Origin: Chelativorans xinjiangensis
GTDB taxonomy: Bacteria; Pseudomonadota; Alphaproteobacteria; Rhizobiales; Rhizobiaceae
Direction: 5' to 3'
Assembly: GCF_009812055.1 (NCBI RefSeq)
Contig: NZ_WQNH01000008.1
Span: 1-64,000 of the forward strand
DNA: 64,000 bases
Below, one piece after another: positions 1 to 64,000 of this stretch (within the stretch, counting starts at the first letter, position 1; every line of letters starts with the position of its first letter). The notes beneath the pieces are model-generated. The model was not told where the DNA came from and did no database searches. It worked only from the letters and a program-made list of their open reading frames with translations. Position numbers and translations under genes: made by a program.

Positions 1-56
1 GCCGCCCGATCCACGGCAAATGACCCTAAACCTCGCGCCAGCTTAACCGGACACCA

Positions 57-82
57 GTGGGCTTGACCCGAGGATCCATGCC
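57..82. repeat. Dispersed palindromic repeat arm (family D), single copy
   Basis: The core GCTTGACCCGAGGATCCATG matches an arm of the inverted pair at 50562-50686, where it reads GCTTGACCCGAGGACCCATG. A degenerate relative lies near 7377. Short elements of this kind are common between genes in Hyphomicrobiales. No function can be read from the sequence. Confidence 0.55.
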
Positions 83-114
83 TGAACGATCCAACAGACA
101 AAACGGTCCGGTGG

Positions 115-120
115 TATAAT
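115..120 (+). promoter_or_regulatory. Consensus -10 hexamer just before the first gene
   Basis: A perfect TATAAT ends seven bases before the ATG at 128. Transcription would therefore start at or next to the start codon, giving a leaderless or nearly leaderless mRNA. No Shine-Dalgarno sequence precedes that ATG. No good -35 hexamer is seen at 16-18 bp spacing, so this is tentative. Confidence 0.35.
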
Positions 121-127
121 ACCTGAA

Positions 128-832
128 ATGGCTGCGGTGATAGAGGGCCCAGATGTGAAGGAAGCCACGCTGACCAGAGCACCCGACCCGCTGGATTTCA
201 TCCGCGCGAACATGCATCTCGCGCCGGTTCCGTCGCTTCCCGAAATCCAGCTTTACACCGCCCATCCGGGGAGCGGCCTGCGTCGTCTTGCCGAGCAGAA
301 CGAGGAGGGGTTCGGACTCCAGCCGCCCTATTGGGCATATCCGTGGCCGGGCGGCGCCGTGCTTGCCCGCTATCTCCTCGATCAGCCGGAGACGGTGGCC
401 GGCCGCCGCGTGCTTGATCTGGGCGCCGGCTCAGGCATCGTCGCCATCGCCTCGGCGAAAGCCGGGGCAGGCGCGGTGACCGCAGCCGAGATCGACCGCA
501 ACGCCGTCGCCGCACTCACGCTCAACACCCTTGCGAACGGCGTCACCGTAGCGGTGGTCGTGCAGGATATCACCGCAGGACCACCGCCCGCGGTGGATTT
601 GGTTGCAGTCGGCGACCTCTTTTACGAACGCGCCCTCGCCGAGCGGGTGACGGCCTTCCTCGACCGTTGTCTCGCCGCCGGCATCGAGGTGCTTATCGGC
701 GATCCTGGCCGCGCCTATCTGCCCCGCCCACGGCTCCGCACGCTCGCCGAATATCCAGTGCCCGATGTCGGCGACATCAAGAACGCGCCGATGAAGAACA
801 GCATCGTCTTCTCGCTCGAGCGCGCCGCCTGA
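128..832 (+). CDS. Class I SAM methyltransferase, ETF-beta lysine methyltransferase (METTL20) type
   Basis: This 234-residue protein has the SAM-binding motif I VLDLGAGSGIVAIA at about residues 95-108, followed by the acidic AAEID that closes strand beta 2. The N-terminal FIRANMHLAPVPSLPEIQLY and the PPYWAYPWPGG segment are typical of the bacterial homologues of the mitochondrial ETF-beta lysine methyltransferase. These are often annotated as ribosomal L11 methyltransferase-like, and an Agrobacterium homologue is known to methylate ETF-beta. The likely target is therefore a lysine of electron-transfer flavoprotein, but substrate specificity is inferred. The start may lie downstream: GTG at 155 follows GAGGG and would give an N-terminus closer to the family. 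It converges on the next gene with six bases between them. Confidence 0.8.
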   Translation: MAAVIEGPDVKEATLTRAPDPLDFIRANMHLAPVPSLPEIQLYTAHPGSGLRRLAEQNEEGFGLQPPYWAYPWPGGAVLARYLLDQPETVAGRRVLDLGAGSGIVAIASAKAGAGAVTAAEIDRNAVAALTLNTLANGVTVAVVVQDITAGPPPAVDLVAVGDLFYERALAERVTAFLDRCLAAGIEVLIGDPGRAYLPRPRLRTLAEYPVPDVGDIKNAPMKNSIVFSLERAA

Positions 833-838
833 CGGCTC

Positions 839-1294
839 TCAACGCCCGGCCCGGTATCGTACATAGCGGATGTCCGGCAGCTTCTCCTCGTTGCCGCTGC
901 CGTCGCCGAAGACCTCGGCAACGAATCCGTGCCTTTCATAGAAGCGGCGGGCCCCGCTGTTGGCCTGGAAGCAGTGAAGCTTGACGACCGGCATGGCGGC
1001 CGTCGCATGGCCGAGCAGTCGGCTTCCTATACCGCGGCCGGTCCATCCCCGTTTCAGATAGAGCTGCTCGACCCACTCGCCCTCTACGGCGATGAAGCCG
1101 ACGATCTCACTCCCTGCCTCGGCGATGGTAACCTTTTGATGCCGCAGTACATGGCCGCTGATGAAAGCCCGATCTTCTTCCGGCGTATGCACCACCGGCA
1201 TCCAGTCGAAGGAACTCAGCGCCGACCGCATGACCCGTGCGATCTCGTCCGCGTCCGCTTTTCTTCCCGGACGCAGGACGATTTCGCTCGGCAT
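839..1294 (-). CDS. GNAT family N-acetyltransferase
   Basis: This 151-residue single-domain GNAT protein has the N-terminal strand IVLRPGRKADADEIARVM, then LYLKRGWTGRGIGSRLLGHA as the acetyl-CoA pyrophosphate loop (a variant of Q/RxxGxG/A), and ends with NSGARRFYERHGF, the usual motif B helix. The acceptor cannot be told from sequence. The ATG at 1294 lies six bases beyond the asd stop, so it is probably cotranscribed with asd. The reading frame is open further upstream into asd, but that part has no family similarity, so the short start is preferred. Confidence 0.8.
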   Translation of the reverse strand: MPSEIVLRPGRKADADEIARVMRSALSSFDWMPVVHTPEEDRAFISGHVLRHQKVTIAEAGSEIVGFIAVEGEWVEQLYLKRGWTGRGIGSRLLGHATAAMPVVKLHCFQANSGARRFYERHGFVAEVFGDGSGNEEKLPDIRYVRYRAGR

Positions 1295-1299
1295 CGGCC

Positions 1300-2334
1300 T
1301 CAGGCCGCCTTCTTCTTCGGCGTGATCAGCCCACGCGCGACGAGCAGCTCGGCGATCTGCACCGCGTTGAGCGCCGCGCCCTTGCGCAGATTGTCGGAGA
1401 CCACCCACAGCGCGAGGCCGTTATCCACGGTCGGGTCCTCGCGGATGCGGCTGATATAGGTGGCGTCCTCGCCGGCGCTTTCGTAGGGCGTCACGTAGCC
1501 GCCGTCCTCGTGCTTGTCGACCACCAGGCAGCCCGGCGCCTCGCGCAGGATCTCGCGCGCCTTGTCGGCGGAAAGCGGCTTCTCGAACTCCAGGTTCACC
1601 GCCTCCGAATGGCCGATGAAGACCGGCACGCGCACGCAGGTGGCCGTCAGCTTGATCTTGGGATCAAGCATCTTCTTGGTCTCGGCCACCATCTTCCACT
1701 CTTCCTTGGTGTAGCCGTCCTCCATGAAGACGTCGATATGCGGAATGCAGTTGAAGGCGATGCGCTTGGTGAACTTGTTCGTTGAGATGGGATCGGCCAC
1801 GAAGACGGCGCGGGTCTGCTCGAAGAGCTCGTCCATGCCCTCCTTGCCGGCGCCGGAGACCGACTGGTAGGTGGAGACCACCACTCGCTTGATCCTTGCC
1901 ACGTCATGCAACGGCTTCAGCGCCACGACCAGCTGTGCGGTGGAGCAGTTGGGATTGGCGATGATGTTCTTCTTCGAAAACCCTTCCACCGCGTCCGGAT
2001 TGACCTCCGGAACGACGAGCGGCACGTCCTGGTCGTAGCGCCAGGCGGACGAGTTGTCGATGACGACGCAGCCCTGGCGGCCGATCTTCGGCGAGAACTC
2101 CTTTGAGACCGAGCCGCCCGCCGACATCAGGCAGATATCGGTGTCGGAGAAGTCGTGATTGTCGAGCGCCTTCACCTTCAGCGTCTTGTCGCCGTAGGAG
2201 ACTTCCGTGCCGAGGGAACGGCGCGAGGCGAGCGGCACGACCTCGTCGGCGGGAAAGCCGCGCTCTTCCAGAATGTTGAGCATCTCCCGGCCGACATTTC
2301 CGGTGGCGCCGGCAACGGCTATCTTGAAACCCAT
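1300..2334 (-). CDS. asd: Aspartate-semialdehyde dehydrogenase
   Basis: Asd reduces aspartyl-4-phosphate to aspartate semialdehyde with NADPH, the branch point to lysine, diaminopimelate, threonine and methionine. The 344 residues show the nucleotide-binding GATGNVG at 9-15, the catalytic cysteine in NPNCSTAQLV (Cys130) and the C-terminal dimerisation region. Length and motifs are normal for the family. The ATG is preceded by AGGAG at a suitable distance. The gene is followed closely by the GNAT gene on the same strand. Confidence 0.97.
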   Translation of the reverse strand: MGFKIAVAGATGNVGREMLNILEERGFPADEVVPLASRRSLGTEVSYGDKTLKVKALDNHDFSDTDICLMSAGGSVSKEFSPKIGRQGCVVIDNSSAWRYDQDVPLVVPEVNPDAVEGFSKKNIIANPNCSTAQLVVALKPLHDVARIKRVVVSTYQSVSGAGKEGMDELFEQTRAVFVADPISTNKFTKRIAFNCIPHIDVFMEDGYTKEEWKMVAETKKMLDPKIKLTATCVRVPVFIGHSEAVNLEFEKPLSADKAREILREAPGCLVVDKHEDGGYVTPYESAGEDATYISRIREDPTVDNGLALWVVSDNLRKGAALNAVQIAELLVARGLITPKKKAA

Positions 2335-2707
2335 GGGTTCTTAACTCCTGTCCCTCTCCGCTTGGCTTGGTATCCGAAACCCGCCGGCCGCGCGGGCTCC
2401 TCGCCTCCCCGGCCTGGCTCGGGGAGAGAGCGAGCGGGCCAAGGAAGGTCAGACCGTTTTGGCGGTCGTTTTGGCCGTCGTCTCGGTAAAGCGGAAACCG
2501 GCGCCGCTGTTCCCGGCGGCGTCAAGCAGGCTGGCAATGAGGTGCGCTGAAAGGTGGGGGCGCATGAGCCGAGCAATCTCCGTTTCCGCGCCGGGTTTTA
2601 CGCCGAATCGGCGCGAAGTCAATCGTGCGGCCGCGTGGTCGCTCGCTTGAACGTGATTTTGGCCGCGCGCTTCCTCGTCGTAGGCTCGGGCACGGCGGGA
2701 ACAGATA
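2335..2707. other. Intergenic region, no gene assigned
   Basis: This 373-bp divergent spacer between asd and the DUF6152 gene must hold promoters for both. It contains GC-rich inverted stretches near 2380-2445 and a short direct repeat, GTTTTGGCGGTCGTTTTGGC, at about 2456-2475. Open frames exist on both strands (for example 2449-2721 minus) but none resembles a known family or has a convincing ribosome-binding site. Confidence 0.4.
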
Positions 2708-2719
2708 ATGGAGATGGCC

Positions 2720-3118
2720 ATGAGACGTCGAACGCCGATGCGCTTCCTACCGCGTATCCTCGCTCTGGGGATCGGCCTTGCCGCCGGCGCTGCCGTTCCG
2801 GCGCTCGCTCACCACGGCTGGGCCTGGACCGAGGACGAGCCTTTCGAGCTCACCGGCACCGTCGAGGACATCTATATCGGCAACCCTCATGTCACGCTCA
2901 CGGTACGCGCCGAAGACGGCCTCTGGCACGTCGACCTGGCACCGCTCGCGCCGACGCTGCGCGCCGGTTTCGACGAGGGCGCCGCGGAGATCGGCGATAC
3001 CGTGACCTGCGTTGGCTTCCGCTCGCGCGACCCCGGGCAGATGAGCATGAAAGCGGCGCGCGTCGTCATCGACGGCGAGACCTACGACGTCTATCCCAGC
3101 CGCGTGCCGGGCGCCTGA
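2720..3118 (+). CDS. Secreted DUF6152 family protein
   Basis: This small exported protein of about 132 residues starts with a Sec signal peptide: a basic N-terminus, a hydrophobic ILALGIGLAAGAAVPALA, then cleavage before HHGWAWTEDE. The mature HHGW start and the pattern ELTGTVEDIYIGNPHV...GDTVTCVGFRS fit DUF6152, a beta-rich periplasmic family of unknown function. In-frame ATGs occur at 2708, 2714, 2720 and 2738. The one at 2720 has GGAG six bases upstream and is preferred. The next gene follows after 12 bases and encodes a DUF6644 membrane protein, which suggests a two-gene unit. The paired N-terminal histidines suggest metal binding, but this is only inference. Confidence 0.75.
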   Translation: MRRRTPMRFLPRILALGIGLAAGAAVPALAHHGWAWTEDEPFELTGTVEDIYIGNPHVTLTVRAEDGLWHVDLAPLAPTLRAGFDEGAAEIGDTVTCVGFRSRDPGQMSMKAARVVIDGETYDVYPSRVPGA

Positions 3119-3130
3119 GGGCCCGCGCGG

Positions 3131-3607
3131 ATGCTGGCGGAGTGGCTGCAGGCGCTGCACGACTGGCAGGCGGCGGCGCTTTTGCGTCGCTCGCTCTACG
3201 CCTATCCGCTCCTCAACGCCACGCACATCTTCTCGCTGACGCTGCTGATCGGCGCCATCCTGCCGGCGGACCTGAGGATGCTGGGGCTGTTCCCGAGTAT
3301 CGCCGCGGCGCCATTCCTGCGGCTGATGGCGAGGATTTCCGCCATCGGCCTGGCGCTCGCCGTCGTCACCGGCTTCCTGCTGTTCTCGGTCCAGCCGCTG
3401 GAATATGCCTATAACGCAGCATTCCTGACCAAGGTCTCGCTCGTCGCCCTCGGCGCGGCGAATGCGATTTTCATCCGCCTCAGCTCCGGATGGCAAAAGG
3501 CGACAGCAGGCGGCGCCATAAGCCCTCGCCTCAAGGCCGGTGCGGCGCTGTCGCTCGTGATCTGGATCGCAGCGCTCATCGCCGGGCGCTGGATCGCCTT
3601 CCTCTGA
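3131..3607 (+). CDS. DUF6644 family integral membrane protein
   Basis: The 158-residue protein has four likely transmembrane segments, around LNATHIFSLTLLIGAIL, LMARISAIGLALAVVTGFLL, FLTKVSLVALGAANAIF and the C-terminal LSLVIWIAALIAGRWIAF. His32 in the first helix and the arrangement resemble DUF6644, a family of small membrane proteins of unknown role that may bind heme or metal. It lies 12 bases after the DUF6152 secreted protein, and the two probably work together at the inner membrane and periplasm. No enzyme motif is seen. Confidence 0.7.
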   Translation: MLAEWLQALHDWQAAALLRRSLYAYPLLNATHIFSLTLLIGAILPADLRMLGLFPSIAAAPFLRLMARISAIGLALAVVTGFLLFSVQPLEYAYNAAFLTKVSLVALGAANAIFIRLSSGWQKATAGGAISPRLKAGAALSLVIWIAALIAGRWIAFL

Positions 3608-3668
3608 GGCGCTGGCCCGGGGAACATTTCGCCCCCCGCGCTCATTTGCCGAGGCAGGGAGTGTGCGC

Positions 3669-3812
3669 ATGGCCGAAAAGCAGAAAAGAACCTTTTCCGG
3701 ACGCGACACCAGCCAAGGCTACATCGTGCTCAAAACGCCGCTGCGGCGGGCGATTTTCATCGCCGGCCTGGCGGGCATCGTCATCGTGTCCCTCTTGCTG
3801 GCGCTTGCCTGA
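3669..3812 (+). CDS. Small single-pass membrane protein (47 aa), unknown
   Basis: The ATG at 3669 is preceded by CAGGGAG at good spacing and opens a 47-codon frame. The product has a basic, polar N-terminal half (MAEKQKRTFSGRD) and one transmembrane helix at about 28-47 (AIFIAGLAGIVIVSLLLALA) that ends at the stop codon. It has the look of a tail-anchored microprotein. It sits 61 bases after the DUF6644 gene on the same strand and converges on leuB. No family is recognised. The strong ribosome-binding site and clean topology support it. Confidence 0.6.
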   Translation: MAEKQKRTFSGRDTSQGYIVLKTPLRRAIFIAGLAGIVIVSLLLALA

Positions 3813-3858
3813 GGTGGAGGCTAATCCATCTCCACCTGGAGAGGGGCCACCGGAATGC

Positions 3859-4971
3859 CTAAACCGAAAGCGCCCGGAACTTCTCCACCACGGCGTCACC
3901 CATCGCCGAGGTGCTCACCTCGCGCATACCCTCCGACATGATGTCGCCGGTACGGTAGCCCTCGTCCAGCACGTCCGAGATCGCCTTCTCCAGGCGATCG
4001 GCTTCCGCGATCATGTTGAACGAATAGCGCAGGCACATGGCGAAGGAAGCGATCATGGCGATCGGGTTGGCCACCCCCTTGCCGGCGATGTCGGGCGCCG
4101 AGCCGTGCACTGGCTCGTAGAGCGCCCGGCGAGCGCCGGTCTTCGGGTCCGGCGCGCCGAGCGAGGCCGACGGCAGCATGCCGAGCGAGCCCGTCAGCAT
4201 CGCCGCCACATCCGACAGCATGTCGCCGAACAGGTTGTCCGTGACGATCACGTCGAACTGCTTCGGCCACCGCACGAGCTGCATGCCGCCGGCATCTGCC
4301 AGCATGTGGGTGAGCTCGACGTCGGAATACTTCGCCTTGTGGGTCTCCGCCACGACCTCCTTCCAAAGCACGCCGGACTTCATGACGTTGTGCTTTTCCA
4401 TCGAGCACACCTTGTTGCTGCGCGTGCGCGCCAGCTCGAAGGCGACGCCGGAGATGCGCTCGATCTCGAAGGTGTCGTAGACCTGCGTATCGATGCCGCG
4501 CTTCTGGCCGTTGCTTAAGGTCATGATCTCCTTCGGCTCGCCGAAATACACACCGCCCGTTAATTCCCGCACGATGAGGATATCGAGCCCCTCGACAACC
4601 TCCTTCTTCAGCGAGGAGGATTCGGCCAGCGCCGGATAGCAGATGGCCGGGCGCAGATTGGCGAAAAGCTCCATCTCCTTGCGCAGGCGCAGGAGCCCTG
4701 CTTCCGGCCGCACTTCGTAGGGCACGCCGTCCCACTTCGGACCGCCGACGGCGCCGAACAGAACCGCGTCGGCAGCAAGCGCCCTCTCCATATCGGCGTC
4801 GGAGATGGCCTCGCCATGCGCGTCATAGGCCGAGCCGCCGACCAGCCCCGCCTCCGTCTCGAAGCCGGCGCCGAACTCGGCGTTCATGATGGCGATGAGC
4901 TTCGTGACCTCGGCCATCGCCTCGGGACCGATACCGTCGCCTGGAAGGAGGAGGAGCTTGCGCGTTGCCAT
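3859..4971 (-). CDS. leuB: 3-isopropylmalate dehydrogenase
   Basis: LeuB oxidises and decarboxylates 3-isopropylmalate to 2-ketoisocaproate with NAD+ in leucine synthesis. The 370-residue protein starts [17 protein letters not shown] and has the substrate arginines and the [19 protein letters not shown] segment that shapes the NAD site. The frame is open for 20 more codons upstream, but those are not conserved, so ATG 4971 is used. leuD lies upstream on the same strand with a RidA-type gene between them. No leuC is present in the window. Confidence 0.97.
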
Positions 4972-5134
4972 GGGTGCCTCTTGCGGATATGGGATCGCGC
5001 CCTTGCTAAACGGCGGGGCGGGCTTGCGCAAGATGCGAAAGATCAGGCGCGGCTGGGCTCGAAGAACATGCGTAGAAGGCAGGCCTTCGGCACCGTCCCG
5101 TCCACGATTGCCGTTCAGGCGCCGAGGCGAGACG

Positions 5135-5527
5135 TTATGCGCCGGCGCGGTCGCGCTTCAGCGCCGTCACCTCGATCTCGACCTTCATTTCCGGCTTGGC
5201 GAGCTTGCACACGACCATTGTCGCCGCCGGCCGGATGTCGCCGAAGGCCTCACCCAGGATGGGGAAGACGCGGTCCACATAGGCGCGGTCCGTCACGTAG
5301 TAATGCGCTCGCACCACATCCGCCATTTCGAACCCGGCCTCGGCGAGCGCGGCGCGGATGGTGGCGAGGCAGTTCCTCGTCTGCTCCTCCACGCCAGGAG
5401 GCATGGTCATGGTGGCGTAATCGTAGCCGGTGGTGCCGGAGACGAAACACCAGTCGCCGTCGACCACCGCGCGGCTGTAGCCGGCGGTCTTTTCGAAGGG
5501 AGAGCCGGTGGAGATCAGGCGGCGCAC
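5135..5527 (-). CDS. RidA family (YjgF/YER057c/UK114) protein
   Basis: RidA proteins are small trimers. Classic members hydrolyse reactive enamine/imine intermediates released by PLP enzymes. This 130-residue protein has the family shape: a start [28 protein letters not shown], and the late ...[23 protein letters not shown] block. The RidA arginine normally found in the R-x-C-V/T signature is not obvious here, and the protein looks like one of the Rid subfamilies outside true RidA. It is placed 13 bases after leuD and before leuB, so a link to branched-chain amino acid metabolism is plausible. Confidence 0.82.
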
Positions 5528-5540
5528 GGGGCTTGTCCGC

Positions 5541-6146
5541 TCACGCCCAAGGGCGGCTTTCGGCGTATTTGTGCTCGAACGTCTCGATGGCCGGCGCCTT
5601 CTCCAGCGTCAGCCCGATATCGTCGAGCCCGTTGAGCAGGCAGTGGCGCTTGAAGGCATCGATCTCGAAGGTGATGACGCCGCCGTCCGGCCCGCGGATT
5701 TCCTGTGTCTCCAGGTCCACCGACAGCGTCGCGTTGGCGCCGCGCTCGGCGTCGTCCATCAGCTTCTCAAGGTCCTCCGGGCTGACGACGATGGGCAGGA
5801 TGCCGTTCTTGAAGCAGTTGTTGTAGAAAATATCGGCGAAGCTGGTGGAGATGACGCAGCGGATGCCGAAATCGGCGAGCGCCCACGGCGCGTGCTCGCG
5901 GCTCGACCCGCAGCCGAAATTGTCGCCAGCAACCAGCACCTTGGCGTTGCGGTAGGCCGGCTTGTTCAGGACGAATTCCGGGTTTTCCGAGCCATCCTCG
6001 TTGTACCGCATCTCGGCGAAAAGCCCCGTGCCGAGCCCCGTGCGCTTGATCGTCTTCAGATAATCCTTGGGGATGATCATGTCGGTGTCGACATTGACGA
6101 TGGGGAGCGGCGCGGCGACGCCGGTGAGCGTGGTGAACTTTTCCAT
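5541..6146 (-). CDS. leuD: 3-isopropylmalate dehydratase small subunit
   Basis: LeuD is the swivel-domain subunit that pairs with LeuC to convert 2-isopropylmalate to 3-isopropylmalate. The 201 residues begin [26 protein letters not shown] and contain the family motif [17 protein letters not shown], which contacts the substrate. Length is normal for the family. It is the first gene of the leuD-ridA-leuB run and is divergent from the lyase gene. The LeuC partner must be encoded elsewhere. Confidence 0.97.
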
Positions 6147-6261
6147 GGGCCTTGGTGCCTGTCTGATCTTGCAGAGTGGGTCGAGCCACCATTTACATCA
6201 AGCTTGGCGCTCACGCAAAGGCTCTTGCGTCCGGCGCCGCGCTCGGCCATGAAATGTGCCC

Positions 6262-7152
6262 ATGCACGAGCCCCTCGCCTGCCTCCGCCGCTCCGTCCTC
6301 TACGTCCCGGCCAGCAACGAAAAAGCGCTGAAGAAAAGCGCCGCTCTTGCCTGCGATGCCGTCATCTTCGATCTCGAGGACGCCGTCGCGCCTGAAGAAA
6401 AGACGGAGGCGCGCGAGCGGCTGCGGAGGTTCCTCGGCGGTCCCGGTCGCCCGCAATGCGAGGTCGTCGTCCGCATCAATGCGCTTTCCGGCGAATGGGG
6501 CACGGAAGACCTCCTCGCCGCCCGCGCGCTGAAACCCAACGCCATCCTGCTTCCCAAGGTGGACGGCCCGCGCGACATCCTCGACGCCGACGCGGCGCTG
6601 GACGAGACCGACGCGCCGCGCTCGCTCCGCCTGTGGGCGATGATGGAGACCCCGCGCTCCCTCCTCAATGCCGGCCCCATCGCCGAACTGGGCCGCGACC
6701 CGGCGGCACGGCTTGCCTGCCTCGTCGCCGGCACCAACGACCTGGTGAAAGAAACCGGCATCGCCCCCGGCCCCGGCCGCGGCAATCTCCTGCCATGGCT
6801 GATGCAGTTCGTGCTCGCCGCCCGCGCCGGCAACCTCACGGTGCTCGACGGCGTGTTGAACGATTTCCGCGATCTCGAAGCCTTTGCCCGCGAATGCGCC
6901 GAGGCCCGCGCCATGGGCTTCGACGGCAAGACGCTCATCCACCCGGCACAGATCGCCCCCGCCAACGCCGCCTTCGCGCCGACGAAGGAGGAGGTGGCCG
7001 AGGCCCGGGCCGTCGTCGCCGAATTCGCCAAACCGGAAAACCGCTTCCGCGGCGTCGTCTCGCTGAACGGCCGCATGATCGAACGCCTGCACCTGGAGAT
7101 GGCCGAAGGGCTGCTCGCCAAGGCGGAACACATCGAGGAGAAAGGCGAATGA
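6262..7152 (+). CDS. CoA-ester lyase, HpcH/HpaI aldolase / citrate lyase beta family
   Basis: The protein of about 296 residues has the TIM-barrel signature of the CitE-like group: RRSVLYVPASNEKALKK, then AVIFDLEDAVAPEEK with the metal-binding acidic residues, VVRINAL, and MGFDGKTLIHPAQI near the end. Members cleave citramalyl-CoA, malyl-CoA or related (3S)-hydroxyacyl-CoAs, or hydrolyse malyl-CoA. The exact substrate cannot be told here. ATG 6262 is used; an in-frame GTG at 6256 is possible. The stop overlaps the next start (ATGA), so the small DUF1737 protein is translationally coupled to it. Confidence 0.88.
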   Translation: MHEPLACLRRSVLYVPASNEKALKKSAALACDAVIFDLEDAVAPEEKTEARERLRRFLGGPGRPQCEVVVRINALSGEWGTEDLLAARALKPNAILLPKVDGPRDILDADAALDETDAPRSLRLWAMMETPRSLLNAGPIAELGRDPAARLACLVAGTNDLVKETGIAPGPGRGNLLPWLMQFVLAARAGNLTVLDGVLNDFRDLEAFARECAEARAMGFDGKTLIHPAQIAPANAAFAPTKEEVAEARAVVAEFAKPENRFRGVVSLNGRMIERLHLEMAEGLLAKAEHIEEKGE

Positions 7153-7355
7153 GGCTCTACCGCTTCCTGACCGGGCCTGACAATTCCAGCTTCTGCCACA
7201 AGGTCACCGCGGCCCTGAACAAGGGCTGGCTCCTCCACGGCGGCCCCACTTATGCCTACGACACGGAAACGCAGACCATGCGCTGCGGCCAGGCCGTCTA
7301 CAAGGAGGTGGAAGGGGTGGACTATACGCCGGACGTCAAGCTGGGCGAATATTGA
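7149..7355 (+). CDS. Small DUF1737 domain protein
   Basis: This 68-residue protein begins MRLYRFLTGPDNSSFCHKVTAALNKGW and continues with LHGGPTYAYDTETQTMRCGQAV, the pattern of DUF1737, a small alpha/beta domain of unknown function. The family usually carries LxxGWxxxGGP, as seen here. The start overlaps the stop of the CoA-ester lyase by four bases (ATGA), so coexpression is expected. Whether it modulates the lyase is not known. Confidence 0.8.
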   Translation: MRLYRFLTGPDNSSFCHKVTAALNKGWLLHGGPTYAYDTETQTMRCGQAVYKEVEGVDYTPDVKLGEY

Positions 7356-7376
7356 TCTGGATAGAAGCTCTGCAAG

Positions 7377-7397
7377 TGGATCCTCGGCTCAAGCCCC
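7377..7397. repeat. Degenerate copy of dispersed repeat family D
   Basis: The stretch GGATCCTCGGCTCAAGCCC resembles the other orientation of the element at 57-82 and 50562-50686, with two or three changes. It lies between converging genes. This is a weak match and may be a decayed copy. Confidence 0.3.
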
Positions 7398-7421
7398 AAC
7401 GTCCATCCAGTAGGAGGCGAT

Positions 7422-7784
7422 CTATCGAAAGCGCGCATCCAGCCGCGTTTTCAGCACTTGGTACTGTATCAGGGTCGTATCGGCGAGCGCCTCCTGCCTG
7501 CTCGACGGCGTGTCATCGAACGGGATGGCCCCATCAAACTGGCTAAGGGTGAAGTCCCACCTTCTGCCTTCGATACGGTTGTAGAAATGCGTGCCGGCGG
7601 GCGTTTCGGTTTTCAGAATCTCGCCGCCGAAGAGATCGTGGACCACAAGCGCCGTAACGCTGCACTGTCCGCAGGCAGGATTTTCCGCGCCCCACTTGCT
7701 TGAGGTTTCCGCGCTCCAAGCGGAGCGCAGGTGGTCATGGAGCGCCTGCAGGTCACGCACCGGCGCTCGGCCACTCACCTGCAT
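7422..7784 (-). CDS. YunG-like conserved protein
   Basis: The 120-residue protein matches the pattern of the YunG family of unknown function: an N-terminal helix LQALHDHLRSAWSAETSSKW, then PACGQCSVTALVVHDLFGGEIL, and a late H-F/Y-N-R-I-E-G-x-x-W-D-F-T stretch. The conserved CGQC cysteines and the later HFYN histidine suggest a papain-like or metal-binding arrangement, but no activity is established. The start shown overlaps the end of the zincin gene by 32 bases on the same strand, so the true start may be slightly internal. Confidence 0.65.
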   Translation of the reverse strand: MQVSGRAPVRDLQALHDHLRSAWSAETSSKWGAENPACGQCSVTALVVHDLFGGEILKTETPAGTHFYNRIEGRRWDFTLSQFDGAIPFDDTPSSRQEALADTTLIQYQVLKTRLDARFR

Positions 7785-8196
7785 TCTCCTCGATGCGCGC
7801 CATGTCGTCGTCCGACAGGCCGAAATGATGGCCGATCTCGTGGATCAGCACATGCGCCACGATATCGCCCAGCGTCTCCTCGTTCTCAGCCCAGTAGTCG
7901 AGGATGGCGCGGCGGTAGAGTGTGATGCGGTTCGGGCCCTCGCCGGTGGCCGGGTTCCAGCGCTCGGCGATGCCGCGCCCCTCGAACAGGCCGAGCAGGT
8001 CGAACGGCGTTTCCAGCGCCAGGTCGTCCATGATCTCCTCGGTGGGAAACTCGTCGATCTGGATGACGATGTCGCCGGTGAGTTCACGAAACTCCTTCGG
8101 CAGATTGGCATAGGTCTCCATCGCCAGAAGTTCGAATTCGGCGAGAGAGGGAGAGAGCTGGTCGTGCCAGGCGCGTGTCTGGTAGATGCGTGCCAT
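7753..8196 (-). CDS. Zincin-type metallopeptidase family protein
   Basis: This 147-residue protein is of the minimal zincin family formerly called DUF1025. The zinc-binding helix HVLIHEIGHHFGLSDDDM carries HExxHxxG with a following acidic residue, near residues 116-132. The N-terminal MARIYQTRAWHDQLSPSLAEFE and ITLYRRAILDYWAENEETL fit the family. The ATG at 8196 starts the conserved part, although the frame stays open far upstream across imuA. Its substrate is unknown. It is divergent from imuA, and the LexA box lies in the shared 183-bp spacer. Confidence 0.85.
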   Translation of the reverse strand: MARIYQTRAWHDQLSPSLAEFELLAMETYANLPKEFRELTGDIVIQIDEFPTEEIMDDLALETPFDLLGLFEGRGIAERWNPATGEGPNRITLYRRAILDYWAENEETLGDIVAHVLIHEIGHHFGLSDDDMARIEENAGEWPSAGA

Positions 8197-8339
8197 CTTG
8201 TGTCCTTTGCCGCGCATATAGCGTTTTCCGGCGGCGGATTCGAGAGTGCAGGTGGTTCCTTTCCTTTTTGGGAAAAGAACGCATCGCAGGGAGGAATAAA
8301 ATCCTTCTTGACTCTCGGGCAAAGCTCTGGAATCGATAG

Positions 8340-8354
8340 GAACATAACAGGAAC
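8340..8354 (+). promoter_or_regulatory. LexA operator (SOS box) of the imuA-imuB-dnaE2 operon
   Basis: The sequence GAACATAACAGGAAC is an exact GAAC-N7-GAAC, the direct-repeat LexA site of alphaproteobacteria. It ends 25 bases before the imuA ATG at 8380, where it would cover the core promoter. LexA should repress the mutasome until DNA damage. The same spacer serves the divergent zincin gene, which could be affected too. Confidence 0.88.
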
Positions 8355-8379
8355 AAAATAAGCGGCCGGAGCGGACGGT

Positions 8380-9363
8380 ATGGCACGCACTGCCATGGCG
8401 CAGGAGACGATTTGTGCCCTGCGCCGGAAAATCGCCAGGATCGAGGGGACCATGCCCGAACGGCTTGCCGCGCCGGGGGAAGGGGAGAGCCTGGTGCTGC
8501 GCCGTTACGGCCGCCCCGAGGGTACGGCAGGGCGCCCGTCCCTCTCTGCGGAAACGGGATCGCCGCGCCTCGACGCCGCTCTTGGCGGCGGCATCCTGCA
8601 GGCGGCTCTGACGGAGGTCATCGGCCGCGAGACCCGCGACAGCGGGATCGTTTCCGGATTTTCGCTGGCGCTTGCCGCGATTGCCGCGCGAGCGGGCGCC
8701 GCCTCGACCGAGGGCGCCCGGCCGGTCCTGTGGGTCGCCACGGCAGACATTCTTGCTGAAGCCGGCTTTCCCTATGCGCCGGGCGTGGAGCAGTTCTTCG
8801 GCCTTACTCCCGACCGGCTTCTCCTCGTTCGGGCAAACCGGCTCGAAGATGCACTCTGGGCGGCGGAAGAGGCCGCCGGATTGGGCTGCTTCTCGGCCAC
8901 CTTCCTGGAACTGCGCGGCAACCCGGCAAGACTGGATCTGACCGCCACGCGACGCCTGCACCATCGCGCGAGGGAGGCCGGGCAGCCCGTATTCCTCATC
9001 CGCCACTCGTCCGAGCCGGAGCCTACGGCGGCGACCACGCGCCTTCTCGTCTTCCCCGCGTCCTCTTCCCTGCGCAAAACCCTTGCCGAACCGCTCCCCC
9101 GCTCCATCGGCCCGCCGGCCTTTGCCGTCACCCTGGCCAGGAGCCGGACCGGGAAAACCGGAACATTCACACTGGAATGGAACCCCCATGACTTCGTTTT
9201 TCAGGAAAGATGGCCCACCGGGGAACGGGGATCTGCTTTCAAAAGCAGCCGGGAAGCGCAGGATACTGGCGGTCTGGCTGCCGCATCTTTCGACCGACCG
9301 GATCCTGCGCCGCCGGCACGGGGCGGGCTGGCGGCTGCGCGCAAGGAGAGGCGCGCAGGCTGA
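8380..9363 (+). CDS. imuA: SOS mutasome accessory protein ImuA
   Basis: ImuA is a RecA-like partner of ImuB and the error-prone polymerase DnaE2 in damage-induced mutagenesis. The 327 residues show the family start ALRRKIARIEG, the fold region LDAALGGGILQAALTEV, and a degenerate Walker A region (GRETRDSG) without the usual lysine, as in ImuA rather than RecA. The late WNPHDF segment is also typical. In-frame ATGs exist at 8380 and 8395. The last 176 bases overlap the proposed imuB start in another frame. It is the first gene of a LexA-controlled operon. Confidence 0.9.
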   Translation: MARTAMAQETICALRRKIARIEGTMPERLAAPGEGESLVLRRYGRPEGTAGRPSLSAETGSPRLDAALGGGILQAALTEVIGRETRDSGIVSGFSLALAAIAARAGAASTEGARPVLWVATADILAEAGFPYAPGVEQFFGLTPDRLLLVRANRLEDALWAAEEAAGLGCFSATFLELRGNPARLDLTATRRLHHRAREAGQPVFLIRHSSEPEPTAATTRLLVFPASSSLRKTLAEPLPRSIGPPAFAVTLARSRTGKTGTFTLEWNPHDFVFQERWPTGERGSAFKSSREAQDTGGLAAASFDRPDPAPPARGGLAAARKERRAG

Positions 9364-10825
9364 CTTTCCGTCACTGGTCATAAGCTGCCGGGAGGGCAAC
9401 ACCCAGCGCATCGCCGCCCTGGACGAGCGGGCCGCCTCACTCGGCCTGAAGCCGGGGACGGGTATTGCCGACGCGCGCGCCATGCATCCGAGGATCGAGA
9501 TCATCGAGGCCGATCCGGATGCCGACCGGCGGCTGCTGGAAAGTCTGGCCGACTGGTGTGACCGCTTCACGCCGCTGGTGGCGCTCAACGGCGCGGACGG
9601 ACTCTTCCTCGATATCAACGGCTGCGCGCATCTTTTCGGTGGCGAAGATGCGATGCTGGAGGAGATCGTCCGCCGACTCACGCACCAAGGGTTCGATGCG
9701 CGCGCCGCTCTCGCCTCCACGCCGGGCATGGCCTGGGCGGCGGCGCGCTACTATGAAGGCGGCGACCGGAGCGTGCCTGCGGGCGAGGAGGAGCACGCGC
9801 TTGCCCCTTTGCCCCTTGCCGCTTTGCGCCTGGAGGAGAAGACCCGGTTTGGCCTCGAAAGTGTGGGCCTGCGCCATGTCGGCGCACTGCTCGGCGCACC
9901 GCGCGCCCCGCTCGCCCGCCGCTTCGGGAGCATGCTCATCGCCCGCCTCGACCAGGCCTTGGGGATGACCGAGGAAGTCATCTCGCCACGCCTGCCCGTG
10001 GCGCCGCTCTCGGTCGAGCGCCAGCTTGCAGAGCCGATCGGCACCCGGGAGGATATCGAGCGGCTGATCCTCATTCTTGCCCGCACCTTGAAGGAGGATC
10101 TGGAGCGGAGCGGCGAAGGCGCAAGGCGGCTACAGCTTTCCCTTTTCCGGGTCGACGGTGCCGTGATGCGCATTCGGGTGGGCACGTCACGCCCGCTGCG
10201 TGAGCCGCCGCTGGTCGCAAGATTGTTCCAAGAGAGGCTGACCGCCCTCGAAAACAGCCTCGATGCCGGATATGGCTTCGATCTGGTACGGCTTTCGGTT
10301 GCCGTCGCCGCGCCCTTCGTGATGCAGCAAGCGGATTTTTCGGGGCACGCATCGGAGGAAGAGGAGGCGCTTTCCCTCCTTGCCGACCGCATTTGCGCGC
10401 GCCTCGGCAACGGCGCCATTCTCGCCCCGGCCTTGGCCGAGAGCCACGTGCCCGAGCGCAGGGCCCGCTTCGCTCCCATTGAGGAGGAGGCACGCGCCCG
10501 GCCGACAGGGACAACGGAGCCGCTGCCGACGGCCGAGGCTCGTCCCATCCGGCTTCTGGAAAAGCCCGAGCCGGTGACGGCCTCGGCGGAAGTCCCCGAA
10601 GGCCCGCCCCTCTCCTTCCGCTGGCGGCGGGCGCTTTACCGCGTGGCACGTGCGGAGGGCCCCGAGCGCATCACCTCCGAATGGTGGAACGAGGACCCTC
10701 CCGCGCCCACGCGCGATTATTTCCGCGTCGAGGACATGGCCGGCCGCCGCTACTGGCTCTACCGGGAGGGGCTTTATGGCGAGGCCGCCGCGCCGCGGTG
10801 GTTCCTGCACGGGATTTTCCCATGA
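9188..10825 (+). CDS. imuB: Y-family polymerase-like mutasome protein ImuB
   Basis: ImuB is a catalytically inactive Y-family polymerase homologue that bridges ImuA, DnaE2 and the beta clamp. The conserved part starts at RRILAVWLPHLSTDRILRRR. LFLDINGCAHLFGGE replaces the motif that carries catalytic acids in active Y-family enzymes, and the LGLKPGTGIADARAMHP and FGLESVGLRHVGALL (helix-hairpin-helix) blocks follow. The C-terminus RDYFRVEDMAGRRYWLYREG is the ImuB tail. The ATG at 9188 gives 545 residues and is the only good start before the conserved part, which forces a 176-base overlap with imuA. Its stop overlaps the dnaE2 start (ATGA). Confidence 0.92.
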   Translation: MTSFFRKDGPPGNGDLLSKAAGKRRILAVWLPHLSTDRILRRRHGAGWRLRARRGAQADFPSLVISCREGNTQRIAALDERAASLGLKPGTGIADARAMHPRIEIIEADPDADRRLLESLADWCDRFTPLVALNGADGLFLDINGCAHLFGGEDAMLEEIVRRLTHQGFDARAALASTPGMAWAAARYYEGGDRSVPAGEEEHALAPLPLAALRLEEKTRFGLESVGLRHVGALLGAPRAPLARRFGSMLIARLDQALGMTEEVISPRLPVAPLSVERQLAEPIGTREDIERLILILARTLKEDLERSGEGARRLQLSLFRVDGAVMRIRVGTSRPLREPPLVARLFQERLTALENSLDAGYGFDLVRLSVAVAAPFVMQQADFSGHASEEEEALSLLADRICARLGNGAILAPALAESHVPERRARFAPIEEEARARPTGTTEPLPTAEARPIRLLEKPEPVTASAEVPEGPPLSFRWRRALYRVARAEGPERITSEWWNEDPPAPTRDYFRVEDMAGRRYWLYREGLYGEAAAPRWFLHGIFP

Positions 10826-13800
10826 GCACGCCCGCCGTCGCCTATGCCGAATTCGGCGTGCAGTCGAACTTCTCCTTCCTGCGCGGCGCTTCGAAGCCGG
10901 AGGAGTTGGTCGTCGCGGCAAAGCTGCTCGGTCATGCGGCCCTGGGCCTTGCCGACCGCAACACCGTGGCGGGCGCCGTGCGGGCCTGGAGCCAGTCCAA
11001 ACACATCAAGCTGGCGGAAGATGCCGAGCCGACCCAGCTTCCTTATCACCCCGGCAGCCGGCTCGTCTTTTCCGACGGCACGCCGGATATTCTTGCCTAT
11101 CCGCAAGATCGGCAAGGCTGGGCACATCTCTGTCGAATGCTGACAGAAGCAAATCTGCGCGAGGAAAGCGAAAAGGGGGCGCCCGTCCTTTTCGCGAAAG
11201 ACCTCTTCGAATGGGGGGATCGCATCTCGCTCGCCGCCCTGCCTGATCTTGAAGCGCGGCCGGAGGAAACGCTTTCCTTTCTCAAGCGCCTGAAGGACCG
11301 GTTTGGACATGCGGTCCGGCTTGCCGTGGCGCTCTCCTATGGCGGGAACGATCGCTGGAAATTGGCTCAGGCGGCAAGTATGGCAGAGGTCTCGAGCCTG
11401 CCGCTGATGGCGACCAATGACGTACTCTATCATGCGGCGGAGCGGCGCCCGCTGCAGGATGTGCTGACTGCGATCCGGTTGAACACGCCGATAACGGAGG
11501 CAGGCTTCGCTCTCGAAACCAACGCCGAGCGCCGCCTGAAGCCGCCGGAGGAAATGGCACGGCTCTTCCGCCATTACCCCGAAGCGCTCACCGAGACGAT
11601 CCGTTTTGCCGAAAGCCTCTCCTTCTCGCTCGCAGAGCTTCAATACAATTATCCCGACGAGCCGACGGAATCCGGCCTTCCGCCTCAGGAAGAGCTCGAA
11701 CGGCTCACCTGGGAGGGCGCACGCAAGCGTTTTCCAGACAGCGTTTCTCCCAAGATAGAGGCGATAATCCAGCATGAGCTGAAGACGGTCCGCGAGTTGC
11801 AATACGCCCGTTACTTCCTGACCGTCCACGACATCATGACGTTTGCCCGTGGGGAAGGTATCCTCTGCCAAGGCCGAGGTTCGGCCGCCAATTCCCTTAT
11901 CTGTTACTGCCTGTCCATCACCGATGTCGGACCGGACATCATCGATACCCTTTTCGAGCGCTTCATTTCAAAGGAGCGCAACGAACCGCCGGACATCGAT
12001 GTCGATTTCGAGCATAGCCGGCGCGACGAAGTCATCGCTTATATCTACAGGAAGTACAGTGAGAAGCGGACCGCCCTCGCCGCCTCTGTCGTCACCTATC
12101 GCGGCCGCTCCGCACTGCGCGAGGTCGCCAAGGTGCTCGGCCTTTCCGAGGACACGATGGCCGCGCTATCCAGCTCGATCTGGGGCTGGTCGAGCGCCAG
12201 GCTCGGCGACACGGAGACCAACGCCGCCGGTCTCGATAAAGTTGATCCTAGGACAAAGCATCTGATCGACCGCGCTAATGAGATTTTGGGTTTCCCGCGT
12301 CACCTGTCTCAACACGTCGGTGGCTTCGTCATCACCAAAGACCGGCTCGATGAGATGGTCCCCATCGTCAAGACGGCGATGGACGAGCGCAAGATGGTGG
12401 AGTGGGACAAGGACGACCTCGATGCGGTCAAGATGCTCAAGGTCGATGTCCTGGCGCTCGGCATGCTGTCCTGCCTGCGGCGGTCGTTCGAACTGCTGAA
12501 GAAACACTACGACGTCAGGGATGACCATGGCCGGCCTCTCGAACTGGCTACGGTTCCGATCAAGGACCGGTGCGTCTACGACATGATCTGCCGGGCGGAC
12601 ACGCTCGGCGTCTTCCAGGTCGAGTCCCGCGCACAGATGTCGATGCTGCCGCGCCTCAAGCCACGCAAATTCTATGATCTCGTTATCGAGGTGGCGATCG
12701 TCAGGCCGGGACCCATCCAGGGCGACATGGTTCACCCTTATCTCCGGCGGCGGGAGAAAAAGGAGGAGCCGGAATATGTGCGGCCGGAACTCGAGGCCAT
12801 TCTGGAGAAAACGCTCGGCGTGCCGCTCTTCCAGGAACAGGCGATGAAGATCGCCGTCGTGGCCGGCGGCTTTTCCCCCGGCGAGGCCGACCAGCTGCGC
12901 CGCGCGATGGCGACCTTCAGGCGCACGGGCACGATCCACGAGTACCGCCAGAAGATGATCGACGGCATGGTGTCGCGGGGCTATCCGCGCGAGTTCGCCG
13001 AGCGCTGCTTCAAGCAGATCGAAGGGTTCGGCGACTACGGCTTCCCCGAAAGCCACGCCGCCTCCTTCGCGCTCCTCGTCTATGCCTCCGCGTGGTTCAA
13101 GACCTTCTATCCGGACGTCTTCTGCGCGGCGATCCTCAACGCCCAGCCCATGGGCTTCTACGCGCCGGCGCAGCTCGTGCGCGACGCGCGCGAGCATGGT
13201 GTCGAGGTTCGTGCCGCGGACATCAACCTGTCCGAATGGGACTGCACGCTGGAAGAAGCCTCCTTCGACCCCGCCCGCGTTGCGGAACGGCACGCGGAGA
13301 TGCGCCCCGTCATCCAGACGCGGCATGCCGTGCGTCTCGGCTTGCGCCAGGTCAAGGGGCTTTCGGAGGAGGACGTGAAGCGGCTGGTGGAAAATCGCGG
13401 TGCCGGCTACGATTCCGTGCGCGACCTGTGGCTGCGCGCGGGCTTGGGCAAAAGCACCGTCGCCCGCCTGGCGGAGGCCGATGCCTTCCGCTCCCTCGGC
13501 CTCGACAGGCGCTCGGCACTTTGGGCCGCGCGGGCGCTGGACGAGAAAGCCGCCGCCGAGCGCTTGCCGCTTTTCGACCGGCCAAGCCTGCGCCTTGCCG
13601 ACCGCGAGCCGGAGATGCGCCTGCCGCCCATGCCGCTCGGCGAACACGTGGTGCACGATTACCGCGCGCTCGGTCTGTCGCTCAAGGCGCATCCTGTCTC
13701 CTTCCTGCGCACCCGCCTCGATGCGGAAGGCGTGACCTCCAACGAACGTCTGCCGGTGATAGGCAACGGGCGCCGCCTTTCCGTCGCCGGCCTGGTGCTC

Positions 13801-14184
13801 ATCCGCCAGCGCCCCGGCACCTCCAAAGGCGTCATCTTCATGACCCTCGAGGACGAAACCGGCATCGCCAACATCGTCGTCTGGCACAAAACCTTCGAGC
13901 GCTTCCGGCCGCAGGTGCTGGGCGCCCGCTTGGTGCGCGTCACGGGCCGCCTGCAGGCGGCCTCAGGCGTCATCCACCTCATCGCCGAGCGGATCGAAGA
14001 CCTGAGCACCTGGCTCGACATCCTCGTCAAGGACGAACGGCAAAGGGAGGACGACAGGTGGACCGGGACGAAACGGCCGGGCGCTACAGCTGTGCAAGGC
14101 AGGCCGCCGCCATCAGAGGGAGCCCCGCGGCTGGTGCGCCCGCAAACCGCCGCCGTCATGCCCAAGGGGCGGAATTTCCATTAG
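10822..14184 (+). CDS. dnaE2: Error-prone DNA polymerase DnaE2
   Basis: DnaE2 is the C-family polymerase that performs translesion synthesis with ImuA and ImuB. The 1120-residue protein starts VAYAEFGVQSNFSFLRGAS (PHP domain), carries the palm motif PPDIDVDFEHSRRDEV near residues 388-402 with catalytic aspartates, and ends with an OB-fold (SVAGLVLIRQRPGTSKGVIF). The missing beta-clamp motif is supplied by ImuB in this system. It is translationally coupled to imuB by ATGA. Its TAG stop shares its last base with the first base of a dispersed two-hairpin repeat. Confidence 0.97.
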   Translation: MSTPAVAYAEFGVQSNFSFLRGASKPEELVVAAKLLGHAALGLADRNTVAGAVRAWSQSKHIKLAEDAEPTQLPYHPGSRLVFSDGTPDILAYPQDRQGWAHLCRMLTEANLREESEKGAPVLFAKDLFEWGDRISLAALPDLEARPEETLSFLKRLKDRFGHAVRLAVALSYGGNDRWKLAQAASMAEVSSLPLMATNDVLYHAAERRPLQDVLTAIRLNTPITEAGFALETNAERRLKPPEEMARLFRHYPEALTETIRFAESLSFSLAELQYNYPDEPTESGLPPQEELERLTWEGARKRFPDSVSPKIEAIIQHELKTVRELQYARYFLTVHDIMTFARGEGILCQGRGSAANSLICYCLSITDVGPDIIDTLFERFISKERNEPPDIDVDFEHSRRDEVIAYIYRKYSEKRTALAASVVTYRGRSALREVAKVLGLSEDTMAALSSSIWGWSSARLGDTETNAAGLDKVDPRTKHLIDRANEILGFPRHLSQHVGGFVITKDRLDEMVPIVKTAMDERKMVEWDKDDLDAVKMLKVDVLALGMLSCLRRSFELLKKHYDVRDDHGRPLELATVPIKDRCVYDMICRADTLGVFQVESRAQMSMLPRLKPRKFYDLVIEVAIVRPGPIQGDMVHPYLRRREKKEEPEYVRPELEAILEKTLGVPLFQEQAMKIAVVAGGFSPGEADQLRRAMATFRRTGTIHEYRQKMIDGMVSRGYPREFAERCFKQIEGFGDYGFPESHAASFALLVYASAWFKTFYPDVFCAAILNAQPMGFYAPAQLVRDAREHGVEVRAADINLSEWDCTLEEASFDPARVAERHAEMRPVIQTRHAVRLGLRQVKGLSEEDVKRLVENRGAGYDSVRDLWLRAGLGKSTVARLAEADAFRSLGLDRRSALWAARALDEKAAAERLPLFDRPSLRLADREPEMRLPPMPLGEHVVHDYRALGLSLKAHPVSFLRTRLDAEGVTSNERLPVIGNGRRLSVAGLVLIRQRPGTSKGVIFMTLEDETGIANIVVWHKTFERFRPQVLGARLVRVTGRLQAASGVIHLIAERIEDLSTWLDILVKDERQREDDRWTGTKRPGATAVQGRPPPSEGAPRLVRPQTAAVMPKGRNFH

Positions 14185-14285
14185 AGCAATTCCAGGAAAA
14201 GTGGAAACCGGTTTTCCGTCCAGAATTGCGATAAAACAACGAGTTAGACCCCTTCATCGATTCCATGAAACGATGAACTGGTCTA
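14184..14285 (+). repeat. Two-hairpin dispersed repeat (family A), copy 1
   Basis: About 102 bp able to form two stem-loops. Stem 1 pairs GCAATTC with GAATTGC and encloses GGAAAACC-type inner arms around GTGGAAACCGGTTTTCC. Stem 2 pairs TAGACC with GGTCTA and, inside it, TTCATCG with CGATGAA. It begins at the last base of the dnaE2 stop codon. Closely similar copies occur at 36994 and 44605, all downstream of a plus-strand gene and in the same orientation. Confidence 0.85.
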
Positions 14286-14286
14286 G

Positions 14287-14336
14287 GTCATGATGCCGCT
14301 TATCTTTCCCGGCATCCACTTTTCGGGGTCATGCTC
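14287..14336. repeat. Palindromic intergenic element (family B)
   Basis: GTCATGATGCC...GGCATCCACTTTTCGGGGTCATG abuts the family A copy. Read on the other strand it begins GAGCATGACCCCGAAAAGTG, a form that recurs between genes in Mesorhizobium-like genomes, with an imperfect palindrome across the element. The stretch at 19561-19610 is a relative (CCCGAAAGTCGGAATCGATTTTCGG). Confidence 0.6.
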
Positions 14337-14369
14337 TGAAAAGCCAGGCTGAAAGGACGCGGCCTCACG

Positions 14370-14579
14370 TCAGGGGCGGTCCGAATCCAGCGGCCGCGCT
14401 TCCGACGGCAGCATGACGGGAACGCCGTCGCGCACCGGGTAGGCAAGTCGGGCCGCCCTGGAGATCAGCTCGCTGCCCGCCGGGTCCCATTTAAGCGGGC
14501 CCCTGGTGAGGGGACAAACCAGAAGCTCCAGGAGCTTCGGCTCGATCAAGGTCTGTTCACTCCGCCCTCTGTCAGTCAT
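14370..14579 (-). CDS. Trm112/UPF0434 family small protein
   Basis: This 69-residue protein has [22 protein letters not shown] followed by [18 protein letters not shown], the Trm112 (UPF0434, YcaR) pattern. Only one cysteine remains from the zinc-binding set seen in some homologues, which is common in proteobacteria. In eukaryotes Trm112 activates methyltransferases; the bacterial role is unclear. ATG 14579 starts the conserved part. It is followed on the same strand by nothing until the mutasome end, and lies 128 bases downstream of the CnoX-type gene. Confidence 0.85.
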
Positions 14580-14707
14580 GTCACCAGCGTCTCCGCTCCA
14601 CTTTCCACTGTCCACCGAACACGCTTCTTCGCCCATTCATAGCATGATGGCGGGATGAGCGAGAGGGTGTCCGGCACCCCTATATTTCGCTCGTACGGGA
14701 GCGGCAC

Positions 14708-15697
14708 TCAGGAAAACAGCAGCGAGGAAAGCTTGCGCCTGGCCGAAAGGGTCGCCGGATCGCTCATCCCCCAGGCATCGAAGAGCTCCAGGAGCTTCGT
14801 CCGCGCCGCGTCGTCGTTCCAGCTCCGATCCGCCCTGACGACGGCGAGCAGGTGTTCCGCCGCTTCCTCGCGCTTTCCCTCCGCGTTTCGGATGAGCGCC
14901 AGATCGAAGCGCGCCTGATGGTCGACAGGATCCGCCTCAAGCCGCCTCTGCAGGCCGGCCGGGTCGCCGAGCCCCGCCACCTGTTCGGCCAGCGCCATTT
15001 TGGCCCGCACCGCGGCAACGGAAGCGGCATCCTTTTTCGCTTCCGGCACCCGCCCGAGCACGGCCCGCGCCTCGTCGGCCTGCCCCGCCTCGAACAGGAG
15101 GTCGGCAAGGGCCGCCAACGCCTCCACATGCTCCGGCTCCTGCTGCAGGATCGCCGAATAGATTTGCGCCGCCATCTGCTGGTCGCCGGCCTCGCGCGCC
15201 TCCGCCGCCGCGGCCAGCGCTTCCTCGACGCGATTGCCGCCACCGGCCGAGAGCTTTTTCACGAAGTCGCGGATCTGGCTCTCTGGAACGGCACCCATGA
15301 AACCGTCGACGGGCTGGCCGTCCTTGAAAGCGATGACGGCGGGAATCGACTGGATGCCGAGTTGGCCGGGAATGGCCGGGTGCTCATCGATGTTCAGCTT
15401 CACGAGCTTGACGCCGCCGCCCGCCTCGCGCACCACCTTCTCGAGCGCCGGCGTAAGCTGCTTGCAGGGGCCGCACCAAGGCGCCCAGAAATCCACCAGC
15501 ACCGGCTGGCGGCTCGACTCCTGGACGACATCGGCGGCAAAGGACGCCGTCGACGTGTCCTTGATAAGATCGGACGCCCTGGGAGCGGCCTCCGCAAAGC
15601 CGTTGCCGCTTCCTGCCTCGCCGCCCGGCCCGCCGAAACTGACATTCGCCGTCATCTGACCGCCTGTTCCGCCGTAGGGATTGTCGTGGTTGCTCAT
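14708..15697 (-). CDS. Thioredoxin-TPR chaperedoxin (CnoX/YbbN type)
   Basis: The 329-residue protein has a glycine-rich N-terminus, a thioredoxin domain with WCGPC at 74-78 (VLVDFWAPWCGPCKQLTPAL), and a C-terminal helical tetratricopeptide part (EALAALADLLFEAGQADEARAVL). This is the CnoX/YbbN architecture: a chaperone that holds unfolded proteins, protects their cysteines and hands them to GroEL/ES. Unlike the E. coli protein, which has SxxC, it keeps both active-site cysteines as in Caulobacter, so disulfide reductase activity is likely. Start ATG 15697; the flexible first 40 residues are not conserved. Confidence 0.9.
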   Translation of the reverse strand: MSNHDNPYGGTGGQMTANVSFGGPGGEAGSGNGFAEAAPRASDLIKDTSTASFAADVVQESSRQPVLVDFWAPWCGPCKQLTPALEKVVREAGGGVKLVKLNIDEHPAIPGQLGIQSIPAVIAFKDGQPVDGFMGAVPESQIRDFVKKLSAGGGNRVEEALAAAAEAREAGDQQMAAQIYSAILQQEPEHVEALAALADLLFEAGQADEARAVLGRVPEAKKDAASVAAVRAKMALAEQVAGLGDPAGLQRRLEADPVDHQARFDLALIRNAEGKREEAAEHLLAVVRADRSWNDDAARTKLLELFDAWGMSDPATLSARRKLSSLLFS

Positions 15698-15788
15698 ATC
15701 TGCCCCTTCGTGTGCTTCACGCGCCTGCTCGCCAATGCGGCGCCGGAGCGCCGTCTCGCCGACAAGAGCGGAAAACGTGATGTGGCGA

Positions 15789-16286
15789 TCATTGCGAAAC
15801 TTTCAAGACGAGCGGCCGGTGTCCGGTCGCTTCGAGGAAACGCATGAGGTCGGCCTTGCGGATCGATGCCGTCGCCTCGTTGTGAAGCGGATGCGCGTTG
15901 ATGATTTCGTGCTCCAGGAGCGCCTCGTCCAGCACCACGGTAACCTTCCGCTCGCTATCGTTGACCACGCCGAAGAGGGTGACAGCGCCGGGGGTGACCC
16001 CGAGCAGCGCCATAAGCCTGTCCGGCTTGCTGAAGGACACGCGGCCGGACGCGCCGATCGCGTGGTGAATCGTCTTGAGGTCCACCCGCGCATCCTCCTC
16101 GACCGTCACCAGAAAATACTGATCCTTCTTATCCTTCAAGAGCAGGTTTTTTGTGTGACCGCCGGGAATTTCACCCCGCAGGCCCTGCGATTCCTCGACC
16201 GTGAAAAGCGGAGGATGGCGATGGGTCGTCACATCGATGCGGAGCCCCGCGAGATAATCCATCAGTTCTTCCGGCGATCTCGGCAT
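15789..16286 (-). CDS. YbaK/ProX-type aminoacyl-tRNA deacylase
   Basis: This 165-residue single-domain protein related to the editing domain of prolyl-tRNA synthetase acts in trans to hydrolyse mischarged tRNA, most likely Ala-tRNA(Pro) for the ProX (PrdX) branch. Seen here are THRHPPLFTVEESQGLRGEIPGGHTKNLLLKDKK with the catalytic-pocket lysine and GGHTKN motif, and SFSKPDRLMALLGVTPGAVTLFGVVND. ATG 16286 begins the conserved part. It lies 91 bases upstream of the CnoX-type gene, both on the minus strand. Confidence 0.88.
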   Translation of the reverse strand: MPRSPEELMDYLAGLRIDVTTHRHPPLFTVEESQGLRGEIPGGHTKNLLLKDKKDQYFLVTVEEDARVDLKTIHHAIGASGRVSFSKPDRLMALLGVTPGAVTLFGVVNDSERKVTVVLDEALLEHEIINAHPLHNEATASIRKADLMRFLEATGHRPLVLKVSQ

Positions 16287-16433
16287 GACCCCTCGCTTCG
16301 AATAGCTGGCACCACGCCGATGTATGTGCTCCCGCTGCCTTTTTGCAAGCACGACCGCCAGCGGCAGCGAGCCGACCACGTTTGTCGAAGCACCAGGCGT
16401 CCGGGCGAATGCAAAGTCGGCACGAATTCCCTG

Positions 16434-16462
16434 TTGCAATCGGCCGGCAGTTCAGCCATATA
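16434..16462 (+). promoter_or_regulatory. Likely promoter of tRNA-Gly
   Basis: TTGCAA (16434-16439) and CATATA (16457-16462) are separated by 17 bp and would start transcription near 16469, about 20 bases before the mature tRNA. A small GC hairpin (ACGGC-TTTC-GCCGT) lies in the would-be leader. The call rests on pattern only. Confidence 0.5.
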
Positions 16463-16490
16463 AGCGCCGCTTACGGCTTTCGCCGTGCGA

Positions 16491-16565
16491 GCGGGTGTAG
16501 CTCAGGGGTAGAGCACAACCTTGCCAAGGTTGGGGTCGAGGGTTCGAATCCCTTCGCCCGCTCCA
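16491..16565 (+). tRNA. tRNA-Gly (anticodon GCC)
   Basis: A full cloverleaf is seen. The acceptor GCGGGTG pairs with CGCCCGC, the D arm is GCTCAGGGGTAGAGC, the anticodon stem-loop is AACCTTGCCAAGGTT with anticodon GCC, and the T arm is GAGGGTTCGAATCCCTT. The discriminator is T and CCA is encoded. It lies between the YbaK-type gene and an accessory-looking region, a position often used by integrating elements, but no integrase or second copy of its 3' end was found. Confidence 0.98.
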
Positions 16566-16881
16566 AAATTCCTTAAATTTAAATGGCTTAGGGCTCGGGG
16601 TATCCGGGCCTTTCTGCTGTCTGGACGCCGGGGAGTCTATGGGGGAGTGGCCCTGCTCCTAGCTGGTCCAAAGCTCGAATGCGGCGTGCACCTGATCCAC
16701 TCGAACAGAAGCTCGGCGGCGATCCTTAAGGCCAGCGTAGAGCACCGGATGCCCGTCTACCTCGTCTGGACCACCCGACTTTTCGAGCAGCGTGACCTCC
16801 AGGGTCGTCACCGCAAGCTCCCGATCGGGAAGATTTAATGCCTCGGTCGCGTTGGCGAGTACTGCATTTTCGGAACCAGCC
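16566..16881. other. Spacer after tRNA-Gly, possible gene remnant
   Basis: This is a 316-bp spacer. A minus-strand open frame (16659-16898, 79 codons) reads plausibly as protein (NLPDRELAVTTLEVTLLEKS) but matches no family I know and overlaps the end of the SARP-type gene. It may be the remnant of a gene downstream of that regulator. An AT-rich patch, TTCCTTAAATTTAAATGG, follows the tRNA. Confidence 0.3.
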
Positions 16882-18921
16882 TTAGCTGCCCCTGCCAAAG
16901 CCGATCCGCTCGGCGCCTTCCCGGAACAGGGCCTCGGCGTCGGGTGCGAACCTCAAGGCGGTGAGGAAATCGTCGACGCTGTAGCTCGGAAGCGTCTCGC
17001 GGATGGCCTTCACATAGGCCCGGCCCTCCTCCACCCTGCCGGCCAACGCGAGACAATGAGCGGCTATGGCGCGGATGACGACATGGGCATTGGGCCGCGC
17101 GGCCGCCTTGACCGCCCATTCCGCGGCCTCCTCGAACTGGCCGAGACGAGCATGAGCCATCGCCCGCGAGCCAAGCATAGCGAACAGCAGAGGGTCGAAC
17201 GGACTCAAGCTGCGCGAGTGATCGGCCGACCCGATGGCGGCAACCGGGTTCCCCGACTGGGAATGGACGAAGGCGAGCGCATAGTGGCCGAGCGCGAAAT
17301 TCGGGCTGAGGTCCACCGCCCGCTCCAACTCGCCGAGAGACTCGTCCCGGCGCCCGCGCAGCCATAGGGCGCGGCCCATCGCCCAGTGGGCAGCCGGGTC
17401 GTGGTCGTCAATGATGAGGCTTCGGCCTGCCGCCTCGAACGCGAGATCAGTCTCGCGCTCACGATCCGCCCAATGCTGAAAGGCGCTCTGCCAGTGGGTG
17501 AAGGACAGGCCTGCATAGGCGCGGGCAAAGGTCGGATCCAGCCGCACCGCCATCTCGAAGAAGTGCCGGGCCTGCTCGTTGTCGCCTCTGGTGAAGCGAT
17601 ACATATGCCAGAGACCGCGATGATGGGCCTCCCAGGCATCGAGCGAGTTCGGCGGCTTGAGGATTGCGCGGTTCTTTTCCGCGGCCTCGATCTCGTTGGC
17701 GATCGAGGCGACAATCCTGTTGCCGATTTCGTCGAGGACGATGAAGGCATCGTCCGCCTTGTGGTCGAAGGCCTCCGCCCATACGATTCTGGCCGTACGC
17801 GCCTCGACCAGTTCGATCGTCACGGTAAAGCGGCCTCCATCGCGCCGCAGCATCCCGCTGGCGACGTAGTCGATATCGAGCCGTCTGGCGGCGTCTTCGG
17901 GCCCGATATTTCGCTCCGCAAGGGCAAAGACTGAGCCTTGTGCGATTACGAACAGGCTCCTCAGCTTGGCCAGGCGGGTGATGATATCGTGGGTGAGGCC
18001 GTCGGCGAGCCCGCCGCGAAGGCTGCCTGCGTTCGTGTGCTCCAGAAAAGGCATGACGGCGAGGGAGGCGCGGCGGGCCGTGAAAGCGCCGGTTTCAGCG
18101 GAGCCGGCCACCGACACCGAAGCGGAAGCCGCTGGGATCGCTTCGATGGGGCGTGATGCGACTGCCCGCCGGTCCCTGAGGGTCCGCCACGCTTCACGAA
18201 TCGGCGCGAAATCCAGATCTTCAGCTCCAAAGAGCTTGGCGGTCGCGGCAAGATGCTCCTCGCATTCACCGATTTGGCCGCGCGCCGACAGCCCGCGCAA
18301 CAGCGTCACATGCGCGCGCCCGTCATACGGGGCAAGCTCGACCCACTTGTCCAGCAGCGGAAAGGCCTCGTCGGAGCCCGCAGGGAGGCTTTCGACGAGG
18401 TGCTCCAGCACAGCCGTGTGGCAGGCCCGGAGGCGGCGTCTTTGCGCGGTGAGCCAGCTATCGAACTGCGGGCTGCGGTCAATCTCCAGCCCTTCCATGA
18501 AATCGCCTGCGAAAAGGCTGGAGAGCGCTCGCAGGCGCTCCGCATCCAGCGTCCCTATTCCTTCCTTGGCCGCAGCCGTGATCTCGATGGCGTCCACGAA
18601 GCAGCCGCTAAGGTCGAGTGCGACCATATCGTCGGATGTCGCGACCCGGTGCCGGCCGGGCCCGTCGAGCATGCCTCTGAGCTTGCTGAGACACCACCGC
18701 AGCTCGCCCCGCGGATCGTTCGGAACGTCCCAGAAAAGCTCGCAGAGACGGCTGCGCCCGATCGCATGAGGGGTGAGAGCCAGATAGGCAAAAAGCGCGC
18801 GCACCTTTCGTGAGGCCGGAAGGTCCAGCACGGTGCCATTCCGGTCGATTCTCAGAAGGCCGAGCATCCGCACATGGACGTCGTCGACGCCCAACGACGG
18901 GGATTCCACGCGCCTTTCCAC
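16882..18921 (-). CDS. SARP-type transcriptional regulator with TolB-like and TPR domains
   Basis: The 679-residue protein has an N-terminal OmpR-like winged helix (VHVRMLGLLRIDRNGTVLDLPASRKVRALFAYLAL...RSRLCELFW), a bacterial transcriptional activation domain (to about residue 250), a middle block LAVMPFLEHTNAGSLRGGLADGLTHDIITRLAKLRSL like the TolB/adenylate-cyclase-associated domain, and C-terminal TPR repeats. This layout is the large SARP-family regulator of proteobacteria. The GTG at 18921 has GGAGAG five bases upstream. It is divergent from the cupin gene over a 139-bp spacer and is the probable regulator of the cupin, cysteine-synthase and decarboxylase genes. Its signal is unknown. 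Confidence 0.85.
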   Translation of the reverse strand: MERRVESPSLGVDDVHVRMLGLLRIDRNGTVLDLPASRKVRALFAYLALTPHAIGRSRLCELFWDVPNDPRGELRWCLSKLRGMLDGPGRHRVATSDDMVALDLSGCFVDAIEITAAAKEGIGTLDAERLRALSSLFAGDFMEGLEIDRSPQFDSWLTAQRRRLRACHTAVLEHLVESLPAGSDEAFPLLDKWVELAPYDGRAHVTLLRGLSARGQIGECEEHLAATAKLFGAEDLDFAPIREAWRTLRDRRAVASRPIEAIPAASASVSVAGSAETGAFTARRASLAVMPFLEHTNAGSLRGGLADGLTHDIITRLAKLRSLFVIAQGSVFALAERNIGPEDAARRLDIDYVASGMLRRDGGRFTVTIELVEARTARIVWAEAFDHKADDAFIVLDEIGNRIVASIANEIEAAEKNRAILKPPNSLDAWEAHHRGLWHMYRFTRGDNEQARHFFEMAVRLDPTFARAYAGLSFTHWQSAFQHWADRERETDLAFEAAGRSLIIDDHDPAAHWAMGRALWLRGRRDESLGELERAVDLSPNFALGHYALAFVHSQSGNPVAAIGSADHSRSLSPFDPLLFAMLGSRAMAHARLGQFEEAAEWAVKAAARPNAHVVIRAIAAHCLALAGRVEEGRAYVKAIRETLPSYSVDDFLTALRFAPDAEALFREGAERIGFGRGS

Positions 18922-19060
18922 GTTCTCTCCAACGATGGGCTCTTTGCGCGCATTCTATCATCGAATCAGGCGGACCGCATCCGGCATCGAGCTGGACGCC
19001 TGCCCGCTCCCGACGTGTGGAGCGGGCGGAAAGAACGACTGAGAAAGAGGAGGAATAACA

Positions 19061-19561
19061 ATGACCCTGTGTAGGAGTTGTCGTGTCTCGCCGCCGGCGC
19101 TCTACGGCGCTGTCGCGCTCGGCGCGCTTCTCGCCCTATCGGCAACACCCGTGCCGGCGGACGAGGAGCATCATGCCGCAGTCACCGAAGACCAGGTGGA
19201 GTGGAAGCCCGGCCCGCCCCCTTTGCCGGCCGGCGCTCAGATCGCCGTACTGCACGGCAACCCGGCCGAGGAAGGCCAATTCGTCTTTCGGCTGAAATTC
19301 CCCGCCGGCTACGCGATCGCACCCCACCGCCATCTGAAGGAGGAGCATGTCACTGTGGTTTCGGGGGGCTTCGGCATGGCCACCGGAGAGACGTACGACC
19401 GCGGCGCGGCGCCCATCCTGCCGCCGGGAAGTTTCGTGCGCATCCCCGTCGGCACAGCGCATTTCGCCTGGGCCGACGAAGAGACGGTCGTCCAGCTCAA
19501 CGGCATCGGCCCGTTCGGTGTCGAATACGTTAATCCCAGGGACGACCCGCGCACGAACTAG
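19061..19561 (+). CDS. Secreted cupin-domain protein
   Basis: The 166-residue protein has an N-terminal signal peptide (ALYGAVALGALLALSATPVPA) and a single cupin barrel: AIAPHRHLKEEHVTVVSG supplies the two histidines and glutamate of motif 1, and PGSFVRIPVGTAHFAWAD the histidine of motif 2. A periplasmic metal-binding cupin is expected; the ligand is unknown. AGGAGGAATAACA precedes the ATG, a very strong ribosome-binding site. It is divergent from the SARP-type regulator and separated from the cysteine-synthase-like gene by two palindromic elements. Confidence 0.85.
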   Translation: MTLCRSCRVSPPALYGAVALGALLALSATPVPADEEHHAAVTEDQVEWKPGPPPLPAGAQIAVLHGNPAEEGQFVFRLKFPAGYAIAPHRHLKEEHVTVVSGGFGMATGETYDRGAAPILPPGSFVRIPVGTAHFAWADEETVVQLNGIGPFGVEYVNPRDDPRTN

Positions 19562-19610
19562 CGCATCGCCCCGAAAGTCGGAATCGATTTTCGGAAAGCA
19601 CGATGCGTAG
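19562..19610. repeat. Palindromic intergenic element (family B relative)
   Basis: GCGCATCG at one end pairs with CGATGCG at the other, enclosing CCGAAAGTCGGAATCGATTTTCGG. It begins next to the cupin stop codon. The middle resembles the element at 14287-14336. Confidence 0.6.
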
Positions 19611-19620
19611 ATTTGATAAC

Positions 19621-19664
19621 CTACAGCGTCCTTGTAGCGTCCTGAAGGACGCACGGCGCTGTAG
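19621..19664. repeat. Nested palindrome (family C)
   Basis: Outer arms CTACAGCG and CGCTGTAG (8 bp) enclose inner arms GCGTCC and GGACGC (6 bp) with a TGAA loop. Elements of this form are frequent between genes in Mesorhizobium-like genomes. It could act as a terminator or mRNA stabiliser between the cupin and the cysteine-synthase-like gene, but there is no T tract. Confidence 0.65.
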
Positions 19665-19782
19665 GGGCTATGATCGGCGACCGGCCTGCCGCGGTCCTGC
19701 GCTGCAAGCGGAGGCAGGCCGGCTGCGCTGCATCGGAACCACCGGGAAGTCCGGGTTCAACGTGATCACCAGGAGATCGTTC

Positions 19783-20868
19783 ATGCCTATCCAAGCAACG
19801 ATACGTACGACGGCAGGCCGAGGCCGCCTCTTCGGCAGCATTCTCGACACGGTGGGCGACACGCCCACGATCCGGATCAACAATCTCAGCGTCGAGAATG
19901 CTACCATTTATGTAAAGGCGGAATTCTTCAATCCCGCCGGATCGGTCAAGGACCGGCTGGCTCTCAATATCATCGAGGAGGCCGAGCGTACCGGGGCTCT
20001 GAAGCCGGGGCAGACGGTCGTCGAGGCGACCAGCGGCAACACCGGGATCGGCCTCGCCATGATCTGCGCGCAGAAGGGCTACCCCCTCGTCGTCACCATG
20101 GCCGACAGCTTCTCCATCGAACGCCGTAAGCTGATGCGCATGCTGGGCGCAAAGGTCGTGCTGACACCGCGCGCGGAAAAGGGCTTCGGCATGTACAGAA
20201 AGGCGGTCGAGCTGGCCGAGGCCAATGGCTGGTTCCTGGCACGCCAGTTCGAGACCGAGGCCAATGCGGATATCCACGAAGCGACCACGGCGCGCGAGAT
20301 CATCAACGACTTTGCCGGGTCCAGGCTCGACTGGTTCGTGACCGGCTATGGCACCGGCGGCACGGTCGTCGGCGTCGGGCGCGTGCTGCGCCGGGAAAGG
20401 CCCGAAACGAAGATCGTGCTCAGCGAGCCGGCCAATGCCCAGCTTATCGGTAGCGGCCATGAACAAAAGCGCGCGCCCGACGGCGCCCCGGCCGCCAGTC
20501 ACCCCGCCTTTGAGCCGCACCCGATCCAAGGCTGGACTCCCGACTTCATCCCCCGTGTGCTGCAGGAGGCGATCGATTCCCGCTTCTATGACGAGGTCGT
20601 GCCGATTGCCGGACCCGAGGGCATCAAATGGGCCAAGGCGCTGGCTCAGAAAGAGGGTATCTTCACCGGCATCTCCGGTGGGGCCACCTTCGCCGTGGCG
20701 CGTCAGATCGCTGAACGCGCACCCGCCGGTTCCGTCATCCTTTGCATGCTGCCGGATACGGGCGAGCGGTATATGACCACACCGCTCTTCGAGGCTATCG
20801 AGGCAGACATGGATGAGGAGGAGATGGCGCTCTCACGCTCCACGCCAGGCTTTCAATTCGCCGCCTGA
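19783..20868 (+). CDS. PLP-dependent cysteine synthase family protein
   Basis: The 361-residue protein is a fold-type II PLP enzyme of the CysK/CBS group. NPAGSVKDRLALNII carries the Schiff-base lysine, EATSGNTGIGLAM binds the substrate carboxylate, and GTGGTVVGVGRVLRRE holds the PLP phosphate. Family members join O-acetylserine (or O-phosphoserine, cyanoalanine precursors and others) with a nucleophile. The ATG at 19783 follows AGGAG. Its C-terminal extension (EADMDEEEMALSRSTPGFQFAA) is longer than in housekeeping CysK, and the neighbour is a decarboxylase 16 bases on. A specialised beta-substituted alanine synthase is therefore as likely as cysteine synthesis. Confidence 0.88.
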   Translation: MPIQATIRTTAGRGRLFGSILDTVGDTPTIRINNLSVENATIYVKAEFFNPAGSVKDRLALNIIEEAERTGALKPGQTVVEATSGNTGIGLAMICAQKGYPLVVTMADSFSIERRKLMRMLGAKVVLTPRAEKGFGMYRKAVELAEANGWFLARQFETEANADIHEATTAREIINDFAGSRLDWFVTGYGTGGTVVGVGRVLRRERPETKIVLSEPANAQLIGSGHEQKRAPDGAPAASHPAFEPHPIQGWTPDFIPRVLQEAIDSRFYDEVVPIAGPEGIKWAKALAQKEGIFTGISGGATFAVARQIAERAPAGSVILCMLPDTGERYMTTPLFEAIEADMDEEEMALSRSTPGFQFAA

Positions 20869-20884
20869 GCGGCAAGGAGGCCCC

Positions 20885-22369
20885 GTGAACGACATGCAGA
20901 ACGCCCTGGGCGAGGAGGTAGAGACGCTCGATCCAGGCGACTGGAGCAGCATACGTTCGCTCTCGCGCCGGATCATCGATGATTCCATCGCCTATCTGCG
21001 CGATGTCCGTGACCGACCGGTGTGGCGGGAGGTGCCTGCGGAGGTGAGAGCCTTCTTTGACACACCCTTGCCACGCTCGCCAGCGCCGCTCGCCGAGGTC
21101 TACCGCGAGGTCGCGGAGAACGTGATGCCCTACCCGATGGGCAATGTTCATCCGCGCTTTTGGTCCTGGTATATGGGATCGGGCAACTTCACCGGGGCGC
21201 TGGCAGACTTCCTGGCGGCGGTCCAGGGCTCCAATCTCGGCGGTGGCAACCACGCCGCCGTGTTTGTGGACAGCCAGGTGGTGAACTGGTGCAAGGAGAT
21301 GATCGGCTTCCCGGCTTCGGCCAGTGGTACGCTGGTCGGCGGCGGCTCGATAGCGAACCTCATCGGGCTGACCGTGGCGCGCAATGTGAAGGCCGGCGTC
21401 GATGTACGGGAACATGGCGTCGCCGCCATAGAGAACCCCTTACGCTTTTATGGCTCGGATCAAATTCACAGCTGCCACCGCAAGGCCGTGGAAGCGCTCG
21501 GGCTGGGAAACCGGGCCCTGCGGCGCATCGCGACGGACAGTGAACTGCGTATCGACGTAGCCGCCCTGCGAGCGGCGATTGCGGAGGACCGGGCCGCCGG
21601 GTTCCGTCCCGCCTGTGTGATCGCAACAGCCGGGACGGTGAATACGGGCGCCATCGACGATCTTCAGGCCCTGGCGAAGCTGGTGAGGGAAGAGGATCTC
21701 TGGCTCCATGTCGACGGCTGCATCGGCGCCCTGCTTGCCATCGCTCCGAAGAATGCCCACCGCGTCGCCGGGATCGAACATGCCCATTCCGTGGCGCTCG
21801 ATCCACACAAGTGGCTGCATGCGCCGTTCGAGGTTGGCTGCGCCATGATACGGGACGCAGCTGCCCACCGCGGCACCTTCGCAGTCGCCCCGGAATACCT
21901 CGAATCGACGCCGCGCGGCCTCGCATCGGCTCCATGGCTGCACGATTACGGTCTGCAGACCACCCGCGGTTTCCGCTCACTGAAAGTCTGGATGGCGCTC
22001 AAGGAGCACGGCGTGGACACGTTCGGCCGGCTCATCGACCAGAACATCGCTCAAGGCGCCTATCTCAGCCAGTTGATCGAGCACGAGCCCCTTCTTGAAC
22101 TGGTTGCACCCACCAGCATCAACATCGTGTGCTATCGCTTCCGCCCGGCGGGAGTGCCAAGGGAAGTGGACGACGAGGCGCTGAAAGCGCTCAACATCGA
22201 GATCATGCTGCGATTGCAGGAGCAAGGCACGGCCGCGCTCTCGGACACGACGGTGCACGGCAAGCATTGCCTGAGGGTGGCAATCAACAATCATCGAACG
22301 CGGCGCGACGATCTCGTTCTCCTGGTCCGGGAAACCGTTCGCCTTGGGCGCGAAATCTCCGGCGCGTAG
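20885..22369 (+). CDS. Group II pyridoxal-dependent decarboxylase
   Basis: The 494-residue protein belongs to the aromatic amino acid / glutamate / diaminobutyrate decarboxylase family. The Schiff-base lysine lies in SVALDPHKWLHAPFEVG. VHPRFWSWYMGSGN, LVGGGSIANLIGL and WLHVDGCIGA are the other typical blocks. The substrate cannot be read from sequence. GTG 20885 has an ideal AAGGAGG five bases upstream and is preferred over ATG 20894. It follows the cysteine-synthase-like gene by 16 bases, so the product of that enzyme may be its substrate (inference). Confidence 0.88.
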   Translation: MNDMQNALGEEVETLDPGDWSSIRSLSRRIIDDSIAYLRDVRDRPVWREVPAEVRAFFDTPLPRSPAPLAEVYREVAENVMPYPMGNVHPRFWSWYMGSGNFTGALADFLAAVQGSNLGGGNHAAVFVDSQVVNWCKEMIGFPASASGTLVGGGSIANLIGLTVARNVKAGVDVREHGVAAIENPLRFYGSDQIHSCHRKAVEALGLGNRALRRIATDSELRIDVAALRAAIAEDRAAGFRPACVIATAGTVNTGAIDDLQALAKLVREEDLWLHVDGCIGALLAIAPKNAHRVAGIEHAHSVALDPHKWLHAPFEVGCAMIRDAAAHRGTFAVAPEYLESTPRGLASAPWLHDYGLQTTRGFRSLKVWMALKEHGVDTFGRLIDQNIAQGAYLSQLIEHEPLLELVAPTSINIVCYRFRPAGVPREVDDEALKALNIEIMLRLQEQGTAALSDTTVHGKHCLRVAINNHRTRRDDLVLLVRETVRLGREISGA

Positions 22370-22587
22370 CCCTTCCGTCGTCCGGCCCTCCGATCGGCTT
22401 CCGGCCAAGGAGTTGGAGATCCGACAAGCGAAATTGAGAGATCTTTGCATTTAAGCGAATAGGCTAAGCCTTTCTCTACGATACTTCCGGCAATCCCCGC
22501 CGAGTTCGGCGCGCTGTGTGAAGAAATATCCAATTATTAAGGTGTGCGGCGGTATTGCGTGCATCGGACGATATTGGGGGCAGAGGT

Positions 22588-24534
22588 TTGTGCGGCTTTG
22601 GTGGATATTTCGGCTCCGGCGTGGCGCCGGCTGAGGCGAAGCCGCTGCTTGAGCGGATGGCCTCTACTGTCGCGCACCGCGGTCCCGATGAACGCGGCGT
22701 GGCCGTCTTCGCCGACGCGGGCCTTTGTCACACGCGCCTGTCGATCGTCGGCCTTGCGGACGGCCAGCAGCCCATGTCCATCGGGGATGGGCGACTGTCC
22801 ATCGCCTTCAACGGAGAAATCTTCAATTATGTCGAGTTGCGTGAGGCGCTCCGCTCGCGCGGCAGGGTCTTCCACACCTCCAGCGACACCGAAATCATCC
22901 TGCATCTTTACGACGAGAGGGGGCCGGACTGCCTCGCCGACCTCAATGGAGATTTCGCCTTCGCCATCTGGGATGCGCAACACCGGCGCATGTTCCTTGC
23001 CCGCGACCGGATGGGCGTGCGCCCGCTGTTCTACACGACCGTCCGAAACACGCTCTTCTTCGCGTCGGAGGCGAAGGCGCTTTTGCGCGTGCCAGGTGTC
23101 GAAGCCGAAATAGATCCGGTTGCACTCGACCAGATCTTCACGCTCTGGGTGCCCATTGCTCCGCGCACCCCCTTCAAAGGCATCCATGAGCTCGAACCGG
23201 CGAGCATGATGATTGTCGAACAAGGCAAGCAAACGGTAAGGCCCTATTGGTCGCTTTCCTTTCCCGATCATTGTTCGCGCAGCCGCTACACGGACGAGAA
23301 CGCTGCTGCCGAGGAGTTGCGCGCACTGCTTGCGGATGCCACGCGTCTGCGCATGCGGGCCGACGTGCCGGTGGGCTCCTACCTTTCGGGCGGTCTCGAT
23401 TCCTCGATTGTCTCTGCGCTCGCGGCGGGCATGACACCGGAGGTGCTACGCACCTTTTCGGTCGCCTTCGACAGCGAGGAGCATGACGAGAGCGCCTTTC
23501 AGAAGGAGATGGCGGCCGCCCTCGGGACGATGCACAGCTCCGTGCAGTGCCGGGATGACGACATCGCCGCTGTCTTCCCCGAGGTCATCCGCTTTACGGA
23601 GCGGCCGATCCTGCGGACGGCGCCCGCGCCGCTTTTCAAGCTCTCCGCCCTCGTTCGCGAGAAGGGCTTGAAAGTCGTGCTTACGGGCGAGGGGGCGGAT
23701 GAGGTGTTCGCCGGTTACGACCTTTTCAAGGAGGCGCGGGTGCGCCGCTTCTGCGCGCGCCAGCCGGGCTCGCGCATCCGGCCCCATCTCTTCCGCAAGC
23801 TCTACCCCTACCTGCCGGGCCTCAAGCAGCAGTCGGCGGAATATCTGGCCGCCTTCTTCGGTGCGGGCGCGGATGCGCTCGACGATCCTCTGTTTTCCCA
23901 CAATCCCCGGTTTCGGGCGACCGGGGCGGCGAAGCTGTTCTTCTCCGCGGATCTGCGCGAGGCCCTTTCCGGCTACGACGCGGCGGAGGAACTGGCATCC
24001 CGCCTGCCGGCGGAGTTCGGCCGCTGGCATCCGCTGCACCAAGCGCAGTATCTGGAATCGCGATTCCTCCTGCCGGGCTACATTCTTTCGAGCCAGGGCG
24101 ATCGCATGGCGATGGCGCACGGTATCGAGGGGCGCTTTCCCTTCCTCGACCACAGATTGGTCGAGTTTGCCGCAACACTTCCGCCGGAGATGAAGCTGAA
24201 GCGGCTGGTCGAAAAGCATATCCTGCGCGAGGCGAGCAAAAACCTTCTGCCGGAAACGATCCTGCGACGGACAAAGCAGCCTTACCGCGCGCCCGACAGC
24301 CAGTCTTTCAGGGGGGCAGGCGAGAAGGACTACGTCCGCGAGGCCATGAGCGCGGAGAAGCTTGCCGCCGGCGGCCTCTTCAATCCGGCCTCTGTGTCCA
24401 AGCTCTTCGCGAAAAGCCGCCAGCAGCCGCTCACCGGGTTTCGCGACAACGCCGCCTTCGTCGGCATTCTTTCGTCTCAGCTCTGGCTCGAGACATTCAC
24501 GGGTTCGCGCTTCCGGGCCTCGGAGGCCGCGTAA
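22588..24534 (+). CDS. Asparagine synthase (glutamine-hydrolysing)-type amidotransferase
   Basis: The 648-residue protein has an N-terminal Ntn glutaminase domain and a C-terminal AsnB ATP-pyrophosphatase domain with SGGLDSS near residue 266 and LTGEGADEVFAGY. The glutaminase needs a cysteine right after the initiator, so translation must start at the TTG at 22588 (reading M-CGFGGYFGSG), although an in-frame ATG exists 33 bases upstream. RHGPDE-type (HRGPDERG) and FNGEIFNY blocks are intact. Its setting in a polysaccharide locus next to a carrier protein and ligase points to making a carboxamide on a sugar or acyl intermediate rather than free asparagine. Confidence 0.9.
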   Translation: MCGFGGYFGSGVAPAEAKPLLERMASTVAHRGPDERGVAVFADAGLCHTRLSIVGLADGQQPMSIGDGRLSIAFNGEIFNYVELREALRSRGRVFHTSSDTEIILHLYDERGPDCLADLNGDFAFAIWDAQHRRMFLARDRMGVRPLFYTTVRNTLFFASEAKALLRVPGVEAEIDPVALDQIFTLWVPIAPRTPFKGIHELEPASMMIVEQGKQTVRPYWSLSFPDHCSRSRYTDENAAAEELRALLADATRLRMRADVPVGSYLSGGLDSSIVSALAAGMTPEVLRTFSVAFDSEEHDESAFQKEMAAALGTMHSSVQCRDDDIAAVFPEVIRFTERPILRTAPAPLFKLSALVREKGLKVVLTGEGADEVFAGYDLFKEARVRRFCARQPGSRIRPHLFRKLYPYLPGLKQQSAEYLAAFFGAGADALDDPLFSHNPRFRATGAAKLFFSADLREALSGYDAAEELASRLPAEFGRWHPLHQAQYLESRFLLPGYILSSQGDRMAMAHGIEGRFPFLDHRLVEFAATLPPEMKLKRLVEKHILREASKNLLPETILRRTKQPYRAPDSQSFRGAGEKDYVREAMSAEKLAAGGLFNPASVSKLFAKSRQQPLTGFRDNAAFVGILSSQLWLETFTGSRFRASEAA

Positions 24535-24551
24535 GCTTTAAGGAGATGGGA

Positions 24552-24824
24552 ATGACGAACAACATCAAGGATAGCGTGCGCGCGTTCATCGTCGAGAATT
24601 TCCTATTCGGCGACACGTCCTTCGCACTCGAAGGAGACGCATCGCTCATCGAGAACGACATCATCGATTCGACCGGTGTGCTGGAGCTCGTCGCTTTCAT
24701 CGAAGAGCAGTTCGGACTGACCATGGCCGATGCTGACATCGTTCCGGCGAATCTCGATTCGCTCGACCGGATCGCTGCTTTCGTCAGCGCCAGAGTGGGC
24801 GCGGAGGCGTCTCTGTCCGCGTGA
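24552..24824 (+). CDS. Acyl carrier protein
   Basis: This is a 90-residue acidic four-helix carrier protein. Ser40 in NDIIDSTGVLELVAFIEEQFG is the expected phosphopantetheine site (DST in place of the fatty-acid-synthesis DSL, as in several dedicated carrier proteins). AGGAG at 24541-24545 is six bases before ATG 24552; the upstream ATG at 24546 is too close to it. It lies 17 bases after the AsnB-type gene and 22 before the ligase, and so is probably loaded by that ligase. Confidence 0.9.
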   Translation: MTNNIKDSVRAFIVENFLFGDTSFALEGDASLIENDIIDSTGVLELVAFIEEQFGLTMADADIVPANLDSLDRIAAFVSARVGAEASLSA

Positions 24825-24846
24825 GCGGGGAGGCTGGAGATCCGGT

Positions 24847-26391
24847 ATGCGTGTCGAAGAGTTCCTGAAACGCAGCGCCCTGGCCGATGGAGCCAAGACG
24901 GCTCTGATCTGCGGCCCCCGGCGGCTTTCCTACGACGAGATGGATGCGCTGTCCGACCGGTTGGCGGCAGCCTTGGCGTCGAGCGGCGTGCGCCGCAACG
25001 ACCGCGTCCTGGTCTTCATGGACAATTCCTGGGAGGCGGCGGTCTCCATCTTCGCCGTGCTGAAGGCCGGCGCCACCTTCAGCCCGATCAACGCTTCCAC
25101 CAAGGCCGAGAAACTTGCCTATGTGGCGGGGGATTGCGAGGCCGCGGCGGTGCTGACGCAGGCCAAGCTCCTGCCGGTCGCCGCCGAGGCGCGCGTGCTT
25201 TGCGGCCGGCCGTTCGTTCTCTTCTCCACGCAGAGGCCTGGGGAGGCTGTGCCGGACGGCGCCCTCTCCTTTGCCGAGGCTCTGACGACCGAGCCCGTTC
25301 CCGTTTCGCATGGCGGCATCGATGTCGATCTTGCCATGCTCATTTATACCTCCGGCTCCACCGGCCGCCCCAAGGGCGTGATGATGACGCACCGCAACGT
25401 GGAGGCGGCCGCCACATCCATTACCACCTACCTGCGCAACACGCGGGAAGACATTATCCTGAACGCCCTGCCGCTCGCCTTCGACTACGGGCTCTATCAG
25501 CTCCTGATGTCGGTCAAGCTCGGCGCGACACTGGTGCTGGAGAAGTCCTTCGCTTTCCCTCAGGCGATCTTCGAACTGATGCGCAAGGAAAAGGTGACCG
25601 GCTTTCCGCTGGTTCCCACCATGGCAGCGATGATCCTGCAGATGCGCGACCTCCAGCCCGGTTTCCTGCCGAGCCTGCGCTACTTTTCCAACACCGCCGC
25701 CGCCCTGCCGCCGCCCCATATCGCCCGGCTGCGTGAGCTGTGCCCGGGTGTCGATCTCTATTCCATGTACGGGCTCACCGAATGCAAGCGTTGCACCTAT
25801 CTGCCGCCGGAGGAGCTTGACCATCGGCCGGACTCGGTCGGCATCGCGATCCCGAATACCGAAGCTTTCGTGGTGGACGAGGACGGCAGGCCCGTTCCAC
25901 CCGGCACGGTGGGGGAATTGGTGATCCGTGGTCCGCACGTCATGCAGGGCTACTGGCGCAACGAGGAGGCGACGGCCAGGATGCTGCGACCGGGCCTCAA
26001 TCCGTGGGAGAAGGTGCTCTACACTGGAGATCTCTTCCGCACCGACGCCGACGGCTTCCTCTATTTCGTCGGCCGCAAGGACGACATCATCAAGACGCGC
26101 GGCGAGAAGGTGGCGCCCAAGGAGGTGGAGGCGGTCCTTCACGCCCATCCGTCAATCGCCGAAGCCGTGGTGACGGGCGTGGCCGATCCCGTGCTGGGCC
26201 ATGCCATCGCAGCCATGGTCGTCTCGACCGACCCAGCACTCTCCGAGCGCGACGTCATCCGCCATTGCGCCCGGCACCTGGAAGACTTCATGGTCCCGAA
26301 ACTCGTGCGGTTCGTCAGCGATCTGCCGAAGACGGACACGGGCAAGGTCAGCCGCAGGCTTGCGGCCGAAACGATAGAGCCAGCCGAATGA
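24847..26391 (+). CDS. AMP-forming acyl/aminoacyl ligase
   Basis: This 514-residue ANL superfamily enzyme has all core motifs: LIYTSGSTGRPKGVMMTH (about 166-183), YGLTECKRCTYL, YTGDLFRTDADGFLYFVGRKDD, IKTRGEKVAPKEVE, and the catalytic lysine in KTDTGKVSRR near residue 501. It activates a carboxylate as acyl-AMP and passes it to CoA or, more likely here, to the carrier protein encoded just upstream. The acid is unknown. It belongs to the family that includes ligases of exosortase-associated exopolysaccharide loci, but no exosortase is in the window. Its stop overlaps the next start (ATGA). Confidence 0.88.
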   Translation: MRVEEFLKRSALADGAKTALICGPRRLSYDEMDALSDRLAAALASSGVRRNDRVLVFMDNSWEAAVSIFAVLKAGATFSPINASTKAEKLAYVAGDCEAAAVLTQAKLLPVAAEARVLCGRPFVLFSTQRPGEAVPDGALSFAEALTTEPVPVSHGGIDVDLAMLIYTSGSTGRPKGVMMTHRNVEAAATSITTYLRNTREDIILNALPLAFDYGLYQLLMSVKLGATLVLEKSFAFPQAIFELMRKEKVTGFPLVPTMAAMILQMRDLQPGFLPSLRYFSNTAAALPPPHIARLRELCPGVDLYSMYGLTECKRCTYLPPEELDHRPDSVGIAIPNTEAFVVDEDGRPVPPGTVGELVIRGPHVMQGYWRNEEATARMLRPGLNPWEKVLYTGDLFRTDADGFLYFVGRKDDIIKTRGEKVAPKEVEAVLHAHPSIAEAVVTGVADPVLGHAIAAMVVSTDPALSERDVIRHCARHLEDFMVPKLVRFVSDLPKTDTGKVSRRLAAETIEPAE

Positions 26392-27398
26392 CACACCATT
26401 CCGTTCAAGACGCCGCTTTCTTTTCGTCCACGGCGCTCGCCATCGATCCTGCCGCCGAGACGGAACGGATCGTAGCCGCGCTCAGGGCCCAGCTGCGCTC
26501 GCTGCGCAAGCGCGGCCTCGTGCTGGGCGTGTCGGGGGGCGTGGATTCGAGCGTGTGCACCGCGCTCGCGGTCCGGGCGGTGGGCGCGAAGAACGTTCTC
26601 TGCGTCTTCATGCCGGAAAACGATTCCGATCCGGAGAGCCTTTCGCTCGGCCGGCAGGTCGCCCGGACCTTCGGCGTCGATAGCGGCATCGTGGAGGATA
26701 TCGGCCCGAGCCTTCAGGCGATGGGCTGCTATGAGCGGCGCGACAGCTTCATTCGCAAGCTCGTTCCCGACTACGGCCCCGGCTGGGCCTCGAAGATCGT
26801 CATCGCCAACGCGCTGGAAGGAGACGGCTACAACATCTCCTTCCTCGTGGTGCAGAATCCCGAAGGAAGGCAGACGAAGCTGCGGATGACGCCGGAGGTC
26901 TATCTGGGGGTCGTGGCGGCGACAAACATGAAGCAGCGCACCCGCAAACAGATCGAATACTACCACGCCGACAGGCTGAACTTCGCCGTCATCGGCACGC
27001 CCAACCGGCTCGAATATGACCAGGGCTTCTTCGTTAAGAACGGCGATGGAGCAGCCGACGTGAAGCCGATCGCCCATCTTTACAAGTCGCAAGTCTATGA
27101 GCTTGCCGCGCATCTTGGTGTCCCGGAAGAGATCCGACGCAGGCCGCCGACAACGGATACCTACTCGCTGCAGCAGACACAGGAGGAATTTTACTTTTCG
27201 CTCCCCTACGACCGGATGGACCTGTGCCTTTACGGCCTCAACCACGGCATACCGGCATCCGAGGTTGCGGCGGCGGCGGCGCTCACCGAGGAGCAGGTCC
27301 AGCGTATGTGGGCCGATATTGCGACCAAGCGCAAGACAACCCGCTACCTCCACCTCGGGCCTCAACTGGTCGAGACCGTAGCTGAAATCGCCTCCTGA
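26388..27398 (+). CDS. NadE-family (NAD+ synthase-like) amide synthetase
   Basis: The 336-residue N-type ATP pyrophosphatase has LVLGVSGGVDSSVCTALA (P-loop SGGVDSS at 49-55) and VIGTPNRLEYDQGFFVKNGDGAADVKPIAHLYKSQV, a block matching ammonia-dependent NAD synthase. There is no nitrilase domain. Its ATGA overlap with the ligase gene ties it to the carrier-protein cassette, so it is probably a paralogue that makes an amide on a pathway intermediate and not the cell's main NAD synthase. That reading is inferred from context. It converges on the GNAT gene with 12 bases between. Confidence 0.82.
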   Translation: MTHHSVQDAAFFSSTALAIDPAAETERIVAALRAQLRSLRKRGLVLGVSGGVDSSVCTALAVRAVGAKNVLCVFMPENDSDPESLSLGRQVARTFGVDSGIVEDIGPSLQAMGCYERRDSFIRKLVPDYGPGWASKIVIANALEGDGYNISFLVVQNPEGRQTKLRMTPEVYLGVVAATNMKQRTRKQIEYYHADRLNFAVIGTPNRLEYDQGFFVKNGDGAADVKPIAHLYKSQVYELAAHLGVPEEIRRRPPTTDTYSLQQTQEEFYFSLPYDRMDLCLYGLNHGIPASEVAAAAALTEEQVQRMWADIATKRKTTRYLHLGPQLVETVAEIAS

Positions 27399-27410
27399 AA
27401 AGGCTTGGCG

Positions 27411-28526
27411 CTAGTCGAACCTGCCGCCGATTAGCCGGCTCCAATGTTCGCCCGCAATGCCGTTCAGAAATCCCTCGCCCTCTTGAAGTCTAGGGACGAT
27501 CTCGGCATCGCGCGCATGCACGACGGTCGAGGCAAGATGCGTAAAGGCGACGCGCCGTCCGAGCATGGCTTCCAGCAGGGCCGGCTGGGTGCGGCCGCGC
27601 AGGCCGGCGAGACCTTGGTCCGCGGCGTGGGCGAACATGGCGTCGATCACGGCGTCCGCCTGGCCGGGAAGGGCAAGCAACTGCAGCACACGGCCGATGC
27701 GGCCTGGCCCGCCGTGATAGAAAAAGCCGCCAATCGCCCTGCCCGTCCGCGAAACGACTTTGCAGAACCTGGCAGGCCCGTATTCCTCCTTGCTTTGCGC
27801 GTCAGCGAGGACCTGCTCAAGCTGCCCCGGCGCCCATTCCGGCCGGAGGGGGAAGTGGGCGGTGAATGGCGCAACCAGCCCGGCGAAGTCGTCCCGGGTG
27901 ATTTCAACCGCTTTGCAGGCGCCCGCACCCTTCCAGTTTTCCGGTATGCCGGACCACCGCAAGGCATCCGCCGTCATGCGTCCGCGGGCGAGCGTATCCA
28001 TCATGCCCGCCAGTGGCGACAGCATCCGTAGCGCACGGACCTTCCCGGAAGCCGCTTGCGCAAGGAAGGAAAAGGGCCGGATCACGCGGACCCAGTCGAG
28101 ACTATATTGCGGCAGCTGCACGCCGCGCAGCCGCGTCCACATATTGGCCGACACCTCGCTCGCCGTCTCGCTGAAAGAGATGTCCTGAGGCCCGGCGAGG
28201 AATGCTTTCAGAAGCCGCGCGCCGGCCATGGGATCGCTCTCGCGATCTTCCACCATAAGCGAGCCGCAGATGGCCGCGCGCAGCGGCCGGCCCTCGAACG
28301 TCATTGGCAGCGTGGTCACGCCGATGAAGCCTGAAATGCTGCCGTCTTCCCTCAGATGCACGAGCGAGGCGATCTCCGGGTCGTGCCCCGGAAATTCTAG
28401 GTAAAGCCGCCGCAGATAGACGGCGAGCGCTTCGGGCGGGCGCCGGTGTCGATCCCTGAAGATGCGCTGAAACAGCCCGGTGACGGCCGGGATATCGTCC
28501 TCCCTTAGCGGCCGAACGGCTGTCAT
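27411..28526 (-). CDS. Double-GNAT acyltransferase-like protein 1
   Basis: The 371-residue protein has an N-terminal GNAT-like half (VRPLREDDIPAVTGLFQRIF, SLVHLREDGSISGFIGVTTLPM) and a C-terminal half of similar fold ending in the motif EHWSRLIGGRF. It is clearly homologous along its length to the protein at 30740-31915: both have DISFS/DFCFSD-type, LDWVRVIRPF/LEWRRVFRPF and the same C-terminal pattern. I know no characterised member. The start overlaps the stop of the PrmC-like gene (ATGA). The context suggests transfer of an acyl group in surface polysaccharide synthesis. Confidence 0.7.
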   Translation of the reverse strand: MTAVRPLREDDIPAVTGLFQRIFRDRHRRPPEALAVYLRRLYLEFPGHDPEIASLVHLREDGSISGFIGVTTLPMTFEGRPLRAAICGSLMVEDRESDPMAGARLLKAFLAGPQDISFSETASEVSANMWTRLRGVQLPQYSLDWVRVIRPFSFLAQAASGKVRALRMLSPLAGMMDTLARGRMTADALRWSGIPENWKGAGACKAVEITRDDFAGLVAPFTAHFPLRPEWAPGQLEQVLADAQSKEEYGPARFCKVVSRTGRAIGGFFYHGGPGRIGRVLQLLALPGQADAVIDAMFAHAADQGLAGLRGRTQPALLEAMLGRRVAFTHLASTVVHARDAEIVPRLQEGEGFLNGIAGEHWSRLIGGRFD

Positions 28527-29227
28527 TGCTCGTGCTTCTTGCGTGCGATCGCGACACGCGGCATGCCGGCGACGTCCGGGGCAAAGCGGACCGGCTCGTA
28601 GAAGCCGGCCCGGGTGAGGAGAATCTTGACCTGGCGGTCCTGCCCTTCGCCGAATTCGAAGGCAAGCCATCCGCCGGGCTTGAGAAAGGCCGCTGCTTCG
28701 CGCACGAGGCGCTGGTGGATCGAGAGACCGTAAGGCCCTCCGTCGAAGGCTTCCCTCGGTTCGTTTTCGAGCAGAGCGGAGCGGTCGCCTTCCAGCCGAA
28801 GGGTCGAGATATAGGGAGGGTTGCAGACGACGAGATCGGCTCTCCCCTCCAGCCCCTCATCCTGGAGCCCGGAGAAGAGGTCGCCCTGCACGACCTTGAC
28901 GGCGCCGGCGAGGCCGCAACGTTCCGCATTTCGCCGAGCAAGAGCCACGGTGTCGTCAGTGAGGTCGGATGCCCAGACCCTTGCCGTTGGAACCGCCGCA
29001 GCGATAGCCAGCGCGAGGTTGCCCGAGCCGCAGCACATGTCGATCACGATGGCTTCGCTGGACACTTCCCGCAGCAGTTCGACCGTGCTGCGGCCCAGAA
29101 GCTCCGTCTCTTCACGCGGCACCAGAACGCCGGGAGCCGTCTCCAACTCGATGCCCATGAAAAGCACCGACCGTGCCAATGGCGGCCTCTCTACAGGAAT
29201 TGCTTCGATCGTTTCTTGCTTCGCCAT
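28523..29227 (-). CDS. PrmC/HemK-like methyltransferase lacking the N-terminal domain
   Basis: The 234-residue class I methyltransferase has the PrmC pocket lead-in LETAPGVLVPREETELL, the SAM motif VIDMCCGSGNLALAIA and the catalytic VVCNPPYIS, which in PrmC/HemK methylates the glutamine of release factors. The helical N-terminal domain that PrmC uses to bind release factors is missing (about 285 residues are usual). An amide or planar nitrogen of a small substrate is therefore a better guess here than a release factor. It is coupled by ATGA to the GNAT gene and divergent from the flippase gene. Confidence 0.8.
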   Translation of the reverse strand: MAKQETIEAIPVERPPLARSVLFMGIELETAPGVLVPREETELLGRSTVELLREVSSEAIVIDMCCGSGNLALAIAAAVPTARVWASDLTDDTVALARRNAERCGLAGAVKVVQGDLFSGLQDEGLEGRADLVVCNPPYISTLRLEGDRSALLENEPREAFDGGPYGLSIHQRLVREAAAFLKPGGWLAFEFGEGQDRQVKILLTRAGFYEPVRFAPDVAGMPRVAIARKKHEQ

Positions 29228-29429
29228 CCCGCGCCCCTCTTCAAATCGAACTTCGATATAGTCGACACAGGTAAATGGAGCTTGAAGCGGGTTACGAAGC
29301 TTCTGGACGGCGCGTTAACCGCAAGATCATTCCCGCCGCGTATTAAGGCCCGAAGTGGAATAGAACGATTACCGGCGATCCGGTCTCTCGCCGGCTCGAG
29401 GGACGGCGCGCGGCAGGGCTTGGAATTTG

Positions 29430-30743
29430 ATGTTCAGGGGCAAGCACATCACAGGCGACTTCAGGTCCCTCCTTGCGACACTCACCACCTACGTGGCGTC
29501 GAGCGGCAGCCTTCTCGTCAGCTCCGCCGCGCAGTTGGTGACGTTCGCAATCCTCGCCCGATGGCTTGGCGTCGAAGAGTTCAGCCTGTTCGTGGCGATC
29601 ACCGCTATCTGCAGCGTCGCGCTACATCTGTGCGGACTCGGTGCCATGGAAACTCTGGTACGGCGGGTGGCGCGAGACCCTTCCGCCTATCCCGTCATGC
29701 TTGGTCACAATCTTATCCTGACGGGCATCAGCGGAATGATCCTGGTGGCTGCAGGGGCGGTTGTGCTGCCCTTCCTGTTCAAGCTTTCAGGCAGTCCGAT
29801 CCTCAATGTCGTCTTCATCATGGCCATGCTGGTCACGAATATCGTGCTCGTCCGGCTGATTGTGCTGACGGAGCAGATATTCATAGGACGCAGCGAGTTC
29901 GGCACGGCTAACATGGTGGTCGTCGGCTTCGCGGTCGCAAGGACGATCGCCGCGGTCTTGGCCTGCGTCATATTCGGCGTGTCGACGACGGGACAATGGG
30001 CGATCTGGCAGTTCGTCTGCCATGTCCTGGTCGCGCTCGTATGCTGCCGCGTGCTCATGCGGCTGGGTCGGCCCGAATTCAGGATCGTGCGGGAGGAGAT
30101 CATGAACGGGATCTACTTCAGCGTTCCGTTCATCCTCCGGGCCGCCCGTCAGAACGTCGATCTCCTGGTCCTAAGCCTCGTTTCGACCGCCGAGATCGTG
30201 TCGAGCTACAGCGTAGCCCGCAGGATGCTGGAAAGCAGTTATCTCTCGGTCGAGGCGCTCAATCGGCTCATCTATCCCGGCTCGGCGAGAGCCAGCGCGG
30301 GAGGACTGCACCACATGGCCAAGCGGGTCAAAAAAGTTCTTGCCGCTGCGACTTTGATCTCTGTCGCCGCGGCCATTGCCGTGTTTATCATCGCGCCGCT
30401 CTTGCCCTATCTGTTCGGCCACGACTACGTTTCGCTCGTCTCCTTCGTGCGCCAGATGTGCTGGATCGTCATTTTGCTCGCGATCTGGTCGGTTGCGGTG
30501 GAGGCGCTGGGCGCATCCGGTAATCACGCCTATCGCGGCACCGTGATGGCTCTCGGCAGTCTCTTCGGCGCTGTCTTGACCGCCTGGGCCAGCTGGTATG
30601 CGCCGCCGACAGGCACGATCGTTTCCCTCTACGTCATCGAGTTCGCAATGGTGGTGGCGTCATGGCTCGTCCTCGTGCACGTCATCCGCAAGAGCAAGGG
30701 TTCGGCGGCCGAGGCAAGTCTTCTTAGGGAGGCACAGCCATGA
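29430..30743 (+). CDS. Polysaccharide flippase (Wzx-like, MATE/MVF superfamily)
   Basis: The 437-residue membrane protein has about 12 predicted helices, with SSAAQLVTFAILARWLGVEEFSLFVAI at the N-terminus as in oligosaccharide repeat-unit flippases. It would move a lipid-linked repeat unit across the inner membrane. The ATG at 30430-type position is 29430; a TTG directly before it is less likely. The stop overlaps the start of the second double-GNAT gene (ATGA), which implies that acyl transfer and export are coordinated. Confidence 0.85.
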   Translation: MFRGKHITGDFRSLLATLTTYVASSGSLLVSSAAQLVTFAILARWLGVEEFSLFVAITAICSVALHLCGLGAMETLVRRVARDPSAYPVMLGHNLILTGISGMILVAAGAVVLPFLFKLSGSPILNVVFIMAMLVTNIVLVRLIVLTEQIFIGRSEFGTANMVVVGFAVARTIAAVLACVIFGVSTTGQWAIWQFVCHVLVALVCCRVLMRLGRPEFRIVREEIMNGIYFSVPFILRAARQNVDLLVLSLVSTAEIVSSYSVARRMLESSYLSVEALNRLIYPGSARASAGGLHHMAKRVKKVLAAATLISVAAAIAVFIIAPLLPYLFGHDYVSLVSFVRQMCWIVILLAIWSVAVEALGASGNHAYRGTVMALGSLFGAVLTAWASWYAPPTGTIVSLYVIEFAMVVASWLVLVHVIRKSKGSAAEASLLREAQP

Positions 30744-31915
30744 AGGCCATCGAGATGGACGATACCGGCGTCATGGTCGCGCCGGACAGCAAGGACATGG
30801 CGGCTGATCCGATCGTCGCACGGCGGCGGGGACGTGTGCGCCCGATGAAGAGAGGCGATATCGCCGCCGTCGCCAAGCTGTTCAACTGCATCTTCAGGAA
30901 GAACGAGGCGGACGGAAGCCGGGAGCTCAACCGCTACCTGGAGACGGTAACCTTCTCCAGCCCCCTTTACACGCCGGAAACCGGAAGCATCGTCCATGAG
31001 AATGCCGAAGGGGAGATCGACAGTGCCGTCCTATCCGTTCCCATGCAGCTGCAGGTAGGCGAAAGAACGCTTACGGCAAGGCTCCTTTGCGCCTTCATGG
31101 CAAAAGGCAAGTCCGGCGCCCTCGGCGCGGCCCATCTGGCAAGAACGTTTCGGGCGAAGCACCAGGATTTCTGCTTCTCCGACAATGCCTCGCCGCGTAG
31201 CGCCGATCACTGGGAGGCCGGCGGCGGGCACATATTGCCTATCCAGAGCCTGGAGTGGCGGCGCGTCTTCCGTCCTTTCACGAGCAACCTGCAGCGGCTT
31301 TACGTTGCCGCTCCGGCCTTGCGGAAGCTCCCGCTGCGCATCGTCGCCCTCCCGCTCGACCGGTTGGCCCGGCGGCTGTTGCCCTCCTTCAAGCCGGCCA
31401 CCGCCCCCGGATATCGCGTGGAGCCAGCGGGTTACGAGGAATTCAGGGAATATGCGAGCACCGTGCTCAAGCGCTTTTACGTGCGGCCCGCATGGTCGGC
31501 CGGGGAATTCTCCTGGCTTATCGGGCTGGCGAGTCAGAACCTCACGTGCGGCACGCTGAACTGCCGTAAGGTCCTCGACCCGAAGGGCGAGACAGCGGGC
31601 TTCGTGCTCTATTTCGGCGAAGCAAACGGCATCGCCCGGGTGCTCAACCTCATTTGCACCCAAGGAAGGGAGCGAGAGGTCGTCGGGCAGTTGTGCGCCT
31701 TTTTCGATACCGAAGGATATTGCGATGCAAGGGGCATGGCCCAGCCCTTCCTCATGAAGGCGATTATGCGGCAGCGGCAGCTCACCTTCAGGCACTCGGG
31801 CTATTTCTGCATGGTCAGCCGCCATTCCGAGATTGTGGACGCGGCTCTCTCTGGCGACATGTACATCGGCGGGCTTGCATCGGAAAGCTGGAGCAACCTG
31901 CTCGTCGCGTTCTGA
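30740..31915 (+). CDS. Double-GNAT acyltransferase-like protein 2
   Basis: The 391-residue protein is a paralogue of the product of 27411-28526. It has an extra N-terminal 35 residues, then VRPMKRGDIAAVAKLFNCIFRK, SIVHENAEGEIDSAVLSVPMQL, DFCFSDNASPRSADHW, LEWRRVFRPFTS and the C-terminal SESWSNLLVAF. Two GNAT-like halves are likely. No catalytic assignment can be made. It is translationally coupled to the Wzx-like flippase, so it probably modifies the repeat unit or acts at the membrane. Confidence 0.7.
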   Translation: MKAIEMDDTGVMVAPDSKDMAADPIVARRRGRVRPMKRGDIAAVAKLFNCIFRKNEADGSRELNRYLETVTFSSPLYTPETGSIVHENAEGEIDSAVLSVPMQLQVGERTLTARLLCAFMAKGKSGALGAAHLARTFRAKHQDFCFSDNASPRSADHWEAGGGHILPIQSLEWRRVFRPFTSNLQRLYVAAPALRKLPLRIVALPLDRLARRLLPSFKPATAPGYRVEPAGYEEFREYASTVLKRFYVRPAWSAGEFSWLIGLASQNLTCGTLNCRKVLDPKGETAGFVLYFGEANGIARVLNLICTQGREREVVGQLCAFFDTEGYCDARGMAQPFLMKAIMRQRQLTFRHSGYFCMVSRHSEIVDAALSGDMYIGGLASESWSNLLVAF

Positions 31916-32043
31916 GGAGCGGAGCCAGCGAAGGCGCGCCCGTTTCCCGTGGATTAAGACATGTTAAACCATAACGCTATAGGGTCCCTTCGACGTACCG
32001 AGGCCACGGTGTCGGGCTGAGCAGTGATGCGGATGAGACTGGC

Positions 32044-33615
32044 ATGTATGAAGTAGCTGAACCGCGTCGCGGACCCGCAAAGCCGGCCCGGAACCGAGCC
32101 AAAAACCTGCATGCGCGGGGCTCACTTCTCAACCTGCTTTCCAACCCGCCCGCGACAGAGGAAGCGGAACCTGCCGCTGCACCGGCGCGGGAAGCGGAAC
32201 CGGCCCTTGCACCGGCGCCACCTGTGCGCGGGAGCGCGGCCGACTATCTGGAAAAGCTGCGCCGAATCTCCCCGGACGACGTTCTCTTCTGGCTCGACCG
32301 CGGAAAGGTCCTGGTCGTTTCCTTGGTGCTTCTTTGCGTGGCGGCGGCTTTCGCCTACGCCATCACCGCATCGCCGCGCTACACGGTCTATACCGATATC
32401 GTGGTGGACCCGGCCAATCTGCAGGTGGTCACCGACGACGTGTTCGCCAGCAATCCGCAGCGCGACACGCAACTGCTCGAGGTGGAAAGCAAGCTGAGGA
32501 TCCTCACCTCGCGCAATGTGCTGAACCGCGTCATCAGCGATCTGAACCTTACCGAAGACCCCGAATTCGTGAAACCCGACTGGTTGGCCCCCCTAAAGCG
32601 GCTTATCTCCAGCGGACCTGCTTCCGAAAACCGGCAACTGGCGGTTTTGCGCGCGCTTTCGGAGCGCGTGGAAGCGCGCAGGGAGGAGCGCTCCTACGTG
32701 GTCGTCCTCAGCGTGTGGACGGAAGACCCGATGAAGTCTGTCACCCTTTCCGACGCCATCGTCGACGCCTTCGAGGCCGAGGTGTTCGAAACCGCGGCCG
32801 GGAGTGCGGGGCGCGTGGCTGCAAGCATCAGCGAGCGGCTGGACGAGTTGCGCGCCAACGTCGCGGAGGCGGAGGCCCGCGTGGAGACGTTCAAGCGCGA
32901 AAGCGGTCTGCAGTCGAACGACGGCGAACTCGTCAGTATGCGCCTTTCCGGCGAACTGAACAATCAGGTGCTCGAAGCCCAGGAACGTCAAATCCAGCTC
33001 GAAATGCGTTACCGCCAACTGCGGCAGGCGCTGGAAGAGCAGCGCACTACCGCCTCCCCCGTGTTCCAGTCGGAAACGCTTATCGATCTGCGTGCGCAGC
33101 ATGACCGTCTGCAGCAACAGTTGGGGGCGCTCGCGCTGGTCTACCTCGACAGGCATCCGCGCCTGCAGGCGATCAGGACCGAGCTTTCCTCCGTGCAGCG
33201 TGCGATCTCGGCCGAAGCGCAGCGCATCGTCGATGCCGCGAGGATCGACGCCGAGCAGGCCCGCACGGTAGCCGAGGAATTGCGGCTGAAAACGCGAGAT
33301 GAAGAGGCGAAGGTCTTCGATGACAGCAGCGCTCAGGTGACCCTGCGCGAACTGGAGCGCGATGCCCGGGCGAAGGCCGCGCTCTACGAGACCTACCTCT
33401 CGCGCAGTCAGCAGATTACGGAGCGTCAGCAGATCGACACCAGCAACATCCGGGTGATTTCGCGCGCCGTGCCGCCCAAATCACGAAGCTGGCCGCCTCG
33501 CACGATGATACTGCTTGCAGCCGGCGCCTTTGCAGGGCTCTTGCTGGGCCTCTTCGCCGCCCTGACGCTCGGCTTGTTCGGATATCTTCGCGAGCCGCAA
33601 CGCCGCGCCGTGTGA
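32044..33615 (+). CDS. Chain-length determinant (Wzz/GumC type) without kinase domain
   Basis: This 523-residue polysaccharide co-polymerase has a cytoplasmic Ala/Pro/Glu-rich N-terminus with a short imperfect repeat (EAEPAAAPAREAEPALAPAP), a transmembrane helix at about 88-108, a periplasmic Wzz domain, long coiled coils (about 240-420), a proline-glycine-poor PPKSRSWPPRTM lead and a second helix near the end. The C-terminal tyrosine kinase of ExoP-type proteins is absent, and no separate kinase gene is nearby. It controls polymer length together with the Wzy-like protein 16 bases downstream. Confidence 0.85.
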   Translation: MYEVAEPRRGPAKPARNRAKNLHARGSLLNLLSNPPATEEAEPAAAPAREAEPALAPAPPVRGSAADYLEKLRRISPDDVLFWLDRGKVLVVSLVLLCVAAAFAYAITASPRYTVYTDIVVDPANLQVVTDDVFASNPQRDTQLLEVESKLRILTSRNVLNRVISDLNLTEDPEFVKPDWLAPLKRLISSGPASENRQLAVLRALSERVEARREERSYVVVLSVWTEDPMKSVTLSDAIVDAFEAEVFETAAGSAGRVAASISERLDELRANVAEAEARVETFKRESGLQSNDGELVSMRLSGELNNQVLEAQERQIQLEMRYRQLRQALEEQRTTASPVFQSETLIDLRAQHDRLQQQLGALALVYLDRHPRLQAIRTELSSVQRAISAEAQRIVDAARIDAEQARTVAEELRLKTRDEEAKVFDDSSAQVTLRELERDARAKAALYETYLSRSQQITERQQIDTSNIRVISRAVPPKSRSWPPRTMILLAAGAFAGLLLGLFAALTLGLFGYLREPQRRAV

Positions 33616-33631
33616 TGAAGGAGCGCCTCTG

Positions 33632-34948
33632 ATGCAGTCGGCGCAACTGACGGCCGTCGATCTGCCGGAGGGCGGGCTTCAGACGGCGGCACGCACGGTG
33701 CTGTTCATGGCGCTGTTCTTCTTCCTCTGGATCTCGCTGAACCCGTTCGTGGACTTGACGGGCGAGGCGGCTCTCGATCCCTCCGCGAGCAATTCGAACC
33801 GGCTCAACCAGCTTGTCTTCCTCGGGCTGTTCGGCGGCATCCTGCTTTTCGGAATGCTGCATCCGCTGCGCGGCGCGATATTCCAGCCGCTTGCGCTGCT
33901 GGTACCGCTTTTCTGCTGGATTCTGTTCGTCTCCATGATCTCCAGCCACCCGATGCTGGGCGTCAAGGGCGTCGTGCTGGCAGTCCTCGTGACGGTGAAT
34001 GCGAGCATTTACCTGCTCATTCCCGCGTCGGAGCGCCACTTTGCCAAAATGATCGCGTTTGGCACGATGGCGGTGCTGGCGCTCTCCTATTTCGGGATTA
34101 TCTTCAAGCCGACGCTCGCCATTCACCAGGCGTCCGAACTGCGCGAGCCGATGAACGCCGGATTTTGGCGCGGGCATTTCCCGCACAAGAACAGCGCCGC
34201 CGCAGCCATGGTCGTCTCCACCTTCTTCGGCCTCTTCGTCATGCGCGCGTGGTCGCGCGTTGGCGGTGCGGCCATCGCGGTGCTGGCGGCGTTTTTCCTG
34301 TTCAATACGGGGGGTAAGACATCCAGTGCGATGCTGCCGGCGATCATCGTCCTTACGTGGGCATTCGAGCGGTTCCGCATCCTGCGGGTGCCCATCGCCG
34401 TCGGAGGCATCGCTCTGTTCAACCTGCTGGCCATCGGCTCGGCGGTCATCAAGCCGTTCGGCGAACTGCTCACGAATCTCGGCATCGACGCGACCTTTAC
34501 CAACCGCGCCGATATCTGGCGGTTCGCCTTTTCGGCAATTGCCGACAGCCCCATCCTGGGGCACGGGTTCAAGGCGTTCTGGCAGACGGAGGAGCTGGTC
34601 TACAGCGGCGGCACGATAGAAACCTGGGCCGTGGCCGCCGCCAATGGGCACAACTCCTACCTCGACATCACCCTCATGACGGGAGTGCCGGGGCTCGTGC
34701 TGACGCTGATCTGGATCGTTTTCCTCCCCCTTCGCGACATTTCGCGCATAAGGCCGGAGGAACAGCGTTCGCCCTTGACCCGGCTCTACACGCGCATCTG
34801 GCTTTACACTCTGTTCAACGCCGGCCTCGAAAGCCTGTTTTACGAAGGGGGCAACCCGCTCTGGTTCACCTTTTTGCTGGCGCTTTATGGATTCCGTTAC
34901 CAATCTTCTGCCCAAATCGTCCATTCACCGAGAAGACTAGCGGGGTAG
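33632..34948 (+). CDS. O-antigen ligase/polymerase-like membrane protein (Wzy/ExoQ type)
   Basis: The 438-residue protein has about 11 transmembrane segments and a large periplasmic loop with ANGHNSYLDITLMTGVPGL, the hallmark of the Wzy_C (O-antigen ligase) family, plus RADIWRFAFSAIADSPILGHGF before it. It resembles rhizobial ExoQ-type polymerases. It would polymerise repeat units after flipping. Context between Wzz and a deacetylase supports polymerase rather than ligase. Confidence 0.87.
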   Translation: MQSAQLTAVDLPEGGLQTAARTVLFMALFFFLWISLNPFVDLTGEAALDPSASNSNRLNQLVFLGLFGGILLFGMLHPLRGAIFQPLALLVPLFCWILFVSMISSHPMLGVKGVVLAVLVTVNASIYLLIPASERHFAKMIAFGTMAVLALSYFGIIFKPTLAIHQASELREPMNAGFWRGHFPHKNSAAAAMVVSTFFGLFVMRAWSRVGGAAIAVLAAFFLFNTGGKTSSAMLPAIIVLTWAFERFRILRVPIAVGGIALFNLLAIGSAVIKPFGELLTNLGIDATFTNRADIWRFAFSAIADSPILGHGFKAFWQTEELVYSGGTIETWAVAAANGHNSYLDITLMTGVPGLVLTLIWIVFLPLRDISRIRPEEQRSPLTRLYTRIWLYTLFNAGLESLFYEGGNPLWFTFLLALYGFRYQSSAQIVHSPRRLAG

Positions 34949-34952
34949 GGGC

Positions 34953-35723
34953 GTGCGGGGTCTTGCGAGGAAAGCCGATGAACTGATCGACCGCGCCGTC
35001 AACCGTCTCGTCTGGAGGACGGCGGAGGAGGAGCGGGAGGTGCTGACGGACGTACCGCTGGTCACCTTCACGTTCGACGACGTACCGGAGACGGCTCTGA
35101 CCAACGGCGCGGCAATCCTGGAGAGGCATGGCGCCCGGGGCACCTTCTATGTGGCCGGCGGCATCGCCTCGCGCGTGGAGCGCGATCGCACGCTGATATC
35201 GAGGGAGGGCTGCCGCGAGCTCTCGATGCGCGGGCACGAGATCGGCTGCCACACCTTCGCGCACCGGAAGCTCCGCTCCCTGGGCGCCGACCTTGAGGCG
35301 GATCTGGAAAGAAACGCAGCCTACCTGTCGGCGGCCGGCGTCGAGCCACCTATTCGCAATTTCGCGTTTCCCTACAACGCAGCCTGGCCCCTGGCGCGAC
35401 CGACGCTTCGCGCGCGTTATCTCACGTGCAGGGGAGCGGGCGAGGCCATCAACCGCGGCAAGGTCGATCATCTCATGCTCAAGGCCGTGGAGATCCGGCA
35501 GCCCGAGGCCTATGCCCGCTCGGCGACCCGGTGGGTGGACGACGTAGCGGCAACGCCTGGATGGCTGATCTTCTTCACGCACGACATCGCCGATACGCCG
35601 ACCCAGTTCGGCTGCACCCCGGAGACATTCGAGCATCTGGTCGCCTATTCAGCGAAGAGCTGCAGGATCGTGACGATCGGCGAAGCTGTCGCACTGCTCG
35701 GCTGGGAGGGGGCAAGCCGATGA
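34953..35723 (+). CDS. NodB-type polysaccharide deacetylase
   Basis: The 256-residue protein has FTFDDVPE (metal-binding aspartate pair) and RGHEIGCHTFAH (the two metal histidines) of carbohydrate esterase family 4. It would remove an acetyl group from an N-acetyl hexosamine, exposing an amine. There is no signal peptide, so it may act in the cytoplasm on lipid-linked intermediates. GTG 34953 starts only four bases after the Wzy-like stop. Its stop overlaps the next glycosyltransferase (ATGA). A free amine would be a natural acceptor for the acyl group made by the upstream cassette. Confidence 0.88.
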   Translation: MRGLARKADELIDRAVNRLVWRTAEEEREVLTDVPLVTFTFDDVPETALTNGAAILERHGARGTFYVAGGIASRVERDRTLISREGCRELSMRGHEIGCHTFAHRKLRSLGADLEADLERNAAYLSAAGVEPPIRNFAFPYNAAWPLARPTLRARYLTCRGAGEAINRGKVDHLMLKAVEIRQPEAYARSATRWVDDVAATPGWLIFFTHDIADTPTQFGCTPETFEHLVAYSAKSCRIVTIGEAVALLGWEGASR

Positions 35724-36985
35724 CCATAGATGCGCCGCGGCTGCTTGCCATCAACAACTACTTCTACCGACGGGGAGGGGCCGAAGCGGTTTTCTTCGAT
35801 CACATGGCGCTGTTTGCCGAGATCGGCTGGGATGTCGTGCCTTTCGCCATGCAGCACGACAGGAACGAGCCCTCCGCGTGGTCCGACTACTTCATCTCCG
35901 AGATCGAGTACGGCAACCAGCACGGCGCGCTCACGAAGGCAATGCACGCCGCCAAGGTCATCTATTCGCTGGAAGCCCAGCGCAAGCTTTCAAGGCTGAT
36001 CGAAGCCGCGCCGCCAACGATCGCGCATGCGCACAATGTCTATCATCACCTATCGCCGGCCGTCTTCTCAACGCTGAAGGCAGCGGGGATTCCCGTGGTC
36101 ATGACCGCGCATGACCTGAAGCTTGGCTGCCCCGCCTATAAGATGCTGCGCCGGGGCGTCGTTTGCGAGAAGTGCAAGGGAGGGCGCATCCACAACGTGG
36201 TCCTGAACCGCTGCGTGAAGGATTCCTTCGCCGTGAGCGGCATCGTGTTTGTCGAGACAATCGTGCACCGGTTGCTCGGGCTCTATCGGGACAAGGTCGA
36301 CCGCTTCGTCGTTCCGAGCCGCTTCTATCGCGAGAAGCTCATCGAGTGGGGCTGGCCGGCCGAGAAGCTCGTCTACATCCCGAATTTCGTCAACGCATCG
36401 CATCTGAGGACGGATTGGGCGGAGCAGGACCATTTCGTCTACGCTGGAAGGCTGGCGCCGGAGAAAGGTATTACCACGCTCATTCGCGCCGCGGCCTTGT
36501 CCAGGCAGAAGCTCGTCATCGCCGGCACCGGGCCGGAGGAGGCGGCGTTGCACGCTCTAGCTCGCGATAGCGGCGCCGATGTCTCGTTTGCCGGCTATAT
36601 GTCGGGCGAAAGCCTCCACCGTCTGATCGGCGGGGCGAAGGCTCTAGTCCTTCCTTCCGAATGGTACGAGAACGCGCCAATCAGCATTCTGGAAGCGTAT
36701 GCGCTCGGAAAGCCGGTCATAGGCTCCGCCATCGGCGGCATTCCGGAGATGATCAAGGAAGGCGAGACGGGCTATACGGCTGAAGCCGGATCGCCCGAAA
36801 GCCTCGCGCAAGCCATGCTCACCGTGGCGTCCCTGTCGGCTGCTGAGCGCGCCGCGATGGGAATGCGCGGTAAAGAGTGGGTCTTGACCGAGTTTTCGGC
36901 AACGCGCTACCGGCAACGCATGCTCGACCTTTATGCCGCCCTTGTTTCGTCCGACCTCGGCGATATGCGGCGGCACGGAACGTAG
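35720..36985 (+). CDS. Glycosyltransferase family 4
   Basis: This 421-residue GT-B retaining glycosyltransferase has the N-terminal INNYFYRRGGAEAVFFDHM, a cysteine-rich middle (LGCPAYKMLRRGVVCEKCKGG, ending with NRCVKDS) seen in several exopolysaccharide transferases, and the nucleotide-sugar EX7E region SEWYENAPISILEAYALGKPV. It transfers a sugar from a nucleotide donor to the growing lipid-linked unit. It is coupled to the deacetylase by ATGA and followed by copy 2 of the two-hairpin repeat. Confidence 0.88.
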   Translation: MTIDAPRLLAINNYFYRRGGAEAVFFDHMALFAEIGWDVVPFAMQHDRNEPSAWSDYFISEIEYGNQHGALTKAMHAAKVIYSLEAQRKLSRLIEAAPPTIAHAHNVYHHLSPAVFSTLKAAGIPVVMTAHDLKLGCPAYKMLRRGVVCEKCKGGRIHNVVLNRCVKDSFAVSGIVFVETIVHRLLGLYRDKVDRFVVPSRFYREKLIEWGWPAEKLVYIPNFVNASHLRTDWAEQDHFVYAGRLAPEKGITTLIRAAALSRQKLVIAGTGPEEAALHALARDSGADVSFAGYMSGESLHRLIGGAKALVLPSEWYENAPISILEAYALGKPVIGSAIGGIPEMIKEGETGYTAEAGSPESLAQAMLTVASLSAAERAAMGMRGKEWVLTEFSATRYRQRMLDLYAALVSSDLGDMRRHGT

Positions 36986-36993
36986 TTCCTTGG

Positions 36994-37098
36994 GAGCAAT
37001 TCCAGGAAAAGTGGAAACCGGTTTTCTTTCCGTTCGAAATTGCCGCAAAACAAGGAGTTAGACCAATCATCGACTCCAGGAACCGATGAACTGGTTTA
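36994..37098 (+). repeat. Two-hairpin dispersed repeat (family A), copy 2
   Basis: Nine bases after a glycosyltransferase stop codon, inside what should be one operon. Stem 1 pairs GCAATT with AATTGC. Stem 2 pairs TAGACC with GGTTTA (one G-U) and ATCATCG with CGATGAA (one end mismatch). The inner AGTGGAAACCGGTTTTC is identical to copy 1. Confidence 0.85.
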
Positions 37099-37163
37099 GC
37101 GGTCCGATTCACGCTTCTTTTAGAGATCGCGGCTATCGTCCGGCCGTCATTCCTGGAGAGGTA

Positions 37164-38450
37164 ATGTCCGACGTCAACACCGCAGCCGCCTGCGAGGGCC
37201 ACGGCGCTAAGCCGCGAAAGCCGTCTGGTGGGCTTCTCCACACGTCCGAGCAGCCCATGCCTGCGGCAGCACTTCGCGCCGCCCGACCAGCCTCCGACGC
37301 CGTTCACCTGTCTTTGCCGGCCTCGACCGCCGCGTTCCGGAAGGGACGCGTCACCATGCTCGGCCTGCGCGGCATTCCCAACGTTCAAGGCGGGGTGGAG
37401 CGGCATGTCGAAATGCTCGGGTGCGAGCTCATTCGCCTCGGCTGGCATGTCACCGTAATCGGGCGCCGGTCATACCTGCCTGAAAAGGAGGCGACCAGCT
37501 GGAACGGCATCGATGTGGTGCCGATCTGGTCACCGCGGAAGGTGGCGCTGGAGGCAGCCGTCCACACACTTCTCGGCGTGCTTTATTCCGGTCTCCATCG
37601 GCCGGATATCCTGCACATTCATGCGATCGGCCCCTCGCTCATGGTGCCGCTCGCCCGGCTCCTTGGTCTGAAGGTCGTCGTGACCCACCACGGCTTCGAC
37701 TATAACCGGCAAAAATGGGGCCCTGTCGCCAAGAGGATCCTGAAACTCGGCGAGTCGCTCGGTATGCGATTCGCCAACGGGCGTATCGCGATCGCTGGCG
37801 GCATCGCGGAGGCGATGCAGACCCGCTATGGCGTTCCCGTCAGCTTTATTCCCAACGGTGTCGCCATCCATATCGCCGAGGATGGAGGGAAGGCGCTCGA
37901 GCGCTCCGACTTGTCCCCGCAAGGCTACATCCTGACGGTGGCGCGCCTTGTCCCGGAAAAGCGCCAGACCGACCTGATCGACGCCTTCGCCAAGCTGAAG
38001 AACCCGACCCACAAGCTGGTGATTGTCGGCGGCAGCGAGTTCGAGACCCCCTATTCCCGCCAGCTCGCGGAAAAGGCACGCGAGGTGCCGGGCGTCGTCA
38101 TGACCGGCTTCCAGACTGGGGACAGCCTCGCAGCGCTCTTCGCGAACGCTGCGCTCTTCGTCCTGCCGTCCAGCCACGAGGGAATGCCGATAGCGCTTCT
38201 GGAGGCGCTCGGGCACGGCCTGCCTATTCTTGCAAGCGACATCCCTGCCAATCTGGAAGTGGGCTTGCCGACGGAAGATCACTTCCCCTTGGGCGACGTC
38301 GATGCCTTGGCCGCGGCGATCGAGCGCAAGCTCTCCGCCATCTCTTCACAGGAGGAACGGCGCCGCAAGGCCCGGCAGATCGAGGATCGTTATGGCTGGG
38401 CCTCGATCGCCGAGCGGACGGCCGCCGTCTACCGCTCGCTGCTGGCCTGA
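37164..38450 (+). CDS. Glycosyltransferase family 4
   Basis: This 428-residue GT-B enzyme has LRGIPNVQGGVERHVEMLG at the glycine-rich acceptor end of the N-domain, TVARLVPEKRQTDLIDAF, and SSHEGMPIALLEALGHGLPILAS with the conserved EX7E. The first 60 residues (to AAFRKGRVTM) are not conserved. ATG 37164 follows GGAGAGG and is preferred; a frame extension into the preceding repeat is ignored. It likely adds another sugar of the same repeat unit as the previous transferase. Confidence 0.87.
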   Translation: MSDVNTAAACEGHGAKPRKPSGGLLHTSEQPMPAAALRAARPASDAVHLSLPASTAAFRKGRVTMLGLRGIPNVQGGVERHVEMLGCELIRLGWHVTVIGRRSYLPEKEATSWNGIDVVPIWSPRKVALEAAVHTLLGVLYSGLHRPDILHIHAIGPSLMVPLARLLGLKVVVTHHGFDYNRQKWGPVAKRILKLGESLGMRFANGRIAIAGGIAEAMQTRYGVPVSFIPNGVAIHIAEDGGKALERSDLSPQGYILTVARLVPEKRQTDLIDAFAKLKNPTHKLVIVGGSEFETPYSRQLAEKAREVPGVVMTGFQTGDSLAALFANAALFVLPSSHEGMPIALLEALGHGLPILASDIPANLEVGLPTEDHFPLGDVDALAAAIERKLSAISSQEERRRKARQIEDRYGWASIAERTAAVYRSLLA

Positions 38451-38472
38451 ACGCACGTTCGAGGAACCCAAA

Positions 38473-38931
38473 ATGTCCCGGCATGGAAAAGCACGCCGCC
38501 ATCGCCTCATGGGACTGCTGGTCTGGGCGCGACGGGCCGCGCCGTGGCTGATCTTCGCCGCTATTCTTCTGGCTACGCTTTCGCCGCTCGACATGCGTCC
38601 CCGCACGGGGTCCGTCCATGCGGAACGCTTCGCCGCCTTTGCCCTTCTTGGTTCCCTCTATGCTGTTGCCTTCCCGAGGCGCCTGGTTCTCGTCTGCATC
38701 ATCGTCGCCTTCTCGACCGTCGCGCTTGAGCTCCTGCAACTGAGCCTGACGGATCGTCATCCCCGCTTTTCCGATCTCGCGGTGAAACTCGCCGGTGGTG
38801 CAGGGGGCATTTTCATTACCTGGATATCGCTGCGCCTCCTCGCGCGCCGCCGCAAGCGCCCGCAAGAGGCCAATACGGACTGGCCGCACTGGTCTGCGCG
38901 CAGGAACCATCATCCGCGTGCAGGCGCGTGA
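38473..38931 (+). CDS. VanZ-like family membrane protein
   Basis: The 152-residue protein has three to four transmembrane segments and the VanZ pattern: LSPLDMRPRTG, HAERFAAFALLG, a central ALELLQLSL followed by DRHPRFSDLAVKLAGG. VanZ-type proteins are frequent in exopolysaccharide and exosortase loci; their biochemical function is not settled. It lies 22 bases after the glycosyltransferase and 22 before the GT2 gene. Confidence 0.8.
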   Translation: MSRHGKARRHRLMGLLVWARRAAPWLIFAAILLATLSPLDMRPRTGSVHAERFAAFALLGSLYAVAFPRRLVLVCIIVAFSTVALELLQLSLTDRHPRFSDLAVKLAGGAGGIFITWISLRLLARRRKRPQEANTDWPHWSARRNHHPRAGA

Positions 38932-38953
38932 GCAGTCGGAAGAGGGGGCGATC

Positions 38954-39952
38954 TTGGCTGTCAGCATCATCATCAAGACGCTGAACGAGGAAAAGCACAT
39001 CGCTTCGACCGTCGAACACGCGCTTGCCGGTCTGCCGGACGGAGAGGGCGAGGTTATCGTGGCCGACAGCGGTTCCACCGACCGGACGGCCGAGATCGTC
39101 TCCCACTATCCCGCAACCACGGTCCAGATCGTCGAGCCGGCGCGGCCCAGTTGCGGTATCGGCGGCCAGCTCGGCTTTCAATACGCCCAACACGATTTCA
39201 TCTGCCTCATCGACGGCGACATGGACCTGGACCCGACCTTTCTCACCGAGGCGCTGGAATATTTACGCGCGCACCCGGATGTGGCGGGCGTGACCGGGCA
39301 CGTGGAGGAGATGAACCTCGCCAATCTGGAGTTCACCCGCCGCGTAACCCGCAACGCGCCGGAAAACCGGGTCGGCGAGATCGACCGGATGAATGGCGGC
39401 GGGCTCTATCGCCGCGCGGCCATCGAAAGCGTAGGCTACCTCACGGACCGCAATTTGCACGGCTACGAGGAATTCGACCTTGGCATCCGCCTGCGCGGCG
39501 CCGGCTGGCGGCTGGTTCGCCTCGACAGGCGCTTCGTGCGCCATTACGGCCATGTCGAAAACTCCTTTCGCCTCCTCGTGAGACGCTGGAAGAGCAAATA
39601 TCTCTTTGGCATCGGCGAGGTGCTGCGCGGGTCGGTGGGAAAGCCCTATTTCCGGCAGATGCTCAGGGAATTGCCGGAGCTCAGGCTTTGGGCGCTGGTC
39701 CTGGCTTGGATCGTGTTATCGCTGTCGCTCCTCCTCTTCCTCCCCGGGAAACTTCTGTCGCTGGCCATCGTCTTGGGATTGTTCGCCTTCGTCGTGCTTG
39801 CCATGTCGCTGCGCAAGGGAAGCTTGGTCATGGGCGCCTATTCCGTGGTTGCGTGGCTGTTTCACGCGGCGGCTCTTCCCGTTGGCTTTCTCCGCCCGCG
39901 CAGCGATCCTCGGGCCTGGATTGAAAGCCGCAGGCTGGGCGAGGAAACATGA
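38954..39952 (+). CDS. Glycosyltransferase family 2 with C-terminal membrane helices
   Basis: The 332-residue GT-A enzyme has SIIIKTLNEEKHIASTVEHAL, VADSGSTDRTAEIV and the DXD-type CLIDGDMDLDP, plus NGGGLYRRAAIESVGYL later. Three hydrophobic segments at the C-terminus (ALVLAWIVLSLSLLLFL onward) anchor it in the membrane. The best start is the TTG at 38954 with GAGGGGG five bases upstream; GTG at 38918 is an alternative. It closes the polysaccharide operon. Confidence 0.83.
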   Translation: MAVSIIIKTLNEEKHIASTVEHALAGLPDGEGEVIVADSGSTDRTAEIVSHYPATTVQIVEPARPSCGIGGQLGFQYAQHDFICLIDGDMDLDPTFLTEALEYLRAHPDVAGVTGHVEEMNLANLEFTRRVTRNAPENRVGEIDRMNGGGLYRRAAIESVGYLTDRNLHGYEEFDLGIRLRGAGWRLVRLDRRFVRHYGHVENSFRLLVRRWKSKYLFGIGEVLRGSVGKPYFRQMLRELPELRLWALVLAWIVLSLSLLLFLPGKLLSLAIVLGLFAFVVLAMSLRKGSLVMGAYSVVAWLFHAAALPVGFLRPRSDPRAWIESRRLGEET

Positions 39953-40084
39953 AGGCTCTTCACCGCCGCCATGGATGAACGGATGCCGGTGCGGGAGACC
40001 TCTCCTGCGACCGGAGCCGCAGCGTCCACGAGCACTGCGAGGCCCCGGAACTTGACGCAAGGCAAGACCGTACCGAAAGATCGG

Positions 40085-40876
40085 TCAGGACGCTTTCGCC
40101 TCGAACGCTGGCGGGAAATCGCCGAGCGCCTTCGCCTCATTGATCCGCGCCGCGATATCCTCCTCGACGATCGACTCGAGCTGAGCGAAGCTGTCGATGA
40201 CGTAGTAGATCGGCTGGACGATATCGATCCGGTAGGGTGTGCGCAGCACTGTCATCAGATCGAACGGCCGGAACTCGCATTTTGTCGAAGCCATGGCGTT
40301 GCGCGTCTCGCTCGGCGACGAAACGATACCCGCGCCGAAGCAGCGCCTGCCTTTCGGCGTGTTGATCAGACCGAATTCCACCGTGAACCAGAAGATGCGG
40401 AACAGATGCCACGAATAGCCTTTGCCGAGCTTGGTGGCCTTTTGTCCGAAGCGGCGAACAAAGTTGGCGTAGCTCGTGTTGGTGAGCAGCGGGCAATGGC
40501 CGAAAACCTCGTGGAAGAGGTCGGGTTCCTCGATATAGTCGATATGCTCGCGCCGACGCATGAAGGTGGCGAGCGGGAACTTGCCCTGCGACAACAGCTC
40601 GTAAAAGCGCGAGGGCGGGATAAGGGCCGGAACGCCTTCCACACCGAAGCCGGTGCTTTCGGCAAGCCGCCTGTTGACATCCTTGAGCTGCGGGACCTTG
40701 TCCGGACTCAAACCCAGCGTCCGAACCCCTTCAAGATATTCATCGCAGGCCTTGTCGGCGAGCAGCGCCATCTGCCGCCGGTAGAGTTCGCCCCAGATCG
40801 CATCTTCCTCGGGCGTGTAGAGATAGGTTCCGTCCGGCTCCGGCAACTTGGCGGTATAGGTGCTTTCCTTGGTCAT
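40085..40876 (-). CDS. phhA: Phenylalanine 4-monooxygenase
   Basis: PhhA hydroxylates phenylalanine to tyrosine with tetrahydropterin, O2 and Fe(II). The 263 residues contain IEEPDLFHEVFGHCPLLTN, giving the two iron histidines, and WFTVEFGLI with the third ligand glutamate. Length matches bacterial enzymes. The AraC-type regulator gene lies 62 bases upstream on the same strand. No pterin-4a-carbinolamine dehydratase gene is adjacent. Confidence 0.96.
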   Translation of the reverse strand: MTKESTYTAKLPEPDGTYLYTPEEDAIWGELYRRQMALLADKACDEYLEGVRTLGLSPDKVPQLKDVNRRLAESTGFGVEGVPALIPPSRFYELLSQGKFPLATFMRRREHIDYIEEPDLFHEVFGHCPLLTNTSYANFVRRFGQKATKLGKGYSWHLFRIFWFTVEFGLINTPKGRRCFGAGIVSSPSETRNAMASTKCEFRPFDLMTVLRTPYRIDIVQPIYYVIDSFAQLESIVEEDIAARINEAKALGDFPPAFEAKAS

Positions 40877-40938
40877 GACGTCACCTCATTCGTCAGGACA
40901 GATTGCTGTTGCAATTGTACCACCGGCAGGCCGAGTAT

Positions 40939-41925
40939 TTATTTCACATTCTGCCGACGCGCCATCTCGCGGATATCGGAGGGCGTAGCCCCAAAGGCTT
41001 TGCGGAAACAGCGGTTGAAGTAGGAGATGTCGTCAAAGCCAGCCTGGGTTGCCAGCAAGCTGATTGTGCGGTCGGTGAGGCGCGGATCGCTCAAGAGGCG
41101 GCGGGCGCGCGCCAGCCGCTGGCGCAACACGAACTGCGTGAAGGTGGTGCCTTCGCCCTCGAACAAAAGCTGGATGTAGCGCGGCGAGACGCCGTTCCGC
41201 GCCGCCACCGCGGCGACGCCGAGGCCGGGATGGTCGAGCCGGTCGAGGATATCGGCCTTGATCGCCTTCAGCCGCGCCGCGCGCATGCCACGAGCTTCGA
41301 TGCATTCCCGGGCATCGCCGGTCGCCCCGACAACCAGAGCGACCAGATCCTGGATATGGTGTGAGACGGCACGGCGCATTTCGGCACTTTCGATCCTGCC
41401 GTCCTCCCAGACCAGCCGGAGATAGCCGGTCAGAAGACGCATCGCGTCACTGCCACCGGGAATCGCACGCGCGGCCTCAATGCTCGGAACCAGCGGCATG
41501 AGCACGGCCGGCGGCATGCAGACTGCCAGGCACTGTACGGCCGGCATATACCGCATCAAGCTCGGATCGGCGTTCAGAAGAGTAATGCCGCCGCCCTCGG
41601 CCGCGCCCGCCTTGCGGCCCAATTGGCTGGCGGTCACGCTGCCCGTCACAGGGATGAGCAGGACGAAGTCGTCATTGCCGTCGGTGGCGATGCATTCTTG
41701 CGTGCGGCGCGCGGCGACGCCCGTGGAGCTGCCGATCAGCGATACTTTCAGCCCCGGCAGGGCGCGGATCGTCGCCTTGCAGCGAAACGGTTTGCCGTCC
41801 AGGGGCTCCATGTCGAACGCCACATGAGGCCCAAGCGCCTCGCGCCAGAAAGACGGCCGCTTGGCCGGCGGCAATCCGTCGCTGGAAACCCTTGCCGGGC
41901 CGAAGTTCAGTTGCAGCGCCCCCAT
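40939..41925 (-). CDS. AraC family transcriptional regulator
   Basis: The 328-residue protein has an N-terminal AraC-binding-like domain and a C-terminal double helix-turn-helix: LGVAAVAARNGVSPRYIQLLFEGEG and ISLLATQAGFDDISYFNRCFRKAFGATPSDIRE. It belongs to the group with a long N-terminal sensing half like the feaR/oxygenase-type regulators. It is upstream of phhA in the same direction, so it may control or be cotranscribed with it. The effector is unknown. Confidence 0.88.
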   Translation of the reverse strand: MGALQLNFGPARVSSDGLPPAKRPSFWREALGPHVAFDMEPLDGKPFRCKATIRALPGLKVSLIGSSTGVAARRTQECIATDGNDDFVLLIPVTGSVTASQLGRKAGAAEGGGITLLNADPSLMRYMPAVQCLAVCMPPAVLMPLVPSIEAARAIPGGSDAMRLLTGYLRLVWEDGRIESAEMRRAVSHHIQDLVALVVGATGDARECIEARGMRAARLKAIKADILDRLDHPGLGVAAVAARNGVSPRYIQLLFEGEGTTFTQFVLRQRLARARRLLSDPRLTDRTISLLATQAGFDDISYFNRCFRKAFGATPSDIREMARRQNVK

Positions 41926-42181
41926 CGGATTTCTCTGGCTGCTAACAACGCTAAGACACAGACTAGCACGGGTGGCCGCAATGCAACATGGCGCTCACAA
42001 CTCCGACTTATCGAACCCTAACACTTCGTTTCAGGCCAAGCCTCGTTTCGCCTCCGTTCAAGACCTCTCCTCCAGCCGGAGTTAGCCTCGACGCAAAGGG
42101 ACAGTGGCAGCGGCGAGAGCAGGCGGTTCGGGGGATCGGCCGGGCGGATGCGACGGCGCATGCCTGACTGGAGGAACGACG

Positions 42182-44557
42182 ATGAACCGCTTGACCCGCT
42201 TTGCCGGCGCATGCGCCCGTACGGTTCGCCAAGGAGCCGTTTCCGCGGTCGCCTGCTGCGGCCTGGCACTCGCCGCCATGTTGCCCACCACCGTGGCGGA
42301 CGCCGCGCCCGAGGGCACGCTCGACACCATGTCGATGGACCTGACCGCCGACGGGATTTACGTCGGCGTCTACGTCGATTCCGCCGACGGGGAAAGCTGG
42401 ACCCACATCCGGGATACCGGCATCCAGCTCGCCGGCCCGCTCAAGATCAAGATGAAGCACGGCCTTATCAAGGCTTTCGCCGTCTTTCTGGGCACATGTG
42501 AAGGACACGCCTGCTTCGAGACGTTTGGGACACCGTTCCTCGGATCGGCCATGTTCGACGAGACCAGCCCGAAATCCATCGACGGCACGGTCAGCTTTTC
42601 CTTCCCGTCGGGCCTGTTGGGCGGTTCGAATTCGGGCGGCATCCCGCTGGTGCCCTATGGCAACGAGATCATAGCCCGGTGCAATGCCGGCCTTGAGGAA
42701 GGCAAGAGCCTGCACAACGGCTTCGGCTTCATGCACACCGTTGAGATGACGCTGGGCGCCGACACGAAGATGTGGGACGGCTTCTCGTTCAATTCGTCGG
42801 GCAACGGCTTCGCATTGGGAAGCGAGCCGCTCGTGGATGTCGATTTCAGCCGTACGTTCGACGTCGGTCTTTCCGTAACCTGCAAGGCGGTGCCCGGCGC
42901 CGGCGGACCCGAGGAGATCAGCCAGGACCTGCCGCCGTACCAGGTGGTCGGTGCGGCGCTGCAGGGCGCTCCGAGCGTCCATGAAGGTGCGTGTCCAGTC
43001 GACCTAGACCTCTCCATGGACGTGGAGAGCAACATCCCGGGCCCCTTCGAGGCCAGGATCGAGGCCAAAAGCGGCTGGAAGTCGGAGAAGCTCGCAAGCC
43101 AGACGAGTGAGGCCGGCGAAAACGGAAGCTGGGCGAAGCATTTTACGGCGAGCCTCGCCATTCCCGTGGAGAAGCCGCCGAAGGAACCGTCCGGCGGTGC
43201 CGGCATGGACGCCGCCGCGGGCATCGGCCAGATCGGCACCGTCGAGCCTGCGCCCGACGACACGTTCCCCGGTTCCGGCGGGATACCCGACGGCCCGGGC
43301 GAGGTGCAGACGGGCTACAATCCCGGCAATCTGCATGAAGATTCGTTACGGCTCGTCGCAACCGGTGGCGGCAAGACGGTGATATCGGAGTGGTGGAAAT
43401 ATTCGGTCACCTGCGATCCGCAGGTGGGGCCGTCGGTCGGCGACCTGCCGCAATCGCTCGGCCAGCCGGCCTTCATCGAGCAGGCCTTCCTGACCACCTT
43501 CCCGAAGGCACCGATCGACGGCTCCCAATGCGGCATAACTGTCGTCGGCTGGATCCAGACGAACGTCAAGAACGTCCCCGTCAAGTTCCGCCTCAGGAAC
43601 CACCAGGGCATCACGACCCCCTGGCAGACCATCCTGACGTCCCACGCAAACAACATCGGCAAATTCCTCGAATATCTCGACTTCTCTACCAGCGGCGAGG
43701 GTGTCTGGGTGTCCGAGGAAGGCGGCTGGGCGCTGCCGGGAACCGGAGCGGGCAGCCAGGCCGGACGCAAGACGGGAACGTTGCAGATCGTCATCGAGCA
43801 TCCGGTGACCTTCGAGAGCAATGTCGCCAGCTACGACTTCGCCTGCCAGGATCCGGCGCCGACGGGCCTCGGCAAGGCGCCCACGGTCAACCTCAACCCC
43901 GACGTGGTCGTCCCGTCCGACGATCTTGCCGGCCGCAAGCCGCCCTCGGCGGCTGTCGATATCCGCTGGGTGCAGCGACGCCTCCTCGATCTCGGCTACC
44001 GCGAGGTCGGCGGGATCGATGGCGCCTTCGGCAGGCGCACACGCGCCGCGCTCCTTGCATTCAAGGCAGACAACGGCCTGCCTCCGAAGCCCGAGGTGGA
44101 CGACGAGACGGTGGCGGCGCTGCGCGCGGCCGCGCCGCGCAAGATGCCGGAGAGGCAAGGCGACACCGCGGCACCGAAACGCGCCATTGTCGATCCCGTG
44201 CCGAAGAACGTCGCATGCGCCGGCGGTATCGTACGCAACGGCATGTGCGCTTGTCCGGAAGGCACCCGTGCAGAGGAGGTGCGGACGAACGTCTATCGCT
44301 GCATACGCGAAGTGGCCCGCCCTGAGATCAAGGGTATTGTTGTCCAGCCTCCAGTCAGGAAGCCGGAACCTCGAAGGGTAGCGCCCGAGATCGCCTGTCG
44401 GGGCGGCGTCGTGCGCAACGGGGCCTGCCTCTGCCCGCAGGGTTCCGCGCTCAGGAACGGCGCATGCCGGATCGGCACGGCCGCCCGTGAAGCGCCGCGG
44501 AGGGTTGCACCGCGCGAAGCGCCCCAGCGTGTCGCACCGGCGACGCGCACGCCCTAG
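42182..44557 (+). CDS. Large secreted peptidoglycan-binding protein with Cys-rich repeats
   Basis: The 791-residue protein starts with a signal peptide (about residues 1-40, AACCGLALAAMLPTTVADA type). About 550 residues of beta-rich sequence without a known family follow, with paired cysteines. A PG_binding_1 domain lies at about 591-652 (IRWVQRRLLDLGYREVGGIDGAFGRRTRAALLAFK in pieces). Two copies of a Cys motif, CxGGxVRNGxCxCPxG, come at about 677 and 738, and the tail is Arg/Pro/Ala-rich. It should sit in the periplasm bound to the wall. ATG 42182 has GGAGG nine bases upstream. It is divergent from the AraC-type gene and followed by a perfect hairpin. Confidence 0.75.
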   Translation: MNRLTRFAGACARTVRQGAVSAVACCGLALAAMLPTTVADAAPEGTLDTMSMDLTADGIYVGVYVDSADGESWTHIRDTGIQLAGPLKIKMKHGLIKAFAVFLGTCEGHACFETFGTPFLGSAMFDETSPKSIDGTVSFSFPSGLLGGSNSGGIPLVPYGNEIIARCNAGLEEGKSLHNGFGFMHTVEMTLGADTKMWDGFSFNSSGNGFALGSEPLVDVDFSRTFDVGLSVTCKAVPGAGGPEEISQDLPPYQVVGAALQGAPSVHEGACPVDLDLSMDVESNIPGPFEARIEAKSGWKSEKLASQTSEAGENGSWAKHFTASLAIPVEKPPKEPSGGAGMDAAAGIGQIGTVEPAPDDTFPGSGGIPDGPGEVQTGYNPGNLHEDSLRLVATGGGKTVISEWWKYSVTCDPQVGPSVGDLPQSLGQPAFIEQAFLTTFPKAPIDGSQCGITVVGWIQTNVKNVPVKFRLRNHQGITTPWQTILTSHANNIGKFLEYLDFSTSGEGVWVSEEGGWALPGTGAGSQAGRKTGTLQIVIEHPVTFESNVASYDFACQDPAPTGLGKAPTVNLNPDVVVPSDDLAGRKPPSAAVDIRWVQRRLLDLGYREVGGIDGAFGRRTRAALLAFKADNGLPPKPEVDDETVAALRAAAPRKMPERQGDTAAPKRAIVDPVPKNVACAGGIVRNGMCACPEGTRAEEVRTNVYRCIREVARPEIKGIVVQPPVRKPEPRRVAPEIACRGGVVRNGACLCPQGSALRNGACRIGTAAREAPRRVAPREAPQRVAPATRTP

Positions 44558-44572
44558 GGACGCAACGAATAT

Positions 44573-44598
44573 CCTGCCGAGCAGTGCTGCTCGGCAGG
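44573..44598 (+). terminator. Perfect 12-bp hairpin downstream of the secreted protein
   Basis: CCTGCCGAGCAG and CTGCTCGGCAGG flank a two-base TG loop, beginning 15 bases after the stop codon. No T tract follows, so it may act as a factor-assisted terminator or as a 3' mRNA stabiliser. The family A repeat starts six bases later. Confidence 0.6.
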
Positions 44599-44604
44599 CC
44601 GCTG

Positions 44605-44706
44605 GAGCAATTCCAGAAAAAGTGGAAACCGGTTTTCCGTCCGGGATTGCGACAAGCCAAAGAGTTGGACCGGTTCATCGATTCCGCGAAACGATGAACT
44701 GGTCTA
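44605..44706 (+). repeat. Two-hairpin dispersed repeat (family A), copy 3
   Basis: Stem 1 pairs GCAATTC with GGATTGC (one G-U), stem 2 pairs TGGACC with GGTCTA (one G-U) and TTCATCG with CGATGAA. Its last three bases supply the TAG stop codon of the small minus-strand gene at 44704-44880. Confidence 0.85.
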
Positions 44707-44880
44707 AGCGCCGGCCAGTGTCGCTGCAATCTCAAGCGCACTCACGAAGAGACCTATGAGGGCAAGAGCCATGAGAAAGCCGGCCACCCCCTCCCTGGAA
44801 AGCCGCCCTTGGGCAAGCGCTTCCGCGGTGCGCCGACCCGCGGCCTCCATCGCGCATTGCATGAGAAAGAACAGTTCCAC
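44704..44880 (-). CDS. Small membrane protein (58 aa), unknown
   Basis: GTG 44880 is preceded by a perfect AGGAGG with five-base spacing. The product has an amphipathic N-terminal half (ELFFLMQCAMEAAGRRTAEAL) and one transmembrane helix near 34-55 (AGFLMALALIGLFVSALEIA). The stop codon lies inside repeat copy 3. I recognise no family. The ribosome-binding site and the topology make it credible. Confidence 0.6.
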   Translation of the reverse strand: MELFFLMQCAMEAAGRRTAEALAQGRLSREGVAGFLMALALIGLFVSALEIAATLAGA

Positions 44881-45090
44881 GGGAACCTCCTGTTTTGCCT
44901 CCGCCAACCGGCCGAAGGACGAAGCGGGCGGAGGATCCCGACATTTTCGCAGGCGCATTATTCCGATTGGCTTTGACGAGCGATCCGGGTACGGAACCGA
45001 TGTTCGCGGACGCCGGCGCCGCGTCATTGCCCGGGGCTTCCATCCTCGCGCCGCTTCACATCGACCCGCCGCTCGCCTAGTTTGGGACCC

Positions 45091-46128
45091 ATGGCACAGA
45101 AGAAAGCGCATGAAGTCGACGGCTGGCTGGCCCGACCCGACCGCGACATACCGGTGGTCCTGATCTACGGGCCGGACCGCGGGCTGGTGTCGGAACGGGC
45201 GCGGGTGTTCGCCCGGAAAACCGGCCTGCCCCTCGACGACCCCTTCACCGTCGTCAGGATCGACGCCGCCGACGCGGATCAGCAGGGACGCCTACTCGAC
45301 GAGGCGCGCACCGTTCCGATGTTCGCCGAGCGCCGCCTCGTATGGGTGCGCGGCGCTGCCGGCCACAGCGCGCTCGCCGCCGATGTGGCAGCGCTCATTG
45401 CCGACCCGCCGGCAGACAGCGTGGTGCTGATCGAAGCCGGCGACCTGAAAAAGAGCGCCGCGCTGCGCACTGCCGTTGAGCGTGGCCCTACGGCCATGGC
45501 GCTGCCCTGCTACGCCGACGACGGCCGCGGCATCGACACCGTGATCGACGAGGTTCTTGCCGCCGGCGGCCTGTCGATCGCGCTCGACGCGCGGCAGCTT
45601 CTGAAGGCCAATCTGGGCGGCGATCGGCTCGCCTCGCGCGGCGAACTGGAGAAGCTGGCGCTTTACTGTGCCGGTGCCGGCGAGGTTTCAGCCGAAGATG
45701 TGCTTGCGGTGATCGGCGATGTCTCCCGCCTCTCCGCCGACGATGCGGTGGATGCCGTGCTCTGCGGCAACATCGCCGCGTTCGACACGCTCTTTACGCG
45801 CCATCTCGCCAGCGGCAGCCCGCCCTTCCTGGTTCTTTCCGCCGCCCTGCGCCAAGTACAGGCACTGCAGCTGATGCGCGAGCAGGTGGATCGCCAGAGC
45901 AAGACACCGGCCGCCGCCGTCGCATCCGCCCGGCCGCCTGTTTTCTTCACCCGGCGGCGCGCGGTCGAGCAGGCCCTGCAGCGCTGGAACCAGGCTATGC
46001 TGCAGGCTGCAGCAAACCGCCTGCACGGCGCCATCTTGAAGTCCCGCCAGCATCCGGCCGTAGCCGAGCCGCTCAGCCGCCAAGCGCTTCTGGCGCTTGC
46101 CATCGAAGGCGCCCGAGCTGCACGATAG
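45091..46128 (+). CDS. holA: DNA polymerase III delta subunit
   Basis: HolA is the clamp-loader subunit that opens the beta clamp. The 345 residues show the family pattern PVVLIYGPDRGLVSERARVFA, LLDEARTVPMFAERRLVWVRGA, ALPCYADDGRGIDTVIDEVLA and NLGGDRLASRGELEKLALYC. ATG 45091 is used; two in-frame codons upstream are not conserved. It converges on parB. In related genomes leuS and lptE precede holA on the same strand; neither is present here. Confidence 0.95.
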   Translation: MAQKKAHEVDGWLARPDRDIPVVLIYGPDRGLVSERARVFARKTGLPLDDPFTVVRIDAADADQQGRLLDEARTVPMFAERRLVWVRGAAGHSALAADVAALIADPPADSVVLIEAGDLKKSAALRTAVERGPTAMALPCYADDGRGIDTVIDEVLAAGGLSIALDARQLLKANLGGDRLASRGELEKLALYCAGAGEVSAEDVLAVIGDVSRLSADDAVDAVLCGNIAAFDTLFTRHLASGSPPFLVLSAALRQVQALQLMREQVDRQSKTPAAAVASARPPVFFTRRRAVEQALQRWNQAMLQAAANRLHGAILKSRQHPAVAEPLSRQALLALAIEGARAAR

Positions 46129-46189
46129 ATGTAAATTTGCCGGCTAATATCTTGCTCAGAGGCGCGGCCATTCCCACTAACACCCAGCG

Positions 46190-47059
46190 CTAGCGCTGCA
46201 ATAGCCGGCAAAGCTCGTCGAGCTGCTCCAGCGTGCGGTAGGCAATGCGCAGCTCGCCGCCCTTATCCTTGTGGTTGATCGTCACCTTCATGCCGATATG
46301 GTCGCTCAGCAGCTTTTCCAGCGACAGCGTATCGGCGTCCTTCTCCTTGCGCGTAGCGCCACCCGATGCCGGCTCGACATCTGGCGCAGCGGCGAGCGCC
46401 TCCGCCTGGCGCACGGAGAGCCCCTGCTCGACGATACGCCTGGCAAGGCTCGCCGGGTCCGCGGCGGTGACCAGCGTGCGCGCGTGGCCGGCCGTCAGCG
46501 AGCCATCGACGATGAGATCGCTCACGGCGGACGGCAGTTTGAGCAGCCGCAGCGTGTTGGCCACGTGGCTGCGGCTTTTGCCGATAACCTGGCCGAGATC
46601 GGCCTGCGTGTAGCTGTGCTCGTCCATGAGCTGCTGGTAGCCCCGCGCCTCCTCGATCGGGTTGAGGTCGGAGCGCTGCACGTTCTCGATGATGGCGAGT
46701 TCTAGCGCGACCTTGTCGTCCACGTCGCGGACGATGACGGGGACCTCCGTCAGGCCGGCCCGCTGAGCGGCGCGCCAGCGACGCTCGCCAGCGATGATCT
46801 CGAAGCGGCCGTCCGCCGCCGCGGGCCGCACCACCACCGGCTGCACGATGCCGTGCTCGCGGATCGACTGGGCAAGATCGCCGAGTTCGTCCTCTGCAAA
46901 GCTGCGCCGCGGGTTGCGCGGGTTGGGCGAGATGAACTCGATCGGTGCCACCCGGTCGGCGCGCACCGCCTCCTGCTCGCTCGCTGAAGGGTTGTCCATT
47001 TCGCCGATCAGAGCGGCCAGGCCGCGGCCGAGACGTTTACGCGAGGCATCTTCGTTCAT
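46190..47059 (-). CDS. parB: Chromosome-partitioning protein ParB
   Basis: ParB is the parS-binding CTPase clamp. The 289 residues start with RLGRGLAALIGEM (the ParA-interacting segment), carry the arginine patch AGERRWRAAQRAG of the CTP-binding fold, the ENVQRSDLNPIEEARGYQQL stretch, the helix-turn-helix YTQADLGQVIGKSRSHVANTLRLL, and a C-terminal dimer domain. It lies 36 bases downstream of parA. Four parS-like sites are found 1.4-3.7 kb upstream. Confidence 0.97.
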   Translation of the reverse strand: MNEDASRKRLGRGLAALIGEMDNPSASEQEAVRADRVAPIEFISPNPRNPRRSFAEDELGDLAQSIREHGIVQPVVVRPAAADGRFEIIAGERRWRAAQRAGLTEVPVIVRDVDDKVALELAIIENVQRSDLNPIEEARGYQQLMDEHSYTQADLGQVIGKSRSHVANTLRLLKLPSAVSDLIVDGSLTAGHARTLVTAADPASLARRIVEQGLSVRQAEALAAAPDVEPASGGATRKEKDADTLSLEKLLSDHIGMKVTINHKDKGGELRIAYRTLEQLDELCRLLQR

Positions 47060-47095
47060 GTCGGTTCCACACTCTGGAGACTATGCGAAAAAAAC

Positions 47096-47890
47096 TCATG
47101 CCGCCCGCAGGCGCCGCTCGCGCCGGATCACCTCGGAGGCCAGTTGCAGATAGGCCTGGCTACCGGAGCATTTCAGGTCGTAAAGGATCGCCGGCTTGCC
47201 GTAGGAAGGCGCTTCGGACACGCGCACATTGCGCGGGATCACCGTCTCGTAGACCGTGTCGCCCATATGGGCGCGCACGTCCTCGACCACCTGGTTGGCC
47301 AGGTTGTTACGCCGGTCGAACATGGTCAGCACGATACCCTGTATGGTTAAGCGCGGGTTAATGGAAGTGCGGATCTGCTCCACCGTCTCGAGCAGCTGGC
47401 TCAAGCCCTCGAGCGCGAAAAACTCGCATTGCAGCGGCACGAGCACCGAATCGGCCGCCGCCATGGCGTTCAGCGTCAGGAGGTTGAGCGAGGGCGGACA
47501 ATCGATCAGCACGTAGGAGTAGGGCACGCCGCCCGGCGCCTCCCGCAACGCCCGGCGCAGCTTCAGGACCCGGTCCGGCGCTTCCGCGATCTCCATCTCG
47601 ATGCCGAGCAGATCGAGCGTCGAGGGAATGATGGCAAGACCCGGAACCGCCGTATCCATCGCCGCCCCACGGACATTTGCGGCGCCAGTCAGGACGTCAT
47701 AGGACGAGACCATGCGCGCCTGCCGGTCGATGCCGAGGCCGGTGCTGGCGTTGCCCTGCGGGTCGATGTCGACGATCAACACCCGCTCGCCGATGGCCGC
47801 GAGCGCGGTGGCCAGGTTTATGGCCGTGGTCGTCTTGCCGACGCCGCCTTTCTGATTTGCCACTGTAATGATGCGCGATGGCGTGCTCAT
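47096..47890 (-). CDS. parA: Chromosome-partitioning ATPase ParA
   Basis: This 264-residue Walker-type partition ATPase has the deviant Walker A KGGVGKTT at 14-21, IDCPPSLNLLTLNAM and the RNVRVSEAPSYGKPAI motif of chromosomal ParA/Soj. Two starts are possible. ATG 47890 (MSTPSRIITVANQKGG) has GCAGGGG upstream and fits the family length; ATG 47920 adds ten residues and overlaps the rsmG stop by four bases (ATGA). parB follows. Confidence 0.96.
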   Translation of the reverse strand: MSTPSRIITVANQKGGVGKTTTAINLATALAAIGERVLIVDIDPQGNASTGLGIDRQARMVSSYDVLTGAANVRGAAMDTAVPGLAIIPSTLDLLGIEMEIAEAPDRVLKLRRALREAPGGVPYSYVLIDCPPSLNLLTLNAMAAADSVLVPLQCEFFALEGLSQLLETVEQIRTSINPRLTIQGIVLTMFDRRNNLANQVVEDVRAHMGDTVYETVIPRNVRVSEAPSYGKPAILYDLKCSGSQAYLQLASEVIRRERRLRAA

Positions 47891-47919
47891 GGGCCCCTGC
47901 AGCCAATATTCATCCAACA

Positions 47920-48567
47920 TCACCGTCGCCGGCGGTGCGAGAGGCGGCGGAGATCGCGGATCTCCAGAATCACGCCGTCGCCGATCGACTCGCTGTGTTC
48001 TACCAGATCGAATTGCCAAGCGTCACCGCTTTCTTCCACTTCCCGCCGGTAATCCCGGCCTTTATGAAAGAGAGCCCTTGCGCCTTTGGCAAGCCATGGT
48101 TCGGCAAGCTCCAGCAGGCGGCTCAATGGCGCCAACGCCCGCGCCGTGACGATTTCCGGCGCTGGAACCGCCGTGTAGCAGTCCTCAATTCGCCGTGCAT
48201 GCACCGTGGCGGGGGCATCGAGACCTGCCAGCGTCGTCTGCAGGAACGCCGCCTTCTTCCGATTGCTTTCCACCAGATCGATATGCGCTTCGGCGCGCTC
48301 GATCAGCAAAACGGCAATCACCCCGCCGGGAAAGCCACCGCCGGAACCGAGGTCCAGCCATCGCTTGGCCTCCGGGGCCAAGCGAACGAGCTGCGCGCTG
48401 TCGAGAATGTGCCGCTCCCACAGATGCGGAAGCGTGGAAGGAGCGGCGAGATTGATGCGTGCCGCCCAGCGTCGGAACGCGGTCTCAAAGGCCTCCAAAC
48501 GCACAAATGTTTCACGTGAAACCGGCCCGGCGACTGCCTGCAGCGCCGCAAAGCGCCCCTCCGTCAC
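47920..48567 (-). CDS. rsmG: 16S rRNA (guanine-527-N7) methyltransferase
   Basis: RsmG (GidB) methylates G527 of 16S rRNA. The 215 residues have [19 protein letters not shown] (SAM motif) and [14 protein letters not shown], as in the family. Its start overlaps the mnmG stop (ATGA). A parS-like site lies inside the 5' part of the coding sequence, at the codons for PVSRETF, a peptide shared by many alphaproteobacterial RsmG proteins because of that site. Confidence 0.95.
48508..48523. other. parS centromere site 1
   Basis: TGTTTCACGTGAAACC matches the parS consensus TGTTTCACGTGAAACA at 15 of 16 positions. It lies within rsmG, 0.6 kb from parA. Confidence 0.92.
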
Positions 48568-50429
48568 GCAGCGCCCCGCGCTTCGCCCTGGCGCAGCGCC
48601 ATCAGGATCAGCGCAAGGGCGGCCGGCGTCATCCCGTCGATCCGCTGCGCCTCGGCCAGCGTGCGCGGCTTCAGCCGCCGCAGCTTGTCCTTCAGCTCAT
48701 TGGAAAGGCCCGGCACCGAACTGAAATCCGCATCCGAGGGAATGGCCTTGCTCTCGTCTTGCCGGAGCCGATCAGCATCCGCTGCCTGGCGCTCCAGATA
48801 GACCGCGTAGCGCGCTTCGGTTTCCAGTCGCTCGGCCGTCTTCGGTGGTATATCACCCAGTTCCGGCCAAATCTGCGTCAGCCGCGCAAGCGTCACATCG
48901 GGATATGACAATAAGTCGTAAGCGCTGCGACGAATCCCGTCATGGTTGAGCGCGATGCCATGGCGCGTCGCCTCATTCGGCGTCATGTCACGCGCCTGGG
49001 CGAGGGCGCGCGCCTCGGCCAGCGCCTTTTCCACCTGCGTGAAACGCGCCCGCCGCTCCGCCGAGGCAACGCCCCACTCCATCGCCAGGGGCGTCAACCG
49101 TGTGTCGGCATTATCCGCCCGCAGCGACAGACGAAACTCGGCACGCGAGGTAAACATGCGATAGGGCTCGCTCACGCCCCGTGTCACCAGGTCGTCCACC
49201 ATCACGCCGATATAGGCATCGGCCCGGCTAAAGGCGACGGATGCAGCCCCCGAGGCCACCCGCGCCGCGTTAAGCCCGGCGAGCATGCCCTGCGCGGCCG
49301 CCTCCTCGTAGCCGGTCGTGCCATTGATTTGTCCGGCCAGGAAAAGGCCAGAGACGCGCCGGGTCTCCAATGAAGGCTCCAGCTCGCGCGGGTCGACATG
49401 GTCATATTCAATGGCATAACCCGGCTGCAGCACGCGCGCCCTAGCAAGCCCGGGAATGGTCTTCAAAAAGGCATGCTGCACCTCCTCGGGAAGCGAAGTG
49501 GAGATACCGTTCGGATAGACCGTGTCGTCGTCCAGCCCCTCGGGCTCCAGGAAAATCTGGTGGCCGTCGCGCTCGCCGAACTTGACAATCTTGTCCTCGA
49601 TCGACGGGCAGTAGCGCGGCCCTACGCCTTCGATCGCGCCGGAATACATGGCGGAGCGCGTGATGTTCTCCTGAATGATCGCATGCGTCTCCGCCGTGGT
49701 GCGTGTGATGCTGCAGGCGATCTGCGGGTTGACGATCCGATCCGTAAGCAGGGAGAACGGCGTCGGCTCATCGTCCGCTTCCTGCCGACCTAGCCCTCTC
49801 CAGTCGATGGTGCGCCCATCGAGCCGCGGCGGCGTGCCCGTCTTCAGTCGCCCGAGCGCGAAGCCCGCTTGCTCCATGGAGGCCGAAAGCCGCTTCACTG
49901 CCGGTTCGTTCACCCGCCCAGCGGGAATCGTCTTCTCGCCGATATGAATGAGCCCGCGCAGAAACGTGCCCGTCGTCAGCACCACTGCACCGCAATCGAT
50001 CCGGCGCTCATCGGAAACGACCACATGGCTGATCCGACCGTTCTCGATGCCCAACGCATGAGCTTCCGCCTCCACCACGTGAAGGCTTTCCTGTTCGGCG
50101 ATCGCCGCCTGCATGGCCTCGCGATAGAGCCGCCGGTCCGCCTGGGTCCGTGGGCCCCGCACCGCCGGCCCCTTGCGTCGGTTCAAGAGGCGAAACTGGA
50201 TGCCCGCCGCGTCCGCCACGCGGCCCATCAGCCCGTCCAGCGCGTCCACCTCGCGCACGAGCTGGCCCTTGCCGATCCCGCCGATGGCGGGGTTGCAGGA
50301 CATCACGCCGATCGTGTCCTGCCGCAGCGTCACGAGCGCCGTCCTCGCACCCATGCGCGCGGACGCCGCGGCCGCCTCGCACCCCGCATGGCCGCCGCCG
50401 ATCACCACGACATCGAAAAACTCGCCCAT
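48564..50429 (-). CDS. mnmG: tRNA uridine-34 carboxymethylaminomethyl modification enzyme, FAD subunit
   Basis: MnmG (GidA) with MnmE adds the cmnm5 group to U34 of certain tRNAs. The 621 residues start [21 protein letters not shown] (FAD Rossmann motif) and include [23 protein letters not shown] with the catalytic cysteine, and [23 protein letters not shown] 50429 starts the conserved part; the frame is open 17 codons upstream. rsmG follows with an ATGA overlap. A parS site lies in its 5' flank. Confidence 0.97.
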
Positions 50430-50498
50430 AACCGCTCCTTCTCGCCGGCCCCAGATGCGCGCATCGGGTCCGTCAGTCAAGCCCGTCGGGAAGGCAAG

Positions 50499-50514
50499 TG
50501 TTTCACGTGAAACG
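50499..50514. other. parS centromere site 2
   Basis: TGTTTCACGTGAAACG, 15 of 16 matches to the parS consensus, in the mnmG upstream region. Confidence 0.92.
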
Positions 50515-50561
50515 GTATGGCCGCCCCATTTCCCGCTTACTCATCCCTGACGGCTCGATTG

Positions 50562-50686
50562 CATGGGTCCTCGGTCAAGCCGGAGAATGACGAAGCGGGG
50601 AGGCCGCCGCAATTCTCCAACGTGGGCGATCGGCGCAAACGCCCCTGCGGTCGTCATCCTCGAGCTTGACCCGAGGACCCATGCCA
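50562..50686. repeat. Inverted pair of family D repeat arms
   Basis: GCATGGGTCCTCGGTCAAGC (50562 onward) is the near reverse complement of GCTTGACCCGAGGACCCATG (ending near 50685), with about 60 bp between. The element sits in the 346-bp spacer between mnmE and mnmG, which otherwise holds three parS sites. The pair could extrude as a cruciform or fold as a long hairpin. Confidence 0.7.
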
Positions 50687-50726
50687 GAACATCGATACAC
50701 CGCCAGCGGCCAATCATCACCGCCAA

Positions 50727-50742
50727 TGTTTCACGTGAATCA
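50727..50742. other. parS centromere site 3
   Basis: TGTTTCACGTGAATCA, 15 of 16 matches (A to T at position 14). Identical to site 4 and 36 bp from it. Confidence 0.85.
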
Positions 50743-50762
50743 CGCCGCTCCTCTCACACCCA

Positions 50763-50778
50763 TGTTTCACGTGAATCA
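50763..50778. other. parS centromere site 4
   Basis: TGTTTCACGTGAATCA, same variant as site 3. Its last three bases form the stop codon of mnmE on the minus strand. Confidence 0.85.
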
Positions 50779-52107
50779 TTTGCCGATGCAGAAGGTTGAG
50801 AAGATCGTGTCCAGCAAATCCTCCACGTCGATCTCCCCGCAAATGCGGCCCAACGCGGTGGAGGCAAGGCGCAGGCCCTCGGCTCTCAATTCCAGTGCAT
50901 CGTCCTGCCCCTCAAGCGCGGCATCCAAAGCCTCCACCGCCTCCTGCAGCAACGCCACATGCCGAGAGCGGAACGGCAGAAGATCGCCGGCGCGCGCATC
51001 ATACCCTGCACAAGCGTCGCGCAAAAGCTGCAGCAGGTGATCGATCCCTTCGCCGGTCTTCGTGGAAAGAAGACACGCATACCGCCCCCCCGGCATCTCG
51101 CCTTCGACGAGGTCGCTCTTGCTGCCGACCCGAATCAGTGGCTTATCCGAAACGCCGTCGAACGGGACTGGCGCGGCAGCATCCTCCAGGAGGATCACCA
51201 GGTCGGCCTCGCGCGCCCGTTGCAGTGAGCGCTCGATGCCGATGGCCTCAACGCGCCCCTCGGCCTCGCGAATGCCGGCGGTGTCGGTGAGCACAACCTT
51301 CATGCCGCCGATGTCCATGTTCACTTCGAGCACGTCGCGTGTCGTGCCCGGTTCCTCCGTGACGATGGCGACGTCGCGACGCGCGAGCGCGTTGAGCAGG
51401 CTCGACTTGCCAGCATTGGGCGCGCCCAGGATCACCACTCGAAGGCCCTCGCGGATGATCTCGGCGTCGCGGTAGGCTGTCGCATGGGCGGCGATCGCGC
51501 TGCGCAGCGTGGTGATCTCTCTCCAGATCGCGTCCGCGACCGAGCCGGGCACGTCCGATTCGTCGGCAAAGTCCAGCTCTGCCTCGATCATCGCCCGGGC
51601 ATGGATAAGCTGCCGCCGCCACTCCTCGTAAAGTCGGCGATGCCGCTCGTCGCTATTGGCAAGTGCGAAGCGCCGCTGCGCTTCGGTTTCCGCGGCGATC
51701 AAGTCCGACAGGGCCTCGGCACCGGTGAGGTCGATCTTGCCGTTGAGAAAGGCCCGTTTGGTGAACTCGCCGGCTTCCGCCCCACGCAAGGCAGGGAAGG
51801 ACGCCAGCGCATCCAACACCGCACTCACCACCGCGCGCCCGCCATGCAGATGCAGCTCGCCGCAATCCTCTCCGGTAAAGCTCTCCGGCGCGGGAAAGAA
51901 GAGACACAGCCCCCGGTCCAGAAGCGTGCCCTCGCGGTTGCGGATCGCCGTCAGTTTAGCGTTGCGTGGGGCGGTAAGGCTCCCCGTCATCGCTTCGATC
52001 ACAGCGCCGGTTGCCGGCCCCGAAAGGCGCACGATGGCGACCCCGGAGGGCAGGGCGCCGCTCGACAGGGCAAAGATGGTGTCACGAACTAGCGTTTGAT
52101 CCGCCAT
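50776..52107 (-). CDS. mnmE: tRNA modification GTPase MnmE
   Basis: MnmE (TrmE) is the GTPase partner of MnmG. The 443 residues comprise an N-terminal folate-binding domain (DTIFALSSGALPSGVAIVRLSG), the G domain with GAPNAGKSSLLNAL (G1 at about 228-235) and DTAGIREAEGRVEAIG, and the C-terminal FCIGK with the catalytic cysteine. ATG 52107 starts the conserved part. Its stop codon coincides with parS site 4. Confidence 0.97.
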   Translation of the reverse strand: MADQTLVRDTIFALSSGALPSGVAIVRLSGPATGAVIEAMTGSLTAPRNAKLTAIRNREGTLLDRGLCLFFPAPESFTGEDCGELHLHGGRAVVSAVLDALASFPALRGAEAGEFTKRAFLNGKIDLTGAEALSDLIAAETEAQRRFALANSDERHRRLYEEWRRQLIHARAMIEAELDFADESDVPGSVADAIWREITTLRSAIAAHATAYRDAEIIREGLRVVILGAPNAGKSSLLNALARRDVAIVTEEPGTTRDVLEVNMDIGGMKVVLTDTAGIREAEGRVEAIGIERSLQRAREADLVILLEDAAAPVPFDGVSDKPLIRVGSKSDLVEGEMPGGRYACLLSTKTGEGIDHLLQLLRDACAGYDARAGDLLPFRSRHVALLQEAVEALDAALEGQDDALELRAEGLRLASTALGRICGEIDVEDLLDTIFSTFCIGK

Positions 52108-52154
52108 GGCCGGCGCTCTACCTTCCTTTTCAGTCCGAATATGGAGACAAGATC

Positions 52155-54176
52155 GTGGCCCTTCCCGCAAAAAACCTGCTTGGCGATGAGACCAGCCCCT
52201 ATCTCCAGCAGCACAAGGCCAATCCCGTCCACTGGCGCCCCTGGTCGGCCAAGACGTTGGCGGAGGCGAAAGCCCTGAACAAGCCCATCCTCCTATCGGT
52301 CGGCTACGCCGCCTGTCACTGGTGCCATGTCATGGCCCATGAGTGTTTCGAGGACGACGAAGTTGCCGACGTCATGAACCGTCTCTTCATCAATATCAAG
52401 GTGGACCGCGAGGAGCGCCCCGACATCGACCAGATCTACATGGCGGCTCTACAGGCGACCGGCGAGCAGGGCGGCTGGCCGCTCACCATGTTCCTGACAC
52501 CCGATGCCAGGCCCTTCTGGGGCGGAACCTACTTTCCGAAAAAGGCGCGCTTCGGCCGCCCTGGCTTCATCGAGGTTCTGAACGCCGTTCACACGGCCTG
52601 GCAGGACAAGCAGGCGGAGTTGGCCCGCAGCGCCGATGTCCTCGCTGCGCATGTGGCGAGCCGCCTTGCCCCGACGCCCGAAGGAGCGGCTCCCGCTACA
52701 CCGCCCTTGCAGCCCCTCGCCGAAAAGATCGCCTCCATGATGGATCCCGATCTCGGCGGCCTGCGCGGCGCACCGAAATTCCCCAATGCGCCGTTCCTCG
52801 ATGTCCTTTGGCTGGACTGGTTGGAGAACCGTACCGCCGCGCACCGCGACGCGGTTCTCGGCACGTTGCGCTTCATGCTTTCCGGCGGCATCTACGACCA
52901 TGTCGGCGGCGGCCTTGCGCGCTACTCCACCGACGCACAGTGGCTCGTCCCGCATTTCGAAAAGATGCTCTATGACAACGCTCAGCTCATCCGCCACGCC
53001 TGCTTCGCCTATGCTGAAACGGGCGACGAATTGTTCCGGATGCGAATCGAAGAGATGATCGGCTGGATGCTGCGCGAGATGCGGGTGGAAGGGGGCGCCT
53101 TCGCGTCCAGCCTCGACGCGGATACGGAAGGCGAGGAAGGCAAGTTCTATCTGTGGACGCGCACGGAGATCGAAAAGGTCCTGGGCGAGGACGCCGAAAC
53201 GCTCCTTGGCTTCTATAGCCTTTCCAGGCCTGAGGGATGGGAAGGGGATCCGATCCTGCACCGGCTGCATCGTCCCGATGCGCAACCGCCGGCAGAAGAG
53301 CGCCGCCAGCGCGATCTGCTCGATAGGCTGCTTGCCGCGCGCGAAAAGCGCCCCCGGCCAGGGCGGGACGACAAGGTTCTGGTGGACTGGAACGGGCTGA
53401 CGATCGCCGCCCTCGCAACCGCCGGCCGCCAGCTGGCGCGGCCGGACTGGGTCGAGGCCGCCCAAACCGGCTATCGTTTCGTTTGCGAATCGATGCGGGA
53501 CGAGCGCCTGCCGCACAGCATCAGGGGTGAAAAACGCTTGTTTCCGGCGCTGGCCAGCGATTACGCCGCGATGATCTCTGCCGCCGTGGCACTGCATGGA
53601 GCGCTACAGGAAGACGCGATCATCGGGCAGGCGCTCCACTGGGCCGAGATGCTCGACAGATGGCACACCGACGATGCAGGGAGCGGTTATTTCCTCACCG
53701 CATCCGACAATGCCGACGTGCCTATGCGTATTCGCGGAGATGTTGACGACGCCGTGCCATCGGCCACCGCGCAGACCATCGTCGCCCTGACCCGGCTTTC
53801 CTCGCTAAGCGGCGATCACGCCCTCTACGAAAAAGCTGCCCGCACGGCGGAGGCGGCGCTCGGCCGTGCCCAGACCCAGGCATACGGACAGGTCGGCATC
53901 GTCCACGCCGCGGCCTTGGCGCAACGCCCCATGAAACTGCTCATCAACGATACGGCAAAGCGTGACCGGTTCGTTCCGGTTGCGAATCGAATCAGCGATC
54001 CCCGGCGCGTCGATATCATGCTCAAGAAGGAGAAGGTGCCAGCCGAGCAAGTGGCCGGGATAGCTATCGACCACTCGGTGCCGGGGGCTTGGCTGTGCAT
54101 CGGCCAAAGCTGCCTGCCGCCCATCCACGACCCCGTGATCCTGGAAGCTACCCTGCGCTCCTCTCGGAAGGAATAG
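52155..54176 (+). CDS. Thioredoxin-domain DUF255 protein (YyaL/SSP411 type)
   Basis: The 673-residue protein has an N-terminal thioredoxin-like domain ([40 protein letters not shown] with CxxC near 53-56, [12 protein letters not shown]) and a large six-hairpin (alpha/alpha) toroid domain like sugar epimerases and glycosidases. The family is widespread but its function is not established. GTG 52155 follows GGAGAC and gives the usual length. It is divergent from mnmE with 47 bases between, and converges on rho. Confidence 0.9.
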
Positions 54177-54236
54177 GGCCGGAGCGCTGGCAGTGAAGGC
54201 ATGGGCCTCGGCCAATGCCCGCACACAGATCCCGGC

Positions 54237-55502
54237 TCAGGTGTTCATGGAATCGAAGAACTCGGCGTTGCTCTTGGTCTGCCTGAGCTTGTCGTTGAGG
54301 AACTCGATGGCATCCGTGGTGCCCATCGGCGCCAGGATGCGGCGCAGGACGAAGATTTTCTGCAGGTCCTGGCGCGGTACCAGGAGATCCTCCTTGCGCG
54401 TGCCGGACTTGAGGATATCCATGGCCGGGTAAATGCGCTTGTCGGCAACCTTGCGGTCGAGCACGATTTCCGAGTTGCCCGTGCCCTTGAACTCCTCGAA
54501 GATCACCTCGTCCATGCGGCTGCCGGTATCGATCAGCGCCGTGGCGATGATGGTGAGCGAGCCGCCTTCCTCGATATTGCGCGCCGCGCCGAAGAAGCGC
54601 TTCGGCCGCTGCAGCGCATTGGCGTCGACACCACCGGTCAGCACCTTGCCCGAGGAAGGCACCACCGTGTTGTAGGCACGGCCGAGCCGGGTGATGGAAT
54701 CGAGCAGGATGACCACGTCCCGGCCATGCTCGACAAGGCGCTTGGCCTTCTCGATCACCATCTCGGCCACCTGCACGTGGCGTGTCGCCGGCTCGTCGAA
54801 GGTCGAGGACACCACCTCGCCCTTCACCGAGCGTTGCATGTCCGTCACCTCCTCTGGCCGCTCATCGATGAGGAGCACGATCAGGTAGCACTCGGGGTGG
54901 TTTGTGGTGACGGAATGGGCGATGTTCTGCAGGATCACGGTCTTGCCGGTGCGCGGCGGCGCCACGATCAGTCCACGTTGGCCCTTGCCGAGCGGCGCCA
55001 CGAGATCGATCACGCGGGCCGACAGATCCTTCGTGGTCGGGTTTTCGATTTCCATGTTGAGCCGCTCGTCCGGGTAGAGCGGCGTCAGGTTGTCGAAGTG
55101 AATCTTATGGCGGATCTTCTCGGGATCCTCGAAATTGATCGTATTGACCTTGAGCAGCGCGAAATAGCGCTCGCCCTCCTTGGGGCTGCGGATCGGCCCT
55201 TCCACCGTATCGCCCGTCTTCAGCGAGAAGCGGCGGATCTGCGATGGCGAGATGTAGATGTCGTCCGGGCCCGGCAGGTAGTTGGCCGTCGCCGAGCGCA
55301 GGAAGCCGAAGCCGTCCTGAAGAACCTCGACTACGCCGTCGCCGATGATCTCGATGTCCTGGGTCGAGAGCTTCTTAAGGATCGCGAACATCAGCTCCTG
55401 CTTGCGCATGATGCTGGCGTTCTCGACCTCGAGCGATTCGGCGAACGCGATCAGGTCGGTCGGCGACTTGCTCTTCAACTCCTGTAGTTTCATTTCCTGC
55501 AT
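54237..55502 (-). CDS. rho: Transcription termination factor Rho
   Basis: This 421-residue hexameric RNA helicase has the N-terminal [21 protein letters not shown], the RNA-binding cold-shock-like domain ([22 protein letters not shown]), the P-loop APPRTGKT at about 181-188, [13 protein letters not shown] and the C-terminal [12 protein letters not shown] 55502 is used; 55493 is also in frame and the open frame runs on upstream without conservation. A leader of over 200 bases precedes it, as is common for rho. Confidence 0.97.
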
Positions 55503-55683
55503 AGTGGCGGGCTCTGGATAGGTCATGGGAAGCCTGAGGAATGGCTGGGGCGCTTTGGGCGCCGGCAGCGTCCGGAACATCGGAAGAAAGACACCGGACG
55601 TGGAAGGAAGGAAATGCCCTTTTATCGCCCTGTTGGACAAAGAGCAAGGCGCCTTTTTGTTCCCGCGATTCTCTCCTTTCGAA

Positions 55684-55713
55684 GCGAAAAAGCGAAAGTC
55701 CGCGCCGTCGGAC
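55684..55713 (-). terminator. Possible intrinsic terminator after hemJ
   Basis: On the minus strand GTCCG-ACGGCG-CGGAC is followed by TTTCGCTTTTTCGC, just beyond the hemJ stop. The stem is only five base pairs and the T run is interrupted, so this is weak. Confidence 0.35.
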
Positions 55714-55719
55714 GGGCGG

Positions 55720-56253
55720 TTAAAACGGCTTCACGATCACCAGGATAACGATGACGATCATCAGCACCGTTGGCACTTCGTTAACCATACGCCAGTGCCG
55801 CGCCGGCTTCACGTTGCGGTCGGCCGCAAACAGCCGAACCGCCCTGGAAAAATACCCGTGAACGCCTGAAAGGACGACGACCGCCGCGATCTTCGCGTGC
55901 AGCCATCCGCCGGAAAAGCCAAAACCCTTCCATGCGAGCCACAGGCCGAACATCCAGGTGGCGATCATAGCCGGATTGATGATGAGGCGCAGAAGGCGCC
56001 GCTCCATCACCTTGAAGGTCTCGCTCTCGGCCGAACCCGCGCTCGTCTGCGAATGATAGACGAAGAGCCGCGGCAGATAAAGCATTCCCGCCATCCAGGA
56101 GATCACAGCGATGACGTGGAACGCCTTGATCCAGGGATAGAGGCCGTCCGGCGCCGCCAGGAAAAGCAATGCCGTCAGCACGGCGAAAATCGCTAGCGAG
56201 GCAAGAGCCCGCCGCACCGCGCCCTTTCCGTCCGTTTTCGCCTCTGCTGTCAT
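55720..56253 (-). CDS. hemJ: Protoporphyrinogen IX oxidase HemJ
   Basis: The 177-residue membrane protein has four or five helices and the HemJ pattern: [30 protein letters not shown] with the conserved histidine, [19 protein letters not shown], and [19 protein letters not shown], ending near [21 protein letters not shown]. It oxidises protoporphyrinogen IX in heme synthesis. Start ATG 56253 overlaps the hemE stop (ATGA). The adjacent heme gene supports the call. Confidence 0.93.
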
Positions 56254-57278
56254 TGTCCGGCCTCCCGAACCCGCCGTACCATGGTTTCCACGTGTTCCAC
56301 GGGCGTCTCCGGCGTCACACCATGCCCGAGATTGAAGATCAGCGGTCCGCCCCCGAGCGTGGTGAGAATGGCGTCGACACCTTCCTCGAGCGCCCGCCCG
56401 CCGGCGACAAGCCGCATCGGGTCGAGATTGCCCTGAACCGGGCCTTCCGCCTGCAGACGCCGAGCTGCCGTCAGTGGCACGGCCCAATCGAGCCCGAGCG
56501 CGGTCACTCCGGTGGCCTGCCGGTAACCCGCATAGAGCGTTCCAGCACCCTTTGGAAAGCCGATGATCGGCACCGTCGGATGCCGCTCGCGCACCCGGCG
56601 CACGATCGCCGCAACCGGCCGTTCGCACCAGGCGCGAAAACTTGCCTCGTCCAGAACGCCGGCCCAGGAATCGAATATCTGCACCGCATCGGCACCCGCA
56701 TCGATCTGGCGGATGAGATAGTCGGCCGAGCAGGCGGCAAGCCGATCGAGAAGGCGGGCGAAGGCTTCTGGCGAAGAATGCCCGAACAGCCGCGCCGGCG
56801 CCTGGTCCGGCGTACCCCGCCCGGCGATCATATAGGTGGCGACGGTCCACGGCGCACCGCAAAAGCCGATCAGCGCCGTCTCGCGTGGCAATTTGCTGCG
56901 CAGCTGCCTCACCGTCTCGTAGACCGGCGCCAGCCTTTCGTGAAAGCCCGCTGTTTCGAGAGCATCGATATCGTCCTTGCCAAGCGGCGTCATCAAAGGA
57001 CCCGTACCCTCTTCAAAGCGAAGGTCGCGGCCGAGCGCATGCGGCACCACAAGGATGTCGGAGAAAAGGATAGCCGCGTCGAAGCTGAAGCGTCGGATCG
57101 GCTGCAGCGTAACCTCGACGGCGAAGTCGGGATTGTAGCACAGGTTGAGAAAGCTTCCGGCTTTCTTCCGGATATCCCGGTATTCCGGCAGATAGCGCCC
57201 CGCCTGGCGCATCATCCAGATAGGAGGCGGGAAGACGGTTCGCCCGCTCAACGCTTCGAGGAATTTCCGCTCCGTCAC
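56250..57278 (-). CDS. hemE: Uroporphyrinogen decarboxylase
   Basis: HemE decarboxylates uroporphyrinogen III to coproporphyrinogen III. The 342 residues include [23 protein letters not shown] (substrate arginines) and [18 protein letters not shown]. No ATG fits: GTG 57278, with GGAGG eight bases upstream, starts [11 protein letters not shown] as in relatives. It flanks the replication origin, as hemE does in Caulobacter and rhizobia. Confidence 0.96.
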
Positions 57279-57677
57279 GTGAGAGGCCTCCAAAGATTCA
57301 AAAATAAAGAATCCAAGATTTAGGAATCTTCTGATTCTAAGAGTCTGTTTGGAGTGTGGATTAAAGCCTGTCCACGATTCCTGCCCTCGAAAGGGTGCGC
57401 ATTTTGCCGCGCCGGCATACGATACCATGGGGATATCTTTGTGGGCACTTTCGAATTTTCGCAATGGAATCAATTCGCTGCATCGGCAGGGAGGTTCCTC
57501 TGCATTGCCTCCTCCATGTGGACAGTATTTTCTCTCCACACAGTTTTCTACAAGCGCAAAACCAAATCCGCATTGGCGCGAATTGTGGATGAACGATGGG
57601 TTTTTCCACTCCACGCGCCTCGCCTTCCAAAACCTTCCGCGCTATCAACACTTCTCCACAGATGCGGGACCGCCAGT
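57279..57677. other. Putative chromosomal replication origin (oriC)
   Basis: This 399-bp spacer without a gene between hemE and the PPSR gene is the position of the origin in other alphaproteobacteria. DnaA-box-like 9-mers occur at 57355 (TGTGGATTA), 57517 (TGTGGACAG), 57532 (CTCTCCACA), 57584 (TGTGGATGA) and 57652 (TTCTCCACA). An A/T-rich stretch lies at about 57292-57345. Six GANTC sites, targets of CcrM methylation, fall at 57295, 57309, 57324, 57333, 57376 and 57467. The right part also contains the leader of the PPSR gene. Confidence 0.8.
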
Positions 57678-58502
57678 GTGCAAAAAACCCAGAGCTTCTT
57701 TCACCTGCACCTGATTTCAGACGCCACGGGCGAGACGCTGCTCGCGGCGGGGCGTGCCGCGGCCGCGCAATATAAGGATGCGCGCGCAATCGAGCACATC
57801 TATCCCTTGATCCGCACCGAAAAGCAGCTCGAAAAGGTGTTCGCGGAGATCGACGAGGAGCCCGGCATCGTGCTCTACACAATCGTCGACCAGAAGGTGG
57901 CGCGACAGATCGAGGAGCGCTGCGCGGCCATGGGCCTGCCCAGCGTCTCCGTGCTGGAGCCGGTGCTTTCCGTCTTCCAGTCCTATCTCGGTACGCCCGC
58001 CGGCCGCCGGGTCGGCGCCCAGCATGTCCTAGACGCGGAATATTTCCGCCGCATTGACGCGCTGAACTTCACGATGGAACACGACGACGGGCAGCTTCCG
58101 CATGACGTGGACGAGGCGGATATCGTGCTGGTCGGCGTCTCGCGCACCTCGAAGACGCCGACAAGCATCTATCTCGCCAACCGAGGTATCAAGACGGCTA
58201 ATGTGCCGATTGTCCTCGACGTGCCTTTGCCCGAAAGCCTGGCGCGGGCCAGGCGTCCGCTCATCGTCGGCCTCGTCGCTTCCGCCGAGCGCATCGCCCA
58301 GGTACGGCAGAACCGCCTCTTGTCGAGCGCTGCCGCGGCCAGTGATTTCGACACCTATGCGGACCGCTCCACCATCGCCCGCGAGCTCGCCTATGCGCGT
58401 CAGCTCTGCAGCCGGCACAGTTGGCCGCTGATCGACGTCACGCGCCGCTCGATCGAGGAAACCGCTGCCGCCATCCTGGCGTTACGTGGAAAGCCGTGGT
58501 GA
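57678..58502 (+). CDS. Pyruvate, phosphate dikinase regulatory protein (PPSR, DUF299)
   Basis: This bifunctional serine/threonine kinase and pyrophosphorylase regulates pyruvate phosphate dikinase (or PEP synthase). The 274 residues have [61 protein letters not shown] with the P-loop-like GVSRTSKT, and PLIVGL. GTG 57678, which reads [11 protein letters not shown], gives the standard length; the frame is open far upstream across the origin but is not conserved there. It is the right-hand neighbour of oriC. Confidence 0.92.
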
Positions 58503-58520
58503 GCATAGAGAGCAGGAACC

Positions 58521-59123
58521 ATGCTAAATCAGACAATCGTCCTAGCATCGACCAGCCCCTTTCGGCGGCAGCTCCTAGAGAACGCCGGGCTGGCTGTGAA
58601 GCCCGTAGCACCCGAGGTGGACGAGCGCGCGCTGGAGGCGCCGCTGGAAGGTTCCGGTGCCAGTGCCGAGGACGTCGCCCGCATCCTTGCCGAGGCGAAG
58701 GCCGTCGACGTTTCGGAGCGTCGTCCCGAAGAATGGGTGGTCGGCGGCGACCAGACGCTGTCGCTTGAGGACCGGATCTTCCACAAGCCGCAGGACATGG
58801 AAGGCGCCCGCCGCCATCTTCTGGCACTTTCCGGAAGAACGCACCAGCTCAACAGCGCCATCGTCCTGGCGCGTGGCGGCGAGGCGGTGTGGCGGCACGT
58901 CGCCGTGGCGCGGATGACCATGCGCCCGCTCGACCCCGGCTTCATCGGCCGGCATCTTTCGCGCGTCGGCGACAAGGCGCTGTCGAGCGTCGGCGCCTAT
59001 CAGGTCGAGGGCGAGGGGATCCAGCTCTTCGAGAAGATCGAAGGCGACTATTTTACCATCGTTGGCGTGCCCCTCCTGCCGCTCCTTGCAAAGCTGCGCG
59101 AAATCGGAGCGATCGATGGCTGA
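58521..59123 (+). CDS. maf: Maf family nucleoside triphosphate pyrophosphatase
   Basis: Maf proteins hydrolyse modified or noncanonical NTPs (for example dTTP, UTP or m7GTP, depending on subgroup). The 200 residues begin [19 protein letters not shown] (the Maf signature SxSPxR) and have [18 protein letters not shown] with the catalytic aspartate. Two later motifs are typical. It overlaps aroE by eight bases and follows the PPSR gene after 18 bases. Confidence 0.93.
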
Positions 59124-59958
59124 AGAAACCCCGCGCGCCTTCGTGTGCGGTCATCCCGTCGCCCATTCCCGCTCGCCGCTCATCCACGGCTATTGGCTGC
59201 AAGAGCATGGCATCGCCGGCATCTACGAGCGCCGGGACGTGGCGCCGGAGGCATTCGAAACCTTCCTGCGCGGCCTCGCCCGCAGCCCTTACGTCGGCGG
59301 CAACGTCACCATCCCGCACAAGGAAAGCGCCCATCGGCTGGTCGACCGGCGCGACGAGGCAGCGGAGATCATCGGCGCGGTGAACACGCTGTGGTTCGAG
59401 GACGGCAGCCTGTGCGGCGGCAACACGGACGCCTACGGCTTCGCCGCCAATCTCGACGCCGCGGCCCCCGGCTGGGCGGAAGGCGGCGTCGCCACCGTGC
59501 TCGGCGCCGGCGGCGCGGCCCGCGCCGTTGTGCACGCGCTCAGGGAGCGTGGCATGCGGGAGATCCGCATCGTCAACCGCACGCTTGCCCGCGCCGAAGA
59601 ACTCGCCTACCGCTTCGCGGGCCCCACCAGCGCCCACGGCTGGGACGCGCTGCCGGAGCTGCTCGCCGACACGGCGCTCCTCGTCAACACGACGTCGCTC
59701 GGCATGGACGGCGTGGCGGCGCTGACGCTCGACCTGGCATCGCTGCCGTCGTCGGCCGTCGTTGCCGACATCGTCTACGTGCCGCTTGAAACCCCGCTTC
59801 TGGCCGCAGCAAAGCGGCGCGGCCTACGCACGGTGGATGGGCTCGGCATGCTTTTGCACCAGGCCGTGCCCGGCTTCGAGCGCTGGTTCGGCGTGCGCCC
59901 GGAGGTGACGGCCCGCCTGCGCGCGCTCGTGGTCGCCGATCTGGAGGCGAAGGCGTGA
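59116..59958 (+). CDS. aroE: Shikimate dehydrogenase
   Basis: AroE reduces 3-dehydroshikimate to shikimate with NADPH. The 280 residues have [18 protein letters not shown] (substrate serines), [10 protein letters not shown] with the catalytic lysine, NTDAYGF, and [15 protein letters not shown] as the dinucleotide motif. The usual length. Start overlaps maf, stop overlaps coaE (GTGA). Confidence 0.96.
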
Positions 59959-60542
59959 TCGTCCTCGGCCTCACGGGCTCCATCGGCATGGGCAAGACGA
60001 CGACGGCGCGCATGTTCGCGGAGGAGGGCGTGCCGGTGCATGATTCCGATGCTGCCGTGCACAGGCTTTACGCTGGCGAGGCAGCCCCCGCGGTGGAAGC
60101 GCTCTTCCCCGGCACCGTGGTCGGCTGCGCCGTCGACCGCGAGCGCCTTGCCGAGGCGGTGGTCGGCAGGCCGGATGCGCTCGCAAAGCTGGAAGCGCTC
60201 ATCCACCCGATGGTGCGCCGCGATGCCGACCGCTTCGTGGAGGAGCACCGGAAAAAAGGCACGCCTCTGGTCCTCCTCGACATCCCGCTGCTGTTTGAGA
60301 CCGCCGGCACAGGCCGCGTGGACAGGATCGTGGTCGTCACCGCTCCTCAAGAGGTGCAGCGCCAGCGCGTGCTTGCCCGCCCCGGCATGACGGAGGAAAA
60401 ATTCGCCGCAATCCTCGCCCGCCAGGTGCCGGACGCCGAAAAGCGGCAGCGCGCGGATTTCATCGTCGACACCAGCCATGGCATGGAAGCCGCGCGACAG
60501 GCCGTGTGCGACATTATAGCCCAGCTGACAGAAGCAAACTGA
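59955..60542 (+). CDS. coaE: Dephospho-CoA kinase
   Basis: CoaE phosphorylates dephospho-CoA to finish CoA synthesis. The 195 residues start [24 protein letters not shown] with the P-loop GSIGMGKT at 8-15, then [18 protein letters not shown] and [15 protein letters not shown] 59955 overlaps the aroE stop. A short direct repeat (AAACTGACACAAG twice) lies at its stop codon. Confidence 0.96.
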
Positions 60543-60637
60543 CACAAGCCAAACTGACACAAGGTTGACAGCTTTCTGCTCCGCGCGTCTTGCGGCTGCC
60601 GCCGCCGTTGTTCATGCTCCGTGCGGGGAGTGATTCG

Positions 60638-61369
60638 ATGCGTGAAATCATCTTCGACACGGAAACCACCGGCCTCGATCCGCGCGACGACCGCATCATC
60701 GAGCTCGGCTGCGTTGAGCTGGTAAACCGCTTCCCGACAGGCCGCACGCTGCATTGTTTCATCAATCCCGACGGGCGCTCCGTGCACCCGGAAGCTCAGG
60801 CCGTGCACGGCATCTCCGACGCCGATCTTGCCGATAAGCCCCTCTTCGCGGCAATCGCGGATTCGTTCCTGGAGTTCGTTGAAGGCGCCAAGCTGGTCGC
60901 CCACAACGCCAATTTCGACATTGGCTTCGTCAACGCCGAGTTCAGCCGCCTTGGCCAGCCGGTGGTCGACCCCGGGCGCGTCGTCGACACGCTGGCGATC
61001 GCCCGCCGCAAGCATCCCATGGGGCCGAACTCGCTCGACGCCCTGTGCCGCCGCTACGGCATCGACAATTCGCGCCGCACGAAGCACGGCGCCCTGCTCG
61101 ACGCCGAACTGTTGGCCGAGGTCTATATCGAGCTCATCGGCGGCAAGCAGGCGACGTTCGGCCTGGAAGTCGCCCCTCAGGAAAGCACCGCGCGCTCGTT
61201 GGCACCCGGCAAGCCTGTTGTTCCTCTCAAGCGCGAGCGCCCGCTCACTCCACGGCTGACCGCGGCCGAGCGTGACGCGCACGAGGCGCTGGTGACTGAG
61301 TTGGGCGAGAAGGCCCTATGGCTGAAGGCGGCGAAACGCCCGGCCCCCGACCAGGCCGAGACCGCCTGA
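60638..61369 (+). CDS. dnaQ: DNA polymerase III epsilon subunit (proofreading exonuclease)
   Basis: DnaQ is the 3'-5' proofreading exonuclease. The 243 residues have the DEDDh residues in EIIFDTETTGLD (D7, E9), LVAHNANFDIGFV and HGALLDAELLAEVY. ATG 60638 follows GGGGAG; the frame extends 16 codons upstream without conservation. The C-terminal part (about 180-243) is the region that binds the alpha subunit. Confidence 0.96.
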   Translation: MREIIFDTETTGLDPRDDRIIELGCVELVNRFPTGRTLHCFINPDGRSVHPEAQAVHGISDADLADKPLFAAIADSFLEFVEGAKLVAHNANFDIGFVNAEFSRLGQPVVDPGRVVDTLAIARRKHPMGPNSLDALCRRYGIDNSRRTKHGALLDAELLAEVYIELIGGKQATFGLEVAPQESTARSLAPGKPVVPLKRERPLTPRLTAAERDAHEALVTELGEKALWLKAAKRPAPDQAETA

Positions 61370-61493
61370 TACTCCCGGTTGTGGGATATCGGAACGATCC
61401 GCCCACCACTCGCCATCACGGCACAACCCCCGGCGGCATTGCTCAATGCCCTCACTGAGTCTAAGCTCGAACGGCAAGACCAAATAAGCTCGA

Positions 61494-62675
61494 ATGGGCG
61501 AAACCAAAGGGGAGAGTTATCTATTGAGTGATGTGAAAGACGCGGAGCCAGCGGGCTTACCGCGCGTATCTTCGGGCGATGTGCGTTCGAACCGCCCGAT
61601 GGTTCACTTCGACAAGGTGCAGAAGTCCTATGACGGCGAAACGCTCGTCGTGAAGAACTTCAATCTGGAGATCCGAAAGGGCGAGTTCCTTACCATGCTC
61701 GGTCCTTCCGGCTCCGGCAAGACCACCTGCCTGATGATGGTGGCGGGGTTCGAGCCGGCGACCCACGGCGAGATTTATCTCGACGGCCAGCCGATCAACA
61801 GTGTGCCGCCGCACAAGCGCGGCATCGGCATGGTCTTCCAGAACTACGCGCTGTTTCCGCATATGACGATCGCCGAGAACCTGGCGTTCCCGCTCGATGT
61901 CCGCGGCATCGGCAAGGCGGAAGCGGAAAAGAAGGTCCAGCGCGCCCTCGACATGGTGCAGATGGGCGACGGCAGCTTTCACGGCCGCCGCCCTGCGCAG
62001 CTTTCGGGCGGCCAGCAGCAGCGAGTTGCGCTTGCCCGCGCGCTTGTGTTCGAACCGAAGCTGGTGCTGATGGACGAGCCGCTGGGCGCGCTCGACAAGC
62101 AGCTGCGCGAGCATATGCAGTTGGAGATCAAGCACATCCACGAATCGCTCGGCGTCACGGTCATCTACGTTACGCACGACCAGGGCGAAGCGCTGACCAT
62201 GTCGGACCGCATCGCCGTGTTCAACGACGGCGTGGTCCAGCAGCTTGCCGCCCCCGAGGTGCTTTATGAAAAGCCGGAGAACAGCTTCGTCGCGCAGTTC
62301 ATCGGCGAGAACAACACGCTGCTCGGCAAGGTCAAGGCCATAAACGAGGGCATCGCCCGGGTCGAGCTACCAGACGGTGAGGTCGTCGAGGCGCTGGCTG
62401 TCAATGCCGGCCCCGGCGAGCGCACGCAGCTTTCGATCCGCCCGGAACGGGTGGAGATCGACCCCGACGAAAGCGTCTCCGATCACACGGTCACGGCGCG
62501 TGTCGAAGAGGTGATCTATCTCGGCGACCATATCCGCACGCGGATGACGGTGGCCGGCAACAGCGATTTCGTCGTCAAGACCCGCAACCGGCTGGGCGCC
62601 CGCCGTCTCGATCCCGGTGCTAGTGTGCGGGTCGGCTGGGCGACGGAAGACTGCCGCGCGCTCGATCACGAGTGA
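61494..62675 (+). CDS. ABC transporter ATP-binding protein (PotA-like)
   Basis: The 393-residue ATPase has LGPSGSGKTTCLMMVAGFEPATHG (Walker A), LSGGQQQRVALARAL (signature), LVLMDEPLGALDKQLRE (Walker B) and YVTHDQGEALTMSDRI (switch), plus a C-terminal TOBE/regulatory part. It belongs to the polyamine/iron/opine (PotA/CysA) group and would power import with the solute-binding protein 174 bases downstream. ATG 61494 and TTG 61524 (with GGGGAG upstream) are both possible starts. The permease genes should lie beyond the right edge. Confidence 0.9.
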   Translation: MGETKGESYLLSDVKDAEPAGLPRVSSGDVRSNRPMVHFDKVQKSYDGETLVVKNFNLEIRKGEFLTMLGPSGSGKTTCLMMVAGFEPATHGEIYLDGQPINSVPPHKRGIGMVFQNYALFPHMTIAENLAFPLDVRGIGKAEAEKKVQRALDMVQMGDGSFHGRRPAQLSGGQQQRVALARALVFEPKLVLMDEPLGALDKQLREHMQLEIKHIHESLGVTVIYVTHDQGEALTMSDRIAVFNDGVVQQLAAPEVLYEKPENSFVAQFIGENNTLLGKVKAINEGIARVELPDGEVVEALAVNAGPGERTQLSIRPERVEIDPDESVSDHTVTARVEEVIYLGDHIRTRMTVAGNSDFVVKTRNRLGARRLDPGASVRVGWATEDCRALDHE

Positions 62676-62791
62676 CGGCCAGCAGAGCGCTGTGGCGCAC
62701 TGCGCGGACGAGGTCAGCCGGCGGCCTTAACGAACGAAGAACAATGCCGGCCACGTTTCCCGCGTGTTTTTCAAACCGCAGGAAAAACCAA

Positions 62792-62827
62792 AACTGCAAA
62801 AGGCCAAAAAACTGCAAAAGGCCAGAA
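62792..62827 (+). repeat. 18-bp tandem repeat, two copies
   Basis: AACTGCAAAAGGCCAAAA and AACTGCAAAAGGCCAGAA follow each other directly (17 of 18 identical) in the leader of the solute-binding protein gene, ending 22 bases before its ATG. A role in translation or regulator binding is possible but unproven. Confidence 0.7.
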
Positions 62828-62849
62828 ACTTTAAGAGGAAGGTGCCAGT

Positions 62850-63941
62850 ATGAAACGCGTTCTTATCTTGACCGGCTCTGTCGCCGCAATCGCGCTGGGA
62901 GGCGCGGTGGCGCAGGATCAGCAGCTGACAATCGTCTCCTGGGGCGGTGCCTACAGCAACTCCCAGATCAAGGCCTATCATGAGCCTTACACCGAGAAGA
63001 CCGGCGTCAAGATCGTCAACGAGGACAAGTCGGCCAACGCGCTTGCGGGCATCCGCGCGCAGGTCGAGGCCGACAACGTGACCTGGGACATCGTCGACAT
63101 GTTGCAGGCCGATGCCCAGCGCGCCTGCGACGAAGGCCTGCTGGAGATCGTCGATCACAACGAATGGCTTGCCCCTGCGCCGGACGGCACGCCGGCCTCG
63201 GAGGACTTCATCGAAGGCCAGCTCGGCGATTGCTACATCCCGCAGATCCTCTACGCGACCATGTTCGCCTACAACACCGAAGCGTTCCCGGACGGTGGTC
63301 CGCAAACGATCGAGGACATCTGGGACGTCGAGAAGTTTCCGGGCACGCGGGCGCTGCAGCAGATTCCGCAGAAGAACCTCGAATGGGCGCTGATCGCCGA
63401 CGGCGTGCCGGACGACGAGGTCTACGAGGTGCTCGCCACGCCCGAGGGCCAGGACCGTGCATTCGCCAAGCTCGACGAGATCAAGGATCACGTGATCTGG
63501 TGGTCGGAGGGTGCGCAGCCGCCGCAGATGCTGGCCGACAAGGAGGCGGTGATCGCCACCGCCTATAATGGTCGTATCTTCAACGCCCAGGTCAACGAGG
63601 ATCAGCCGTTCGAGATCGTCTGGGACCGCCAGATGCTCGAGTCCGACGGCTGGGTGGTGCCCGTCGGCAATGACGACAAGATGGAGCTCATCAGGGACTA
63701 CCTCTTTTTCGCCACCGACACGCAGCGCCTCGCCGACCAGGCCAAGTACATCTCCTACGGCCCGGCCCGTTCCTCCTCGGCGCCGCTCGTCGGCACGTTC
63801 GAGGATACGGATATCGACATGAAGCCACACATGCCGACCAATCCGGAGAACCTGGAGACAGCCGTCACCTTCGATGTCCAGTTCTGGACCGACTATGGCG
63901 ACGCGCTCGAAGAGCGCTTCAACGCCTGGGTCGCGGGCTGA
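62850..63941 (+). CDS. Periplasmic solute-binding protein, spermidine/putrescine type
   Basis: The 363-residue protein has a signal peptide (VLILTGSVAAIALGGAVA, cut before QDQQL) and the PotD/PotF-like fold: LTIVSWGGAYSNSQIKAYHEPYTEKTG, YIPQILYATMFAYNTEAFPDGGPQTIEDIWD and GWVVPVGNDDKMELIRDYL. It should capture a polyamine, opine or similar amine for the adjacent ABC transporter. The ribosome-binding site GAGGAAGG is strong. A perfect hairpin follows the gene. Confidence 0.9.
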   Translation: MKRVLILTGSVAAIALGGAVAQDQQLTIVSWGGAYSNSQIKAYHEPYTEKTGVKIVNEDKSANALAGIRAQVEADNVTWDIVDMLQADAQRACDEGLLEIVDHNEWLAPAPDGTPASEDFIEGQLGDCYIPQILYATMFAYNTEAFPDGGPQTIEDIWDVEKFPGTRALQQIPQKNLEWALIADGVPDDEVYEVLATPEGQDRAFAKLDEIKDHVIWWSEGAQPPQMLADKEAVIATAYNGRIFNAQVNEDQPFEIVWDRQMLESDGWVVPVGNDDKMELIRDYLFFATDTQRLADQAKYISYGPARSSSAPLVGTFEDTDIDMKPHMPTNPENLETAVTFDVQFWTDYGDALEERFNAWVAG

Positions 63942-63953
63942 CGACGGAGATTG

Positions 63954-63979
63954 CGGCGGGGCGCCTCGGCGCCCCGCCG
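63954..63979 (+). terminator. Perfect 12-bp hairpin after the solute-binding protein gene
   Basis: CGGCGGGGCGCC and GGCGCCCCGCCG surround a two-base TC loop, 13 bases after the stop codon. With no T tract and with permease genes expected to follow, it more likely protects the solute-binding protein mRNA and attenuates read-through than ends transcription fully. Confidence 0.6.
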
Positions 63980-64000
63980 ATTCCCGGCGAACCGAGGGGA

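Follow-up and report, generated by a model that had tools for sequence, protein, structure and literature searches.

Four consecutive genes, encoding an AsnB-type glutamine amidotransferase, a stand-alone carrier protein, an AMP-forming acyl or aminoacyl ligase and a NadE-like ammonia-dependent amide synthetase, constitute a real and seemingly undescribed cassette that is linked to a surface polysaccharide locus and whose chemistry can be given as a prediction only.

The window analyzed comprises 64,000 nucleotides, i.e., positions 1-64,000 of the forward strand of contig NZ_WQNH01000008.1 from Chelativorans xinjiangensis, and the cassette occupies positions 22588-27398. The host is a soil bacterium and kin of root-nodule bacteria. 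All four genes reside on the plus strand, with the amidotransferase at 22588-24534, the carrier protein at 24552-24824, the ligase at 24847-26391 and the NadE-like enzyme at 26388-27398. The spacing amounts to 17, 22 and -4 bases, the final overlap being ATGA. Coordinates and family matches agree with the sequence-only reading, which had placed the four genes here and the last in ATGA coupling to the ligase. It had also named neighboring Wzx, Wzz, Wzy, deacetylase and glycosyltransferase genes, for each of which a Pfam match was obtained: a Wzx-type flippase (29427-30743, PF01943), a Wzz/GumC-type chain-length protein (32044-33615, PF02706 and PF13807), a Wzy-type polymerase (33632-34948, PF04932), a polysaccharide deacetylase with TFDD and HTFAH present in its translation (34953-35723, PF01522), two group 1 glycosyltransferases (35720-36985 and 37164-38450, both PF00534) and a family 2 glycosyltransferase (38918-39952, PF00535), all on the plus strand. 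Four further genes went unmentioned there. GNAT1, a tandem-GNAT acyltransferase (27411-28526), and a PrmC/HemK-like SAM-dependent methyltransferase with an NPPY motif (28523-29227) are encoded on the minus strand, convergent to the cassette and overlapping each other by four bases. On the plus strand, the gene for GNAT2, a homolog of GNAT1 (30% identity), overlaps that for Wzx by four bases (30740-31915), and a small VanZ-like membrane protein (38509-38931) remained without match in the NCBIfam search, while the syntenic gene of S. meliloti is annotated as VanZ family.

Genes for a PLP-dependent decarboxylase and a PALP protein upstream of the cassette (19603-22369) were considered as members of the unit and dismissed, as they were matched in a single locus (L009) and not in the flanks of the 79 others. 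At the end of the locus stands an AraC-type gene, whose product has 5nla as its closest solved chain (only 41.8 bits over residues 132-325). We take 5nla to be CuxR, and because of the position of this gene the CuxR/uxs1 polysaccharide was considered. SMb21506, by our guess the Wzz of this locus, was reportedly studied by Jofre and Becker in 2009.

With regard to conservation, gene order and strand of the cassette are identical in 79 of 80 loci from relatives, and the four-base overlap between the ligase and NadE-like genes is kept in 74 of 80 called cassettes. Within one family, ligase and NadE-like enzyme are confined to the identical 17 of 81 genomes and, according to the listed coordinates, adjoin in all 17, the other 64 genomes being devoid of both. 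Each of 14 distant genomes contains all four genes, linked in 13 cases and arranged in three gene orders, some of them reshuffled. As the cassette is conserved across relatives, chance linkage is excluded; the four genes form a co-inherited unit, and the loss of linkage in relatives that the sequence-only reading had named as its refutation was not found. In the one distant genome lacking linkage (G265), the gene for AsnB (69%) stands alone immediately 5' of a Wzx-GNAT2-Wzz-Wzy-deacetylase-glycosyltransferase block, while carrier, ligase and NadE-like genes are located elsewhere. This position ties AsnB to the polysaccharide. On pSymB of S. meliloti, cassette and the same polysaccharide block are about 10 kb apart, and Wzx was found inside the fetched flanks of 38 of 83 loci only, such that the polysaccharide link is often invisible nearby. 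The earlier proposal of a dedicated, carrier-centered and polysaccharide-tied cassette is upheld by linkage in relatives and distant genomes alike; what it overlooked are the GNATs and the methyltransferase.

The AsnB-type gene starts with TTG, yielding Met-Cys-Gly, and the N-terminal cysteine (residue 2) is kept in 94 of 95 orthologs. The protein features a GATase domain match, PF00733 and the motif SGGLDSS, and exceeds the cut-off of TIGR01536 (505 vs. 267 bits), a match that denotes superfamily membership and does not indicate the acceptor. It stays below the equivalog cut-off for asparagine synthase B proper, PRK09431 (330.6 vs. 499 bits), and below that of TIGR03108, the next-nearest NCBIfam after AsnB itself (442.9 vs. 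816.9 bits). The closest solved chain is 7ylz, a hydroxyamidotransferase. Apart from it, the genome has a single protein that matches PF00733 with more than 30 bits, an N-acetylglutaminylglutamine amidotransferase (TIGR03104, 1006 bits). A link to AsnO/FixT of S. meliloti had been considered since AsnO, presumably an NAGGN amidotransferase, is an AsnB homolog; it was dropped, the NAGGN-type protein being a separate gene in this genome.

The carrier protein reached none of the curated cut-offs (52 of 130 bits for the best NCBIfam) and had no Pfam match at 0.01; among solved structures, peptidyl carrier proteins are closest to it. At its phosphopantetheine site DST (IIDSTG), serine is present in 95 and aspartate in all of 96 orthologs. 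The ligase carries PF00501 (318 bits) and PF13193, resembles NRPS adenylation domains most closely among solved chains and has TIGR03098 as its best NCBIfam, below cut-off (456.7 vs. 592.35 bits). Lys500 is kept in 96 of 96 ligases; together with the carrier serine, the residues for carrier loading are intact, which supports a common pathway. In the ligase pocket, Arg315 is invariant and Asp213 is missing from 12 of 96 sequences, arguing that an amino-acid substrate is not general. In Dlt D-alanylation, an acid is activated and then borne by a small carrier protein until it is transferred to an acceptor. The comparison with Dlt-type systems made earlier applies by function alone, given that the carrier falls below the cut-off of the DltC model (17.3 vs. 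68 bits). Butirosin side-chain assembly follows the same logic, in that an acid is activated and held on a small carrier before transfer to the acceptor, as stated in the accessible part of the source (PMC6133997). The cassette differs from both by its two amide-forming enzymes and from Dlt by its carrier, and no membrane O-acyltransferase was detected among the scanned locus genes.

The NadE-like protein clearly belongs to the PRK00876 group of the NAD+ synthase family (NF002048, 524.2 bits, cut-off 313; PF02540), and has the fold of the NH3-dependent NAD+ synthetase, whose core motifs are retained in comparison with 15 housekeeping NadE sequences. It differs by an insertion of about 40 residues, by invariant Gln183, Lys187, Val216 and Thr258 where the 15 housekeeping enzymes have Ala, Met, Thr and Leu, and by replacement, at position 313, of a histidine invariant in NadE. 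The enzyme may have left NAD synthesis and become dedicated to acyl or sugar amidation.

GNAT1 lacks any Pfam or NCBIfam match. Its AlphaFold2 model (pLDDT 93.5) exhibits a tandem-GNAT fold and was matched by Foldseek to N-myristoyltransferase and Eis-type GNATs. A GNAT was called in 73 of 83 loci and is the immediate neighbor of the cassette in 52. Genes for acyl transfer or release occur near the cassette in all 14 distant genomes (seven thioesterases, six GNATs, one hexapeptide acyltransferase), a tally for which the classes were set after inspection of the genes and which, for such common gene types, comes without a base rate; in 12 of the 14 the gene shares the strand of the cassette and is no more than 20 bases away. 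Profile comparison of the distant GNATs with the GNAT1 alignment gave weak or no matches; those of L131, L134 and L135 are linked by direct BLAST, and L134 alone passes the Pfam GNAT cut-off. The methyltransferase exceeds the cut-off of the HemK family (TIGR00536, 148.5 vs. 115.5 bits) and stays below that of the PrmC equivalog (181.1 vs. 199.1 bits), a separate housekeeping PrmC being encoded in the genome. PrmC N-methylates a glutamine side chain. NPPY is present in 57 of 57 methyltransferase orthologs, and the gene accompanies 57 of 84 ligases with Asp213 vs. none of 12 without it, in counts that ignore shared ancestry. The two tandem-GNATs and the PrmC/HemK-like methyltransferase are probably partners of the cassette.

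Among known systems, the Wbp/Vim system comes closest in combining an AsnB-type enzyme, a deacetylase and a GNAT-like transferase near Wzx. In the accessible part of its description, the AsnB-type enzyme WbpS produces a uronamide, and GNAT-like VimA together with deacetylase VimE adds serine or glycine to an amino sugar, resulting in an aminoacylated amino sugar with uronamide (PMC7468200). The locus studied here contains the same three gene types, its GNATs being matched to VimA by class only. As far as that part of the source goes, Wbp/Vim comprises neither ligase, carrier and NadE-like enzyme nor methyltransferase (PMC7468200); conversely, no link to exosortase or type IX cargo was found here. 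The XrtA/PEP-CTERM exopolysaccharide set provides the nearest NCBIfam of the ligase (TIGR03098) and the second-nearest of AsnB (TIGR03108), both below curated cut-offs, while the XrtA exosortase model (TIGR03109) matched nothing in the genome at an E-value of 0.001. For the glutarimide loading module (ACP, AT and AsnB-type AMT), the accessible text proposes that the AsnB-type enzyme amidates an acid bound to the ACP at its free carboxylate (PMC4853412); this module relies on an acyltransferase for loading, passes its product to a polyketide synthase and lacks a NadE-like enzyme. A literature search, with most subscription papers outside its coverage, retrieved no description of the four-gene set.

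With evenly balanced confidence, we favor a single pathway in which the four genes, GNAT1, GNAT2 and, in most relatives, the methyltransferase place a carrier-made, amide-containing and probably aminoacyl group onto an amino sugar of the Wzx/Wzy-dependent polysaccharide. We infer its substrates, step order and product as follows. The ligase would adenylate a small acid, which may be an acidic amino acid whose amino group contacts Asp213 and whose second carboxylate contacts Arg315, and load it onto the carrier serine. AsnB would then draw on glutamine and the NadE-like enzyme on ammonia to convert carboxylates to carboxamides. One such amide would form on the acyl group held by the carrier and another at a second carboxylate, belonging either to that acyl group or to a uronic acid. 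Where present, the PrmC-like enzyme may N-methylate the amide. The deacetylase would free the sugar amine, a GNAT would move the finished group onto it, and Wzx/Wzy would assemble the polymer. Absence of Asp213 in some ligases, the limited number of flanks with Wzx, the incomplete adjacency of GNATs and the replacement of the GNAT in seven of the 14 distant genomes count against this pathway, and a single carboxamide would need fewer than two amide-forming enzymes. More tentatively, and with some doubt, we propose as the outcome an N-acylated sugar with carboxamides or N-methylcarboxamides on rhizobial polysaccharides, including the one encoded on S. meliloti pSymB, the carboxamide being made by a NadE-family enzyme off NAD together with the AsnB-type enzyme and N-methylated by the PrmC-family protein.

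It is conceivable, if rather doubtful, that amide and acyl group end up on one sugar and are made apart, with AsnB acting as a WbpS-like uronamide synthase on a nucleotide-sugar uronic acid, ligase and carrier only supplying the acyl group for the GNAT, and the NadE-like enzyme forming a second sugar amide or an amidine. The accessible part of the WbpS study, based on deletion and mass spectrometry, offers a precedent (PMC7468200), and the solitary AsnB gene of G265 as well as the proximity of TIGR03108 from exopolysaccharide loci point in the same direction. However, G265 aside, the cassette genes stay together in the examined loci, even where reshuffled, which favors one pathway, and general annotation lists no uronic-acid pathway genes in the locus. 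A released small molecule, amidated, maybe N-methylated and amino-acid- or peptide-like, with the polysaccharide neighborhood being secondary, appears unlikely to us. It also fits the seven of 14 distant genomes where thioesterases and a mini-NRPS stand in for the GNAT, three of the thioesterases forming one protein with AMP-binding and GGDSL carrier parts, and agrees with the 45 of 83 loci without a Wzx called in their flanks. On the other hand, it is at odds with the AsnB gene set apart at the Wzx/Wzy block, with the frequency of GNATs and with the glycosyltransferase homologs that three (L134-L136) of the four genomes from other classes have close to the cassette.

The sequence-only reading would have been refuted by a NadE-like and an AsnB-like gene serving as the only NAD synthase and asparagine synthase of the genome. 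The first half of this objection fails, as a separate NadE is present (254 bits, contig C27); the second is not cleanly refuted because the cassette AsnB is the sole AsnB-type gene outside the NAGGN family. This circumstance, the retained NadE core motifs and the annotations as nadE and asnB are compatible with a spare NAD synthase and the genome's asparagine synthase beside an unrelated ligase, an explanation that we regard as highly improbable. Against it stand the separate NadE, the family-specific residues and insertion of the NadE-like protein, the strict linkage to ligase and carrier and the lack of these genes in most sampled genomes of the family and phylum. Furthermore, GatB is present and no asparaginyl-tRNA synthetase was found over cut-off in the genome, so that asparagine can be made on tRNA.

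The favored pathway predicts that many Rhizobiales, S. meliloti as a model symbiont among them, carry a defined chemical modification of a surface polysaccharide. Genes annotated as nadE and asnB in these genomes are here suggested to encode specialized sugar- or acyl-modifying enzymes, so that metabolic models run a risk of mis-annotation. Should the NadE-like enzyme indeed act on a carrier-bound or sugar acid, the NadE family would gain a new class of substrates.

Profile matches and translations confirmed the four cassette genes at the coordinates and with the family assignments proposed in the sequence-only reading, i.e., an AsnB-type amidotransferase (22588-24534), a carrier protein (24552-24824), a ligase (24847-26391) and a NadE-like protein (26388-27398), all on the forward strand and separated by 17, 22 and -4 bases, respectively. 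Placing the AsnB start at the TTG codon at 22588 makes cysteine residue 2, as required for glutamine hydrolysis. Downstream of the cassette, the opposite strand carries two genes that had not been mentioned, GNAT1 (27411-28526) and a PrmC/HemK-like methyltransferase (28523-29227), which overlap by four bases. Then follow Wzx (29427-30743), GNAT2, which shares a four-base overlap with Wzx, and Wzz, Wzy, a deacetylase, two group-1 glycosyltransferases, a VanZ-like gene and a family-2 glycosyltransferase. The window lies on contig C97 of a 5.69-Mb genome, and in the nearest named relative found, Chelativorans alearense, the proteins of the locus are mostly 92-97% identical. An AraC-type regulator (40939-41925, reverse strand) is located at the locus end beside a phenylalanine 4-monooxygenase gene (40085-40876, reverse strand); among solved chains, 5nla, the c-di-GMP receptor CuxR, comes closest to it (41.8 bits).

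The sequence-only reading depended on linkage of the four genes in relatives, and such linkage was indeed found. A scan with the NadE-like protein yielded 145 confirmed relatives, the best 80 of which were kept; in 79 of these the four genes occur on one strand and in the same order within 4.3-4.9 kb, the exception (L075) being a 3-kb contig. When genes were called for these 80 loci, two stretches of Sinorhizobium meliloti pSymB and the window, the cassette order was present in 80 of the 83 loci, with the four-base overlap of ligase and NadE-like genes in 74 of the 80 cassettes, while L084 and L085 each have one gene that was found by tblastn and missed in gene calling. A PALP-family enzyme and a PLP-dependent decarboxylase (PF00282) encoded directly upstream of the cassette (19603-22369, forward strand) were matched only in C. 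alearense among the 80 relatives. As the 80 loci stem from the closest relatives, they hold little information on distant ones. Among 81 sampled genomes of the taxonomic family, 17 have a ligase match at E of 1e-130 or below, and exactly these 17 have a NadE-like match above its cut-off; the two genes are adjacent in all of them by listed coordinates, and neither occurs in the other 64. In-frame stops inside the ligase or NadE-like match in four of the 17 suggest that some copies may have decayed. Two family genomes contain a second ligase copy, with a partial NadE-like match behind it near a contig end in one (L151) and no other cassette genes within 19.5 kb in the other (L150).

Across the phylum, 15 of 398 sampled genomes, the present one included, exceed the cut-off of the NadE-like family NF002048 (PRK00876). 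With the next best score at 92.8 bits, the group stands clearly apart; the archaeon Methanosarcina acetivorans, among 14 control genomes, also passes. The 14 phylum genomes that pass besides the present one belong to its family (seven), its order (three) or other classes (four), and 13 of them link all four genes, in three different orders (AsnB-ACP-ligase-NadE, NadE-AsnB-ligase-ACP and AsnB-ligase-ACP-NadE). The fourteenth (G265) has carrier, ligase and NadE-like genes together and encodes a 69% identical AsnB on a separate contig, immediately in front of Wzx, GNAT2, Wzz, Wzy, a deacetylase and a glycosyltransferase. This arrangement shows that the four genes are kept even when split, and ties AsnB to the polysaccharide.

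Judged from the gene complement, the cassette genes are not housekeeping genes, with one point on AsnB less cleanly settled. The possibility that the NadE-like protein is the sole NAD synthase of the genome is contradicted by a separate NadE on contig C27 (254 bits), and a further PrmC is encoded on C64 (277 bits). As to AsnB being the sole asparagine synthase, a second PF00733 protein is present, yet this protein, the only one besides the cassette AsnB to exceed 30 bits, belongs to the N-acetylglutaminylglutamine amidotransferases (TIGR03104, 1006 bits), outside of which family the cassette AsnB is the only AsnB-type protein. The amidotransferase, an osmolyte dipeptide enzyme, is located at C43:46977-48005 and scores well over its cut-off. 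No AsnRS over its cut-off was detected in the genome (best 87 bits) and GatB is present (542 bits), which fits formation of asparagine on tRNA.

Flanks of at most 10 kb make all partner-gene counts over the 83 loci lower bounds: GNAT homologues in 73, directly adjoining the cassette in 52, the methyltransferase in 51, Wzx in 38, Wzz in 39, Wzy in 34 and the deacetylase in 31. In the model symbiont S. meliloti 1021, pSymB conserves the entire polysaccharide block and the cassette (L145:7863-25134 and 35586-39996), the former in the order GT2-VanZ-GT4-GT4-deacetylase-Wzy-Wzz-GNAT2-Wzx-methyltransferase-GNAT1; a distance of about 10 kb, which includes minCDE, separates the two. In Rhizobium sp. 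RCAM05350 (L037), the GNAT and Wzx genes of the locus are duplicated. All 14 distant genomes have a putative acyl-transferring or acyl-releasing gene near the cassette, a classing made after the genes were seen and without a base rate: a PF00975 thioesterase in L123, L124, L125, L128, L130, L132 and L133, a GNAT in L126, L127, L129, L131, L134 and L135, and a hexapeptide acyltransferase in L136. Twelve of these genes share the strand of the cassette and are no more than 20 bases away from it; for the L132 thioesterase the distance is 355 bases, and the L129 GNAT is encoded on the other strand about 1.75 kb off, an amidase gene (L129:7656-9239, PF01425) separating it from the carrier, ligase and NadE-like genes of this genome with split AsnB. 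The L134 GNAT just exceeds the PF00583 cut-off (23.6 vs. 20.7 bits), while those of L131 and L135 have no Pfam match of their own and owe their assignment as GNATs to identities of 31-58% with each other and with the L134 protein. Three genomes encode a mini-NRPS of 863-929 residues (AMP-binding domain, GGDSL carrier motif, thioesterase) whose gene is either translationally coupled to that of the NadE-like protein or next to it (L123:2500-5115, L128:10459-13251, L130:6822-9416), an arrangement in which the cassette product may also be released or handed to an NRPS-like step.

Active-site residues are almost invariant: AsnB Cys2 (94/95 orthologues), the carrier serine (95/96), ligase Lys500 and Arg315 (96/96), the NadE-like SGGxDSS (97/97) and the methyltransferase NPPY (57/57). 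Ligase Asp213 aligns with the aspartate of the FD motif in amino-acid adenylation domains, where it presumably binds the amino group; it is present in 84 of 96 ligases and replaced by Gly, Ser, Ala, Thr or Asn in the other 12, with correlated changes at positions 283 and 314. Within the fetched stretch, the methyltransferase occurs at 57 of the 84 Asp213 loci and at none of the 12 that lack this residue (Fisher P = 6e-6, a nominal value only, given the relatedness of the sequences, repeated counting of S. meliloti and unequal flanks), a pattern that holds in GNAT-type and thioesterase-type loci alike.

Compared with 15 housekeeping NadE proteins, 23 NadE-like proteins retain the ATP loop and almost all core motifs. 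They differ by invariant Gln183, Lys187, Val216 and Thr258 in place of Ala (14/15), Met, Thr and Leu (each 15/15), by loss of the NadE-invariant His at 313 and by an insertion of about 40 residues, modelled as a helix and three strands. The model (pLDDT 84.3, 24 sequences) has a NadE fold; its best match is 2e18 (TM 0.62/0.81), and the top matches include the NMN synthetase 3fiu, a NadE relative with another substrate. Changed residues, insertion and shared fold point to a NadE-family enzyme with a probably altered substrate, NAD synthesis still being compatible with the sequence. GNAT1 has no Pfam or NCBIfam match, and its model (pLDDT 93.5) shows a tandem of two GNAT folds. Foldseek ranks N-myristoyltransferases first (E about 1e-12, TM 0.46-0.50), the highest TM-scores among the 50 matches listed belong to Eis-type GNATs (2i00, 0.58), and by its fold GNAT1 would be an N-acyltransferase.

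From family knowledge, it is close to certain that the ligase, as a type of chemistry, loads a small acid onto the carrier. In most loci, the combination of the invariant Arg315 with Asp213 points to an acidic amino acid. AsnB and the NadE-like enzyme would form amides from adenylated carboxylates, one acting on the acyl group and the other on another carboxylate, in either assignment. Amidation of the free carboxylate of the amino acid would give an Asn/Gln-like group. PrmC relatives methylate amide nitrogens of this kind, and methylation here by the PrmC-like enzyme would explain its company with Asp213 ligases. A GNAT would then move the finished group onto a deacetylated sugar. Precedents exist for parts of this scheme. 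Deletion showed that WbpS makes a uronamide, and the deacetylase VimE and GNAT-like VimA put Ser or Gly on the same amino sugar (PMC7468200), combining AsnB-type amidation, deacetylation and GNAT-like transfer. For an AsnB-type enzyme acting on a carrier-bound acid, glutarimide loading modules provide the precedent, amidation of an ACP-bound acid having been proposed there (PMC4853412). In agreement with the earlier view that no described system with exactly this set is known, the literature searched, with most subscription papers outside its coverage, contained no description of this gene set. Each of the enzyme families is known; their combination, like its strict co-inheritance, appears undescribed.
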